47,743 bases of DNA from Deltaproteobacteria bacterium (GTDB lineage: Bacteria; Bdellovibrionota_C; UBA2361; SZUA-149; JADLFC01). Under the pieces are notes generated by a model. That model did no database searches. It was given only the letters and a program-made list of their open reading frames with translations, and had not been told where the DNA came from. The translations under genes were made by a program, and so were the position numbers. The DNA is taken from NCBI GenBank assembly GCA_020845775.1, contig JADLFC010000051.1, positions 1 through 47,743 on the forward strand, read 5' to 3'. Below, piece after piece: positions 1-47,743 of this stretch (the stretch's first letter is position 1; every line of letters begins with the position of its first letter).

Positions 1-118
1 ACGACTGTCCGCGATTACCTACTTTCTTAAGTGTAGATTAGGTAAAAAGTGATTTATAGAGAACCTACAATTTCTACTCTTGCTAAAGAGCCAATATTAG
101 TCGACTCTCGTAAAGGGG

Positions 119-154
119 CAAGCAAAAGTAGCGACAAAACTTTCTATTTGCTTG
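119..154 (+). other. Hairpin in the leader upstream of tal
   Basis: An 8-base arm CAAGCAAA (119-126) is complementary to TTTGCTTG (147-154) across a 20-base loop. It lies about 60 bases upstream of the transaldolase start and could be a leader RNA structure or the tail of an upstream unit. No T-tract follows, so it is not a convincing terminator. Nothing else in bases 1-211 was recognised. Confidence 0.3.
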
Positions 155-211
155 TCCGCATTTGCATCTAAATTCTGTTATTTTGTTTTACTTTAGTAGG
201 AATCTAACCCA

Positions 212-1333
212 ATGGCTGTTAATGCACTTAAACAATTGACTGAACTTGGCCAAAGTGTCTGGTACGATAACATTAGTAGAGATATGATTGCCGATGGGAC
301 TCTTAAATCCCTAATAGAAAACTATTCAGTAAGGGGGCTCACATCGAACCCCAGCATTTTTAATATGGCCATTGGCGGCAGTGCTATATACGATAATCAA
401 ATTAAGTCGGCGCGCAAGAATGGCTTAGATACTAACCATATTTTTGAACAACTCGCCGTAAAAGATATCGGCGATGCAGCAGATATAATGGCGCCGATCT
501 TTAAATCTAGTGAGGGCAACGACGGTTTTGTTAGTATCGAAGTCTCGCCACTCTTGGCACATGACACTAAAGAATCTGTTGTCGAGGCTAAGCGACTTCA
601 CTCGGCTCTCTCTAGACCCAATATTATGATAAAAATACCTGGGACTCAAAACGGTTTGCCGGCTGTTAGAGAATTACTGGAAGAGGGAATTAACGTAAAT
701 ATCACTCTATTGTTCTCAGTGGAAAACTACCGACAGGTGGCTATCACTTATTGCGAGGCACTAGAAGCCAGGATTAAAAAGGGCTTGCCAGTGGATAAAG
801 TGCGCTCAGTTGCAAGCTTCTTTGTAAGTCGAGTTGATTCCGCTATAGATGCAAAGCTACAGAAAATTATAGACGGCGCTGATGCCGCACGGGGCAAACG
901 GGCTAAGGAATTACTAGGGCAGTTTGGCATAGCAAACTCAAAACTTGCCTATCTAGCATTTAAGGAAATATTTCATGGTGATCGGTTTAAAGCTTTGAGA
1001 GACAAAGGAGCAAGCGTTCAGAGACCTTTATGGGCAAGTACGAGCACAAAAAATCCAAACTATAGAGATGTGATGTACGTAGAAACTCTCATTGGACCAG
1101 AAACAGTTAACACTATGCCGCATGCTACGCTCGAGGCATTCGCAGATCATGGCATTGCGACCTTAACTCTGGATAAGATGGTCGCGGAGGCAAAGGCAGT
1201 AAAGGACTCTCTAGAAGACTTAGACATTGATACTCATAAAGTGCTTCAGGATTTGCAGGTCGATGGCGTAAAGAAATTCGAAGAGTCTTTTTTGGCAATT
1301 GGTGAGACCATCTCTAAAAAGATTGCTGAGTAA
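212..1333 (+). CDS. tal: Transaldolase
   Basis: Transaldolase, which moves a dihydroxyacetone unit between sugar phosphates in the non-oxidative pentose-phosphate pathway (cytoplasm). The 373-residue product fits the longer family seen in cyanobacteria and actinobacteria, not the ~317-residue TalB type. The N-terminal region has the family pattern SVWYDNISRDMI and GLTSNPSIFN. The strand IKIPGT carries the likely Schiff-base lysine at about residue 141, and ASFFVSRVDSAID follows. The ATG has an AGGA-type ribosome site 9 bases upstream. It heads a same-strand run with gnd, zwf and an opcA-like gene, consistent with one pentose-phosphate operon. No truncation is seen. Confidence 0.95.
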   Translation: MAVNALKQLTELGQSVWYDNISRDMIADGTLKSLIENYSVRGLTSNPSIFNMAIGGSAIYDNQIKSARKNGLDTNHIFEQLAVKDIGDAADIMAPIFKSSEGNDGFVSIEVSPLLAHDTKESVVEAKRLHSALSRPNIMIKIPGTQNGLPAVRELLEEGINVNITLLFSVENYRQVAITYCEALEARIKKGLPVDKVRSVASFFVSRVDSAIDAKLQKIIDGADAARGKRAKELLGQFGIANSKLAYLAFKEIFHGDRFKALRDKGASVQRPLWASTSTKNPNYRDVMYVETLIGPETVNTMPHATLEAFADHGIATLTLDKMVAEAKAVKDSLEDLDIDTHKVLQDLQVDGVKKFEESFLAIGETISKKIAE

Positions 1334-1379
1334 AATTGTTTTACAAGTGCGCTGGGTTTTTTCCTAGGAGAATGTTTAT

Positions 1380-2273
1380 ATGCAGATAGCTTTTGTGGGC
1401 TTGGGTAAAATGGGCGCCAATATGGTGCGGCGGTTGATTCGCGGAGGACATGAAGTTGTTGGCTACGATATGAACGCAGCCACTGTTTCTGAACTCCAAA
1501 ATGAGGATATGATAGCAGCGGATGGGCTTGCAGGTCTGGTAAAAGCTCTGAATAGGCCACGAGTAGTTTGGATGATGGTGCCAGCAGGAAAGATTGTAGA
1601 CGAAACTATTGCTTCCTTAATCCCATTGCTAGATGCGGAGGATATTTTAATTGATGGCGGCAATAGCCGCTATACTGATACGATAGAGCGAGAACTAAAG
1701 CTTAGGTCTAAAAACATTTACTATTTAGATGCAGGGACTAGTGGGGGGGTGTGGGGATTAAAGGTGGGTTATTGCCTGATGGTAGGCGGAGATAAAAAGG
1801 CCGTCGATATCGTTAGCCCAGTATTTAAAACCTTGGCTCCGGAAAATGGTTTCTTGCACGTTGGGCCGAGCGGTGCTGGGCATTATGCAAAAATGATTCA
1901 TAACGGAATCGAATATGGCATTATGCAGGCCTACGCCGAAGGTTTTGATTTGCTTGAGAGCTCGAGGTTTGAGTTCGATTTGCCGTCTATATCGCAGTTG
2001 TGGAACCAGGGCAGCGTAATTCGCTCATGGCTGTTAGAGCTAATTGCGGCAGCACTTAAGGAGGATCCAAAGCTCGAAGAGCTAAAAGGTTATGTTTCAG
2101 ATTCTGGCGAAGGAAGGTGGACAGTGCAGGAGTCAATCGATCTCGCGGTTCCAGCGCCAGTCATCACGGCCTCACTGCAGGCGCGATTTAGGTCGCGTCG
2201 GGAGAATACTTTTAGCGATAGACTTCTTGCAGCTATGCGAAATCAATTTGGGGGCCATGCCGTTAAAAAATGA
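1380..2273 (+). CDS. gnd: 6-phosphogluconate dehydrogenase, decarboxylating (short type)
   Basis: Oxidative decarboxylation of 6-phosphogluconate to ribulose-5-phosphate with NAD(P) reduction. At 297 residues it is the short, single-repeat form (GntZ/YqeC-like), not the ~470-residue Gnd. The N-terminal Rossmann motif VGLGKMGANM starts near residue 6. IDGGNSRYTDT is the family signature, and KMIHNGIEYG contains the likely catalytic lysine (about residue 171). A TAGGAG ribosome site lies 8 bases before the ATG. Its stop overlaps the zwf start in an ATGA tetranucleotide, so the two are translationally coupled. Confidence 0.94.
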   Translation: MQIAFVGLGKMGANMVRRLIRGGHEVVGYDMNAATVSELQNEDMIAADGLAGLVKALNRPRVVWMMVPAGKIVDETIASLIPLLDAEDILIDGGNSRYTDTIERELKLRSKNIYYLDAGTSGGVWGLKVGYCLMVGGDKKAVDIVSPVFKTLAPENGFLHVGPSGAGHYAKMIHNGIEYGIMQAYAEGFDLLESSRFEFDLPSISQLWNQGSVIRSWLLELIAAALKEDPKLEELKGYVSDSGEGRWTVQESIDLAVPAPVITASLQARFRSRRENTFSDRLLAAMRNQFGGHAVKK

Positions 2274-3829
2274 CTAATCCATTTAAGTCGAGCGAATTGA
2301 CATCATTGCGGGAGTTGCCACCTTGTGCCGTTGTAATCTTCGGGGCTTCAGGAGATTTGACCAGCCGCAAACTGGTTCCTGCACTGTACAATTTGTTTGT
2401 AGACGGTTTATTGCCAAAGCAATTTGAAGTGATTGGAGTCGCTCGTCGCGATATGTCCGGCGAGGCCTTTGTCCAAGTCCTCGAGGAGTCATTAAAAGCA
2501 CATTCGCGAAGGAAGCTAAGCGATAAGGCCGCCTGGCAAACTTTTTCATCACATGTCTCTTACCTCTCAAGCGAGTTCGATGCGCCAAAGGGCTATGCGC
2601 TATTAAAGGAAAAATTAGAGGCGCTCGATCGAGAGTCTGGAATTCAACACGACCGCATCTTCTATCTAGCGACATCACCGGATTATTTTGAGATTATACC
2701 TAAGCAGTTATCGGTTGCTGGCCTTCTCAATTCCGAGCACGTTTTTTCTTCGGAGTCGCCCGGGCTTGCTCGCGTCATTATAGAAAAACCCTTTGGTCAC
2801 GATCTCGCTTCGGGACGAGGGTTGAATAGGGCATTAGCTAGTTATGCGCGAGAAGATCAGATATATCGAATAGATCACTATTTGGGCAAAGAAACGGTTC
2901 AGAATTTGCTAGTTTTTCGCTTTTCGAATGGCATATTTGAGCCAATCTGGAATCACAAATATATCTCGCATGTGGAAATATCTGTTTGCGAATCGGTGGG
3001 TGTCGGAAACAGGGCAGGGTATTTCGATCGCGCAGGTATCCTTCGCGACATTGTGCAGAATCACGTGATGCAGCTCCTGTGTTTGGTTGCACTCGAGCCA
3101 CCAGTGGCGTTTGAAGCCGATGCCGTCCGCGATGAGAAGGTAAAGGTCTTGCGCTCAGTGCGAGTTATCCCTCAATCGGAAGTGTCGCAGAAGGCTGTTC
3201 GAGGTCGCTATCTGGCAGGTCATATAGCTGGTAAAGACGTTCCCGGATATTTGGCGGAACCAGGGGTAAGTGAGGATTCGGTCACGGAAACCTTTGCCGC
3301 TATGGAACTAATGATCGATAACTGGAGATGGGCAGGGGTTCCCTTTTTTATTAGGGCCGGAAAACGCCTTCCCAAAAGGGTTACAGAGATATCGGTTCAC
3401 TTTCACAAAGTCCCGCTTACGCTTTTTTCTGGGGAAGAGGTCGACGTATTGCGGCCAAACATCCTATCGTTCCAGATTCAACCAGATGAAGGCATATCCC
3501 TTAAGATTAGTGCAAAACCTCCCGGCCCAAAAGTTCAGGTGCAGCCGGTAAATATGGAATTTAGTTATGGAACCTCTTTTGGCGTGGAGCCGCCAGAGGC
3601 GTATGAGAGGTTATTGCTCGATTGCATGCGCAAAGACGCAACCCTGTTTACTAGAAATGACGAGATAGAGGAATCGTGGAAAATAGTAATGCCAATACTG
3701 GGCGCTTGGAGCGATAAGGGTTATACTTCTTGTCCGGTTTATGGCTACAAGGCAGGAACTTGGGGCCCAGTCGCAGCTGATGAGCTCATTTCCAAGCGCG
3801 TTGGCATTAGCGGGTGGAGGCGCTTGTAG
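2270..3829 (+). CDS. zwf: Glucose-6-phosphate 1-dehydrogenase
   Basis: First enzyme of the oxidative pentose-phosphate pathway: glucose-6-phosphate to 6-phosphogluconolactone with NADP reduction. The length of 519 residues is normal. The nucleotide-binding motif GASGDL is at residues 25-30. EKPFGHD and the active-site signature DHYLGKE (about residues 202-208) are intact. It starts by a 4-base overlap with gnd and ends one base into the preferred GTG start of the OpcA-like gene, so gnd, zwf and opcA are tightly coupled. Lactonase (pgl) is not adjacent. Confidence 0.96.
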   Translation: MTNPFKSSELTSLRELPPCAVVIFGASGDLTSRKLVPALYNLFVDGLLPKQFEVIGVARRDMSGEAFVQVLEESLKAHSRRKLSDKAAWQTFSSHVSYLSSEFDAPKGYALLKEKLEALDRESGIQHDRIFYLATSPDYFEIIPKQLSVAGLLNSEHVFSSESPGLARVIIEKPFGHDLASGRGLNRALASYAREDQIYRIDHYLGKETVQNLLVFRFSNGIFEPIWNHKYISHVEISVCESVGVGNRAGYFDRAGILRDIVQNHVMQLLCLVALEPPVAFEADAVRDEKVKVLRSVRVIPQSEVSQKAVRGRYLAGHIAGKDVPGYLAEPGVSEDSVTETFAAMELMIDNWRWAGVPFFIRAGKRLPKRVTEISVHFHKVPLTLFSGEEVDVLRPNILSFQIQPDEGISLKISAKPPGPKVQVQPVNMEFSYGTSFGVEPPEAYERLLLDCMRKDATLFTRNDEIEESWKIVMPILGAWSDKGYTSCPVYGYKAGTWGPVAADELISKRVGISGWRRL

Positions 3830-5136
3830 TGACTAGCGACAAGCCGGGCGGATGTCCGGAAAAGAGTTCCTCGCTCTTGCATCGATATTTCCAAGTCGAT
3901 TTAGACAAAGTCGAGTCGGCCTTAAGAGCTATCTGGCGACAGACCGCCGAGCGAGATTTTGCAGAAGATTCCGAACGCGCAAAAAGCCTTCAGTCCAGCC
4001 CGCGCGTTAGGGCAATATTTTCGAATATTATTTTTCTTTGCTCATCGGAGAAAACGGGTGTCGAGCACGATGTAGACGAGTTAATTGGAGAGCTTTGCAT
4101 TGCACATCCCTCGCGTTTTTTTGTAGTCGAGTTCTCGGCGGAAAAAAATTACAGCGATGCGAACAAAAGTGTTTTGCCAATCGAGACGTTTGTCTCATCG
4201 CGTTGCGCGTTGGCACATTCTGGAGCACACGTTTGTTCGGAGGAAGTCTACATAAGGACTAGTCGGGAGGGTTTCGCTGGAATTCCGAGCTTGCTTTTGG
4301 GGCTGTTAGTAGCAGATGTGTCGGCAGTCATGGTGCTAAATTGCGATCCATTTTTCCCTTGTGGCAGCAAAGGGCGTCGTAGCTGCGAAGATGGAAGTGG
4401 AGTAATGGAGTTGTTTTCTCTTCTGTGGCCCATCTGCGATCGCGTAATATATGATTCGCGGCAGTTCTCTAAATACCTTAGCAATGGGCCAAGGTTTATT
4501 GAGCATGTTGGTAGTCTATGTAAAAGGGCTCGCGAGGAGGATGGTATTGTCGGAGCGTCTGGTTGTGCAGGCAGTTTGGAAAACTCTGGACATGGCAATC
4601 TGGGTGTGCGCGACCTTAGCTGGGTGAGGCTTAAGGGATTTTGCGATTCTGTAGCTGGCCTTTTTGAGCTCCCTAGAGAGCAGGGAGCAGTGAGACGCAT
4701 TGTGCGAGTGGTGATTGTTTGTAGCCAGTTGTCGGATGAATTTGTTGAATTGCCGTCTGATGCGTGTTTGCTGGGTGCTTGGATTTTAAGTCGACTTGGA
4801 TTTACTCCGACAACTGTAAGGAAAATTAGTGGAGAGCCGAGAGGTTTTGAGGTATTAAGCCGCAATCTTTCTGGTTCCGAGGAACTCAAAGTCATTTTTT
4901 GTTCTCGTGGAGATAGTATAGATAATAGTTTTAGCGCCTGCGTGGACGAAGTTATATTCGATTTTGCGGCCGATACGAGAGTGCCAAGTGCAAGAGTTGC
5001 AAGGGGAGAGGCCTTATCCAAATTAGATATTTCGCTAGCGCGTATTTTAGTTTCGGAAATAAGAGCTTCTGGCGATGGCGATGAGTTAGCTATAATTTCA
5101 ACAATGGTGCATAAACTGGGCGAGTTGATGGCGTAA
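3829..5136 (+). CDS. opcA: OpcA-like glucose-6-phosphate dehydrogenase assembly protein
   Basis: Probable OpcA family member, a protein that activates or assembles glucose-6-phosphate dehydrogenase in cyanobacteria and actinobacteria. Support comes from its position directly after zwf and from family-like segments: IFSNIIFL, HPSRFFVVEF, CSEEVYIRTS, SLLLGLLVADVSAVMVLNCDPFF and CDRVIYDSRQFSKYL. The start is uncertain. GTG at 3829 overlaps the zwf stop (TAGTG) and has GGAGG at 3816-3820, 8 bases upstream; an in-frame GTG at 3814 lacks this spacing. About 435 residues. The C-terminal half has no motif I can name. Family assignment is moderately sure; function is inferred from context. Confidence 0.72.
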   Translation: MTSDKPGGCPEKSSSLLHRYFQVDLDKVESALRAIWRQTAERDFAEDSERAKSLQSSPRVRAIFSNIIFLCSSEKTGVEHDVDELIGELCIAHPSRFFVVEFSAEKNYSDANKSVLPIETFVSSRCALAHSGAHVCSEEVYIRTSREGFAGIPSLLLGLLVADVSAVMVLNCDPFFPCGSKGRRSCEDGSGVMELFSLLWPICDRVIYDSRQFSKYLSNGPRFIEHVGSLCKRAREEDGIVGASGCAGSLENSGHGNLGVRDLSWVRLKGFCDSVAGLFELPREQGAVRRIVRVVIVCSQLSDEFVELPSDACLLGAWILSRLGFTPTTVRKISGEPRGFEVLSRNLSGSEELKVIFCSRGDSIDNSFSACVDEVIFDFAADTRVPSARVARGEALSKLDISLARILVSEIRASGDGDELAIISTMVHKLGELMA

Positions 5137-5138
5137 CT

Positions 5139-6314
5139 ATGTTGTCGTTAAAATTAGGACAATCGGCAGAGAAACTGCAGCTAGATTTTGCGAAGTGGCT
5201 CAAAGCTAATCCGCCACCGGCGGTGGTTAGGCGACTTGATTTGGAAAGTTTTGTAGAAATTAGCACTAAGTGGCAAAGGCAACTTGCCTCTGAGCGATGG
5301 GTCGCAGTGCACTGGCCAGAAGAGTTTGGCGGACGGGGTTTAAGTTTAGTCGAGGAGGCCTTAATTCAGCAAATGCTTGCTGAAGTCAATTCCCCACAGC
5401 TAATCAATTTGTTTGGCATAACGATGGTGGGGCCAGTTCTAATCGAGCACGGTAGCCAGGAGCAAAAGAAGCGGTTTCTTTCTAAGATTCTCTCGGCGGA
5501 AGAGATTTGGTGTCAGGGTTTTAGCGAGCCTCAAGCGGGAAGTGACTTGGCCTCGCTAGGTACTCGGGCCGATAGGGTTCAGGATGGTTTGCGCGTATTT
5601 TGGCGCATCAATGGACAAAAAGTTTGGACCAGCTTTGCTCAGTATGCTGACTGGTGTTTTATGTTGGCGAGAACAGATGTGAATGCTCGTAAACATGAGG
5701 GGCTTAGCTATTTTCTCGTTCCCATGGAGGCAAGTGGTATCTGCGTTAAGCCCTTAATGCAGATTTCTGGAGACGATGAGTTTAATGAAGTTTTTTTCGA
5801 GGATGTAGAAGTTGAGCAGGAAAATATAGTGGGGAACTTGGGGGATGGTTGGAAGATAGCCATATCTACGTTGATGTATGAGCGAGTTGTATTGACATTT
5901 GCCAGGCATCTGCAATCTCATGCCGCACTGAAAGACAGCGCTGAAGTGTTGCGGCAGTTACCCAATAACGATCAATCGCTCGCTAGCTTCGGGCGCTTGT
6001 TAGCTAAGAACATGGCAATTAGGGCGCTAGCCATCAACCATCTCATTGCCTATAGCGAGGGTGCTACTCCTGGGCCGGAGGGATCCTTGGACAAGCTAAT
6101 CTGGAGTGAAACATTTCAAGAGATTTGCTCGTTTGCGTTAGAGCTTCTTGGGGATTGGGCCCCGATTACGGGAGGAGCTGACTCGGTCAGGGATGGCATA
6201 CACCAGTATCGCTATCTCTACTCCCGAGGCCGAACTATTGCAGCGGGCACGTCGGAGATTCAGCGAAATATTATTGCCGAAAGGATTCTTGGGCTACCGC
6301 GTACGGCTAATTAG
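5139..6314 (+). CDS. Acyl-CoA dehydrogenase family protein
   Basis: FAD-dependent acyl-CoA dehydrogenase of usual length (391 residues), oxidising the alpha-beta bond of an acyl-CoA. The family motifs are visible: HWPEEFGGRGLS, WCQGFSEPQAGSDLASL, INGQKVWTSFAQYADW and the C-terminal GTSEIQRNIIAERILGLPR. The residue before the terminal GTSEIQ is Ala, whereas medium-chain enzymes carry the catalytic Glu there (YEGT). The same change occurs in FadE-type enzymes that act as heteromers or on sterol side chains, so the substrate is unknown. It starts 2 bases after opcA, probably in the same transcript. It ends base-to-base against the convergent minus-strand gene. Confidence 0.88.
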   Translation: MLSLKLGQSAEKLQLDFAKWLKANPPPAVVRRLDLESFVEISTKWQRQLASERWVAVHWPEEFGGRGLSLVEEALIQQMLAEVNSPQLINLFGITMVGPVLIEHGSQEQKKRFLSKILSAEEIWCQGFSEPQAGSDLASLGTRADRVQDGLRVFWRINGQKVWTSFAQYADWCFMLARTDVNARKHEGLSYFLVPMEASGICVKPLMQISGDDEFNEVFFEDVEVEQENIVGNLGDGWKIAISTLMYERVVLTFARHLQSHAALKDSAEVLRQLPNNDQSLASFGRLLAKNMAIRALAINHLIAYSEGATPGPEGSLDKLIWSETFQEICSFALELLGDWAPITGGADSVRDGIHQYRYLYSRGRTIAAGTSEIQRNIIAERILGLPRTAN

Positions 6315-6713
6315 TTAGTCTACGGAGTTGCTAGTGTCTCGCTGGGAGGTCGGCGCTTGGCGTGTTTTCTTTTTTGGCGCTGCTGCCTCCTCTTCTGTGC
6401 TTTTCATAGTCTCGTTATGCCAGGATTTAGCCAGTGCAATTGCTTCATCTATAAGCGGACACATTTGAGCAATTACTTCCGAAGCGATTACTTCCTCGAA
6501 TATGGCGAGGTCACTGGCCGTAGCTTGCGCCACCAAAGGATTTGGGCGACGAGCTAGTGTCTCTGGCGTTACGGAGCTAATGTCAATCAAAAGTCTACCA
6601 CTCTCGTCCTTAGATGTGCCAAGTACGCCATTTTCTAACATTGAAAGCACATCCGCACACGAAAGTTTTGTCAGATACAGGAATTTGGAGATGCTAACGA
6701 ATTCCATTGTCAT
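6315..6713 (-). CDS. Small putative helix-turn-helix protein
   Basis: A 132-residue protein that I do not recognise with certainty. The first ~50 residues (SISKFLYLTKLSCADVLSML, then GRLLIDISSVTPE) resemble a MerR/excisionase-type winged helix-turn-helix. The tail is charged and low in complexity (EEEAAAPKKKTRQ). Its ATG overlaps the stop of the upstream sigma-54-type regulator gene by 4 bases, so the two are co-translated and it probably works with that regulator. Its stop codon abuts the stop of the acyl-CoA dehydrogenase with no spacer. DNA binding is an inference. Confidence 0.6.
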   Translation of the reverse strand: MTMEFVSISKFLYLTKLSCADVLSMLENGVLGTSKDESGRLLIDISSVTPETLARRPNPLVAQATASDLAIFEEVIASEVIAQMCPLIDEAIALAKSWHNETMKSTEEEAAAPKKKTRQAPTSQRDTSNSVD

Positions 6714-8302
6714 AGCAACTGTCTAGTAGCAGAAAAGAGTTCCATAGCCTTTTTTGAGTCCTTTATAAACTTGGCGGCCACTTCAATGTCGCCGCCGGCA
6801 AGTTCAAGAGCTTTGTTTCTTATGTTTTCTTCAAGCTCCATTAGGCAAGTTTCTAGGGAATCGACCTGGTGATTTGCTACTGATGCTGCGGTGAGTAAGG
6901 CAGCTTCTCGAAAAACATCACGCGGTGTAAGTTCTGGCTCCCTCAAAAGGTCGTTCATGGCTGTATTCATGCATTCAAAATCGATTAGCCGACTGTTTTT
7001 TATATCTGCTAATTCGACCAATCGCGCAATAGTATTTTCAAGTTGTCGCAAGTTCCCTGGCCATGTGGCACTGATTAGCAGGCGATAAGCATCTTCAGTT
7101 AGGCCCTCGACTGAAACTGGTTCTGCTAATTGGTGTTGTGAGTCTGTTTTACTAGAGTATGCGCGTTCGATTAACACCTTTGCCAAAGAAAAGCTTGCCC
7201 CCGCTGCTATATCGAGCCTGCGCGTGTCTATAGAAGAGAGAAAAAGTTGTAGACGCTCAAGTCGATAGGCAAAGTCTTCGCGAATACAGCCAGTCTCCAC
7301 GAGCTCGTGCAATGGGCGATTAGTCGCAAAAATAAATCGAACATCGGCGACATGGCTATCGGCTTCGCCGACCCTTCTGTAAATTTTATTTTCGATAAAG
7401 GTTATCAGCTTGCCTTGTAGGTCCTGATCTATGCTCTGCAATTCGTCTATAAATAACGTGCCACTGTCTGCCAGCTTGACCAATCCCCACTTTTCCACGG
7501 CTCCAGTGTAGGCTCCAGCAACGGCGCCGAACAGTTCTGCTTGCACGAGCTCCGTTGACGAAAAATCTCGTGGTGTAATGCTAACAAATGGCCCGCGTCT
7601 TTGAGAAAGTTTATGCAGCGCTCGGGCTAATCTAGTTTTGCCGCTACCAGTGGGCCCAATGATTAGGGCGTTTTCGTTTGTGTAGCTGGCATAGCGCGGC
7701 AACCACTGCATCCACGTGTGTTGGCTCTTCGGATCGCACATAATAGGCACCCAGTCATCCTCCCATAAATGTGGCAATGGGCATTGACCGGATTCTCTCC
7801 GCTTCATCTCAGATATTACAAGAGGAAGAAGGTCTAGAAGCTGTTGCTCAAGTGTAGCAATAGTTGGCATACCGGATGGAGGCGCGATAGCGACGTTATC
7901 GATGAGACCGGAAGGTTTTAGTGATGAGCTATCCTTAAATAGAAGTGCGCCGACATAAGTTAGTTTTAAGGGATTGGACAGTGCTATAATGATGTAAATG
8001 TCGTTGTCGAATCTTTCGCGGAGTTGACTTAATAGGGCGCGAAGCCAGACGAGATCGCTTACTGCCATCCTGGCGTCAATATGCGCTATTAATACGTCGG
8101 GCCTTTCGGAGAACACTTTCGACCGCGCTTCCATGGGCGAGGTGGAGGTGATTTGCATGTTCTTGTAGTGAGAGGCGGCGGCAGAGCTGCGCAAGATGGC
8201 CGCGAGATATCTAGCATAGTCGGGAGAGCCTAGGATGCAAATGTCGAGGGAGAAAGAGTCTAACTGTTGGTTTGCGCTATGCGTGGATTGCTGCCCGGAC
8301 AT
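6710..8302 (-). CDS. Sigma-54-dependent transcriptional activator (NtrC-like AAA+)
   Basis: Bacterial enhancer-binding protein of 530 residues. Residues ~15-130 form a receiver-like or sensory domain without a clear phospho-Asp pattern. The AAA+ domain follows: Walker A GPTGSGKT (~216-223), the sigma-54 contact loop GAYTGA (~263-268), Walker B GTLFIDEL (~280) and sensor ATNR. The C-terminus (ENIRNKALELAGGDIEVAAKF) looks like a weak Fis-type helix-turn-helix, so DNA binding may be poor or supplied by a partner. An AAGGAT ribosome site precedes the ATG by 7 bases. It lies directly downstream of a degraded paralogue. It is a candidate activator of the secretion locus; no clear -24/-12 promoter was found in the window. 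Confidence 0.88.
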   Translation of the reverse strand: MSGQQSTHSANQQLDSFSLDICILGSPDYARYLAAILRSSAAASHYKNMQITSTSPMEARSKVFSERPDVLIAHIDARMAVSDLVWLRALLSQLRERFDNDIYIIIALSNPLKLTYVGALLFKDSSSLKPSGLIDNVAIAPPSGMPTIATLEQQLLDLLPLVISEMKRRESGQCPLPHLWEDDWVPIMCDPKSQHTWMQWLPRYASYTNENALIIGPTGSGKTRLARALHKLSQRRGPFVSITPRDFSSTELVQAELFGAVAGAYTGAVEKWGLVKLADSGTLFIDELQSIDQDLQGKLITFIENKIYRRVGEADSHVADVRFIFATNRPLHELVETGCIREDFAYRLERLQLFLSSIDTRRLDIAAGASFSLAKVLIERAYSSKTDSQHQLAEPVSVEGLTEDAYRLLISATWPGNLRQLENTIARLVELADIKNSRLIDFECMNTAMNDLLREPELTPRDVFREAALLTAASVANHQVDSLETCLMELEENIRNKALELAGGDIEVAAKFIKDSKKAMELFSATRQLL

Positions 8303-8321
8303 GTTGCGATCCTTCTATTAG

Positions 8322-9662
8322 TTATACTGACTTTCCATTGTTTGTACTAGCTTCTAGCATCTGAAGCAGCAAAGGCACGTTAGTGCCGAGCTTAGCTGCG
8401 CACACCCGCAAGTTACCGAGCGATTCATCCAGCGTTTTTCGAGCAAGCAGTGGATCGGGTAAGGCGTTCTGGGCAAAAAAGCACTTCTCCCATGCGTCTT
8501 TTATGTCGACTGCAAGGGTAAGGGGAAGCTCTATCGGTCCTTGGGACTGTTTGCGGCGAGTATGGCTTGTTGGGTTATCCCCGCTGGCGACGGCTTGGTA
8601 AACAGATTCCGTTATTACTGCACGAAGCTCCTTTATGTTTCCAGGCCATTCGTTAGCTATTAATTCCTTTAAGAAAGTTTGTGTAAGTTCAACCTTATGA
8701 TGCGAATTAACAACGGCTTCCTCTATAAACTGTTGCACTAAGGGAAAAAAATCAGCAGACCTTTCTCTAAGAGGCGGAACCTCGACTGTAGGTATATCGA
8801 GCAGTTTTTTCCATCCCATGGCTGTCCTGCGACACTTAGTGCCCACTACGAGTGTAGTGTATTCGCCAACATGCCGATTTGTCGAGAGAGCTTGGCGGTT
8901 TTCGAGAACGCTGTTAAGGAGTTCGCCAATTGGATCGAATTCCACATGATCAATAAACACTACGTTTCCATATGATAGAAGTGGCTCAATGCGGGGATCT
9001 CTAGGGTTGCCAAATAGAGAAGATAGAACATCTGTCCAAATTTCGAGGTCGATTTCGGTAACGAATGTTTTGTTTTTACGCATAGCTGCATAGTGGCGTG
9101 CTAGGGTATTTCGTCCAGCCCCCGCCTCACCGACTATGACAAATACGTCTATCGGTCGTATTGCGAGAGATTTAATTTCGTTCACGCAGGCTTTAAAACT
9201 ATCGGATTGGCAGATTAGGTGTTGTTGCGAATTATGTGCATTAGCTGCAGATGTCTGACTGTTAACTAATGCAAGCCGGTCGAGCTCTGCTTGTGCAGCT
9301 AGCAGCACTCTTTCCAAGCTTTGTTGAGAGCTCATCTCTATATAATCGATTGCTCCGTACTTTATGGCGGTTACTGCCACATTCAGGCTTGGTTCGTCTG
9401 TATACAAAATGGCACTAACAGGTTCGTTCTGTATTTCGGCAAGAATATCCATCGCCGATCCTACATCGCCCAGAACATAGTCGATGATGAGTAGTCTCGG
9501 TTTGCGTTCCAGGATTATTTCCAACATGTTTCTCGAAGGTTTAAGTCGAAAACATGACCATTTGCGTGCCGATAGTCGTTGTTCGAGTTCCCGAGCAAAG
9601 TTTTGTTTCTCAGGTTCCCGTTCGTTCAGTATAATGCACACATCGAATTGCACGGAAATCAT
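8322..9662 (-). CDS. Receiver plus degenerate NtrC-like AAA+ protein
   Basis: About 446 residues from ATG 9662 (a TTG at 9671 is also possible). The N-terminal receiver-like domain has LIIDYVLGDVGSA. The AAA+ fold is present but its key residues are lost: the Walker A equivalent is GEAGAGRNT (Lys to Arg), the Walker B equivalent is VVFIDHVE (no Glu), and there is no GAFTGA loop. The segment NEWPGNIKELRAVI is the conserved sigma-54 activator C-subdomain. The C-terminus (NLRVCAAKLGTNVPLLLQML) is Fis-like. It therefore probably cannot hydrolyse ATP or touch sigma-54, and may be a regulatory or DNA-binding partner of the intact activator 19 bases downstream. Confidence 0.85.
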   Translation of the reverse strand: MISVQFDVCIILNEREPEKQNFARELEQRLSARKWSCFRLKPSRNMLEIILERKPRLLIIDYVLGDVGSAMDILAEIQNEPVSAILYTDEPSLNVAVTAIKYGAIDYIEMSSQQSLERVLLAAQAELDRLALVNSQTSAANAHNSQQHLICQSDSFKACVNEIKSLAIRPIDVFVIVGEAGAGRNTLARHYAAMRKNKTFVTEIDLEIWTDVLSSLFGNPRDPRIEPLLSYGNVVFIDHVEFDPIGELLNSVLENRQALSTNRHVGEYTTLVVGTKCRRTAMGWKKLLDIPTVEVPPLRERSADFFPLVQQFIEEAVVNSHHKVELTQTFLKELIANEWPGNIKELRAVITESVYQAVASGDNPTSHTRRKQSQGPIELPLTLAVDIKDAWEKCFFAQNALPDPLLARKTLDESLGNLRVCAAKLGTNVPLLLQMLEASTNNGKSV

Positions 9663-9848
9663 ATTAATCAAATATCCTTTGTCGAACCAATAATTTTCAC
9701 GTGCCTAATATACACCATAGTGAGTCTAAATATATACTAGGGCGTTGGATTAGACGTGTCCGATAGATTTTTTGTAGAACCTAAGTTAAGACGCTTCATC
9801 CGATTGCGTTGATTCCAGAGTGATAGATAAGAGGCATTGGGAAGATTT

Positions 9849-10448
9849 ATGCGCGATATACTAGTAGTTGAGGATGGTGCTAGTGAGAGGGAACGCCTTG
9901 AAAGGTTGTTCCTCGATGCGAATTTTTCAGTGGACGCTGTTGAGAGCGTTCAGGAGGCCGAGAGGTTGTTGAATTTGGATAAATATCGCTTGGCTATCCT
10001 GGACATAGGCTTAAGCGATAAATCCGGATCTTATTTATTTGAATCCTTGAGGCGTTCAAAACGCGCTTCTTATGTGATAATTTTGACAGGCAATCCTTCT
10101 GTCCATCTAAAACAGAGATTCCTAGATGAGGGTGCGTCCGCCTATATAGTTAAGGCGTCAGCTGCGGCAGAAAACCGGGCAATTCTAGAAACTGTTCAGG
10201 GTTTGCTCGGGAGTGTGAGTTTGCAAACGACTAAAGGGATCTCGCTAGAGGATTTTTTGCGCCTATGTGTAAATGGGCCGTCGCGCGGCCTGTTTCTAAA
10301 TGATAGTGGAGAAATCCCAGCTTGCACTTATTGTGGCTGTTCAGATTATATAGTTTCTTTTGCGGATAAGACTCAGCTTCCCCCTGTAGTTGAAGGGCGA
10401 GTAATATGCGGCTCGTGCAAGAAAGAAATGAATCCTAAGATTGGCTAA
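9849..10448 (+). CDS. Receiver domain fused to a C-terminal zinc-binding-like cluster
   Basis: Response regulator-like protein of about 199 residues. The receiver (residues ~1-120) has ILVVEDG, phospho-acceptor Asp ~52 in LAILDIGLSD, Thr in ILTGNP and Lys in IVKAS. The C-terminal part carries cysteines at about 159, 162, 164, 187 and 190 (CxxCxC then CxxC), which suggests a zinc ribbon in place of a DNA-binding helix-turn-helix. ATG 9849 follows GGGAAGA; a TTG at 9837 is possible. It is divergent from the AAA+ pair and just upstream of the hybrid kinase, its likely partner. Zinc binding is inferred from spacing. Confidence 0.82.
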   Translation: MRDILVVEDGASERERLERLFLDANFSVDAVESVQEAERLLNLDKYRLAILDIGLSDKSGSYLFESLRRSKRASYVIILTGNPSVHLKQRFLDEGASAYIVKASAAAENRAILETVQGLLGSVSLQTTKGISLEDFLRLCVNGPSRGLFLNDSGEIPACTYCGCSDYIVSFADKTQLPPVVEGRVICGSCKKEMNPKIG

Positions 10449-10470
10449 TGCCAGGCTAAAGTCTTTTCCT

Positions 10471-13395
10471 ATGGACGCAAAAACCGAACGCATTTACCGC
10501 AATTCTGTTGAGACAATAGATAGGCTTCAGGATGCACACAGTGGCGATCATATTGCTACTTGCGTATTTTTACAGCTGTCCTTGGCGCTCGTTCTTCTTT
10601 TTATCGAGATAGTTATTGTTGCCCTTGGGGGAATTGGGTCTATGCTATTGCGTCTTTCCGCACTATTGCCGATTGCTTCTATTCCGTTGCTTTTTCGCGT
10701 AGTGAAACATCGGTATAGGGGTATACTCATCGTTATAGGCACTTCTCTCGCTGCATCTCTTTTGGCTAGCAATTTTTTGTTTGGCGAAGCGAGACTTATT
10801 CCCAGGGATTTTAGGATTATCGAGCCCATTTTTGTCCTTACCTACTTGTCCTATACCACCGTTACTTTGCCGTGGGCCCTCGGGATGCAGATGTTGTTGG
10901 GGGCGGTGCTGGCTTTTGTCGGATTTTGTCTATTTGTCTTAAGTAACGCTTCTAGGAGTGACGTATATCTCGAGGTGTTTTTGTCCACGATTAAAGTTAA
11001 TGGGCTTGAGCTTCTTTTGCTCTGCGTCGCGATAATATCGTCTATAATCGTAGCAGCGTTAGTGCAGCGCCATCGCTTAGTTTATTTATCAAAGTTTCTC
11101 TCTGACCTAGGGCAATATTCATCAGCAGCAAAGACTCGTCACGGCACAAAAGTGGGGGACGTGATAGCAGGCATTGGTAAGATTCCTAGCGATTCTCGCT
11201 TTGGTTTTGAGGCAAAGCGCATTGAACGAATGGTTTTGGTGCTCTTGGTATTAATCACTATGTCGAGCCTCGTCTTCGTTGTGCTGTTAGGAGATGTTTC
11301 ATACATGCGAGCTGGGGTGGCAATGTTGTGGCTTTTTTGGGGCGGACTGTTCTTGCTTTCCAAACGCGACGTCCCTCGGTCGCATATTGGCTATTTCGGT
11401 GCATTGCTTGCACTGCTCTTATTGTTATTGGCAGGCGGTATGACGTTTTACTTGTTTTCAAAACAGCAAGTGTGGGGAGTGGTGCCTATAGGTTTGGTTG
11501 CGTGCATAGGGTTAATTCCTTGGGCGATTAGCGAACTAGCGCCCCTTATCATTGCTGGCTTGTTGGTAGGTCTTAATTTTGTACATGTTGGTGGATATGG
11601 ACTGATGGGGGTCTCCTTTTTTACTGCTACTTGTATCTTCATGGTTTTGTTATCCATGGTTTCCTATGCGAGTATTAGGGAGCGCTATCTGTTGACCGAG
11701 TTTAGTCGCTCGATAGTGCACTGTCGGGCGGCAGAAGAATTTTTGCGAGTTTTGGCAGATTACTTGACGACACTGTTTTCGTCTCATGGAGCGTTGGTGT
11801 CAAAAGGAACTGGTCATCTCGAGGTTGTGCGAGATGCTAGGGCTTATGTTTTAAATGGAATGGAATGGCCTATCGATAGGCGAAACCCTGAAAGTGATGC
11901 ACCAGTTGATGGCGAATTTAGTGTGAATATTCGCGTTTTAGATTGGCTCCCCTCGCCGTTGGAGTTCTTTGATAGGCGTTTTGGAGTATTTTTTGCAAAC
12001 CACGGAATCCTGATTGAGTTGAATGTACCAGGATTCCTACAGACCGAGACTATATTTCCGGCTGATATGCCAGGAAAAATGGAATTAAATAGATCGGCGC
12101 TAGTCTTTGTGGCGTTGAGGATGCCAATAGCCAAGTTCATACAGCGCAGTCACCTCAATCTTGCGCGAGCGTTAGGCGATCAGGTGTCGCTTGGGTTCGA
12201 ATATTTGTATGAGAAATATCTTAGGTCGGCCTCCGAGAGGCGAGCCCGAAATAGCGCAGCCGACCACTCGTACGAGATGAGCTTGTTGGTTCATGAGATT
12301 AACAATTCAATTCAGGATGTAATTTCCTCCTGTGAGATGGCGCTGGAGGATTGCAGTGTTGACTTTAAAAGCGAAAGAAAGTCACGCGATGAAAGGGATG
12401 AGAAAAAAAAGGCCAGCAATGTGGTTTCGTATCTTAGGCGGATTGGCGTCACCGCACGGACTATGGCGACAGTTGTGTCTGATATTGAGAGGGAGCGAGA
12501 ATTCGAAAAGAAGGAGGGATTGTCACCGCGAGAGTTCGTGGATCTTAGGCAAGTTATGCAGGACTCATTATCGTTTGCGCGGATTAGAGCGCAGCGCAGA
12601 AGGATTATGGTTGAGGTGGATCTAGGTGGACAGGAGGACGTGTGGGTTCGCGTGTCCAGTCGGGATCACCTGGAAACGGCCGTTCGAACTCTTCTGAATA
12701 ATGGGATTGCTTATTCCAAGCCATCCAGCACTTTAAGTGTTGCGTTGCGATATTCCGATGCGTGGGTATGGATGGATTTTACAGACACGGGCCCGGGTTT
12801 TTCTAAGGAAGAGGCCAAGAGTATACTTTCTTATGGTGCGGCTTCGAGTGGAACCGGCAGAGCTACTGGGGATTCTAGTCTGTGGAGATGCAGGTGTTTT
12901 GCCGAGGCGCAAGGTGGCGGGCTGGATGTTTCGTCTGGAGGGGCTGGTAAGGGATCGACATTTGTGTTGACTCTACCTCGAGGAAGTAAACCAGCAAGCG
13001 TTGATGCTGTTACCGATGAAAAACCATGGGCGCTCATGATCGATGATGAGCAAGCGGTGACTCAAAGCTATGCTAGAATTGCGCGAGCATTTAATCTGGT
13101 GCCCGTGATTGCCCACACTATAGCAGCAGCACGCGAGGCCATCGATACGGGGAAGCGCCCAGCGTTTGTGATTACTGATCTGCGAGTTGGGGAGGATGGC
13201 GATGGCTATGAAATGGTGAGACTGCTTAGGGAGAAATACGGCTTGGCGCTACCTATTCTAGTAGTTAGCGGTTCGAGCGATTTTGACTTTGGAGATGATA
13301 TTGAGAAATTAGGTAAAACACAGTTCGTGTCTAAGCCCATTGGACAAAGAGAATTGTACGAAAAGATTCAATTGTTAGTACATGAGAGAATATAG
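10471..13395 (+). CDS. Membrane hybrid sensor histidine kinase with C-terminal receiver
   Basis: About 974 residues from ATG 10471; an in-frame TTG at 10441 would overlap the previous gene. Residues ~30-395 hold many hydrophobic segments (roughly ten or more helices), then a cytoplasmic linker. A HisKA-like box has HEINNSIQDV with His ~608. A HATPase domain follows with an N-box (TLLNNGIAY), DTGPGFS and a Gly-rich region. A receiver ends the protein, with IDDE, Asp ~903 in ITDLRVGEDGDG, and Lys in FVSKPIG. It senses an unknown membrane signal and probably passes phosphate to its own receiver, the 9849 receiver/zinc protein or the nearby AAA+ proteins. The start is uncertain. Confidence 0.9.
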   Translation: MDAKTERIYRNSVETIDRLQDAHSGDHIATCVFLQLSLALVLLFIEIVIVALGGIGSMLLRLSALLPIASIPLLFRVVKHRYRGILIVIGTSLAASLLASNFLFGEARLIPRDFRIIEPIFVLTYLSYTTVTLPWALGMQMLLGAVLAFVGFCLFVLSNASRSDVYLEVFLSTIKVNGLELLLLCVAIISSIIVAALVQRHRLVYLSKFLSDLGQYSSAAKTRHGTKVGDVIAGIGKIPSDSRFGFEAKRIERMVLVLLVLITMSSLVFVVLLGDVSYMRAGVAMLWLFWGGLFLLSKRDVPRSHIGYFGALLALLLLLLAGGMTFYLFSKQQVWGVVPIGLVACIGLIPWAISELAPLIIAGLLVGLNFVHVGGYGLMGVSFFTATCIFMVLLSMVSYASIRERYLLTEFSRSIVHCRAAEEFLRVLADYLTTLFSSHGALVSKGTGHLEVVRDARAYVLNGMEWPIDRRNPESDAPVDGEFSVNIRVLDWLPSPLEFFDRRFGVFFANHGILIELNVPGFLQTETIFPADMPGKMELNRSALVFVALRMPIAKFIQRSHLNLARALGDQVSLGFEYLYEKYLRSASERRARNSAADHSYEMSLLVHEINNSIQDVISSCEMALEDCSVDFKSERKSRDERDEKKKASNVVSYLRRIGVTARTMATVVSDIEREREFEKKEGLSPREFVDLRQVMQDSLSFARIRAQRRRIMVEVDLGGQEDVWVRVSSRDHLETAVRTLLNNGIAYSKPSSTLSVALRYSDAWVWMDFTDTGPGFSKEEAKSILSYGAASSGTGRATGDSSLWRCRCFAEAQGGGLDVSSGGAGKGSTFVLTLPRGSKPASVDAVTDEKPWALMIDDEQAVTQSYARIARAFNLVPVIAHTIAAAREAIDTGKRPAFVITDLRVGEDGDGYEMVRLLREKYGLALPILVVSGSSDFDFGDDIEKLGKTQFVSKPIGQRELYEKIQLLVHERI

Positions 13396-13425
13396 CTGCT
13401 GAAGTCAGAAAAAAGCAGTAAGGTC

Positions 13426-13902
13426 ATGTGGAATATGGAGAACAAAAAAGAACTTGGTGAGTTGATGATCGCTATTAGCGATATCGGAGGCCGCATTGTT
13501 GCATCAAAAACAGATAGGGAGGCTATTAGGAAGCTGGTAGCCGATGCTATTTGCCATCGGCGGCAAGCTATAGTTTACAACTTGGCCAGGCAGTTTTTTG
13601 GGGGTTTTCTAGCCGATGCTCGTTTGTTGGTGGGCGGCCTCGGCGAAGGTAATGTGGAGTGGATTGGCATTACATCTCTGTCGCAACTGCGAACAATTGT
13701 TGGCGGGCGTTTTCAGATATTAAAACAGAGGTGGATTAGTGCTGGTTTTCCCATACGCGAGCATAGGGGTGACACAAAATTTGCCGGCCATATTAACCAG
13801 CATGAATGGGCAAATTTAGCAGCATGGTTGCGCACTCGTGGGTTTAAGGCTCGTTTGTGTGAGGAAGGTAGTGATAATTTATTTGAAATTGGGAAGTTGT
13901 AG
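13426..13902 (+). CDS. Hypothetical protein downstream of hybrid kinase
   Basis: 158 residues, not recognised. No signal peptide or membrane helix is seen. It looks like a compact alpha/beta cytoplasmic protein, with a central segment GGLGEGNVEWIGITSLSQLRTIVGGRF and a C-terminal half rich in Trp, His and Arg. ATG 13426 has AAGG close by; ATG 13435 is an alternative. The gap of 30 bases to the kinase gene suggests the same transcript, so a role in that signalling pathway is possible. A 220-base gap follows before the phosphatase gene. Confidence 0.65.
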   Translation: MWNMENKKELGELMIAISDIGGRIVASKTDREAIRKLVADAICHRRQAIVYNLARQFFGGFLADARLLVGGLGEGNVEWIGITSLSQLRTIVGGRFQILKQRWISAGFPIREHRGDTKFAGHINQHEWANLAAWLRTRGFKARLCEEGSDNLFEIGKL

Positions 13903-13935
13903 AATGATTTTCTCGGAAAATGTTATTAGATATTA

Positions 13936-13952
13936 AGATTATTAGATAATCT
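13936..13952 (+). other. Short AT-rich hairpin after the signalling operon
   Basis: AGATTAT pairs with ATAATCT around a 3-base loop. An adjacent ATTTTC/GAAAAT pair lies about 30 bases earlier. Both are AT-rich and lack a following T-tract. They may help end the kinase transcript, but this is weak. The rest of 13903-14123 shows no clear promoter apart from a strong AAGGAGG ribosome site at 14112-14118. Confidence 0.25.
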
Positions 13953-14123
13953 GCCGTGTAAGTATATGTGTTATGAGCCTTAAATGTCTAGGAAGAAGTT
14001 AGAATTTTTCGACACGTCTTTGTAGCGATAGCGGTTCGTGTTTTGAAGAAATATATGTAGATGAATGTGAGAAGGGTTGTAGTCTTTTCTATGTTTGTAG
14101 GTTGTTAGTTTAAGGAGGCTAAG

Positions 14124-15089
14124 ATGTTTGATGGACGAAGCTCGGTAAAGGGGCTTGTCAACGACAGAAGTGATTTGCAAATTCCCGCTGCCATTACTGA
14201 TGTTGGTTGTGAACGAGACCTCAATGAGGATCGCTATGCTGCAATTGAATCGCGAGCGGGCAGGGCATGGGTGGTTTGCGATGGCATGGGTGGAGTAATG
14301 GGCGGCGAGCTAGCTGCGCAGCTAGCTATTGACGCGATTCGTCGCGGATTAGAAACGCGGGAATATGCTAGCAGAAAGGAAGCTCTTGTCAGTGCGATTG
14401 AAGAAGCCAATAGAGTTATTGTGCTTCGTAGGCAGAATCCCGCATTTAGCGCCATGGGTACTACAATTGTGGGATTGCTGGTAAAGGATAATGAGGCAGT
14501 AATCGCTCATGCTGGCGATAGCAGAGCATATTTAGTGCGAGATAACTCGATTCAGCAGTTAACTATAGATCATACCTACGTTCAGGATCTCGTCGATAAG
14601 GGCTTGCTAGATGAAGATGATGCGCTTTCTCACCCACAGGCGCATGTGCTCACTCGTTGTTTAGGCGCTGAGCCTCATCTAGATTTGGCGACGCAAGTTT
14701 ATTGGATTTGGGATGTCGAGGACGGAGCTCCTACGGATAGTCTCGTTTTATGTAGTGACGGATTGTATAGCCTTGTTTCTGATAACGAGATTGCGGAGGT
14801 CGTTTCGCAGACGAGCCCACAGGAGAGCTGCGTTAGGCTCGTGGAGTTGGCAAAGAAACGAGGGGGTTACGATAATATCACCATCTCCATATTGCCTCTA
14901 GAGGGGCAACTGCGGGAGGAAAGCCCCGGAAAATTTCGCAATGGCAAAGATCGAACATCGGATCGCAGAAGAGCGACGAAGAAGTCAACTCTCCCCCAGC
15001 TTTCCATGGGGAAGAAAATAGTATTGATCCTTTTGCTGGCATTTCTTGGGAGTATGGTTGCGGTTTTGGGAGTCTTGTTGCAGCTGTGA
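14124..15089 (+). CDS. PP2C-type Ser/Thr phosphatase with C-terminal membrane anchor
   Basis: Metal-dependent protein phosphatase of the PPM/PP2C family (321 residues). Motifs in order: DVGCERDLNEDR, VVCDGMGGVMGG, AMGTTIVGLL, AHAGDSRAYL, LCSDGLYSLV and GGYDNITISI, with the metal-binding Asp residues intact. A hydrophobic helix at ~295-317 anchors the domain in the inner membrane facing the cytoplasm. AAGGAGG lies 5 bases before the ATG, the strongest ribosome site in the region. It opens the block holding an FHA protein, a Ser/Thr kinase, and the Tad and type III genes. It likely reverses phosphorylation by the kinase at 16141. Activity is inferred from motifs. Confidence 0.92.
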   Translation: MFDGRSSVKGLVNDRSDLQIPAAITDVGCERDLNEDRYAAIESRAGRAWVVCDGMGGVMGGELAAQLAIDAIRRGLETREYASRKEALVSAIEEANRVIVLRRQNPAFSAMGTTIVGLLVKDNEAVIAHAGDSRAYLVRDNSIQQLTIDHTYVQDLVDKGLLDEDDALSHPQAHVLTRCLGAEPHLDLATQVYWIWDVEDGAPTDSLVLCSDGLYSLVSDNEIAEVVSQTSPQESCVRLVELAKKRGGYDNITISILPLEGQLREESPGKFRNGKDRTSDRRRATKKSTLPQLSMGKKIVLILLLAFLGSMVAVLGVLLQL

Positions 15090-15174
15090 GAGCTGTGAGA
15101 TTTGGTTAGGCCGAGAGAAAAGATGTTTGGGATAACGTACTGGTTTTTGTAGAGCTAGTTTTGGAGTGAGAATA

Positions 15175-16116
15175 ATGAGTGAAGATAGTCAAGATTTCGA
15201 CAAGGAAAAGGAAAAGCGCGATTCTAGGGAAACTGAAGACAAAGGGATGGGAAGCATAGCGGCATCGCGAGCGCGCAATCGCACTGTAATGCTTACGCCA
15301 GAAATTACCGATCAAGTGAGGGCTATGCTTGGAACCGATAGCGAGGCTCCACGAGAGGGTGCATTTGGAGGATATGTGCCGAGTGCGAAACCTGAATTTT
15401 CTTCGCCTGCTTCTAAAGCGTCTACAGGCGGCTTTGAAACGCCGTCAGTGGGAAAATCTATTGAGGATCCACTGAGGCGGACAGGTGTCCCAGGAGAGGA
15501 GTCTGGCAGGCTAGGGAGGCGGGAGAACACGAGTAAAATGACTATGCCATCGCAATCGCGTGCTGGATTGTTCGAGATGGATAGAGGTTCTCCAAGTGAT
15601 CAAGCATCTATTGGCAGTCAGCAAAACCCAACGCGAAATCTTGCTTCTGGGCATGCGCCAGTGTTTCCAGGACATGAGCAGCGCGCTTCTGTTTATCAAG
15701 AGAGCGAGGTAAGGAGGGCACCTTCGCCACAGCCAGAAAAGCCTCGGTCTAAGATAGTAGGGTTTTTGGTTAGTTTTGATAACAGCTCAAGCGGTGAGGT
15801 GGTAGACATTAGAATTGGGCGATGGTTGTTAACTTCCAAGCCAACTAGCCATGGAGAGTTTATTTTAATTGAAGATGAAAGCATCTCGCCATTGCATGCG
15901 ATTATCCGGGCTACGACCGACGGAAAAATTCAAGTGCTAGATCAACTCTCGGAGTTCGGCACAGGTGTTTTGCGAAGTGGTGCGAGTGTAGAGGAAGAAA
16001 TCACTGGTGCCATGGGGACTGTTAATCATGGCGATACATTGCGCTTTGGCAATCGGCGGTTTGTGGTTTGTGTGATTCCGCATATAGAGAAAAAGGATGA
16101 CGAAGCGAAAGAGTAA
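15175..16116 (+). CDS. FHA domain protein with long disordered N-terminus
   Basis: About 313 residues. Residues 1-200 are rich in Ser, Pro, Gly and charged residues and look disordered. The last ~110 form a forkhead-associated domain, which binds phosphothreonine peptides: IGRWLL, then ESISPLHAIIRA with the Ser-x-x-His pattern. The usual Asn-Gly turn is not evident (EFGTGV). ATG 15175 has GGAG 8 bases upstream; GTG 15166 is less likely. It sits between a phosphatase and a Ser/Thr kinase, so it is probably a phospho-dependent adaptor. Its FHA domain resembles that of the protein at 30764, suggesting duplication within the locus. Confidence 0.85.
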   Translation: MSEDSQDFDKEKEKRDSRETEDKGMGSIAASRARNRTVMLTPEITDQVRAMLGTDSEAPREGAFGGYVPSAKPEFSSPASKASTGGFETPSVGKSIEDPLRRTGVPGEESGRLGRRENTSKMTMPSQSRAGLFEMDRGSPSDQASIGSQQNPTRNLASGHAPVFPGHEQRASVYQESEVRRAPSPQPEKPRSKIVGFLVSFDNSSSGEVVDIRIGRWLLTSKPTSHGEFILIEDESISPLHAIIRATTDGKIQVLDQLSEFGTGVLRSGASVEEEITGAMGTVNHGDTLRFGNRRFVVCVIPHIEKKDDEAKE

Positions 16117-16140
16117 TTTGTTTTATCTGCTTATTAACTG

Positions 16141-17457
16141 ATGAGCGACGATTATTTTCTTAATTTGCAGCCAGGTAGTATCGTCAACGGGCGATACGAG
16201 GTTGTGAAATGCCTCGGAACTGGGAGCATGGGGATGGTCTATGCCTGTCGCCATCGCGAACTTGCTGGCCACTTAGTGGCCATGAAAGTTCTTTTTTCGG
16301 AGGTGGCGCGCGATTCAGTTGCTGCGCAGCGCTTTCGCAATGAGATTGTGGCGTCCTATGGCGTTAGTCATCCCAATGTGGTTCGAGCCTATGAATACTT
16401 TAGAGATGGCGATTTAGTAGCTTTCACTATGGAGTACATTGGAGGCGGAGATTTAGCCGATCGCATAGCCTCTGAAAAGCAACTGCCTATTGACGAAGTG
16501 ATTCGCATATTGTCGCAGATGTGTTCTGGCGTTGAAGCCATCCATCAGGCTGGGATCGTTCATAGAGACTTAAAGCCGGAAAATATTCTCATAACTGCGC
16601 AGGGCGATGTTAAGATTACCGATTTTGGCATTGCGCGTTGCGGCACGGGGCCAAAGCTTACCGAACACGGGGGAGTTGTTGGAACTATCGATTACGTCAG
16701 TCCGGAATATTTGGAAAGTGGAGAGGTCGATGCGCGCTCTGATCTATATGCAATCGGTGTTATCGGTTACGAGATACTTACTGGAGAAACGCCGTTTAGG
16801 GGAGAGAGCGTCATTGAGACTATGACGCTAAGGCTAAGATCTGATGTGCCATCGGCGCGCAAACTCAGAAAAGACTGTCCACTTAAGCTTGATAGTATAA
16901 TCAGCAAAGCTATGGCGCGCGATCCGGGAGATCGCTATCAAACAGCTCATGATATGTTTCTGGATTTGCAGGCCCTTCTTCCGGACGATGTGAAGTTATT
17001 AGATCTTCAGCCTAAGCAATCTTCGCCTATGGAGCCGATCACTCTGCCGCTTTCAGAAGGGCGCGATGGAGTTGTGGCTTCGCATAATAAGACTTTGCGG
17101 CGGCGCGGTAGAGAGGATAGGCCCTCTTCAGAAAAGCGAGTGGATTTGAATCGCGTTTCTAAGTCGACTTCTGCCGATGCCATCAATCGCAATAGCCCAG
17201 CGACGTATGAGTTTCCACGAGAAAAAGCCGCTCTGAGTGTAAACATAGGAAGCTCTCACCTGTCAGCAGATAGAGTTAAGGAGTTATCGTCTCGCCTCTA
17301 TTCCGAGAAGGAAAGCATAATAAAAACGGCTATTTACTGGCTATTTGTGGTGCTTTTGGGTTTTGGATTAGGCATTTTGGGGCTTCGCTATTATGAACCG
17401 GAGCTTTTTGGCCAAGCGCCTCGCACTGCTGTTCCTAGTTATAGAGGAATTAAGTAG
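16141..17457 (+). CDS. Membrane-anchored Ser/Thr protein kinase (Hanks type)
   Basis: 438 residues. The kinase domain (~12-270) is complete: glycine loop GTGSMGMVY, ATP-binding Lys ~49 in VAMKVL, catalytic HRDLKPEN (~141-148), DFG (~161-163) and GTIDYVSPEYL. A basic, Ser-rich linker follows, then one transmembrane helix (~395-417) and a short ~20-residue external tail with no sensory domain. It probably phosphorylates proteins recognised by the FHA proteins at 15175, 29201 and 30764, and is opposed by the phosphatase at 14124. There is no clear ribosome site before the ATG. It is the last gene before a 346-base gap. Confidence 0.94.
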   Translation: MSDDYFLNLQPGSIVNGRYEVVKCLGTGSMGMVYACRHRELAGHLVAMKVLFSEVARDSVAAQRFRNEIVASYGVSHPNVVRAYEYFRDGDLVAFTMEYIGGGDLADRIASEKQLPIDEVIRILSQMCSGVEAIHQAGIVHRDLKPENILITAQGDVKITDFGIARCGTGPKLTEHGGVVGTIDYVSPEYLESGEVDARSDLYAIGVIGYEILTGETPFRGESVIETMTLRLRSDVPSARKLRKDCPLKLDSIISKAMARDPGDRYQTAHDMFLDLQALLPDDVKLLDLQPKQSSPMEPITLPLSEGRDGVVASHNKTLRRRGREDRPSSEKRVDLNRVSKSTSADAINRNSPATYEFPREKAALSVNIGSSHLSADRVKELSSRLYSEKESIIKTAIYWLFVVLLGFGLGILGLRYYEPELFGQAPRTAVPSYRGIK

Positions 17458-17803
17458 TTGAGTTTTATTGTGTTTTTGGCATTTTTGCGTTGGTTAACGG
17501 GTCGCGGCTGTAGTCAGTGTTTCTTGCGAATGGTGATAAAGTTTTGGAACAACTCGCTGTATCGCTTAATCTTATCTTAGTTAATGTTATTCTTTTATGA
17601 CTAGATTATAATTATAAATCGTGGCAACATTTGAGAGATGATATTTAAGCCCAGCCTTATATCAACTGGATTATTGGTGAGGGTTTTTGGAAAAACTTAG
17701 AATGCCAAAGATATATACTTACTTAAGTGCTTTAGTAATTGTGTCGTAATAAGAAGTATCGAGTGAGTTGCATTTTGCGTTGGTAGCGTATTAACGGTTT
17801 TTA
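17458..17803 (+). promoter_or_regulatory. 346-base intergenic region before the Tad genes
   Basis: No convincing gene lies here. The stretch is AT-rich, especially 17560-17760, with a TATAAT-like hexamer at 17607-17612 but no good -35 match at the right spacing. It is the longest gap inside the secretion block and the likely site of the promoter for cpaE and downstream genes. I checked for GG-N10-GC sigma-54 elements and found none that fit. Confidence 0.4.
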
Positions 17804-19123
17804 ATGAGAATTTTAATAATTGATAGATCTGCTGAGGGGCATGCTGTATGCGCAAAGCGCATAGAGTCTTTTAGTAGAAGTGATATAGAGATGCTCGATT
17901 TGCAGGTTAAGCTCGTTTTGGATCGAGATTACGAAGCAAATATACGTGAAGCTGATGTAGTAATTTTGTGTTCCGGTTTAGGAGATGGGATAAGTGCCCT
18001 TGCGAGGAGCATACTCGGTCTCATGCCATGGCTACACGTAATTATGTACGTCACTGACGAGGCCTATTCGGGAGGGGCATTTCGACTTGCTCATGCCGTG
18101 GGAGTTAGAAAGGTTCTTCCTGATAGCTCTTCTCCTTTAGATTTGTTGCAGGAATTAGTAGCTGTTTACAACGAGTTTCGCCGCGAGGGTCGGGCTCGAG
18201 AGGGACGTGTAATTTGCGTCACTCACGCAAAAGGTGGCACTGGGGCGACTAGTATTTGTGCGGCCTTAGCTGAGGTTTGTAGCGTCTATAGGCGAAGGAC
18301 AATGCTTTGGGATTTAGACGTCGAGACAAGGGATTTATGTAGATCTCTAACAGTAGGTGGTGCAGAAGCTAAGGTGGTTAGTAGCTGGGTAAATGGTTCG
18401 CGCGATATTTCCAGAGAAAGCCTGAGCGATGCTCTTATACCAGTCAGCCAGGACGTATCGGTTCTCATGCCCCCAGATGGAATGGCTGAGGCCATGGATC
18501 TGGTATGTCATACCGATGCAATGCTAATTGCGCAAAGAATACTGGATTTATCCCGAGTTATGCACGACGTGATTCTCATAGATCTTGCTGGAAGGATCGG
18601 TCCGGCTACTGGTGCCTTAATGCGAGTAGCTGATGAGGTGTTAATCGTTATCGACGACACCGTCCTAGGCCTCACGGCTTTAGATCTCTTTCTTAGCTAC
18701 GTAAAAATGCTCGTAATCGGCGGGGGAGAGAGAGTTAGTTTTGTCGTCAATGGCTATAGCGGCTCCTTACTTGCCGTGCCGCAGATAGAAGCGGAGCTTG
18801 AACCAGTGCACCGCTTGGGAGAGAGACCTTGGCGACTGCCACCGGTGCCAGTAGACCCAAAAGCCTCGCTTTGGCCTGGCAGCGGTAGAACACTCTATAG
18901 TATGGGACAAAAGGCCACCAGAAGCGCGCTTGAAGAGATTGCTTTGCAGTTAAATATTATCATGCCTTCCCAGGTTGGGCCGGAAGGTGAAAAAGGAGCC
19001 GCTGGTAGGAGGCGCAGTAACTCCTGGTGGGAGAGATTTCTAATGAAACCAGAAAGTGGAGGCAATGTAGGGGCCTTGTCCGGCCACCGAGCTGAGGAGG
19101 ATGAGCATAATTTGGTTTCTTAG
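17804..19123 (+). CDS. cpaE: CpaE/TadZ-like pilus localisation ATPase
   Basis: MinD/ParA-type ATPase of the Tad pilus (439 residues), which positions the pilus machine at the membrane. Residues ~1-120 form an atypical receiver domain without a normal phospho-Asp. The deviant Walker A KGGTGATS lies at ~142-149, LWDLDVETRDL follows, and a Walker B-like segment ILIDLAGRIG lies further on. The last ~60 residues are variable and charged. There is no good ribosome site at ATG 17804. It is separated from the pilin gene by about 300 bases containing a possible terminator. It is the first of the Tad genes. Confidence 0.88.
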   Translation: MRILIIDRSAEGHAVCAKRIESFSRSDIEMLDLQVKLVLDRDYEANIREADVVILCSGLGDGISALARSILGLMPWLHVIMYVTDEAYSGGAFRLAHAVGVRKVLPDSSSPLDLLQELVAVYNEFRREGRAREGRVICVTHAKGGTGATSICAALAEVCSVYRRRTMLWDLDVETRDLCRSLTVGGAEAKVVSSWVNGSRDISRESLSDALIPVSQDVSVLMPPDGMAEAMDLVCHTDAMLIAQRILDLSRVMHDVILIDLAGRIGPATGALMRVADEVLIVIDDTVLGLTALDLFLSYVKMLVIGGGERVSFVVNGYSGSLLAVPQIEAELEPVHRLGERPWRLPPVPVDPKASLWPGSGRTLYSMGQKATRSALEEIALQLNIIMPSQVGPEGEKGAAGRRRSNSWWERFLMKPESGGNVGALSGHRAEEDEHNLVS

Positions 19124-19289
19124 TAGTAACACAGGTGATTTTTTGCACGAAAAACGCTGGCATGTTTCGTGCAAGACGTGTGTATGGGCAGGTGTGTAGG
19201 TCATATGTAACTGCATTGTTGGTAACTATGGCATGTTGTTTCTTGGTAGTTGTTGTTACCTTTGCTAAGAAACTTGCCGTTATGTGTTA

Positions 19290-19316
19290 TTGGCACCTAG
19301 GGGGTGCTGGCTTTTT
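19290..19316 (+). terminator. Possible rho-independent terminator after cpaE
   Basis: GCACC (19293-19297) pairs with GGTGC (19303-19307) around a 5-base loop, with G-U extension outward, and a TTTTT tract follows at 19312-19316. The stem is short. The surrounding gap 19124-19423 holds no convincing gene; the pilin gene probably has its own promoter between 19317 and 19423. Confidence 0.4.
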
Positions 19317-19423
19317 GATAAAAATAGGCGTGACTTAGAGCTGCGGGTATGTGATGTTTTAGAGTTGTGCGTAGCTGTAAGGCATGCTGATTAGTGTAAC
19401 GTAAACGTAAGGGTAGATGAGAA

Positions 19424-19615
19424 ATGGAAGAGAAAAATATTAATGAGTTAGAGGTCGTTGGACAGGAGGAGGAAAAGGGGGCAACTATGTTGGAGTATGC
19501 TCTATTGGCTGCTCTTATAGCTGTAGTGTGTATAGTTGCAATTACTTTCTTGGGAGAGCAGGCTTGCCAGGCGTTCTCGAGCATTGGAAGTAGTATAGAT
19601 CAAGCTAACCAATAA
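19424..19615 (+). CDS. flp: Flp-type pilin precursor
   Basis: 63-residue Flp/Fap family type IVb pilin. A 19-residue acidic leader ends in KG, followed by the cleavage-site pattern G/ATMLEYALLAAL with the conserved Glu at +5 and Tyr at +6. One hydrophobic helix covers most of the mature part, and the short tail has one Cys. It would be cut by a TadV/CpaA-type prepilin peptidase, which is not in the window, and assembled by the CpaF/TadB/TadC machine encoded downstream. Only one pilin gene is present. The large hairpin after it may raise its expression over the machine genes. Confidence 0.9.
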   Translation: MEEKNINELEVVGQEEEKGATMLEYALLAALIAVVCIVAITFLGEQACQAFSSIGSSIDQANQ

Positions 19616-19640
19616 AGACTGTAAGGCTTTGGCAAGTTGT

Positions 19641-19684
19641 CTTTTTATAGCTAGTTATGGCATAGCCATTTTAGCTATAAAAAG
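19641..19684 (+). terminator. Large hairpin between pilin and cpaB (attenuator or terminator)
   Basis: A perfect 13-base inverted repeat, CTTTTTATAGCTA (19641-19653) and TAGCTATAAAAAG (19672-19684), encloses a second 5-base stem ATGGC-ATA-GCCAT. It lies 26 bases after the pilin stop and over 200 bases before cpaB. It has no long T-tract after it, so partial termination or protection of the upstream mRNA end is more likely than full termination. Confidence 0.55.
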
Positions 19685-19901
19685 CAATTTGCTCATTTGA
19701 AGTTTGTGCTGTGATTTTATACGCTGTTGTAGCGTGGCGCTTTGCAGTAATTTTTTGGCTAACTTAAAAGAAAGCCCGCCAGCTTGCGCTGGGGAAGTAG
19801 TGTTGTGTTCATTGTTTAGTGCGTTAGTTTTATAAAGCAAGACTAGATTTGCTATTGCTTTTGCGGATTCAGTCTCGTCTTAGCGAAAAGGGAGTTTTTA
19901 T

Positions 19902-20828
19902 ATGGCTGCACGCTTTGGAGCGAGCCCCGCTCAAGTATATGCCACTAAGGTTAGGTATCTGATTGGCGCTTTAATTGCCGTTATAGCAGTGCTTCTAATC
20001 TTAATCGTAGTTGTTGCTAATAACAATTCTGGAACACAGGACGTTTTAGTAAACGATCCGGCGGCAGTACAGGCAGCAGTTCCTCTTTCGCAAAATGTCG
20101 ATGTGCTGGTTGCAAATGTGAGAATAGAGCAGGGAACCCAGCTCATGCCGCATCTGTTCGTCGACCAGTCGTATAGTCCAGATAGGGTTCCAGCAGGTGC
20201 GATCCTCGCTAGAGACAAAGCCAATGTTATGGGCAAATTTGCTAAAAATATGGTTAATGCGAATTTTCCTATAATGCTAGAAGATGTTACCGAGTCGGCA
20301 GGTGGGTCGTTCATAGACAATATTCCGCCTGGGTATAGGGCTGTAACGATAACTGTAGATGCGCGTTCTGGCGTAGAAGGATGGGCGCGTCCAGGTACTC
20401 GGGTCGACATTTTGTTGACTTATACGGATAAGAAGTCGGGCGAGAAAGCTGTTGTAACTCTCGTATCTTTTACTCAAGTCTTATCAGTTGCTGGAATGAC
20501 TGCAAGCGATCAAGGCAACAAGCAGCCGGTTTCAGCTCAGGGAACAACTGTAACTCTCATGGTTACCGAAAAGGATTCTAAGCGCATAGAGCTTGCGCGT
20601 ACTATGGGAACGCTTAGTTTGTCGCTTAGAAGTTCTAGGGGTGGCCCAGATGATGAGCCTAGTGACAGGCCGGTTATCATTAAGCCCGGAAATATTATTA
20701 GTGACCAGGAAGACGCGCCAGAAGTGGAGCCCGCTGAAGGGGTCTTGTATCGCATGAACCCTAAAACTGGCAGGCAGGATAAGTATGTTTTGCGACGCGG
20801 TAGGTGGTCTTTGGATACTGAGGAGTAA
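19902..20828 (+). CDS. cpaB: Flp pilus assembly protein CpaB/RcpC
   Basis: 308 residues. One N-terminal transmembrane helix (~24-45) leads into a periplasmic SAF domain (VDVLVANVRIEQGTQL, about 65-130) and the RcpC region with GYRAVTITVDARSGVEGWARPGTRVDILLTY. CpaB proteins interact with the outer-membrane secretin of Tad systems; no secretin gene is seen in the window. AAGGGAG lies 7 bases before ATG 19902. The 286-base gap before it holds the large hairpin and a smaller CCAGC/GCTGG hairpin near 19776. Confidence 0.9.
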   Translation: MAARFGASPAQVYATKVRYLIGALIAVIAVLLILIVVVANNNSGTQDVLVNDPAAVQAAVPLSQNVDVLVANVRIEQGTQLMPHLFVDQSYSPDRVPAGAILARDKANVMGKFAKNMVNANFPIMLEDVTESAGGSFIDNIPPGYRAVTITVDARSGVEGWARPGTRVDILLTYTDKKSGEKAVVTLVSFTQVLSVAGMTASDQGNKQPVSAQGTTVTLMVTEKDSKRIELARTMGTLSLSLRSSRGGPDDEPSDRPVIIKPGNIISDQEDAPEVEPAEGVLYRMNPKTGRQDKYVLRRGRWSLDTEE

Positions 20829-20902
20829 TAATGTGGCGTTGGCTCCTCTAAACAGGCGCCTGTTTCTCGAGCGTTTATATAGAGGTTTGTAGGAGTTTTT
20901 AG

Positions 20903-22339
20903 ATGAAAGACGAAAGAGAGAATCTCATAGGTCTGTTCTCAACGCGGAGTGGTGCAGCCGAGGTCGAGGCCGAAGTTGATAGCAGTGAGCCGACGCGTGC
21001 TCGCAATCGTGCGCAGGCAACCAGAGATGTGGGGAAGGCATCGCTTTCACCTATTGCAAACTCCATCTTGAGAGAAGCGCGTCGGGAATTGGTTTCTGGG
21101 ATGGACGGCAACGAAGCCAAGGATGAACGCGAAATTCACGAAGAAGCAATAGCTAGTGCAATTGATTTAGTTTGTAGAAAACATGGGCATGTTATAAGTG
21201 ACGTAAATCGCGCTGAAATAATAGTCCACCTTAAGAGAGATCTTTTGGGGTGGGGGGTGCTGCAATCTCTGATTAATAATCCCGAAGTTACAGATATTCA
21301 TTGTTATGATTACCAAACCGTTGTTCTACAACGCGGTAAGGTGAGCGAATCTACTCCCATTCATTGGCCGAGCAAGGAAGCATATGCGTCCTTTATAGAT
21401 AGGATTCTCCTGCGCTTGGGGCGAAGTGTCTCGACGCAGCAGCATACTGTGGACTGTTCTTTCTCGGATGGAAAGCGAATATGCGTAATTCACGATAGCG
21501 TTTGTGGTTCGCGTGGACCCCTCATGACTATCCGCATTCCAAGAGTTTCTGAACCAACTCTCGAGAGTCTCGTTGCTTATCAGGTGGCCCCACCGCTAAT
21601 AGTAAATTATTTGGCCGCACTGGTTCGAACATGCGAACATACGTTTATGGTGTCCGGAGAGACTGGAACGGGTAAGACTACTCTAATGCGATGTTTAGGT
21701 ACGCAGTTTCGATCCGATGAGTCTATTGTTGGCGTAGAGGATACTCCTGAGCTAAACTACCAACATCCCTATTATCGCAGTTTGGTGTCGCGACCGGCAA
21801 ATACCGAAGGTGTAGGCGAGGTGACTTTGCAGGAGCACATTAAGACGACGTTGAGAATGTGTCCGTCCAGGGTAATTCTCGGCGAAATGCGCACTCCCGA
21901 AGCCGCGGAGGCTTTTTTGGAAAGCGCCCAAACCGGGCACTGCGGGATGTCGACTATTCATGCACGAAATGCGCGCGAGACGCTAACGCGTTTGGAGAGT
22001 TTATTGGGGCGGGCTCAGCGCGGCGTAAGTACTGACATATTGCGACAGCAGATCGCTCTAGCAGTTGATGTGGTAATCTGGCAGTGTCGCGAAAGGGTTT
22101 CGGGAAGAGTTCGCATGGCAGAGGTTATTGAAGTCGGCCATTTTGTGGAAGGGAATATTCAGGTTCGGCCTATGTTTAAATTAGTCGAACAAGGAGATAA
22201 TCCCAGGTGGCGCGTGGAATCGTGGTCTAGTAACTACGAAGATGTTTTGGAGAGAAATGGTATCGTTCTCGGAGAAGCCCCCGAATTTTTGGGCTTCTCT
22301 AATACTTCGGGATCCGCTGAAGTTGTAGCTCGTCGCTAA
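20903..22339 (+). CDS. cpaF: Tad pilus assembly ATPase CpaF/TadA
   Basis: Secretion ATPase of the GspE/VirB11 superfamily (478 residues) that powers pilus assembly. The N-terminal ~80 residues are variable and charged. Conserved parts: DLLGWGVLQSLINNPEVTDIH, Walker A GETGTGKTT (~251-259), Asp box EDTPEL, Walker B RVILGEMR and the His box GMSTIHARNA. All catalytic elements are intact. TAGGAG precedes the ATG by 8 bases. cpaF, tadB, tadC and sctV follow one another with gaps of 10-21 bases and form one transcription unit. Confidence 0.95.
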   Translation: MKDERENLIGLFSTRSGAAEVEAEVDSSEPTRARNRAQATRDVGKASLSPIANSILREARRELVSGMDGNEAKDEREIHEEAIASAIDLVCRKHGHVISDVNRAEIIVHLKRDLLGWGVLQSLINNPEVTDIHCYDYQTVVLQRGKVSESTPIHWPSKEAYASFIDRILLRLGRSVSTQQHTVDCSFSDGKRICVIHDSVCGSRGPLMTIRIPRVSEPTLESLVAYQVAPPLIVNYLAALVRTCEHTFMVSGETGTGKTTLMRCLGTQFRSDESIVGVEDTPELNYQHPYYRSLVSRPANTEGVGEVTLQEHIKTTLRMCPSRVILGEMRTPEAAEAFLESAQTGHCGMSTIHARNARETLTRLESLLGRAQRGVSTDILRQQIALAVDVVIWQCRERVSGRVRMAEVIEVGHFVEGNIQVRPMFKLVEQGDNPRWRVESWSSNYEDVLERNGIVLGEAPEFLGFSNTSGSAEVVARR

Positions 22340-22349
22340 AGTTTTACCG

Positions 22350-23375
22350 ATGGAATTAAGCACAGTTTTGATTTTTCTCGTCTTGTTGGTGGTGGTGATA
22401 GCTATTGCTGTCATCGTTGTTACTGTTGGTAGTGGTAACAAAACTGGTTTTCGCGAACAGTTAGCAGTTAGCGATTCATTGCGGGCGATGGTGGCCGCGC
22501 AGAGGGAAAGAGCTGCTCAGGGTTCTACGGGCATGTCGAATAGAGAGAAGAAAGGTAGGAACCTGGCTCTGGCTGCGGCGGCAGAAAGCGAGATAAAAGG
22601 AGAGCGCAGCTCGTCGGCCTCAAAAATTACTAGAATGGACTTGGCGAGGCGGCTTCATTATGGGAAGTGGAAGCTTACGCCGGTGCAATTTAGAGCTATT
22701 CAAGTGTGTTTGGCCCTAGGTTTGTTTGTGCCTACGTGGTTCATTTCGGGCAGAATGGTTCAGTTATTGGCGCTAGCACTGGGGCCAACTTTTCTGTCGT
22801 GGCTGCTGGAGCGCTCTATGATGAAGCGTTTTAAAGCTTTTGATGTGGATTATCCAGTTTTGCTGCTTCAGTATGTAAGTCTGCTTAAGACCGGCATGAG
22901 CACGATTACTGGTTTAGAAGCTGCGTCTAAAGGGCTTGATGAAGACTCTCTAGTAAGGGCCGAGGTGGCACTTTTAATTGAGCGACTTAGATTGGGACTT
23001 ACAGAAGAGCAGGCTATTAATGCTTTTGGAGAGGATATTGCACATCCGGAATTGGAGCTCTTTGTTCAGAGTTTGTTGTTGAGCAAGCGCGTCGGCGGTA
23101 CGCTATCGACTACGCTCGAGCGCCTAGCCAAACAAGTTCGCAAACGCCAACAATTTAGAGAGCAGGCTATCGCTGCAGTTGGCATGGAGAGAGGGTCTCT
23201 TTGGGCTATTGCGTGTATCATGACTGGGCTTATGCTCTATATCACTTATTTCCAGCCTGGGCTTGTCTTGCCCGCATTGACTCACCCACTGGGCAAATCG
23301 ATGTTTCAATTTGGATTCGTTACGATTATTATCGGGTTTTATTGGTCGCGCAGGGTAACCAATATAAAGGTGTAG
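22350..23375 (+). CDS. tadB: Tad inner-membrane platform protein TadB
   Basis: 341 residues with the GspF/T2SSF domain. An N-terminal helix (~2-27) is followed by a charged linker, a helix pair (~115-150), the cytoplasmic four-helix bundle (DYPVLLLQYVSLLKTGMS ... LLLSKRVGGTLSTTLERLAKQVRKR) and C-terminal helices. TadB and TadC form the platform on which CpaF acts. It starts 10 bases after cpaF. Normal length. Confidence 0.9.
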   Translation: MELSTVLIFLVLLVVVIAIAVIVVTVGSGNKTGFREQLAVSDSLRAMVAAQRERAAQGSTGMSNREKKGRNLALAAAAESEIKGERSSSASKITRMDLARRLHYGKWKLTPVQFRAIQVCLALGLFVPTWFISGRMVQLLALALGPTFLSWLLERSMMKRFKAFDVDYPVLLLQYVSLLKTGMSTITGLEAASKGLDEDSLVRAEVALLIERLRLGLTEEQAINAFGEDIAHPELELFVQSLLLSKRVGGTLSTTLERLAKQVRKRQQFREQAIAAVGMERGSLWAIACIMTGLMLYITYFQPGLVLPALTHPLGKSMFQFGFVTIIIGFYWSRRVTNIKV

Positions 23376-23391
23376 GAAGGAATTCGTCTAG

Positions 23392-24306
23392 ATGAGCGTA
23401 GTTAATCTGGCCATCTTAATTGCTGTCATTATAGCTGTTGCGGGGCTTAGTGCTATAGCGTTTGTCATTTTTGGTGGGCGCGCTGGCAAGAGTCGAACGG
23501 AAGTTCGGGAACTCATGAGTTCAGCTGGGCGAAGAGACAAGCACGGCAATAAGATTCAAATAGATATTGAGGACATAAAGAAGATAACTGGAGCCGCTAC
23601 GGCAAAAAAGAAGGAAGGAGATCTAAATACTAAATTGTTTAGGGCTGGCTTTTACGGAGATCGCGTGCGTCAGCGGTTTATTCAGTCTCAAGTAGTGCTT
23701 CCGGTGATTATGTCAATTGTTATGGCGTATGGTGCGTGGGCATGGCTAAAAATTCCCGTATTAGTTGTGCTTGGAATAATCATGGGAGCCTTTGTTGGCT
23801 ATGCCCTACCGATGTCGTGGCTAGAGCGAAAGATTCGTGCGCGCGAGGAGGATACTATGTATTACCTTCCATTAGTTATCGAGCAAGTAGCTATTGGAGT
23901 TAGCAGTGCATTAGATGTCGGTCCATGTATTGCTCAAATTGTGGAGATGGCTTACGAGCGCAATTCGCATAATCCAGTTACTGAGATGTTTATCCATGTG
24001 GAAAAGCTAATTCGCTCCGGATTGGGATTGTCGGAGGCTCTAGAGGAAGTTGGTTCCGCACATGGAATGAACGAGGTCAAACATGCCTTTATGTTTCTTG
24101 CTCAGTGCGCTAGGCACGGTGGTGAGCTTTCTAAGCAACTTCAGGAACTGGCCGATGCAGTGATGACGCAGCGGCAGATTCAAGTTGAAGGGCGCATTTC
24201 GGCACTCCCAGTTAAAGCAACTGGACCGCTAGCTGTGGTATTTACGGGCTTTTTTTCCTTACTCTTTGCGGGTATCGCAGTTAAAATCATGTCGGCATTT
24301 AGCTAA
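23392..24306 (+). CDS. tadC: Tad inner-membrane platform protein TadC
   Basis: 304 residues, second GspF-type platform protein. One N-terminal helix, a helix pair (~100-140), a T2SSF bundle with YYLPLVIEQVAIGVSSALDVG and FLAQCARHGGELSKQLQELADAV, and a C-terminal helix. GGAAGGA lies 10 bases upstream of ATG 23392. Its stop is only 21 bases before the SctV start, which joins the Tad set to the type III set. TadD-G or minor pseudopilins do not follow as they do in classical tad loci. Confidence 0.9.
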   Translation: MSVVNLAILIAVIIAVAGLSAIAFVIFGGRAGKSRTEVRELMSSAGRRDKHGNKIQIDIEDIKKITGAATAKKKEGDLNTKLFRAGFYGDRVRQRFIQSQVVLPVIMSIVMAYGAWAWLKIPVLVVLGIIMGAFVGYALPMSWLERKIRAREEDTMYYLPLVIEQVAIGVSSALDVGPCIAQIVEMAYERNSHNPVTEMFIHVEKLIRSGLGLSEALEEVGSAHGMNEVKHAFMFLAQCARHGGELSKQLQELADAVMTQRQIQVEGRISALPVKATGPLAVVFTGFFSLLFAGIAVKIMSAFS

Positions 24307-24327
24307 CGTCGGCATGGAGTGATTGCC

Positions 24328-26586
24328 ATGTTCTTCATTAAACACTTCTGGGAATTTATAGTCACAGTTTTTAGAAGTGTCGGCTTAAGCGGGGTGGCGA
24401 TAGGTACGTTAATCCTTGCGTTTGTAGTCCTCTTGTTGGTCCCCTTGCCTAGGCAATTACTCGACCTGCTGTTAATACTCAATTTTGTCGTTGCTATTGT
24501 TCTTTTGCTACTTGGGCTTTTTATACTCGAAGCTCGCGAGCTTTACTCCTTTCCATCGCTACTGCTGCTTACTACCTTGTTCCGCTTAAGTTTAAACGTA
24601 TCTACCACCCGCTTAATTCTCGTCCGAGGAGATGAGGGGCTGGGGGCCGCTGGTCAGGTTATCGAGGCTTTTGGCAGTTTAGTGGTTCAGCGAGACTTTA
24701 TAGTAGGAGCGATTATTTTTGGCATTATCGCCATTGTCAATTTTGTGGTGATCGCTAAAGGAGCGGCACGGGTGGCAGAAGTTGCTGCGCGCTTTGCCTT
24801 GGATGCGCTGCCGGGGAAACAATTGGCCATCGACGCTGAACTACGGGCGGGAAACTTGAGCAGGCAGGAAGCGGATATAAGGCGTAGCGAATTGGCAAGT
24901 GAATCGCAGTTTTACGGCTCCATGGACGGTGCGATGAAGTTTGTTCAGGGAGATGCTTTGGCAGGTTTCCTAATTGCCTTCATCAATTGCATAGGCGGTG
25001 TCAGCATTGGACTGTGGCGCGGCATGGATTTTTTTGCCGCAGTAAATACATTCGGGGTTCTCACAATAGGCGATGGATTGGTTAATATAATACCGTCGCT
25101 GCTAATTTCTGTATGCGCTGGCATAGTGGTAACTAGGGTTTCAGGGCGTCGAACCTCTTCCGTTAGTGATGACATTATTGAACAAGTATTAGCGGAACCG
25201 CGTGTGCTTGCAATCTCAGGGATTATGCTTTTATTGCTTAGCGTCGTCCCCGGTCTCCCGGCAATCCCGATGTCGGTTGTGGGGTTGGCTCTGATGTTTC
25301 TGTGGTTCAAACGCGATTCCCGTAAGGCACTGCTAAGCTCAGCTCAGGCTGCGCTTCCAGCGGGGATGCATCTAGCGCCTCAGCAGCTCCAACTCCGAGT
25401 CTTGCGAGCGGTCGAGCATGAGTATTTGCCGGCAGCAATATCTTCTGGTCATTCTTTAGAGCAGGGAGTAATGCTGGCGCTAGGACCTAGTCACGAGACT
25501 GTTAAGGCTCTTAGGCTGGAAGTAGATGCTGAGGTGTTAACCAGATATTTCGAAAGTTCTGCTAATCAGAACCTAAAAAAGTTTCAATCGTTTGTCGCTA
25601 GGATGCGACGAAATGTGTTTTTACAACGAGGTTTTGTCCTGCCGGACATTCAACTTATGTGTGGTGAGCAATTAACTAAGGGCGGATATGTAGTTCTAGT
25701 TCGAGAAACTCCTTGTGCCTCTGGAGAGATTCATGGAGATTTTTTATTTGTCAGAGTGAGTCCTTCGACCTTAGCGGCCCTTGGTATTCCAATTGTGAAT
25801 TCCGTTCGTCACCCGGTTACGCAATGTTCGGCTTGTTGGATAGATCGGCGGGCAGTTGGGATTAGCGCGTTAGAGAGAATTGGCGTGGAGCTTCTAGAGC
25901 CTTACGAGTACCTCGCGCTAGAGGTGCTAGCGGCCGCTTGTGGTAATATTGAAGAGTTATTTGGTTTGGGAGAAGTGCTAGATCTTTTGGAAGTAGTTAA
26001 GGGCGACGCGAAGGCACTTTATACAGAGGTTTTTGATAAGGAAGTCATATCGATGGCTGAGTTTACAGACTGCCTGCGCCGCTTGGTTCGGGAGCGAGTA
26101 AATATACGAGACTTAAAACTCATCCTCGAGGGAATAGTTGAGTTTTCGTCTCTGTCTTCGGCTGACGAAGAAAGACAGACTTGGCTTTCGATGCTCCACT
26201 CTTTTTTGCGCCAAGTGTTAAGTCGCGGTATTGTTGCAGATATTACGTCAAGAACTGGCAAATTTAGAGCATTTGTATTATCTGATGAAGTTGAAGAGGA
26301 ATTTCGCGCTATTATTCCTTCTTGGGAAAAGCGCCGCGCAGTTCCTCCGCTAAATCCTAATGTGGCGGCAGGGATGTATGGGGCAGCGAGTGCTTTGTTT
26401 AAGCCGGTTTTGGAGAGGGGTATCGCTCCTATTGTTCTCTTGTGTTCTGCCGATATTAGATCTATGGCCGATGAATTTTTTGGCCATAAGACGCTGGGGG
26501 GGCGCGAATGGTTGAGCACGTTAGCTTATGAAGAGCTAGACGGAGTTACTGCTCCAGAAATAGTTGGAGTTTTAAATCTCTCCTAG
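24328..26586 (+). CDS. sctV: Type III export apparatus protein SctV (FlhA/YscV family)
   Basis: About 752 residues, forming the export-gate ring through which type III substrates pass. The N-terminal half has about eight membrane helices with family signatures: LVPLPRQLLDLLLILNF, YSFPSLLLLTTLFRLSLNVSTTR and ALDALPGKQLAIDAELRAG. The C-terminal ~350 residues form the cytoplasmic ring domain. ATG 24328 has GGAGTG 7 bases upstream; GTG 24319 is less likely. It lies in one transcription unit with cpaF-tadB-tadC. It is full length with no sign of decay. I favour the secretion (Sct) over the flagellar form because no flagellar gene is present. Confidence 0.93.
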   Translation: MFFIKHFWEFIVTVFRSVGLSGVAIGTLILAFVVLLLVPLPRQLLDLLLILNFVVAIVLLLLGLFILEARELYSFPSLLLLTTLFRLSLNVSTTRLILVRGDEGLGAAGQVIEAFGSLVVQRDFIVGAIIFGIIAIVNFVVIAKGAARVAEVAARFALDALPGKQLAIDAELRAGNLSRQEADIRRSELASESQFYGSMDGAMKFVQGDALAGFLIAFINCIGGVSIGLWRGMDFFAAVNTFGVLTIGDGLVNIIPSLLISVCAGIVVTRVSGRRTSSVSDDIIEQVLAEPRVLAISGIMLLLLSVVPGLPAIPMSVVGLALMFLWFKRDSRKALLSSAQAALPAGMHLAPQQLQLRVLRAVEHEYLPAAISSGHSLEQGVMLALGPSHETVKALRLEVDAEVLTRYFESSANQNLKKFQSFVARMRRNVFLQRGFVLPDIQLMCGEQLTKGGYVVLVRETPCASGEIHGDFLFVRVSPSTLAALGIPIVNSVRHPVTQCSACWIDRRAVGISALERIGVELLEPYEYLALEVLAAACGNIEELFGLGEVLDLLEVVKGDAKALYTEVFDKEVISMAEFTDCLRRLVRERVNIRDLKLILEGIVEFSSLSSADEERQTWLSMLHSFLRQVLSRGIVADITSRTGKFRAFVLSDEVEEEFRAIIPSWEKRRAVPPLNPNVAAGMYGAASALFKPVLERGIAPIVLLCSADIRSMADEFFGHKTLGGREWLSTLAYEELDGVTAPEIVGVLNLS

Positions 26587-26609
26587 AGTTTTTTGTTGAA
26601 TATTATGTA

Positions 26610-29186
26610 ATGTTCTTTATGAGGGATGATTTGGAAGGTCATATTAACGAAAAAGCCGGTTCCGTTGCGAAGCCGGCTAATGCTTATGCTATTGCTGAGC
26701 GCGTAGACGAGCGATTTCAAATCATCGAGCACCTCTATACTGCCAGAACATCGGATGGATTTAAGGCGCTCGATAGGAGCGATAACTCGACAGTCCTCTT
26801 ATGGCTTTTGCGCTACGGTCTTGCGAGTACAAACAATGCCGTGCCGCTATACGTTAACCGATTAGAGCGCCTAAGAACACTTGAACTACCTTGTCCAAAG
26901 TTTCGCAATTATGGCGTAGATGCTTCGCGCAAAGCTTATTTGGCGACTGAATTTGTCGAAGGGACGCCTTGTTTAGAGGTAAAACTTACAGTCGAGCAAC
27001 AGCTGAAAGTGTTCCTAGATATTGTAAGTATAGTAGCGAAGCTGCATAAAGCCGGCATTGTGTTAAAGGATATTGGGGAAGACAGTTTTATCTTGGCGCC
27101 CGATGGAAAAGTCCTAACAGTTTCTCTAATAGGCGGATGTGAGGTTGCAGCAGATGGAACTACAATGCTGCCGCCGCCGAAAACGCTCTATTATTTATCG
27201 CCTGAACATCGCAGTGGTGTTGGTATCGTTGCGAGCACGGATGTATATGCACTCGGGGTATATGCCTATCGATTGTTTACAGGTCGATACGCCGTAGACG
27301 ACGTGAAAGAACTCATGACGGCCGTTGACGTTTGGGGAGCAGCTCAGGCTCCATCGAAAATTAAGCAGAATATACCCCCATGGATTGACGATATAGTAAA
27401 AAAATGCGTAAGTGCTAGGCCCTACGAGCGCTTCGGAGATGCGTCTCAGTTGTTGCAGGCGCTAAAACATCATCTCCATAGGGGCGGTGTAGATCTGGGA
27501 ACATCGCAGTCCTACGCCGATAGTAAGCTATCCTCTAGCAAGACAATTATGATTCGCCCCGCTACTCAGTCTACTGCTAGGCGGGATTTGCAAGCGCAGT
27601 CAAGACATAATACAGAGCCCGGAAAACAGGAGCGAAAACCATCAGTAATATTTTCGACTTTAGCGAGTAAAGGAATACGGCCACTGATAGGGGCCGCTGT
27701 CATTGCGATAGCAGTCTTTGGCGTGGCTCAAGTAGTGCGATTCCTCTCTGATGATAATCCCGATGTCGAAGTATCTACCGGTGCCTTGCTGTCGGCTGCG
27801 TATGTGGAGCCGTTGGCAGCGGAGTTAAAAGCACATTTAGCCCAAGTAGCTGATGGGGATACGCCAGTCGAAGACGGCCAAGCAACTCTGCAAAAAATTT
27901 CTGATAGCTCAGATCCGCTTAGTTTTGCAGCCTTGGTTGCAGCTATGAAAGCTTCTGATATCGCCACATTGCGGCCCTCGGCGCAGCTATTGGTGTTGAC
28001 GAGAATCGAGAAGGCAGGACTTCCATTGAGTTCCGACGTAGTGCTTCGATGGTTTCAGGGGCAAGAGAGGTCTGGTAGCGATTCGACTAAATTGCCATAT
28101 TACGACTCCTTGTTTGAGGCTTGCGATCCGGTATTGCCAGTAGAGAAGCGCCGCTTTGCCCTAAGCAAAGCGTTTAGTTTTGACAGACTTGTTGGTTTGC
28201 AGCTTGCTGCCGCACTTGCGCTCGATGATAAGAGTGGGCGTTTTGCTCCATCTCTGAGGCAGTTTATGTCGGATGAGGTAGATGAAGAGAACCTCATGGT
28301 TTTACACATTGGTGCGCTCATATTGGGAAACTCGCTTTTGGCGCAGCAATTTGAGGGCGAGGTAACGGCTTTATTGTCAGAACTTGCCCCGCGAGATTTG
28401 GCGTGGATTTTGGTAAAGCTTTCAGAGCGAGATAGTAACTTGCTTTTTAAAGTGGCCGAGGAAGCGCTAAAGCGCAATATCATCCCACCGTTTCAGGCCA
28501 TATTTTTGCGCACACTGGTGGAGACGGATCGGCAGTTCCTTCCGGCGCAGGTGCGAAAGACCTTAATACGCGGTGCAAGAGGCGAGCTACAAGAAGAGGA
28601 CTTGGTGTCTTTGGCGCGATGGATGTCTTTAGATTCTGAGCCAGTATTGTTAGCTATTTGCGCCATCTCTAGTAAAGAAAACATTGCGCTTGCGGCCTTT
28701 GATGCGTTGTCGTCGCGGACTCTAAACACTGAACCGGCTCGTGGGTTAATTAAGTGGATTAAGAAAAGCTATTGGGAATATCGCACGCGATTGGTAAAAG
28801 CTGTTGGAATTTTGGGTAGCAGTAAAATAGCCCAGGACGATCAGATTAACTATGCCTTTGATGTTCTGATGCCCTTTGCTCAAGACAGTTCTTTGCTGAA
28901 TTTACTAGTGGGAGCCGATATTGAATCCTTAATTGTAATTGCGCTCGAGCGTTTGGGAGAAATTTCTTCTCATGAAGATCTTTTGCCTCTGTTGCGTCAC
29001 GATAGCAAGCAAGTTCGGATTGGCGCTATTCGTGCACTTAAGGGGAGAAACGACCTCACGGTTCTTAGGGGGATTTCTCGCGCCTACGATAAGGAAAGAG
29101 ATGAAGATGTGCGAAGTTTATACGAGGAGCTACACTGGGTAACTAGGAAGGGCGACGCAGCACGTATGCTGTCAAATGGCGAGTAG
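26610..29186 (+). CDS. Membrane pseudokinase with helical-repeat C-terminal domain
   Basis: 858 residues. Residues ~20-290 have a Hanks-kinase fold (LATEFVEGTPCLEV, LYYLSPEHRSGVGIVASTDVYALGVYAYRLFTGRY), but the active site is lost. The catalytic loop HRDLKPEN reads VLKDIGEDS, DFG is replaced by LIGG, and the glycine loop is not recognisable. One helix (~357-376) follows. The remaining ~480 residues are Leu/Ala-rich and look like HEAT or other alpha-helical repeats, placed in the periplasm if the kinase is inside. It lies between sctV and the FHA/sctJ genes. A scaffold role linking phospho-signals to the export machine is inferred. Starts at 26610 or 26619. Confidence 0.82.
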   Translation: MFFMRDDLEGHINEKAGSVAKPANAYAIAERVDERFQIIEHLYTARTSDGFKALDRSDNSTVLLWLLRYGLASTNNAVPLYVNRLERLRTLELPCPKFRNYGVDASRKAYLATEFVEGTPCLEVKLTVEQQLKVFLDIVSIVAKLHKAGIVLKDIGEDSFILAPDGKVLTVSLIGGCEVAADGTTMLPPPKTLYYLSPEHRSGVGIVASTDVYALGVYAYRLFTGRYAVDDVKELMTAVDVWGAAQAPSKIKQNIPPWIDDIVKKCVSARPYERFGDASQLLQALKHHLHRGGVDLGTSQSYADSKLSSSKTIMIRPATQSTARRDLQAQSRHNTEPGKQERKPSVIFSTLASKGIRPLIGAAVIAIAVFGVAQVVRFLSDDNPDVEVSTGALLSAAYVEPLAAELKAHLAQVADGDTPVEDGQATLQKISDSSDPLSFAALVAAMKASDIATLRPSAQLLVLTRIEKAGLPLSSDVVLRWFQGQERSGSDSTKLPYYDSLFEACDPVLPVEKRRFALSKAFSFDRLVGLQLAAALALDDKSGRFAPSLRQFMSDEVDEENLMVLHIGALILGNSLLAQQFEGEVTALLSELAPRDLAWILVKLSERDSNLLFKVAEEALKRNIIPPFQAIFLRTLVETDRQFLPAQVRKTLIRGARGELQEEDLVSLARWMSLDSEPVLLAICAISSKENIALAAFDALSSRTLNTEPARGLIKWIKKSYWEYRTRLVKAVGILGSSKIAQDDQINYAFDVLMPFAQDSSLLNLLVGADIESLIVIALERLGEISSHEDLLPLLRHDSKQVRIGAIRALKGRNDLTVLRGISRAYDKERDEDVRSLYEELHWVTRKGDAARMLSNGE

Positions 29187-29200
29187 AGTAAACGCTTTTT

Positions 29201-30718
29201 ATGTTTGCACTTGAAATAAAATTTAATGATGGAATAAGCCAACCAGAGGTGTTGCTAGTAAGGCGACAGCATGTAGTCATTGGTGCGAGTGATTATGCAC
29301 ACGTTGTGATCGAGGGGTTTGCGGCTAATAGATGTGATCTGAAGCTGACTCGCGGTTTGGGACGGCAATTTCGTTGTCAGCCAATCATTAAATCATCTTC
29401 TAACAACAGCGGTCCACTGCCCTTTGCAGAAGGTGTTTATTCGGGCGATGTGGAACTGGAGTTAACGGAGGTATCGCTGCATATCACGGCACTAGATGTC
29501 GACTTGCAGCTGCAAAGTAACGAGTCTCCGGATAGAGCGGGGGTTCGCATTTTGCGCCAGGCACTTTCGCATGAGAGCCCGGTTTTTCCGGCCGTTAGCA
29601 TATTAGGGGCGGCTTCTGTTATGGTGTCTTTCCCGGAGGATGAACCGCTGATTATTGGACGATCTAGGAAGTGTGGATTAAGGCTGGATGCTGCGGATGT
29701 TTCTAGTGAGCAGGCTCGCATTGGTTTTGAACGCGGCGGCTTTTGGATAGAGGATCTTGGTAGTAAAAATGGCAGCTTCGTAGAGGGTCGGCGCGTCAAT
29801 GGTCGACAATCGCTCAAGCGAGATAGTCTGGTTACTATTGGTTCCGAGTTTGTTCTCCAAGTAATTAAGGATCAAGACGATCTAGCGGCGGTAAGCCAAG
29901 CTAAGGCTAGTGGGCGGCAGCTTAAGGAGGAGGCGCACCTCTACCCATGCCTAGTTTCTTCCTATGAGGCAGTTCAGCCTCGTCGGCTAGTGCTTTTACC
30001 TGGCTTGCGAGTGACCCTTGGAAGAGACCCTTGTAGTGATATATGGATAGAGGCGGCGCATGTGTCTCGCAATCATGCCGAGATTAATTACAGCGATACT
30101 GGAGTTCTATCGGTGACTGATCTTAGCAGTAACGGTACGTCGCTAAATGGTCAGGAGTTGCCTGCTGGTAAACCCGTCGAATTATCAACCTCGGAAACTT
30201 CGGTTCTCGACTTAGGAATGGGCGTGGAAATATCGCTGTGTTTTTCTGAGGCGGATGAGGCGAAAGTTAGTGGAGCGAGCCAATTACAATCTGCGGGCCT
30301 GCCGTGGACCGCGGTAAGTGGTGTTGCAGGGCGGCGCGGGGGCGATGGTTCCGATTCTATTGAAGTGGAAGACGATAGGGCGATTATGGGGCAGGTGTCT
30401 GGCGGAGAAAGCGGCGACGAACCGACTTTACAGAGGGCGCGAGGTGCATTTGAGGATTTAGTGCAACGAGCCCAGAGCGTTCGAGACGCTAATATTTCTG
30501 GTCTGGAGGCGAGGCAAAAGAGGGCCGGAGAGGTTTTGTTTTCTGGCGATAGTTCTAGCGCGGTCGATATGACTGATGGAATGTTGGAAGAGAATGCTAG
30601 CGCACAAGGTGGCATTGGAAGGCTTGGCCAGGTTTTTTTGTGGTTAGCCGTGGTTGTATTAGCGCTAGTGGTTGCTGAATTGTTGATTTGGTTCGTGGGT
30701 GGAAGTCGGTTAATATAA
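29201..30718 (+). CDS. Multi-FHA domain protein with C-terminal membrane helix
   Basis: 505 residues. Two clear FHA domains: one at ~140-225 (IIGRSRKCGLRL, then GSKNGSFVEGRRVN, with the usual His after Ser replaced by Gln) and one at ~260-345 (LGRDPCSDIWIEAAHVSRNHAEI, then LSSNGTSLNG, fully canonical). A degenerate FHA-like segment may occupy ~1-110 (VVIGASDYAHVVI). A charged linker leads to one helix at ~478-500, with almost nothing beyond. SctD of type III systems is also an FHA membrane protein, but it has a large periplasmic region that this protein lacks. It likely binds phosphothreonine on machine proteins. Confidence 0.88.
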   Translation: MFALEIKFNDGISQPEVLLVRRQHVVIGASDYAHVVIEGFAANRCDLKLTRGLGRQFRCQPIIKSSSNNSGPLPFAEGVYSGDVELELTEVSLHITALDVDLQLQSNESPDRAGVRILRQALSHESPVFPAVSILGAASVMVSFPEDEPLIIGRSRKCGLRLDAADVSSEQARIGFERGGFWIEDLGSKNGSFVEGRRVNGRQSLKRDSLVTIGSEFVLQVIKDQDDLAAVSQAKASGRQLKEEAHLYPCLVSSYEAVQPRRLVLLPGLRVTLGRDPCSDIWIEAAHVSRNHAEINYSDTGVLSVTDLSSNGTSLNGQELPAGKPVELSTSETSVLDLGMGVEISLCFSEADEAKVSGASQLQSAGLPWTAVSGVAGRRGGDGSDSIEVEDDRAIMGQVSGGESGDEPTLQRARGAFEDLVQRAQSVRDANISGLEARQKRAGEVLFSGDSSSAVDMTDGMLEENASAQGGIGRLGQVFLWLAVVVLALVVAELLIWFVGGSRLI

Positions 30719-30763
30719 ATAATTGATATTGAAATCGAGCTAATTTTTCGGAGGTATGGTTTT

Positions 30764-31999
30764 ATGAGTATAAATGACACTGAGTTAACGTTTACGCGTT
30801 GTTCCGGGTGTCGGAGCTTGGTGCCAGCGTCTGCTAGTAGGTGTAGGATGTGTGGCGAGCTTCTTAGCAAGGAGGCTGAGTCTGCCGAAGGCAGTGTTGA
30901 GGAACAGCCCAATAGGTCTTCTAGCCGTGTTAGGCAACGGACGATGTCTTTGTCGTCTGACGATGCTAAGGCTATCGTCGACCGGGTTAAGTCCGCTTCG
31001 TCCATGAATCTAGCGAGTAGCGAAAAGCCCGCTGACAAGCCAACTGAGGCGTTTAGGTTGCGACCGCTAGATTTGGCCGCAAAAAAATCGCCATTAGCTA
31101 GCGTCTCAAAGGAGACATCGCAGTGGAAGAGTCCACTCGAATTGAGCGGGACAAAGGAGAAAGGGGAGGGTGCAAAAATTTCTCCGAGTAATATGTCAGC
31201 GGGATCCGCTGGAACTGCTACATCGTCTCCTGGCTTACAGGTGGAGGCAAAGCCTTCGACAGCTGAGGCAAGTGCTGTTCCTCAGTCGCAAAGCGTCGCC
31301 GAGGGCAAGCGCACCTCAGTGGATGTAGCGCCGAAAACCGCTGAGACTCAGTCTGGGCTTTCTGCCTCAACGCTCGCTAAGGGTGAGTTGTCGCTTAGAA
31401 AAAAGGCACGTAGGCGAAAGAAAAAGAAGGTTCAGGACGTGACCACCGCAACCAGTGCAGGAACGCTACACGTAGCAGCAAGGGAAGAGCCGGGATTGGA
31501 GAGAAAGAAGGAAAATCTGGAGCAACCTATGAGGACGCAAGGCGATGTATCTGTTCAGCCAAATGTCAAGAGTAATAAGGAGGCCCCTAAGAGTTCAGCT
31601 AAGAGCGTAGAAGCTACTGCCAAACCGCGAGAATTAGAGGAGGGTGGACTGTTTGGTTGGTTTGTGCGCTACGATGAGCAGGGTAGAGGAAGTGCTACTG
31701 AGATTCGAACTGGTCGATTTTTTGTTTCTGCTGAGAAGCTTAAGGACGTGGATTTGGTGATAGAGGACGAGACAATTTCTACACCTCATTGCGTCGTTAG
31801 GGCGAGCGTATCAGATGGATTAAGGGTTCAGGATTTACTTAGCGAGGGTGGGACTTTTGTTCGTCGTCGAAACGAGGGCAGGTTTTACGAATATTCAGAC
31901 GCCGTAACGCTAGAGCATGGCGATTGGCTGCGGTTTGGGGACTACGAGGTGCTTGTCTGTTTGGTGACCTTTGCAGATGCTGCTGCTAAGAAGGTATGA
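30764..31999 (+). CDS. Zinc-ribbon and FHA domain protein
   Basis: 411 residues. The N-terminus has a zinc-ribbon pattern, CSGCRSL then CRMCGE (residues ~11-30). A long low-complexity Ser/Ala/Lys-rich linker with a basic patch (KKARRRKKKKV) follows. The last ~110 residues form an FHA domain (IRTGRFFVS, DETISTPHCVVRA) that resembles the C-terminus of the protein at 15175, so the two are probably paralogues. GGAGG lies 9 bases before the ATG. Its stop overlaps the start of sctJ (ATGATGG), so it is translationally coupled to a core type III gene. Confidence 0.85.
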   Translation: MSINDTELTFTRCSGCRSLVPASASRCRMCGELLSKEAESAEGSVEEQPNRSSSRVRQRTMSLSSDDAKAIVDRVKSASSMNLASSEKPADKPTEAFRLRPLDLAAKKSPLASVSKETSQWKSPLELSGTKEKGEGAKISPSNMSAGSAGTATSSPGLQVEAKPSTAEASAVPQSQSVAEGKRTSVDVAPKTAETQSGLSASTLAKGELSLRKKARRRKKKKVQDVTTATSAGTLHVAAREEPGLERKKENLEQPMRTQGDVSVQPNVKSNKEAPKSSAKSVEATAKPRELEEGGLFGWFVRYDEQGRGSATEIRTGRFFVSAEKLKDVDLVIEDETISTPHCVVRASVSDGLRVQDLLSEGGTFVRRRNEGRFYEYSDAVTLEHGDWLRFGDYEVLVCLVTFADAAAKKV

Positions 32000-32955
32000 T
32001 GGCTTTTGTGGCGAAAAGGATAGTTGTTTGTGTTTTTTGTGTGTTGTTGCTGGGCCTTTGTGCCTGTCAGACGCAAGCACTGGTGCGCGGTCTTGGTCAA
32101 AGTGAGTCACTAGAGATTCTGGTAGCCTTAAACAGAGCTGGCATTGCTGCCGAACACATTCCGGAGTCAGCGCAGGGAACTACTAAGTACAGTATTGTCG
32201 TTGCTGCGCGCGATTATGTGCGCGCAGCAGAGGTTTTGCATGAATATGGATTGCCTAGGGATTCGACACCTAGTCTCGAGATATTGACCAAGCAAACAGG
32301 GTTTATCCCGAGCACTCAGGACATGGCGGCGATGCGTTTGTCGTTAGCGCAGAGTGCGCAAGTCGAACATTTACTTAGGGCCTTGCCGGGAGTTTTGGAT
32401 GTTAGAGTGGCTATCCGCTCCATTAATAAGAAAACACTCGTAGATTTCGGAGAATCAACGGACGTAGGCGCTTCGGTAGTAATTCGCTATGCATCTCAGT
32501 CTGACAAATTGCCGTTTCTGGTTGAGGATGTAAAGCGAATAGTTACAAACAGCGTAGTGGGGTTGCGGAGCGAAAATGTACTTCTTTCTCTTTCGCGAGT
32601 CGTTTTGCCGTCCGGTGACTCCATCGTTGCTTACAGCGAAGGAGATGTCGGAGGCGGAGGTAGCGGCAGACTTGTGCCGTTGGTAACTTTGTCGCCATTT
32701 GCGTTTCAGGTGCCTAGTTCGCAAAAAAAGGATGCTCAAAATCGTCTGGCAATGGTGGGCGTTGTCGCGATGCTGTCTGCTGGGGTAGTTGGCCTTTACC
32801 TTGGTCGATTGTTTGGGCATGGACGAAAGAAAGATTACAACACGGCGGGTATGGGATACGACGTTCGGTCACAGGATTTATTGATAGATTCGCCGCTTAA
32901 TAATTCTGAGAGGCCGCCAAGGTTACAAGGTGGCGAAGGGCCAAGAGCGCGTTAA
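31996..32955 (+). CDS. sctJ: Type III inner-membrane ring lipoprotein SctJ (YscJ/FliF family)
   Basis: 319 residues. A signal peptide ends in a lipobox with Cys at residue 24 (LCAC). Two ring-building motifs follow: the first with ALNRAGIAAEHI and AAEVLHEYGLPRDSTP, the second with LSLAQSAQVEHLLRALPGVLDVRVAI. A C-terminal helix (~250-272) and a charged tail end the protein. SctJ forms the inner-membrane ring with SctD; no sctD is seen. It overlaps the preceding FHA gene by 4 bases. Full length, with no decay. Confidence 0.9.
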   Translation: MMAFVAKRIVVCVFCVLLLGLCACQTQALVRGLGQSESLEILVALNRAGIAAEHIPESAQGTTKYSIVVAARDYVRAAEVLHEYGLPRDSTPSLEILTKQTGFIPSTQDMAAMRLSLAQSAQVEHLLRALPGVLDVRVAIRSINKKTLVDFGESTDVGASVVIRYASQSDKLPFLVEDVKRIVTNSVVGLRSENVLLSLSRVVLPSGDSIVAYSEGDVGGGGSGRLVPLVTLSPFAFQVPSSQKKDAQNRLAMVGVVAMLSAGVVGLYLGRLFGHGRKKDYNTAGMGYDVRSQDLLIDSPLNNSERPPRLQGGEGPRAR

Positions 32956-32978
32956 TAGAGCAAAAGGATCGTTTTGTT

Positions 32979-33209
32979 ATGTCGGATCTCGGCAGATTTA
33001 GGGCTTTGTCGGTAAGAGAGCGTGCTGTAGTGGCATTGGGAGTTCTTCTCGATGGACGAGATGCGAGCGACTTCTTGCTTTGTGATAAGGAGCGATCCGC
33101 TGCTCTATCCCGGGCTGCGGCTGATTTGGCTGTCTTGCAACCGGAGCTTAGGATGTCATTGTTGGGAAGCTTATTGCGCGAGGCGCTGGCGCATTTGGAA
33201 CGGGAGTGA
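32979..33209 (+). CDS. Small unknown protein between sctJ and sctO-like gene
   Basis: 76 residues, not recognised. It is predicted to be all helical, and the pattern VRERAVVALGVLLDGRDASDFLL, then ALSRAAADLAVL, loosely recalls a FliG/MgtE-N type repeat. In standard type III operons this spot holds sctK, sctL and the ATPase sctN; this gene is far too short for any of them. It could be a small adaptor for the SctJ ring or the cytosolic complex. It is in the same transcript as sctJ (23-base gap). Confidence 0.6.
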   Translation: MSDLGRFRALSVRERAVVALGVLLDGRDASDFLLCDKERSAALSRAAADLAVLQPELRMSLLGSLLREALAHLERE

Positions 33210-33243
33210 GGAGTGTCGTTATTAACGAGGTTGTTTTTGGCAT

Positions 33244-33729
33244 ATGCATGGCGCGGACAAACTCGAAACTTTGCTTAGGGCTAGAGAGGTGGCGGTTGAA
33301 GATGCTACGCGCAATCTGAGGAAAGTTGAGTCTGTGTTGGAGGCGAGAAGACAGAAATGCGAAGAGCTTGGGAAAAAAAAGAGTCGCTTGCTTGCGCAAC
33401 TTAACGAATTACGAGGTTCAGCTCGATTCGATGCGCTTCGTGTGGGGAATGTGAATATGGTCGCTTCGGTTACGCACTATGTTAAGCGACTCGTGCAGCA
33501 GGTGTCTGGGATTGAGGGATTGTTGGCTGAACGTCAAGAGGAATATCGAAGAGCGCAGGAGCATCTTGCCATGGCTCACGAAGATTTGGTTCAGGCTAGG
33601 GTAGAGAAGGGCAAGGTTGAAAAGCTAATTAGCAATAGGAGGCAATCGGAGTATTTGGCAGAAGAGGCTCGCGAGGAGACTCTTTTAGATGAAGTAAACA
33701 GTGCGAGGGCAAGAGGCACTGTGAAATAG
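33244..33729 (+). CDS. sctO: SctO/FliJ-like coiled-coil stalk protein
   Basis: 161 residues, almost entirely alpha-helical with heptad-like charged repeats in two long segments (~8-60 and ~85-145), as in the FliJ/YscO stalk that links the ATPase hexamer to the SctV ring. It sits before sctQ, the usual place of sctO. Sequence identity in this family is low, so the call rests on length, coiled-coil character and position. No ATPase gene is next to it, which is odd for a stalk protein. Confidence 0.65.
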   Translation: MHGADKLETLLRAREVAVEDATRNLRKVESVLEARRQKCEELGKKKSRLLAQLNELRGSARFDALRVGNVNMVASVTHYVKRLVQQVSGIEGLLAERQEEYRRAQEHLAMAHEDLVQARVEKGKVEKLISNRRQSEYLAEEAREETLLDEVNSARARGTVK

Positions 33730-33759
33730 TGGAAATAATAATGAAGCGTTATTAATAAT

Positions 33760-34818
33760 ATGCGAGCGCATGGCAAGATATCAGATAGTGGCGAGGCTAA
33801 ACTTGCAGTATGGCAGCCAGCTCAAGCTTTGACTGAGCCGGACAGCGAGGAAGTTCGTTTGTGCGTTGGGTTTTTGAGAGCCGATTTGAGCAAGTTCTTC
33901 GGCTCGTTTGCTGATGATTGGCTATCGCTATTCCATGTTTTAGATGTCAAGGTCGATAATTTCGAGGTACAAACTGTTCTAGAGTTTCCGGAAGATTTAG
34001 AAAGAGTGATGCCGATAGAGGTTGATGGCGAAGCAGCTGTAATTGGGCTTGATGCGGCCACGGAAAAGTGCCTACTCGATATGGTTTCAAAGCAGTATAC
34101 GGATGCCGGAGCGGATATTATTATTGAGTATTTAGAGCGAAGATTTATTTCGACCTTGTGCAAAAGTTGGAGTGGCTCCGCGCCTTTAAACGCCGTGTTC
34201 ATTCCGCAACAGAATGAACGGTCTGTGGAAGTGGTTGGGGTGGTGAGGTTGTTTTTTAAGTTGGCGAATACTAAATGTGTGGTTTGTGTAGGTCTCGGAC
34301 CGCGATTGCTTTCACTTCTCGACAGATGTTGGCGCGATTACGTGGTTCAGTCCCAAAAGACACAAGTTTCTCGGATGGATGCTAAGAAGGAGCGACACGT
34401 TAGTTTTCAGCTTGCCGAAATTGCAGTTCCGCCGGCAATGTTAATAGATTATCTCAAGGCAGGTACTCTAATAGATTTGGAGGTGCCAGTGTCTGACGCC
34501 GTTACTCTGCGTTTAGATGGAAGGAAGTGGGCAAGCGGGCGTCTCTGCCAGTTTAAGGGCAAATTTGCCGTGCAAATAGTGGATTTTGATATTCGCCAAT
34601 CCAATATTCCATCTGGAAATACGCATATACAGATTGAAATTGCAGGTGCGTCTTTAGATGAGAGAACTCTACTCGAGCATTCAAGCCCTAGGGTCTATAT
34701 TCTTACCGAAGAGGTATTGAGCCCAACTGCCTCATTAATCATTGGGGGCGAGAAAGTGGCTGAGGCTACCATTGTCGAAGTGAATTCAAGATTTGCTTTA
34801 AATGTCTTGCCCAAATAG
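33760..34818 (+). CDS. sctQ: Type III cytoplasmic ring protein SctQ (SpoA domains)
   Basis: 352 residues. The N-terminal ~200 are poorly conserved. A SpoA domain at ~225-275 reads PPAMLIDYLKAGTLIDLEVPVSDAVTLRLDGRKWASGRL. A second at ~285-350 ends in AEATIVEVNSRFALNVLPK, the pattern shared by FliM/FliN/YscQ. SctQ builds the cytoplasmic sorting platform. It precedes sctR by 5 bases, the classical order Q-R-S-T-U. Confidence 0.87.
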   Translation: MRAHGKISDSGEAKLAVWQPAQALTEPDSEEVRLCVGFLRADLSKFFGSFADDWLSLFHVLDVKVDNFEVQTVLEFPEDLERVMPIEVDGEAAVIGLDAATEKCLLDMVSKQYTDAGADIIIEYLERRFISTLCKSWSGSAPLNAVFIPQQNERSVEVVGVVRLFFKLANTKCVVCVGLGPRLLSLLDRCWRDYVVQSQKTQVSRMDAKKERHVSFQLAEIAVPPAMLIDYLKAGTLIDLEVPVSDAVTLRLDGRKWASGRLCQFKGKFAVQIVDFDIRQSNIPSGNTHIQIEIAGASLDERTLLEHSSPRVYILTEEVLSPTASLIIGGEKVAEATIVEVNSRFALNVLPK

Positions 34819-34823
34819 ACATA

Positions 34824-35552
34824 ATGCGTCATGCAGTTGGAATGAATGCAGAAATTTCATTTGCACAATTCTTGTCAGTTATTGGTAGTTTGGAACTATC
34901 CCTAGTAGGGCTGCTAGTTCTTTGTTTTTTTGCGCTTGTTTTTAGCGCATATATTAAGATTGTAACGGTACTTGGGATAGTTCGGGTGGGCTTTGGCGTT
35001 GGCGGGCTTCCATCGGCTTTTGTGACCAGTGGTCTTGCTCTAGTTTTAACTTTCTTTGTCATGATGCCAACAATTGTTGGTTCTATTGGGAAAGTGCATG
35101 GAGTTTCGCCGGGAGAAAATAGCGCCGTCAAGGGCTCTTTACAAGCTGCTAATAGATTTGAAGCGGGCTTATCTCGTTGGAAGGAGTTTCTGCAAAAGCA
35201 TTCACGCGCAGAGGAGGTTGAAAAATTTAGCTTACTTGCCCGAAATCTTGAGGCCGCTGGTGGCCATCCGGAATCTGACATCACCGATAAGCAAATAGCC
35301 AGTTTGCGCAGTAGCTGGCAAGTTTTAGCGCCGGCATTCGTAGTGTCGCAGCTCAAAGAGGCGTTCCAGACTGGATTGTCTGTGTTCTTGCCTTTCTTGG
35401 TCATCGATTTGTTGCTTGCTAATGTTCTCGTTGCCGTAGGACTTTCTCAGATTAATCCTCTCATAGTTTCGTTTCCTTTTAAACTATTGCTATTTGTAAT
35501 GGTCGATGGATGGATATTGATTACTACTAACTTGGTGCAAACGTATGCTTAG
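34824..35552 (+). CDS. sctR: Type III export gate protein SctR (FliP family)
   Basis: 242 residues with four membrane helices. Family signatures: YIKIVTVLGIVRVGFGVGGLPSAF, SGLALVLTFFVMMP and the C-terminal LPFLVIDLLLANVLVAVGLSQINPLIVSFPFKLLLFVMVDGW. SctR, SctS and SctT form the export pore. ATG 34824 is taken; in-frame ATG 34842 is also possible, and neither has a strong ribosome site. No decay. Confidence 0.94.
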   Translation: MRHAVGMNAEISFAQFLSVIGSLELSLVGLLVLCFFALVFSAYIKIVTVLGIVRVGFGVGGLPSAFVTSGLALVLTFFVMMPTIVGSIGKVHGVSPGENSAVKGSLQAANRFEAGLSRWKEFLQKHSRAEEVEKFSLLARNLEAAGGHPESDITDKQIASLRSSWQVLAPAFVVSQLKEAFQTGLSVFLPFLVIDLLLANVLVAVGLSQINPLIVSFPFKLLLFVMVDGWILITTNLVQTYA

Positions 35553-35570
35553 GCGAGTTGGGGTATTGAG

Positions 35571-35825
35571 ATGAGCTGGGAAGTTTTGGTCAATGCGCTT
35601 GGTTTAGCAGTGGAGCTAAGTATTCCTCTTGTAATTGTGGCGCTAGTCGCAGCCATTGTTGCAGGAGTTTTGCAGGCTGCTACTCAAATTAACGATGACG
35701 TTATTAGTTTTAGTTTGAAATTATTTTTAGTGGCCGGAGCTCTCTACCTCTACAGTGGGCACCTTATTTCTCACGTTGCAGAGTTTTCTCAAAGAGTCTG
35801 GGGCGGCACTGATTATTATTATTGA
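35571..35825 (+). CDS. sctS: Type III export gate protein SctS (FliQ family)
   Basis: 84 residues with two hydrophobic helices. The family pattern is clear: ALGLAVELSIPLVIVALVAAIVAGVLQAATQINDDVISFSLKL (FliQ has LxxPxL and QAxTQINExTLSF-type motifs). Normal length. It stands 18 bases after sctR and 4 before sctT. Confidence 0.92.
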   Translation: MSWEVLVNALGLAVELSIPLVIVALVAAIVAGVLQAATQINDDVISFSLKLFLVAGALYLYSGHLISHVAEFSQRVWGGTDYYY

Positions 35826-35829
35826 AGTA

Positions 35830-36681
35830 ATGGATGCAACTTGCGTTTTTTCACAGCATTTTTTCGCACTATTTGTTCGTGTAGCGACGTTTACTCTGGC
35901 TCTCAGTCTGCTGCCTACGCGGATTTTGCCGAGAATTGTAGCAGTAGCGTTGGCTGTGTCGATGCTTTTTTTTTTCGGCATTGGAAAAGCCGTGGAGACC
36001 TGTGATTTGCTGTCGATACAGCGGTTGCTTCAGTCGCAACTAGCACCTACTCTTTCGAGTATCGTTTTTGAAATTAGTGTGGGTGTTGTGATGGCGGTGT
36101 TTATTGGCGTCGTTGGCTATGGCGCTAATCTTGCTGGTTTGTGGATCTCAGAGATGATTGATTTTCGAGTATGTGGCTTGGAAGAAGATGATGATTTTTG
36201 GGGTACTAAAATATTTAGCGCCGGTCGCGGCTTACTTTCGGCTTTTTTGCTTTTTTTCGTCACGACTACTTTTGTTGAATCTTCAAGTGGCCTTTCAGCG
36301 TTGTTCTCGTTTATGGCGGAATCTATTTTATTTGTTAGCCCGGCTATTGAGCTCGACGCGCTAATGAGTAGCTCTTATATAGTAAAGAATGTAATTGTTG
36401 CAGCAGCAAGCGGAGCATCTTATCTAGGTTTAACTATCATTATCCCACTATTAATAATTGCGTTGATAGTAGATTTGTCTTTTTTTCTAGCAAATCGGTA
36501 TTTTCGATCCTTAGCCCGGACATCGGCGTTAGTCAGTGTAAGGATGCCTATTGTTCTTTTATTGTTTTCACTGACTTTGTATTGGCAGGCCGATAAACTC
36601 GTCGATACATTCGAGAAGTCGGTTTCTGCGGATGCCGTTCAGAGCTGGTTAACGCAGTTAACAAGAATGAAAGAACCTTAA
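35830..36681 (+). CDS. sctT: Type III export gate protein SctT (FliR family)
   Basis: About 283 residues from ATG 35830, which leaves a 4-base gap after sctS; an upstream GTG at 35755 would overlap sctS and is rejected. There are six or more hydrophobic helices. Family-like segments: FALFVRVATFTLALSLLPTRILPRIVAVALAV, ISVGVVMAVFIGVVGYGANLAGLWISEMIDFR and LTIIIPLLIIALIVDLSFFLANRYF. Normal length for the family. Completes the R-S-T pore. Confidence 0.9.
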   Translation: MDATCVFSQHFFALFVRVATFTLALSLLPTRILPRIVAVALAVSMLFFFGIGKAVETCDLLSIQRLLQSQLAPTLSSIVFEISVGVVMAVFIGVVGYGANLAGLWISEMIDFRVCGLEEDDDFWGTKIFSAGRGLLSAFLLFFVTTTFVESSSGLSALFSFMAESILFVSPAIELDALMSSSYIVKNVIVAAASGASYLGLTIIIPLLIIALIVDLSFFLANRYFRSLARTSALVSVRMPIVLLLFSLTLYWQADKLVDTFEKSVSADAVQSWLTQLTRMKEP

Positions 36682-36717
36682 GAACGAGGTATAGGGGGAA
36701 GTTTAAGAACATAACCG

Positions 36718-37545
36718 ATGTCAGTCGAAAACAAACAATTTCCGGCAACTGAAACTAAGTTGCGCCGTCTTCGCCAAGCGGGGACTGTCGCTTTTAGCGC
36801 CGATTTCACGTCGTTTGGCGTTACCATTGGTTTTTTTGTTGGCGTAGGTGTTTTTTTACTTAGACAAGTGGATGAACTGCTGCCTTTTTTGAAGGCGTTT
36901 TGGGCTGGCGGTAGAGTTAATGTTGCAGGTGCCGAAAGCGTCTCAAGTGCTTTTAAAGTTCTGTTAGAAGCAAGTGCTTGTTTCCTTCTTGCCGTTCTAA
37001 CAATAGTTGTTTTACTGGGATTTTATCAGACTCGTTTCTTGTTTACACTAATTCCACTTAGGCCGAGTCTCGCTAGTTTTGCCTCCCTAGGGCGCAATTT
37101 GTTTGGCGATTTTTCAGGGCGTGTGAGCCAAGTATTCTTTGCGACGATTAAGGTTTTGGCCTGGGTAGTTGTGGTTGTCCTTTTTATGCTTCACTGTATC
37201 TCGGAAATGCCGCAGAATCTTGTGGAGATAGATGGCGCTGTGAGAACCTCCGTTGCTGAGGCGGATTATGCTGCTAAACAGGAGTTTAATGGAGTTAAGG
37301 CGGAAAGTGAGGTTACTATTGCCTTTCGCAATTACTATCGATCGTTTGGGCGCTATTTGTTATTCTTTTTTGCTGTAATACTTGGTTTTTCTTTTTTTGT
37401 TGGTATCTTGTCGCGATTCGTGGTCGTGGTGGCGTATGCTAATAAGCATAAGATGTCACGTGCGGAGATTGAAGCTGAAAATAGAGAGTCGGAGGCGTCG
37501 CCAGAAATGAAGACGGCAATGAAGGCGTTAATCCAAGAAGAATAG
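36718..37545 (+). CDS. sctU: C-terminally truncated SctU (FlhB family) lacking the NPTH domain
   Basis: 275 residues against ~350 for the family. The four-helix membrane part is present (TKLRRLRQAGTVAFSADF at the start). The cytoplasmic linker HKMSRAEIEAENRESEASPEMK matches the conserved FlhB/YscU region just after the last helix. The protein then stops at TAG 37543-37545, about 18 residues before the expected Asn-Pro-Thr-His autocleavage site, so the whole substrate-switching domain is missing. Cleavage-dependent switching from needle to effector export is therefore impossible. All neighbours are intact, so this looks like a tolerated or adaptive loss, not general decay. A sequencing error at the TAG cannot be excluded. 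Confidence 0.88.
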   Translation: MSVENKQFPATETKLRRLRQAGTVAFSADFTSFGVTIGFFVGVGVFLLRQVDELLPFLKAFWAGGRVNVAGAESVSSAFKVLLEASACFLLAVLTIVVLLGFYQTRFLFTLIPLRPSLASFASLGRNLFGDFSGRVSQVFFATIKVLAWVVVVVLFMLHCISEMPQNLVEIDGAVRTSVAEADYAAKQEFNGVKAESEVTIAFRNYYRSFGRYLLFFFAVILGFSFFVGILSRFVVVVAYANKHKMSRAEIEAENRESEASPEMKTAMKALIQEE

Positions 37546-37602
37546 GATAAGAACCAAATGCAACATAGAGATAGTGTTTTGGTTAGTAGGAAAAGTTATT
37601 AA
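37546..37602 (+). pseudogene. Remnant of the SctU C-terminal linker after the stop
   Basis: Reading on in the same frame past TAG gives 18 codons, DKNQMQHRDSVLVSRKSY, then TAA. The segment HRDSVLVSRKSY lines up with the family stretch leading to and covering NPTH (for example RSSVVVANPTH), with NPTH replaced by RKSY. This suggests the gene once ran on into the autocleavage domain, which then mutated and was deleted. The match is short and based on memory of the family. Confidence 0.45.
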
Positions 37603-37604
37603 CA

Positions 37605-38039
37605 ATGGTATCAACTACGAGGAGAAAGACGGGAATAGTTGAAACTGGCAAGCGAGGTGGAAAGGCAGGCGATGTTTTGGAAGTTTCTGCCGATGCCTTG
37701 CCCGAAGATGAGCCGATAGTGGGTGCGCAGGGTATTAGTGGCCAAGTTAGACTTGAGCAAACAGGTATAACGGGCGAGCGACCTCCTAGAATAGGCGAGG
37801 TTTATCCTGGAAAGGCAAATCTGTCCGTCATGCCGTTTGCAGTGTTGCTCCCTGCGCTGGGAGATCTCCGGCGACTCAATGCATTAAAGCAGGAGTTTAG
37901 CGAACGAATCGAATTATTGTCGGAGCACGATCCGAATATCGATGAGGCATCCGCGAAAAGGCGCTCAAGCGAGATGTCAATGCTTACGCAGGTGTTGACT
38001 TGGCTAACGGTGGGAGAAAATAAGGGAATTAGGGATTAG
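37605..38039 (+). CDS. Unknown protein downstream of sctU
   Basis: 144 residues, not recognised. The first ~75 are polar and low in complexity; residues ~80-140 form a conserved-looking helical region (MPFAVLLPALGDLRRLNALKQEF, later SEMSMLTQVLTWL). No membrane helix or signal peptide. It lies where type III loci often encode chaperones, gatekeepers or secreted proteins, and is followed 5 bases later by a TPR gene. A substrate or chaperone role is possible but unproven. It is not an NPTH-domain fragment. Confidence 0.65.
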   Translation: MVSTTRRKTGIVETGKRGGKAGDVLEVSADALPEDEPIVGAQGISGQVRLEQTGITGERPPRIGEVYPGKANLSVMPFAVLLPALGDLRRLNALKQEFSERIELLSEHDPNIDEASAKRRSSEMSMLTQVLTWLTVGENKGIRD

Positions 38040-38044
38040 CCACA

Positions 38045-38434
38045 ATGTATAGTGATGAGGATGTCTTTGCAATCTACGAGTTAGGCAGGCTCTATTATGA
38101 AATGGGCTATTTTACGCCAGCCGAGCGAATTTTTAGCGGCCTTTCTACTGTGGACGATAACAGGACACCAGCGCGATTGGCGGTCGGGTTGATTAAGCTT
38201 GAACGCGGACTTTTTAAGGATTCAATAAAGTATTTTAGAGCTGCAATTGAGGAAAGTCACTACACGCTTCCCGCAAAATTGGCTTTGTGTGCGGCTTTTA
38301 TTGCCGAAAAAGAAATGTCGCGCGCTAAAACTATGCTAATAGAGATTGCCCCACAGTTGGAACAACTTCCGTCACGCCTTGCCGGGATGAGGATTCTTTG
38401 GGAAGCTTTGGTTCTTAGGTGTGAGGAAGGTTAG
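38045..38434 (+). CDS. Small TPR protein, possible type III chaperone
   Basis: 129 residues with about three tetratricopeptide-like repeats: IYELGRLYYEMGYFTPAERIFSGL, LAVGLIKLERGLFKDSIKYFRAAI, and LALCAAFIAEKEMSRAKTMLIEI. Size and fold resemble class II type III chaperones and the SctG/YscG group. It is the last gene of the secretion block and ends 11 bases from the convergent M48 gene. The specific partner is unknown; the protein encoded just upstream is a natural candidate. Confidence 0.75.
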   Translation: MYSDEDVFAIYELGRLYYEMGYFTPAERIFSGLSTVDDNRTPARLAVGLIKLERGLFKDSIKYFRAAIEESHYTLPAKLALCAAFIAEKEMSRAKTMLIEIAPQLEQLPSRLAGMRILWEALVLRCEEG

Positions 38435-38445
38435 GAGTAAAATAT

Positions 38446-39195
38446 TTAACTTACTTTTTGGAAACGGTTTAGGTAGCGCTTCATTCTTGCAAATTCTCTA
38501 GTGTTGCTGATTGAATATTTGGGTTGCGGGCGAGTAGCTATTAGCTTTAGCAGCATAGCTTGTCTTTTTTTTACCCAGTCTGCATTTTCACTGAACGGTT
38601 TTCTCTGGTTTTGGCGATAAATAATATCGAGGGCCGTAAGCGCATGGCTTATGTCATAGGCGGCTAACTCGAGAATATGCGTGCTCATAACATCTGCCGC
38701 GATTTCGTTTCCAATTGAGAAGTAATACTGCGGGGCATTTGTATGGCCATCAGGTGGGCGCGGAGATTGCAACACATGCCCAAGTAAAGAGTGGGACATC
38801 TCATGAGCTACTATGGCCGCAAGTTCAGCCTCGTTTTGCAGATTCCTTAACAAACCTTTTGTGAGCAAGATGACATTATCTCCAGCAAAGAATGCGTTCT
38901 CTGAGTCAATATCGAGGACGAGGAGTTTCCAAGAATTAACGGCCCAAGAACTAACGCCTGAGTGCTTTCTGGTAAACTTCAGGTTAGCTACTTGAGCAGC
39001 TTTAGCTAGTTTATCTTCGAGGTTGTCTAAATAATGGTCGAGAGGCGCATGATTTACCAAGCCAAAAGTGTCAATAAACCAGGCTATCGAATTGCTTTCA
39101 GCGCCAGGCACAGGGCCGGACTTCGATGGCGATGATGGGCTACACGAGAGAGAAAGCGATGCTGCGAGAAAAAAAATGAGATTCCGGAAATTCAT
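38446..39195 (-). CDS. M48-family metalloprotease, lipoprotein
   Basis: About 249 residues from ATG 39195; a TTG at 39231 is less likely. A signal peptide ends in a lipobox SLSC with Cys at residue 18. The zinc site HEMSH (~127-131) and the downstream NEIAADVMSTHIL, which holds the third ligand Glu, are intact. Such periplasmic M48 lipoproteins (BepA/LoiP-like) act in outer-membrane protein quality control. It is convergent with the TPR gene and divergent from comEC, whose start overlaps or closely faces its own. Confidence 0.87.
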   Translation of the reverse strand: MNFRNLIFFLAASLSLSCSPSSPSKSGPVPGAESNSIAWFIDTFGLVNHAPLDHYLDNLEDKLAKAAQVANLKFTRKHSGVSSWAVNSWKLLVLDIDSENAFFAGDNVILLTKGLLRNLQNEAELAAIVAHEMSHSLLGHVLQSPRPPDGHTNAPQYYFSIGNEIAADVMSTHILELAAYDISHALTALDIIYRQNQRKPFSENADWVKKRQAMLLKLIATRPQPKYSISNTREFARMKRYLNRFQKVS

Positions 39196-40843
39196 ATGTA
39201 ATTGTTTTCGAGCCACCTGTCGTTTTGCCAATAACGATAGCGTAGAAATAGTGATGTTGCTAGCGCTTATTATGCTTAGTCAGCTTAGGGTTATTGTCGG
39301 ACGAGAAGTATCATTTCTGCTCATATGCGGCTTAGGTATGTTGTGTTTTTGTTTTGCGGCATTGTCCTTAAGACAAGGATTCTCCGTTACGTCCATTAAT
39401 AAGTGCCTTTGTCGCCTGCTGTTCTGCGCTGCCTTAGCAGCAGCCGTTTCCTTGTTAGCAATTAATGTCTTGCCTACTGAAGCTGCTATCCTCAAATTGA
39501 GAGCTATTGCGATAGATCAAGATTCTCATTTTAGCAGGAGCAGGAGCTCGCTGCTAAAAGGCAAAGTGGTTGGCTCTCTGGAACGCGCAAGAGTAGGGGA
39601 GCTAAGAGTAACGGTGTATTCCGAGGAGATAGGGGGAAAAGTTTTGCTCACATCCTCAGATTTGCCGTGGTCGCCGCTTGCTGACTTAATAGCGGGCGAT
39701 AAAATAGCGGTGCGTGCAAAACTATCTCCCGTCGTAACTCAGGGAGAAAGCCGTCCTCCTATCTTTTCTTATCGTGGGTTCTTGTATAGAAGGGGAATAG
39801 TCGCGCAGGGTGCCGTAGAGCGAGTAGTGGCAACGAGCAAAATAGAGGATAGTGCGCGAAAGCGCCTCGTTACCAAGCTAATTGAGCGGCTAATCGCAGA
39901 AATGGGGCCGAGTGACTCTTTAGATGTTTTACTGGCGCTTACAGTTGGCGAGCGGGCAGTGGTTGCGTATGAAGTGGAGCAACTTTTTAGAGATACTGGG
40001 ACTTCGCATATTTTGGTGGTATCTGGCTTCCACGTAGGGATGATTTACATGCTCATATTTGTTTGTATAAAATGGCTCGTTGGGCGAATCCCCGTATTGC
40101 TTTTGTTCATGCGTGCCGAGTTGCTGGCAGCTGTTGTAGGCTATTTTGCCACTTGGTTTTACGCACTGGTGGTGGGGCTGTCGCCAACGGTGGTTAGATC
40201 CATGTCGGCTATTTCTCTGGTGGTGCTTGGCTTAGCTCTTGGGCGGAGTCGTCAAGCGATAAGAAGCCTGCTGGTGGCCTTTCTCGTGGTAGCTTTTGTT
40301 TGGCCAGCGGCATTTTTGGATGTTGGCTGTCAATTGACTTTTTTTGCGATATTTGGATTGCTATGGAGCAGCGATATTTGTGATCGCATAAAGGCAAAAT
40401 GCCTTAGCGTTAAAGGGAGCAAGTTGTCATTATTTTTAATTGCCAACTGTGTTACCTGCTTTTGTGCCTGGTATTGCACCGCGCCAATAGTGCTATTGTG
40501 GTTCAATTCCATCGTTCCCATGGGGCCGCTCATAAATGTCATAGCAGTTCCTATGTTTAGCGTTGCCATTATTGTGGGAATTGTGGCTATAGTTGCCTTT
40601 GGGCTAGCGTTGCCATTTTCCGACTTGCTAATTCGAATAGTCCTAAGGCTCGTGGACTATTTGCTTGTGATGCTTGCAGAGCTAGATAGTGTCGCGAAGA
40701 GCGCAAGAGTGGGTGTCATAGCCTTGGCGCCAGCCACAAGTCAAGTAATAGCAGTATTGTTTGTGCTAGGATTTCTTTTATATGTGACTATTGTCTCAAT
40801 AGCTGCCAAGAACGAAAGCGAACACTCAGTGTGGCCTTACTAG
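39176..40843 (+). CDS. comEC: ComEC/Rec2-family DNA uptake channel
   Basis: About 555 residues from ATG 39176. N-terminal helices, then a DUF4131-type domain, then the competence core: HILVVSGFHVGMIYML and GLSPTVVRSMSAISLVVLG are the family signatures, with multiple further helices (~270-540). ComEC moves single-stranded DNA across the inner membrane. It ends after the membrane core, so it lacks the C-terminal metallo-beta-lactamase-like domain of long ComEC. The start is uncertain: ATG 39176 would overlap the divergent M48 start by 20 bases, while GTG 39251 or ATG 39254 would not. The 3' end overlaps the convergent gene by 18 bases. Confidence 0.87.
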   Translation: MRFRKFICNCFRATCRFANNDSVEIVMLLALIMLSQLRVIVGREVSFLLICGLGMLCFCFAALSLRQGFSVTSINKCLCRLLFCAALAAAVSLLAINVLPTEAAILKLRAIAIDQDSHFSRSRSSLLKGKVVGSLERARVGELRVTVYSEEIGGKVLLTSSDLPWSPLADLIAGDKIAVRAKLSPVVTQGESRPPIFSYRGFLYRRGIVAQGAVERVVATSKIEDSARKRLVTKLIERLIAEMGPSDSLDVLLALTVGERAVVAYEVEQLFRDTGTSHILVVSGFHVGMIYMLIFVCIKWLVGRIPVLLLFMRAELLAAVVGYFATWFYALVVGLSPTVVRSMSAISLVVLGLALGRSRQAIRSLLVAFLVVAFVWPAAFLDVGCQLTFFAIFGLLWSSDICDRIKAKCLSVKGSKLSLFLIANCVTCFCAWYCTAPIVLLWFNSIVPMGPLINVIAVPMFSVAIIVGIVAIVAFGLALPFSDLLIRIVLRLVDYLLVMLAELDSVAKSARVGVIALAPATSQVIAVLFVLGFLLYVTIVSIAAKNESEHSVWPY

Positions 40844-41176
40844 GAAAGCGATAGCAATTAGTAATGTGCCTAGCAGCAAAAAAATTTTTCCACCAGTCTT
40901 AACCAAATTGTATAGCTCAATACGAGCTTGGGCCTTTTCGCGACGGGCATACAAGAGATCCCGCGTCGTTTTTGTTTGCTGAACGCGACGAAGCGGAAAG
41001 GCATTTGTTACTTCGCTCGCAGCTTCGGCGCTAGAAAGATTTTTTAGCATCGATTCGTATTCTAAACCCTTATAATAGCCAATGCTCAGGTTGCCCAGGC
41101 CAAGCAGTAATAGAAAAGCTCCAATTACGGGGATGGCGCGCAACAAACGAGACGTATGACTATTAGGCGAAATCAT
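40826..41176 (-). CDS. Small two-helix membrane protein
   Basis: 116 residues, not recognised. Hydrophobic helices near residues ~14-33 and ~93-112 enclose a charged central region with a likely coiled-coil (RDLLYARREKAQARIELYNLVK). Convergent with and overlapping comEC by 18 bases. No domain is visible. Confidence 0.55.
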   Translation of the reverse strand: MISPNSHTSRLLRAIPVIGAFLLLLGLGNLSIGYYKGLEYESMLKNLSSAEAASEVTNAFPLRRVQQTKTTRDLLYARREKAQARIELYNLVKTGGKIFLLLGTLLIAIAFLVRPH

Positions 41177-41411
41177 TGGTACTTAGTTTATAGACAATTG
41201 GCCAATATTTGCAACAATATAGTCAAGTAATAATCGAAATGCCCTATACTTAGCTGTTATGGATTTCTTTGATTGCAGCAGATGAAATGGCGTGGCAAGG
41301 TACAAGTCAATTAATTTTGCTTTTTGTGGCGTTTCTGTCATCAAACTAATTTGGTCTGTTTGGATCAGGTGTTTGTCGGACGGCCTCTTATCTTTTTCGG
41401 GGTTTTTGGTC

Positions 41412-41819
41412 ATGCAAAAAATAAAAGCGAGTACAGCAAAGGTAAAGTTGTCATCGAACGGCGGAATTGGTCGCTTGTCCATACTGCTTATAATTCTTCT
41501 AGTCGTTTCTAGCGTATACGTTGGCAATCAGGTTATACCGTTTTATTACTATTATCATGAGATTTCTGGCTTGATGGAGAATCAGGCGGCGAAGGCCAGT
41601 ATTTTTAGTGATGAGCAGATTAGAAAAACGCTCATGAAGCAAATTAAGAAGCTCGAGTTACCTATCGGGGAGGAAGAAGATTTAAAGATAAACAGGTTTG
41701 ATGGCAAGATTTTAATTGAACTCGAGTATGAGGAAGTTCTTTATCTCGATTTAGGCGAGGATAGAGTTTACGACTTATACGTCTTTAAGTTTAATCCACG
41801 AGTTCAACGGAGTTATTAA
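41412..41819 (+). CDS. Small inner-membrane protein (DUF4845-like)
   Basis: About 135 residues from ATG 41412; an open frame extends upstream to 41292, but that part shows no conserved character. One N-terminal helix (ILLIILLVVSSVYVGNQVI) is followed by a soluble domain with YYYYHEISGLM and a beta-rich tail (KINRFDGKILIELEYEEVLYLDLG). This layout resembles DUF4845 proteins; function unknown. Bases 41177-41411 upstream contain no convincing gene and probably hold promoters for this gene and the divergent one. Confidence 0.6.
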   Translation: MQKIKASTAKVKLSSNGGIGRLSILLIILLVVSSVYVGNQVIPFYYYYHEISGLMENQAAKASIFSDEQIRKTLMKQIKKLELPIGEEEDLKINRFDGKILIELEYEEVLYLDLGEDRVYDLYVFKFNPRVQRSY

Positions 41820-41872
41820 TAGCATGTCGGGAAACGTTTGCATTTACAATTTTGTTTATTGAGGTGGTTGCC

Positions 41873-43255
41873 ATGAAGACATTCGATAATGTTTTGCAGT
41901 TAATTGGGAAAACCCCCCTGGTAAGAATCAATAAACTGGTCGCTCCACAGTCGGCTTGTCTTTATGCAAAACTCGAATATTTTAACCCAGGTGGATCTAT
42001 AAAAGATCGCATGGCAGCACATATCGTGGAATGTGCCGAACGGAGGGGAGATCTAAAACCAGGAGGCACAATAGTTGAAAGTACTTCGGGAAATACTGGT
42101 CTAGGACTGGCAATTGTTGGAGTGGTTAAAGGATATAGAACTATATTCACAATCCCCGATAAGATGAGCCAGGAAAAAATTAACATGCTAAAAGCCTTCG
42201 GCTCTGAAGTCATAGTCACTCCTACGGATGTGTCGCACGATTCCCCAGAGCACTATGTGGAAGTTGCCAAAAGAATTGCCCGCGAAACAAAAAATGCTTT
42301 TCATATTAACCAGTACGACAATTTGGACAATCCAGAGATCCATTATCGAACTACTGGCCCGGAGATCTGGGAGGATACTGATGGCAAGGTCGATTGTTTA
42401 GTTGCTGCTATCGGAACTGGAGGAACCGTATCGGGAACGGCAAGGTATCTCAAGGAGAAAGCTAAGGAGCAGAATCGAAATGTAACTGTGGTTTGCCCCG
42501 ATCCGATTGGAAGCGTTTTTGCTGATCTGTTTTATGGCCGCGAAGTCAAGAAGCCTAGAACTTATAAGGTAGAGGGCATAGGGCAGGATGCCATGGTGGG
42601 TGCTTTGGACATGTCAGTCATCGATGAAATTGTAAATGTTTCGGACAAGGATTCCTTTTTGACCGCCCGAAAGATGGCGCGAGAGGAGGGCATTTTTGCT
42701 GGAGGGTCTAGTGGTACAATAATGTTTACCGCCCTACAGGTGGCTAAGGATTTGGGGCCAGGCAAAATAGTAGTGGCCATTGTTTGCGACTCTGGAGATC
42801 GATACATAAGCAAGCAGTTTAACGACGAGTGGATGCGCGACATGGGATTCCTCGAATCTTTCAATAATTTGGCAAGCGTCAAGGATGTAATGCTGTCGAG
42901 TAGCTCTAAGATCGAGTATGCGGGTGCTGAGGAAGCAATCTCTAGTGTGGTTTTGCGTATGAGTTCTCTTGGTATATCGCAAATGCCCATAAAGCCAGCT
43001 AGTGGCAAGGTGGAGCTAATGGTGCGAGAGGTTGATTTGCTGCATGCGCTTGTCAATGCTACAGCTCGGGCGAACGACCCCGTAAAATCTATTGGCAAGC
43101 CCATAAGGAGCAAGGTTTTTATGGGCGATACCATAAGCGTTTTAAATCGCGTCTTTGAGACTAGCGATGTGGCCATAGTTGTTGATAAGGCCGATAACGT
43201 AACGGGCATTGTTAGTAAAATCGATCTCGTTAAGTTTCTCACGTCTAGATCCTAG
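41873..43255 (+). CDS. Cystathionine beta-synthase
   Basis: PLP enzyme of the cysteine synthase/cystathionine beta-synthase family with a C-terminal CBS pair (about 460 residues). IGKTPLVRIN, the PLP lysine (~44) in NPGGSIKDRMA, ESTSGNTGLGLA and GTGGTVSGTARYLKE are all intact. The CBS domains (~330-460: VKDVMLSSSSKIEYAGAEEAIS) favour cystathionine beta-synthase over O-acetylserine sulfhydrylase. ATG 41873 has GAGGTGG 5 bases upstream, better than ATG 41852. It stands 8-14 bases before the acyltransferase fusion gene. Confidence 0.9.
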   Translation: MKTFDNVLQLIGKTPLVRINKLVAPQSACLYAKLEYFNPGGSIKDRMAAHIVECAERRGDLKPGGTIVESTSGNTGLGLAIVGVVKGYRTIFTIPDKMSQEKINMLKAFGSEVIVTPTDVSHDSPEHYVEVAKRIARETKNAFHINQYDNLDNPEIHYRTTGPEIWEDTDGKVDCLVAAIGTGGTVSGTARYLKEKAKEQNRNVTVVCPDPIGSVFADLFYGREVKKPRTYKVEGIGQDAMVGALDMSVIDEIVNVSDKDSFLTARKMAREEGIFAGGSSGTIMFTALQVAKDLGPGKIVVAIVCDSGDRYISKQFNDEWMRDMGFLESFNNLASVKDVMLSSSSKIEYAGAEEAISSVVLRMSSLGISQMPIKPASGKVELMVREVDLLHALVNATARANDPVKSIGKPIRSKVFMGDTISVLNRVFETSDVAIVVDKADNVTGIVSKIDLVKFLTSRS

Positions 43256-43262
43256 GTGAGAC

Positions 43263-46200
43263 TTGGATTTGCTAGATGTAAGATCCAAAGAATGTTCGTC
43301 CATCGGCTTTAAAGCACTGATGGCCACTCAGTTTCTTGGTGCGCTTAATGACAACATTTATAGATTTGTAGTTTCTCTTCTCATTTTGGATCTATTTGTC
43401 AAGGATGGTGCGGGCGTTGGTTTCTTAGCGCTTTCGGAGGGACTTCTCGTTTTGCCTTTTATACTGTTTTCCACTTATGCAGGTTATTTAGCGGATCGCT
43501 TTAGCAAGTCAGGAATTATCAGAATGATGAAAGCTTTTGAGGTTCTCATCATGAGTGGCGCATTATATTGTTTTTGGTCGCAAAATATTGTCGGACTGTT
43601 GCTTCTCTTGTTCTTATTGGGGCTACACAGCGCGATATTTAGTCCCTGCAAGTACGGCATATTGCCGGAGATTTTGGCTGAAGAGAATTTATCTAAGGGC
43701 AATGGCTATCTTGAATTCTGGACTTTTTTAGCCATAGTCTTTGGAACTTCACTTGGAGGTTTAGTCAAAGCTGTTTCGACTCCACCGTATATCTTGCCTG
43801 GTGTTATAGTTTTGGCGATAGCTAGCTGTGGGTTGTTCAGTAGCTTTTTTGTTCCACGGACGGTTGCGGGCGAAAATGTCTTAAAATTTAAACTTAACTT
43901 TATAAGCGATTTTAGATCGACTATTAGCGAAATAAGACAGCACCGCGAACTTTTTTTAGCGGTCATAGCCATAAGCTTCTTTTGGGGAATGGGAGCGATT
44001 ATTCGGCTAAATGCGTTAATATTTGAAAAATTCACCGTGCAAGCTAGCGAGTTTGAAACCGCTATCTTTTTTACGATCTTTGCCTTAGGCATAGGCTTAG
44101 GAAGCGTTGCAGCGGGTATCGTCTCTGCCGGGAAGGTGGAGCTGGGGCTAGTTCCTCTGGGTGCAATGGGGATCGCGGCATTTAGCTGTATGTTGTCACT
44201 GGTGGATGACTCGCCATTTCTGGCGCACAGTTCTATTGCCCTTTTAGGGTTAAGTGGCGGTTTTTTTATAGTTCCGCTTAATTCTTTTCTTCAGCGATAT
44301 AGCATAGCATCTAGCCGTGGACGGTATATTGCAGCTACCAATCTTTTGTCCTTTGTTGGCGTGCTAGCAGCCAGTGGAGCTGTATGGGTTTTTATCGACA
44401 TCCTGGGCTTAACTCCTCGGCAGGTATTTTTGTGCTGTGCTGTCGTTACTGCCGCAGTATCCGTTTATATTGTTCGAACTATGCCGCAGATGTTGCTTCG
44501 CTGCTTAAATTGGCTGTTTTCGCACACTATTTACCGCTTGAGGGTTTTTGGCAAGGAGCACGTTCCAGAGACTGGCGGAGCTCTGCTAGTTTGCAATCAC
44601 GTTTCTTATGTAGATCCTTTGTTACTGTTAGCGAGTATAGAGCGGCCTATTAGATTCTTGATGTATCGGCCCATCTACGAGCATCGTCTCATTAATCCAA
44701 TTGCGAGAGCTGTGCGCGCAATTGCGGTTTCATCTGAAGATAAGCCGCGGGAGATCGCTCAATCTCTGTCGCAGGCGCGCGCTGCTATCGAAGCTGGCGA
44801 GCTCGTGTGCATATTTGCCGAAGGCGCTATTACGCGCACAGGAAATCTGCTGTCGTTTCGCAAAGGTTTTGAACGCATCATGAAGGGCGCTAGCGAGGCA
44901 CCTATAATTCCAGTGCATTTAGACGAGCTATGGGGCAGCATTTTTAGCTTTAAGGGTGGGAGGTTCGTCTGGAAAAGACCTAAACGCTTGCCATATCCAG
45001 CGACTATTTCGTTTGGAAGGCCTTTATGTAGCAAAACTCCGGCGCACGAGGTGCGGCAAGCGGTGCAGGAGCTAGGTAGTAACGCTTTTCGTTATCGACG
45101 AGATGCCGACAAACTACTGCACGCTGGCTTTGTGTCAGAAGCTAGGAGGCACCCGCTTAGAGCTTGTATGGTAGATAGCCAGGGTCAGGCGCTTAACTTT
45201 GGACAAGTTTTAGTTCGAGCATTTGCTCTAGCTGAAAGTTTTAGGACTAGCGGTTTTTCGGGCCCTGCGATTGGGCTACTGCTTCCGCCGGGAACTGCGG
45301 CTGCAATTTGCAACATAGCTGCGCTCTTAGCCGGTAAAATAGTTGTCAATCTCAATTACACGCTTTCCCAAGAGGCGATTGAGAGCGCAGTAGCAAAGAG
45401 CGGGATTTCAACAGTTGTTTCGGCTAAAGAATTTATACAGCACCTAAATTATTCTCTCTCAAGTAAAGTAAAGATAAATTTCGTAGAAGAGTTAGCAAAT
45501 GAGCTAGGAGTTTTGCAAAAGATAGAATCTTTTTTAAAGGCAGTTTTTCTACCTATTAGAAGCGAAGCTAATGATAATTTGGCAACTTTAATATTTTCTA
45601 GCGGAAGTACTGGAGACCCCAAAGGTGTAATGCTTTCTCACGGCAACATCGCCTCAAACGTCTGTGCGGTGTGCGACGTTTGTCAGGTGAGAAATGGAGA
45701 CGTAGTTGTGGGCATTTTGCCGTTTTTTCATTCCTTTGGGTTTATGGCCACTCTTTGGCTTCCCTTACTTTCTGGCATTAAAGTAGTATATCACAGCAAC
45801 CCAACTGATGTGGCTACTATCGGCATGATGGTTGAGCGGCATAAAGCTACTATGATAATGACGACCCCTACGTTTTTAGCCATGTATACGCGAAAGTGTA
45901 GCGAGCAGCAGTTTGCATCTTTAAGATACGTGGTTGTAGGCGCCGAAAAACTTCCGGTCGCTACGGCTAGTGCTTTTGCGAAGAAGTACGGCATTATGCC
46001 GCGCGAGGGTTATGGTGCCACTGAGCTTTCGCCAGTAGCTATGTTAAATATCGATAGCTTTGTCGATGGCAATAACGGACAGGTGGGTGAAAAGTTGTCG
46101 ACGGTAGGACATCCCTTGCCGGGAGTAGCTGTAAAAATTGTAGATGTGGAAACGCACCAAACGCTTGCTCCCAACACTGAAGGGCTTTTGTTAGTAAAAG

Positions 46201-46694
46201 GTCCGAATGTTATGCTGGGATATTGGCAGGATGAGGAAAAAACTAAAGAAGTAATTGAGAACGGCTGGTATATTACTGGCGACATAGCGCGTATCGATGA
46301 GGACGGCTTTGTAACCATTACCGATCGCTTATCCCGCTTTAGCAAAATCGGCGGCGAAATGGTTCCGCACGTTAAAATTGAAGAAGAAATCCAAAAAGTC
46401 TTAGGAACCGACGAAAGGCGCTGCGTAGTTGTTGGCGTGCCCGATGAGAGAAAGGGCGAGAAGCTAGTAGTCTTAAGTCTTGGCGAACTAGATGCTAACC
46501 ACATTGTAAAGCAACTAAGAGAACGCGGCCTTTCTAATCTATGGATTCCCAAACCCGAAAATTTTATCCCCATCGATGCGTTCCCAATTCTAGGCAGCGG
46601 CAAGCTCGATTTGCGGGCGCTTAAGCAATATGCGCTAGGGAGATTAGGGAGTCCTGGCGACGCTGATAACAGTGCGTCGCTACGCTCGTACTAG
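43263..46694 (+). CDS. MFS transporter - PlsC acyltransferase - AMP ligase fusion (LplT-Aas-like)
   Basis: 1143 residues. Residues ~15-410 form an MFS/LplT-like lysophospholipid flippase (ATQFLGALNDNIYRF). Residues ~430-610 form a PlsC acyltransferase with NHVSYVD (~444-450) and FAEGAITRTG. Residues ~640-1130 form an acyl-ACP/CoA ligase with the P-loop FSSGSTGDPKGVMLSH (~778-793), GYGATELSP and ITGDIARIDEDGF. In E. coli these are separate LplT and Aas proteins that re-acylate lysophospholipids in the inner membrane. The start is TTG 43263 or, with better spacing from AGGTGAG, TTG 43269; both are non-ATG. Confidence 0.92.
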   Translation: MDLLDVRSKECSSIGFKALMATQFLGALNDNIYRFVVSLLILDLFVKDGAGVGFLALSEGLLVLPFILFSTYAGYLADRFSKSGIIRMMKAFEVLIMSGALYCFWSQNIVGLLLLLFLLGLHSAIFSPCKYGILPEILAEENLSKGNGYLEFWTFLAIVFGTSLGGLVKAVSTPPYILPGVIVLAIASCGLFSSFFVPRTVAGENVLKFKLNFISDFRSTISEIRQHRELFLAVIAISFFWGMGAIIRLNALIFEKFTVQASEFETAIFFTIFALGIGLGSVAAGIVSAGKVELGLVPLGAMGIAAFSCMLSLVDDSPFLAHSSIALLGLSGGFFIVPLNSFLQRYSIASSRGRYIAATNLLSFVGVLAASGAVWVFIDILGLTPRQVFLCCAVVTAAVSVYIVRTMPQMLLRCLNWLFSHTIYRLRVFGKEHVPETGGALLVCNHVSYVDPLLLLASIERPIRFLMYRPIYEHRLINPIARAVRAIAVSSEDKPREIAQSLSQARAAIEAGELVCIFAEGAITRTGNLLSFRKGFERIMKGASEAPIIPVHLDELWGSIFSFKGGRFVWKRPKRLPYPATISFGRPLCSKTPAHEVRQAVQELGSNAFRYRRDADKLLHAGFVSEARRHPLRACMVDSQGQALNFGQVLVRAFALAESFRTSGFSGPAIGLLLPPGTAAAICNIAALLAGKIVVNLNYTLSQEAIESAVAKSGISTVVSAKEFIQHLNYSLSSKVKINFVEELANELGVLQKIESFLKAVFLPIRSEANDNLATLIFSSGSTGDPKGVMLSHGNIASNVCAVCDVCQVRNGDVVVGILPFFHSFGFMATLWLPLLSGIKVVYHSNPTDVATIGMMVERHKATMIMTTPTFLAMYTRKCSEQQFASLRYVVVGAEKLPVATASAFAKKYGIMPREGYGATELSPVAMLNIDSFVDGNNGQVGEKLSTVGHPLPGVAVKIVDVETHQTLAPNTEGLLLVKGPNVMLGYWQDEEKTKEVIENGWYITGDIARIDEDGFVTITDRLSRFSKIGGEMVPHVKIEEEIQKVLGTDERRCVVVGVPDERKGEKLVVLSLGELDANHIVKQLRERGLSNLWIPKPENFIPIDAFPILGSGKLDLRALKQYALGRLGSPGDADNSASLRSY

Positions 46695-46729
46695 TATCGA
46701 GGTCGCTAGAATATGCAAGCATTTATAGC

Positions 46730-46768
46730 ATTTAGAAAAAGGATTTTTGTAAATGGTATAAACAGCAA
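46730..46768 (+). repeat. Left terminal inverted repeat, 39 bp
   Basis: Matches the reverse complement of 47581-47619 at 37 of 39 positions. It ends in GGTATAAACAGCAA on the inner side. Confidence 0.85.
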
Positions 46769-46782
46769 GTGCGTAAGCACTT
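46767..46782 (-). terminator. Hairpin downstream of the antitoxin gene
   Basis: A 6-base stem, AAGTGC/GCACTT, around a GTAA tetraloop, extends outward by two base pairs (GCAAGTGC/GCACTTGC, 46765-46784). It lies downstream of the minus-strand toxin-antitoxin operon. No T-tract follows on that strand, so it may be part of the element end and not a true terminator. Confidence 0.35.
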
Positions 46783-46797
46783 GCCAATAAACAACAA

Positions 46798-46847
46798 ATA
46801 CCGTTTCCAAACAGTAACTTAAATATTTTACTTTCTGGAAACAGTAT
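46798..46847 (+). repeat. 50-bp near-palindromic repeat, left copy
   Basis: Identical base for base to 47531-47580. The two halves (CCGTTTCCA near the start, TGGAAACAG near the end) are complementary with a few mismatches, so either strand can fold. It ends two bases before the antitoxin stop codon. Confidence 0.9.
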
Positions 46848-46849
46848 AG

Positions 46850-47152
46850 CTAGGCAGCTACCTTTTCGGGGTTTGAGACTTTTTTTGTGACAATCTTATA
46901 GTCATATCCCAACATAGAAAGGATTTTTAAAAGAGTCTCAAAAGAAATATTTTTTGTTCCTAAGCCACTTTCCACCTTGGCAATCCATGACTGGGATTTG
47001 CCAAGCATTTTCGCTAGGTCTTCTTGGGTCAAACTATGCTTCTTTCGTGCTGCCTTAATTTTCCTGACTAAATCGTGCTTCGCTCTAACCTCAGAATAGT
47101 CAATTCCCAGCTTCTCTGCTAGTTCTTCTAGGTTTAATTTCTCCCATGGCAT
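46850..47152 (-). CDS. higA: XRE-type antitoxin (HigA-like)
   Basis: 100 residues. Helix-turn-helix of the XRE/Cro family at ~29-85: KIKAARKKHSLTQEDLAKMLGKSQSWIAKVESG. It is expected to neutralise the toxin and repress the shared promoter. The AAGGAG ribosome site lies in the last codons of the toxin gene, 9 bases before ATG, so the two are coupled. Toxin-first order is typical of HigBA. Confidence 0.9.
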   Translation of the reverse strand: MPWEKLNLEELAEKLGIDYSEVRAKHDLVRKIKAARKKHSLTQEDLAKMLGKSQSWIAKVESGLGTKNISFETLLKILSMLGYDYKIVTKKVSNPEKVAA

Positions 47153-47155
47153 AAT

Positions 47156-47488
47156 TTACAACTCCTTTAACCTTCTTAATGCGAGTCGCAATTCTTTTTG
47201 CGGCGTCTTTTGAGTTTTTTTCGTAAACCCATGAAGCAAGTAAACAGCCTCACCCACCTTGATATAATAGATAATGCGATATGCTCCAGAACTATCTCTC
47301 GCCCTTATCTCGTGCAACCCCTTATGGATATTTGCCAAACTCCTGCTTAGTGGCATCGGGAGCGTTTCACCATCCTCAAGTAATGTAAGCGCATCGTAGA
47401 CTACCTCTTGCACTGTGGATGAAAGCGTCTTTATAAACTCCTCCACAGGCTTTCTACCTGATACTGTCCGATAGTGACGAATATCCAC
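47156..47488 (-). CDS. higB: RelE/HigB-family toxin (Gp49-like)
   Basis: 110 residues of the HigB/Gp49 group in the RelE superfamily, which act as ribosome-dependent mRNA endonucleases. Family-like segments: KPVEEFIKTLSSTVQEVV, LANIHKGLHEIRA, YRIIYYIKVGEAVYLLHGFTKKTQKTP. The start is GTG 47488 with no strong ribosome site seen. It sits 3 bases before the antitoxin. It is full length and likely functional. Confidence 0.9.
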   Translation of the reverse strand: MDIRHYRTVSGRKPVEEFIKTLSSTVQEVVYDALTLLEDGETLPMPLSRSLANIHKGLHEIRARDSSGAYRIIYYIKVGEAVYLLHGFTKKTQKTPQKELRLALRRLKEL

Positions 47489-47530
47489 AACAATATGATT
47501 ATGACCTATTGGTAATATTTTGTAAATATT

Positions 47531-47580
47531 ATACCGTTTCCAAACAGTAACTTAAATATTTTACTTTCTGGAAACAGTAT
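47531..47580 (+). repeat. 50-bp near-palindromic repeat, right copy
   Basis: Identical to 46798-46847. It lies upstream of the toxin gene, where the operon promoter and any antitoxin operator would be, so the palindrome could also serve regulation. Confidence 0.9.
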
Positions 47581-47619
47581 TTGCTGTTTATACCATTTAC
47601 AAGAATCCTTTTTGTAAAT
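47581..47619 (-). repeat. Right terminal inverted repeat, 39 bp
   Basis: Inverted partner of 46730-46768 with 2 mismatches. It begins directly after the 50-bp repeat, whereas the left side has 29 extra bases between the two. Bases 47620-47743 beyond it show no gene. Confidence 0.85.
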
Positions 47620-47743
47620 CACCGATTTTCACGAAAGCAATTCACCCTAATTGAGGCCAATCTAGATCCAAGCAATTCTCAAAAGTCAGTGTAAAATTAA
47701 CTAGTTAGCGGTGACTGGTTCTCGTCGGTGACAGTAGAATTAG

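What the first reader, a model, noticed from the sequence alone, without database searches (positions are those of the whole stretch)
23392..26586. TadC and SctV are joined in one transcription unit
Only 21 bases separate the tadC stop from the sctV ATG, with a ribosome site in the gap and no terminator. The gaps cpaF-tadB and tadB-tadC are also under 20 bases. The pilus motor/platform and the type III gate should be made together, which is strong physical evidence that they act together.
Basis: seen in the sequence. Interest (0 to 1): 0.72.

Follow-up and report, generated by a model that had tools for sequence, protein, structure and literature searches.

The report
Tad pilus and type III export operon
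Bacteria of one uncultured, formerly "delta-proteobacterial" phylum carry the motor, platform and pilin genes of a Tad pilus in one operon with a stripped-down, needleless type III export gate; two machines that a predatory myxobacterium encodes apart but uses together to kill prey are here a single inherited unit.

Summary
In detail: tadC ends at 24306, sctV starts at ATG 24328 (21-nt gap, GGAG 8 nt upstream, no terminator or promoter-like site), and the cpaF-tadB and tadB-tadC gaps are 10 and 16 nt. A 21-nt gap alone is ordinary. The strong evidence is comparative: TadC is directly followed by SctV, on the same strand, in 39 of the 41 genomes of this phylum where it can be judged (20 families). 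The Tad-linked SctVs form one clade, distinct from FlhA and from a second non-flagellar SctV. The one exception is a single family that split the pair secondarily. The gap itself varies from -14 to 318 nt, so order is conserved, not spacing.

No secretin of Tad or injectisome type was found in any of 46 genomes, no needle gene was seen, and SctU lacks its autocleavage domain. The nearest known case is the Myxococcus Kil pilus plus "needleless" T3SS*, encoded at separate loci. Best reading: a secretin-less Tad/T3SS* machine, a new variant of a known pairing. Co-transcription and physical contact remain inferred.

The parts
14124..15089 (+). PP2C-type protein phosphatase
   Evidence: Pfam PF00481 6.4e-16; same position in relatives L126, L133, L138
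15166..16116 (+). FHA-like protein (by position and the C-terminal sequence; no Pfam hit at 1e-3)
   Evidence: conserved neighbour of STPK1 in relatives
16141..17457 (+). Membrane Ser/Thr kinase STPK1, canonical motifs
   Evidence: Pkinase 7.1e-57; VAMK, HRDLK and DFG present
17804..19123 (+). TadZ/CpaE-like ATPase
   Evidence: AAA_31 2.4e-10; CpaE-homologue model 7.2e-13, below cutoff; 52-77% identity across the phylum
19424..19615 (+). Flp major pilin (63 aa), only Flp hit in the genome
   Evidence: PF04964 4.8e-11, above cutoff; sole hit in G000; in the TadZ-CpaB gap of 19 of 22 relatives
19902..20828 (+). CpaB/RcpC periplasmic alignment protein
   Evidence: PF16976 1.5e-23; TIGR03177 above cutoff
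20903..22339 (+). CpaF/TadA motor ATPase
   Evidence: T2SSE 3e-33; best PDB relatives are CpaF structures; Walker A GETGTGKTT invariant
22350..23375 (+). TadB platform protein
   Evidence: T2SSF 1.3e-12
23392..24306 (+). TadC platform protein
   Evidence: T2SSF 2.9e-10
24307..24327 (+). tadC-sctV gap, 21 nt, with GGAG at 24316-24319
24328..26586 (+). SctV type III export gate (752 aa)
   Evidence: FHIPEP 2.5e-173; Tad-linked clade in tree
26610..29186 (+). Membrane pseudokinase with a C-terminal HEAT-like part, directly after SctV
   Evidence: Pkinase 2.6e-11, HEAT_2 weak; no VAxK, HRD or DFG in any of the copies scanned and a TM near residue 360
29201..30718 (+). Tail-anchored double-FHA protein with SctD cytoplasmic-domain similarity, no periplasmic domain
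   Evidence: FHA 7e-30, Yop-YscD_cpl 2.6e-14; single TM at residues 478-496 of 505
30764..31999 (+). FHA protein 2 (soluble)
   Evidence: FHA 3.7e-07; no TM
31996..32955 (+). SctJ ring lipoprotein
   Evidence: YscJ_FliF 7.3e-14; III_secr_YscJ 109 bits against fliF 19 bits
32979..33209 (+). Unannotated 76-aa gene conserved at this place in the order
   Evidence: homologues in L021, L032, L037, L038, L044, L047
33244..33729 (+). SctO/FliJ-like coiled coil
   Evidence: FliJ 3.5e-06 and YscO-like 1.1e-04, both just below cutoff
33760..34818 (+). SctQ sorting-platform protein
   Evidence: FliMN_C 2.3e-12
34824..35552 (+). SctR
   Evidence: FliP 3.6e-48
35571..35825 (+). SctS
   Evidence: Bac_export_3 9.9e-14
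35830..36681 (+). SctT (mechanical ORF starts at GTG 35755; ATG 35830 more likely)
   Evidence: Bac_export_1 7.4e-07
36718..37545 (+). SctU without the NPTH autocleavage domain (275 aa)
   Evidence: Bac_export_2 profile 1-237 of 335; no NPTH in 5 of 5 homologues, present in FlhB
37605..38039 (+). Conserved small protein of unknown function
   Evidence: no Pfam hit; same position in L143, L145, L146
38045..38434 (+). TPR protein, chaperone-like
   Evidence: TPR_19 1.4e-06

Best explanation
The region encodes one envelope machine built from two known modules. Module 1 is a Tad (type IVc) pilus engine: TadZ, Flp pilin, CpaB, CpaF motor, and TadB/TadC platform. Module 2 is a needleless, non-flagellar type III export gate: SctV and SctRSTU with SctJ, SctQ and SctO. 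A membrane pseudokinase with a HEAT-like part, an active-looking Ser/Thr kinase, a PP2C phosphatase and FHA proteins are encoded between and beside them as likely assembly switches. Shown by sequence: the modules share one gene string, the junction most simply arose once in an ancestor of the phylum and was kept through at least 20 families, and the T3SS lacks a secretin, a recognisable needle and the SctU switch domain. Inferred: phospho-threonine signalling assembles the pilus engine; the engine positions the type III gate; the gate passes proteins across the inner membrane; and the short Flp filament or its tip carries or pushes them outward, as proposed for Kil and T3SS* at the prey contact of Myxococcus. 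Because no Tad-type secretin was found in the phylum, the filament must either borrow the PilQ or GspD secretin or another pore, or act as a periplasmic piston.
For: TadC directly followed by SctV on one strand in 39 of 41 decidable genomes, 20 families (32 read directly; 7 from coordinates). Tad-linked SctV is one clade with support 99 (f11 nested inside), apart from FlhA (100) and SctV3 (99). Neighbours downstream of the STPK2 gene differ between the window's order and the other families, so general synteny is not the reason. Two genomes lack both genes together (G022, 89% complete; G044, 70%). The genome's only Flp pilin lies in this operon although three Tad-type motor clusters exist. Zero to three, typically two, secretins per genome in 46 genomes, with GspD- and PilQ-length frames apart from some short fragments. 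SctU truncated before NPTH. SctL-SctN pairs exist elsewhere. Precedent: Kil assembly recruits T3SS*, and Tips 1-3 need T3SS* to kill (PMC12075869).
Against: No expression, interaction or phenotype data. Gaps of 120-318 nt in several relatives allow separate promoters. Family f11 keeps both modules but at separate loci (L123/L124 against L054/L055), so physical linkage is not essential. In G003 the SctV at this position is extremely diverged (574 aa, branch length 10) while CpaF is 69% identical to the window's, so the gate can decay while the motor persists. Which SctL-SctN pair serves this gate is not settled, and minor pilins lie elsewhere.
Confidence: 0.62

Rival explanations
1. Shared regulation only: the Tad pilus and the type III gate are made at the same time for the same occasion (for example cell contact) but work as two separate machines that never touch.
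For: Co-orientation and short gaps give co-expression without needing contact. Family f11 keeps both modules at separate loci. Myxococcus encodes them at separate loci, and pilus polymerisation still occurs without T3SS* (PMC12075869).
Against: Linkage specifically of TadC to SctV was retained while most other T3SS genes lie elsewhere in the other orders, which co-regulation of the whole T3SS would not predict. In Myxococcus T3SS* cannot reach the contact site without Kil.
Confidence: 0.25
2. The T3SS part is a decaying relic carried along next to a working Tad pilus.
For: Secretin absent and no needle or translocon gene recognised in the window, SctU truncated, SctV very diverged in G003 and fast in G002, G006 and G007.
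Against: Full SctJQRSTUV open frames; a Tad-linked SctV in 20 families with intact frames of about 700 aa; conserved SctV-pseudokinase pairing even in f11; the same set of losses describes the functional Myxococcus T3SS* (PMC10433427, PMC3459982).
Confidence: 0.08
3. Chance neighbours or an assembly join.
For: None beyond this one genome being a fragmented draft (189 contigs).
Against: Same junction in 39 genomes and in a separately named public contig (L082, CAIXKI010000040.1); one clade of SctV.
Confidence: 0.01

Closest known systems
Myxococcus xanthus Kil (Tad-like) pilus together with needleless T3SS* (MXAN_3102-3108, MXAN_4648-4661; MXAN_2434-2464)
   Same: Tad motor/platform/CpaB/Flp pilin plus a type III gate with SctJ, SctQ and SctRSTUV but no secretin, needle or translocon of its own; FHA proteins; a second non-flagellar T3SS in the same genome
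   Different: In Myxococcus the modules are at three separate loci and Kil has its own secretin KilC; here they share one operon and no Tad-type secretin was found in the phylum. SctU lacks the NPTH domain here (not checked in Myxococcus). SctL and SctN are inside the Myxococcus T3SS* cluster and elsewhere here.
Myxo-group non-flagellar T3SS, short and long loci (Abby and Rocha 2012, PMC3459982)
   Same: Early-type NF-T3SS without secretin or SctF; two variants in some genomes; vertical inheritance
   Different: No Tad linkage was described for them in the parts read, and the SctD-like protein here has no periplasmic domain
Canonical Tad/Flp pilus loci (Caulobacter cpa, Aggregatibacter tad)
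   Same: TadZ, Flp, CpaB/RcpC, CpaF/TadA, TadB, TadC together in one cluster
   Different: No RcpA/CpaC secretin; TadE-type minor pilins and the single prepilin peptidase lie at other loci; a T3SS gate follows TadC
Rhizobial T3SS with a Tad-derived secretin (RhcC2)
   Same: Earlier known exchange of a part between Tad and T3SS (PMC3459982)
   Different: There one outer-membrane part was borrowed; here the motor and platform stand beside the gate and the secretin is missing

Membership tests
Tad (type IVc) pilus | CpaF/TadA-type motor ATPase with TadB and TadC | tested here: met
Tad (type IVc) pilus | Flp pilin | tested here: met
   PF04964 above cutoff at 19424-19615
Tad (type IVc) pilus | TadZ and CpaB/RcpC | tested here: met
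Tad (type IVc) pilus | RcpA/CpaC outer-membrane secretin | tested here: not met
   PF00263 finds only two secretins in G000 (one beside GspE, one PilQ-like beside an aroK-like gene) and zero to three in each of the other 45 genomes; secretin-less or secretin-borrowing
Tad (type IVc) pilus | Prepilin peptidase | tested here: inconclusive
   One PF01478 protein in the genome, at C116, not in this cluster; presumably shared
Needleless NF-T3SS (T3SS*, Myxo type) | Export gate SctRSTUV with SctJ and SctQ | tested here: met
Needleless NF-T3SS (T3SS*, Myxo type) | No secretin of its own, no SctF needle or translocon in the cluster | tested here: met
   No gene of these kinds among Pfam results for the window; no extra secretin genome-wide. 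Needle and translocon were not searched genome-wide
Needleless NF-T3SS (T3SS*, Myxo type) | SctN ATPase with SctL | tested here: inconclusive
   Two SctL-SctN pairs in the genome (C116, C16) besides FliI; assignment to this gate unknown
Needleless NF-T3SS (T3SS*, Myxo type) | Shared ancestry with the Myxococcus T3SS* clade | not tested
Canonical injectisome | Secretin, needle and SctU with NPTH autocleavage | tested here: not met
   Secretin and NPTH tested and absent; needle only looked for in the window
Flagellar export apparatus | FlhA/FlhB of the flagellum | tested here: not met
   FlhA-FlhB are at C90; Tad-linked SctV is outside the FlhA clade

The most novel reading that the evidence does not exclude
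A single hybrid nanomachine in which the Tad motor and platform and the type III gate share one inner-membrane base, so that the Tad motor (CpaF) works a short Flp pseudopilus as the replacement of the needle and the pseudokinase HEAT part takes the place of the missing ring and secretin contacts.
Probability: 0.2. Interest if true: 0.88.

Novelty: new variant of a known kind. Interest (0 to 1): 0.62.

Why it matters
How a needleless T3SS can deliver anything, and how the Kil pilus and T3SS* talk to each other, are open questions in Myxococcus. A phylum where the two are a single vertically inherited operon argues that the pairing is wider than predatory myxobacteria (a review limits the co-occurrence of T3SS* and Tad to Cystobacterineae, PMC10849154; a later paper adds bradymonads, PMC11509652). 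It also points at the exact proteins to test for contact: CpaF, TadB and TadC with SctV and the pseudokinase.

Tried and rejected
A sigma-54 promoter before flp was considered because NtrC-type regulators are encoded nearby: hits in the window are at chance level (31 against a mean of 24.6), and only one relative has a perfect site; rejected as unsupported. The conserved-gap idea was rejected: -14 to 318 nt. A degenerate relic and an assembly join were considered (see rivals). The genome-contig scan with CpaF gave only three near relatives with uninformative names, so the phylum could not be named and Myxococcus loci could not be fetched; a literature search for the guess UBA10199 returned nothing. 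Thiery et al. 2022 is not held. A CpaF search of 337 genomes outside the phylum found no match at 1e-120, but that threshold would miss KilF-like relatives, so it does not show absence elsewhere.

Full report
Observation. The coordinates are right. tadC ends with TAA at 24306, sctV starts with ATG at 24328, and the 21 nt between them hold GGAG 8 nt before the ATG. cpaF-tadB is 10 nt and tadB-tadC 16 nt. No terminator-like or + strand promoter-like site falls in the gap, and across 17000-33500 such sites are no more frequent than in shuffled sequence. Pfam confirms the identities. From cpaB (19902) to the TPR gene (ending 38434) all genes are on the + strand with small gaps, once a 76-aa gene at 32979-33209, conserved in the order, is counted.

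What surrounds it. It is the only Flp hit in the 2.57-Mb genome, although two further Tad-type motor clusters exist on contigs C46 and C25. Downstream of SctV come a membrane protein with a degenerate kinase domain and a HEAT-like C-terminal part, a tail-anchored double-FHA protein resembling the cytoplasmic part of SctD, another FHA protein, SctJ, SctO-like, SctQ, SctR, SctS, SctT, SctU, a conserved small protein and a TPR protein.

Is it more than chance? The distance is not special: across relatives the TadC-SctV gap runs from -14 to 318 nt. The order is. The held phylum comprises 46 genomes in one class. In 32 genomes the genes were read directly and TadC is followed by SctV on the same strand. 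In 7 more the CpaF and SctV coordinates lie about 2.04-2.12 kb apart on one strand, the room taken by TadB and TadC. Two genomes of family f11 keep both modules at separate loci (L123/L124 against L054/L055). Three cannot be judged because of contig ends or incompleteness (G004, G011, G040). Two lack both (G022, G044). That is 39 of 41 decidable genomes, in 20 families. A tree of 55 SctV/FlhA proteins puts all Tad-linked SctVs, with the f11 ones nested inside, on one side of a branch with support 99, apart from FlhA (100) and from a second non-flagellar SctV present in the same genomes (99). The simplest history is one junction in an ancestor of the phylum and one later split. The tree used the quick method, and some rows are long (L122, L038, L040), so fine placements are not trusted. 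Genes downstream of the pseudokinase differ between the window's order and other families (FHA, SctJ, SctQ and so on against unrelated genes), so the junction is not a by-product of general synteny.

What the machine has and lacks. The Tad side has motor, platform, TadZ, CpaB and pilin; the best solved relatives of CpaF are CpaF structures. No Tad-type secretin was found: PF00263 gives two secretins in this genome, one beside GspE and one beside an aroK-like gene as PilQ usually is, and zero to three, typically two, in each other genome of the phylum. One prepilin peptidase exists, elsewhere; TadE-type minor pilins are on C97, C76, C28 and C133. The type III side has a full gate. SctU ends before the NPTH autocleavage site in all five members of the order that were read; the other non-flagellar SctU of the genome is also short, while FlhB has NPTH. 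Separate small FlhB-C-like proteins occur (C90, C127). Two SctL-SctN pairs exist elsewhere besides FliI; which of them serves this gate is unknown. The SctD-like FHA protein has its only membrane span at the very C-terminus, so it has no periplasmic ring domain. The pseudokinase lacks VAxK, HRD and DFG in every copy scanned, whereas STPK1 has them, apart from a truncated copy (L043) and two variants of the first motif.

How it most likely works. Myxococcus xanthus offers the precedent: its Tad-like Kil pilus assembles at the prey contact and recruits a needleless T3SS*; Tips 1-3 need T3SS* to kill, and lysis needs T3SS* (PMC12075869). There the genes sit at three separate loci (PMC10433427). 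Here the same two modules are one operon. The proposed working order is: phosphorylation signalling (STPK1, PP2C, FHA proteins), assembly of the Tad engine, placement of the type III gate beside it, export of unknown proteins across the inner membrane, and transport outward on or by the Flp filament. Steps after gene co-location are inference. With no Tad-type secretin found in the phylum, the outer membrane step must use PilQ, GspD or another pore, or be absent. A predatory role is possible by analogy but nothing here shows it.

Comparison and novelty. It is a Tad pilus engine by the tested motor, platform, TadZ, CpaB and pilin features and departs from the definition in lacking RcpA/CpaC. 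A review restricts T3SS*-Tad co-occurrence to Cystobacterineae (PMC10849154), and a later paper reports both in bradymonads (PMC11509652). Literature searches found no report of Tad and T3SS genes in one operon, though the library is open-access only. Verdict: a new variant of a known pairing, well supported as gene arrangement, moderately supported as a joint machine.

Noticed in passing
   Followed up: yes
window 32979-33209: Unannotated 76-aa gene between SctJ and SctO, conserved in the order (consensus near RFRALxxREQAVVALxVLLDGHDA); function unknown, possibly a T3SS accessory protein.
   Followed up: partly
window 26610-29186 and relatives: Membrane pseudokinase with a HEAT-like C-terminal part follows SctV in almost every relative, even where Tad genes have moved away (L054, L055).
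   Followed up: partly
L041 (G000:C105) and L135 (G000:C127): A second non-flagellar T3SS (own sigma factor, SctJ, SctQ, SctV; SctRSTU on another contig) with a truncated SctU; a separate 97-aa FlhB-C-like gene lies about 3 kb away on C127.
   Followed up: partly
L127-L131 (G033, G041, G021, G016, G032): Sister Tad clusters with a closely related CpaF, probable TadE/TadG-like pilin genes and no SctV: a natural control for what the T3SS-linked copy gained.
   Followed up: partly
L122 (G003:C33): At the SctV position a 574-aa protein so diverged that it barely matches SctV, while CpaF beside it is 69% identical to the window's.
   Followed up: partly
L067 15697-19774 (G000:C116): SctL-SctN followed by two proteins with coiled-coil-like sequence and unknown function (370 and 332 aa).
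   Followed up: no
G000:C133:13302-13427: A TadE-type segment inside a 1352-aa open frame, possibly a large KilN-like pilus tip protein.
   Followed up: no
window 46850-47488, - strand: Small helix-turn-helix gene beside a gene that looks like a HigB/RelE-type toxin, by eye a toxin-antitoxin pair.
   Followed up: no
G000:C159 and C160: Near-identical contigs each carrying the same ATP synthase-like pair; a likely assembly duplicate.
   Followed up: no
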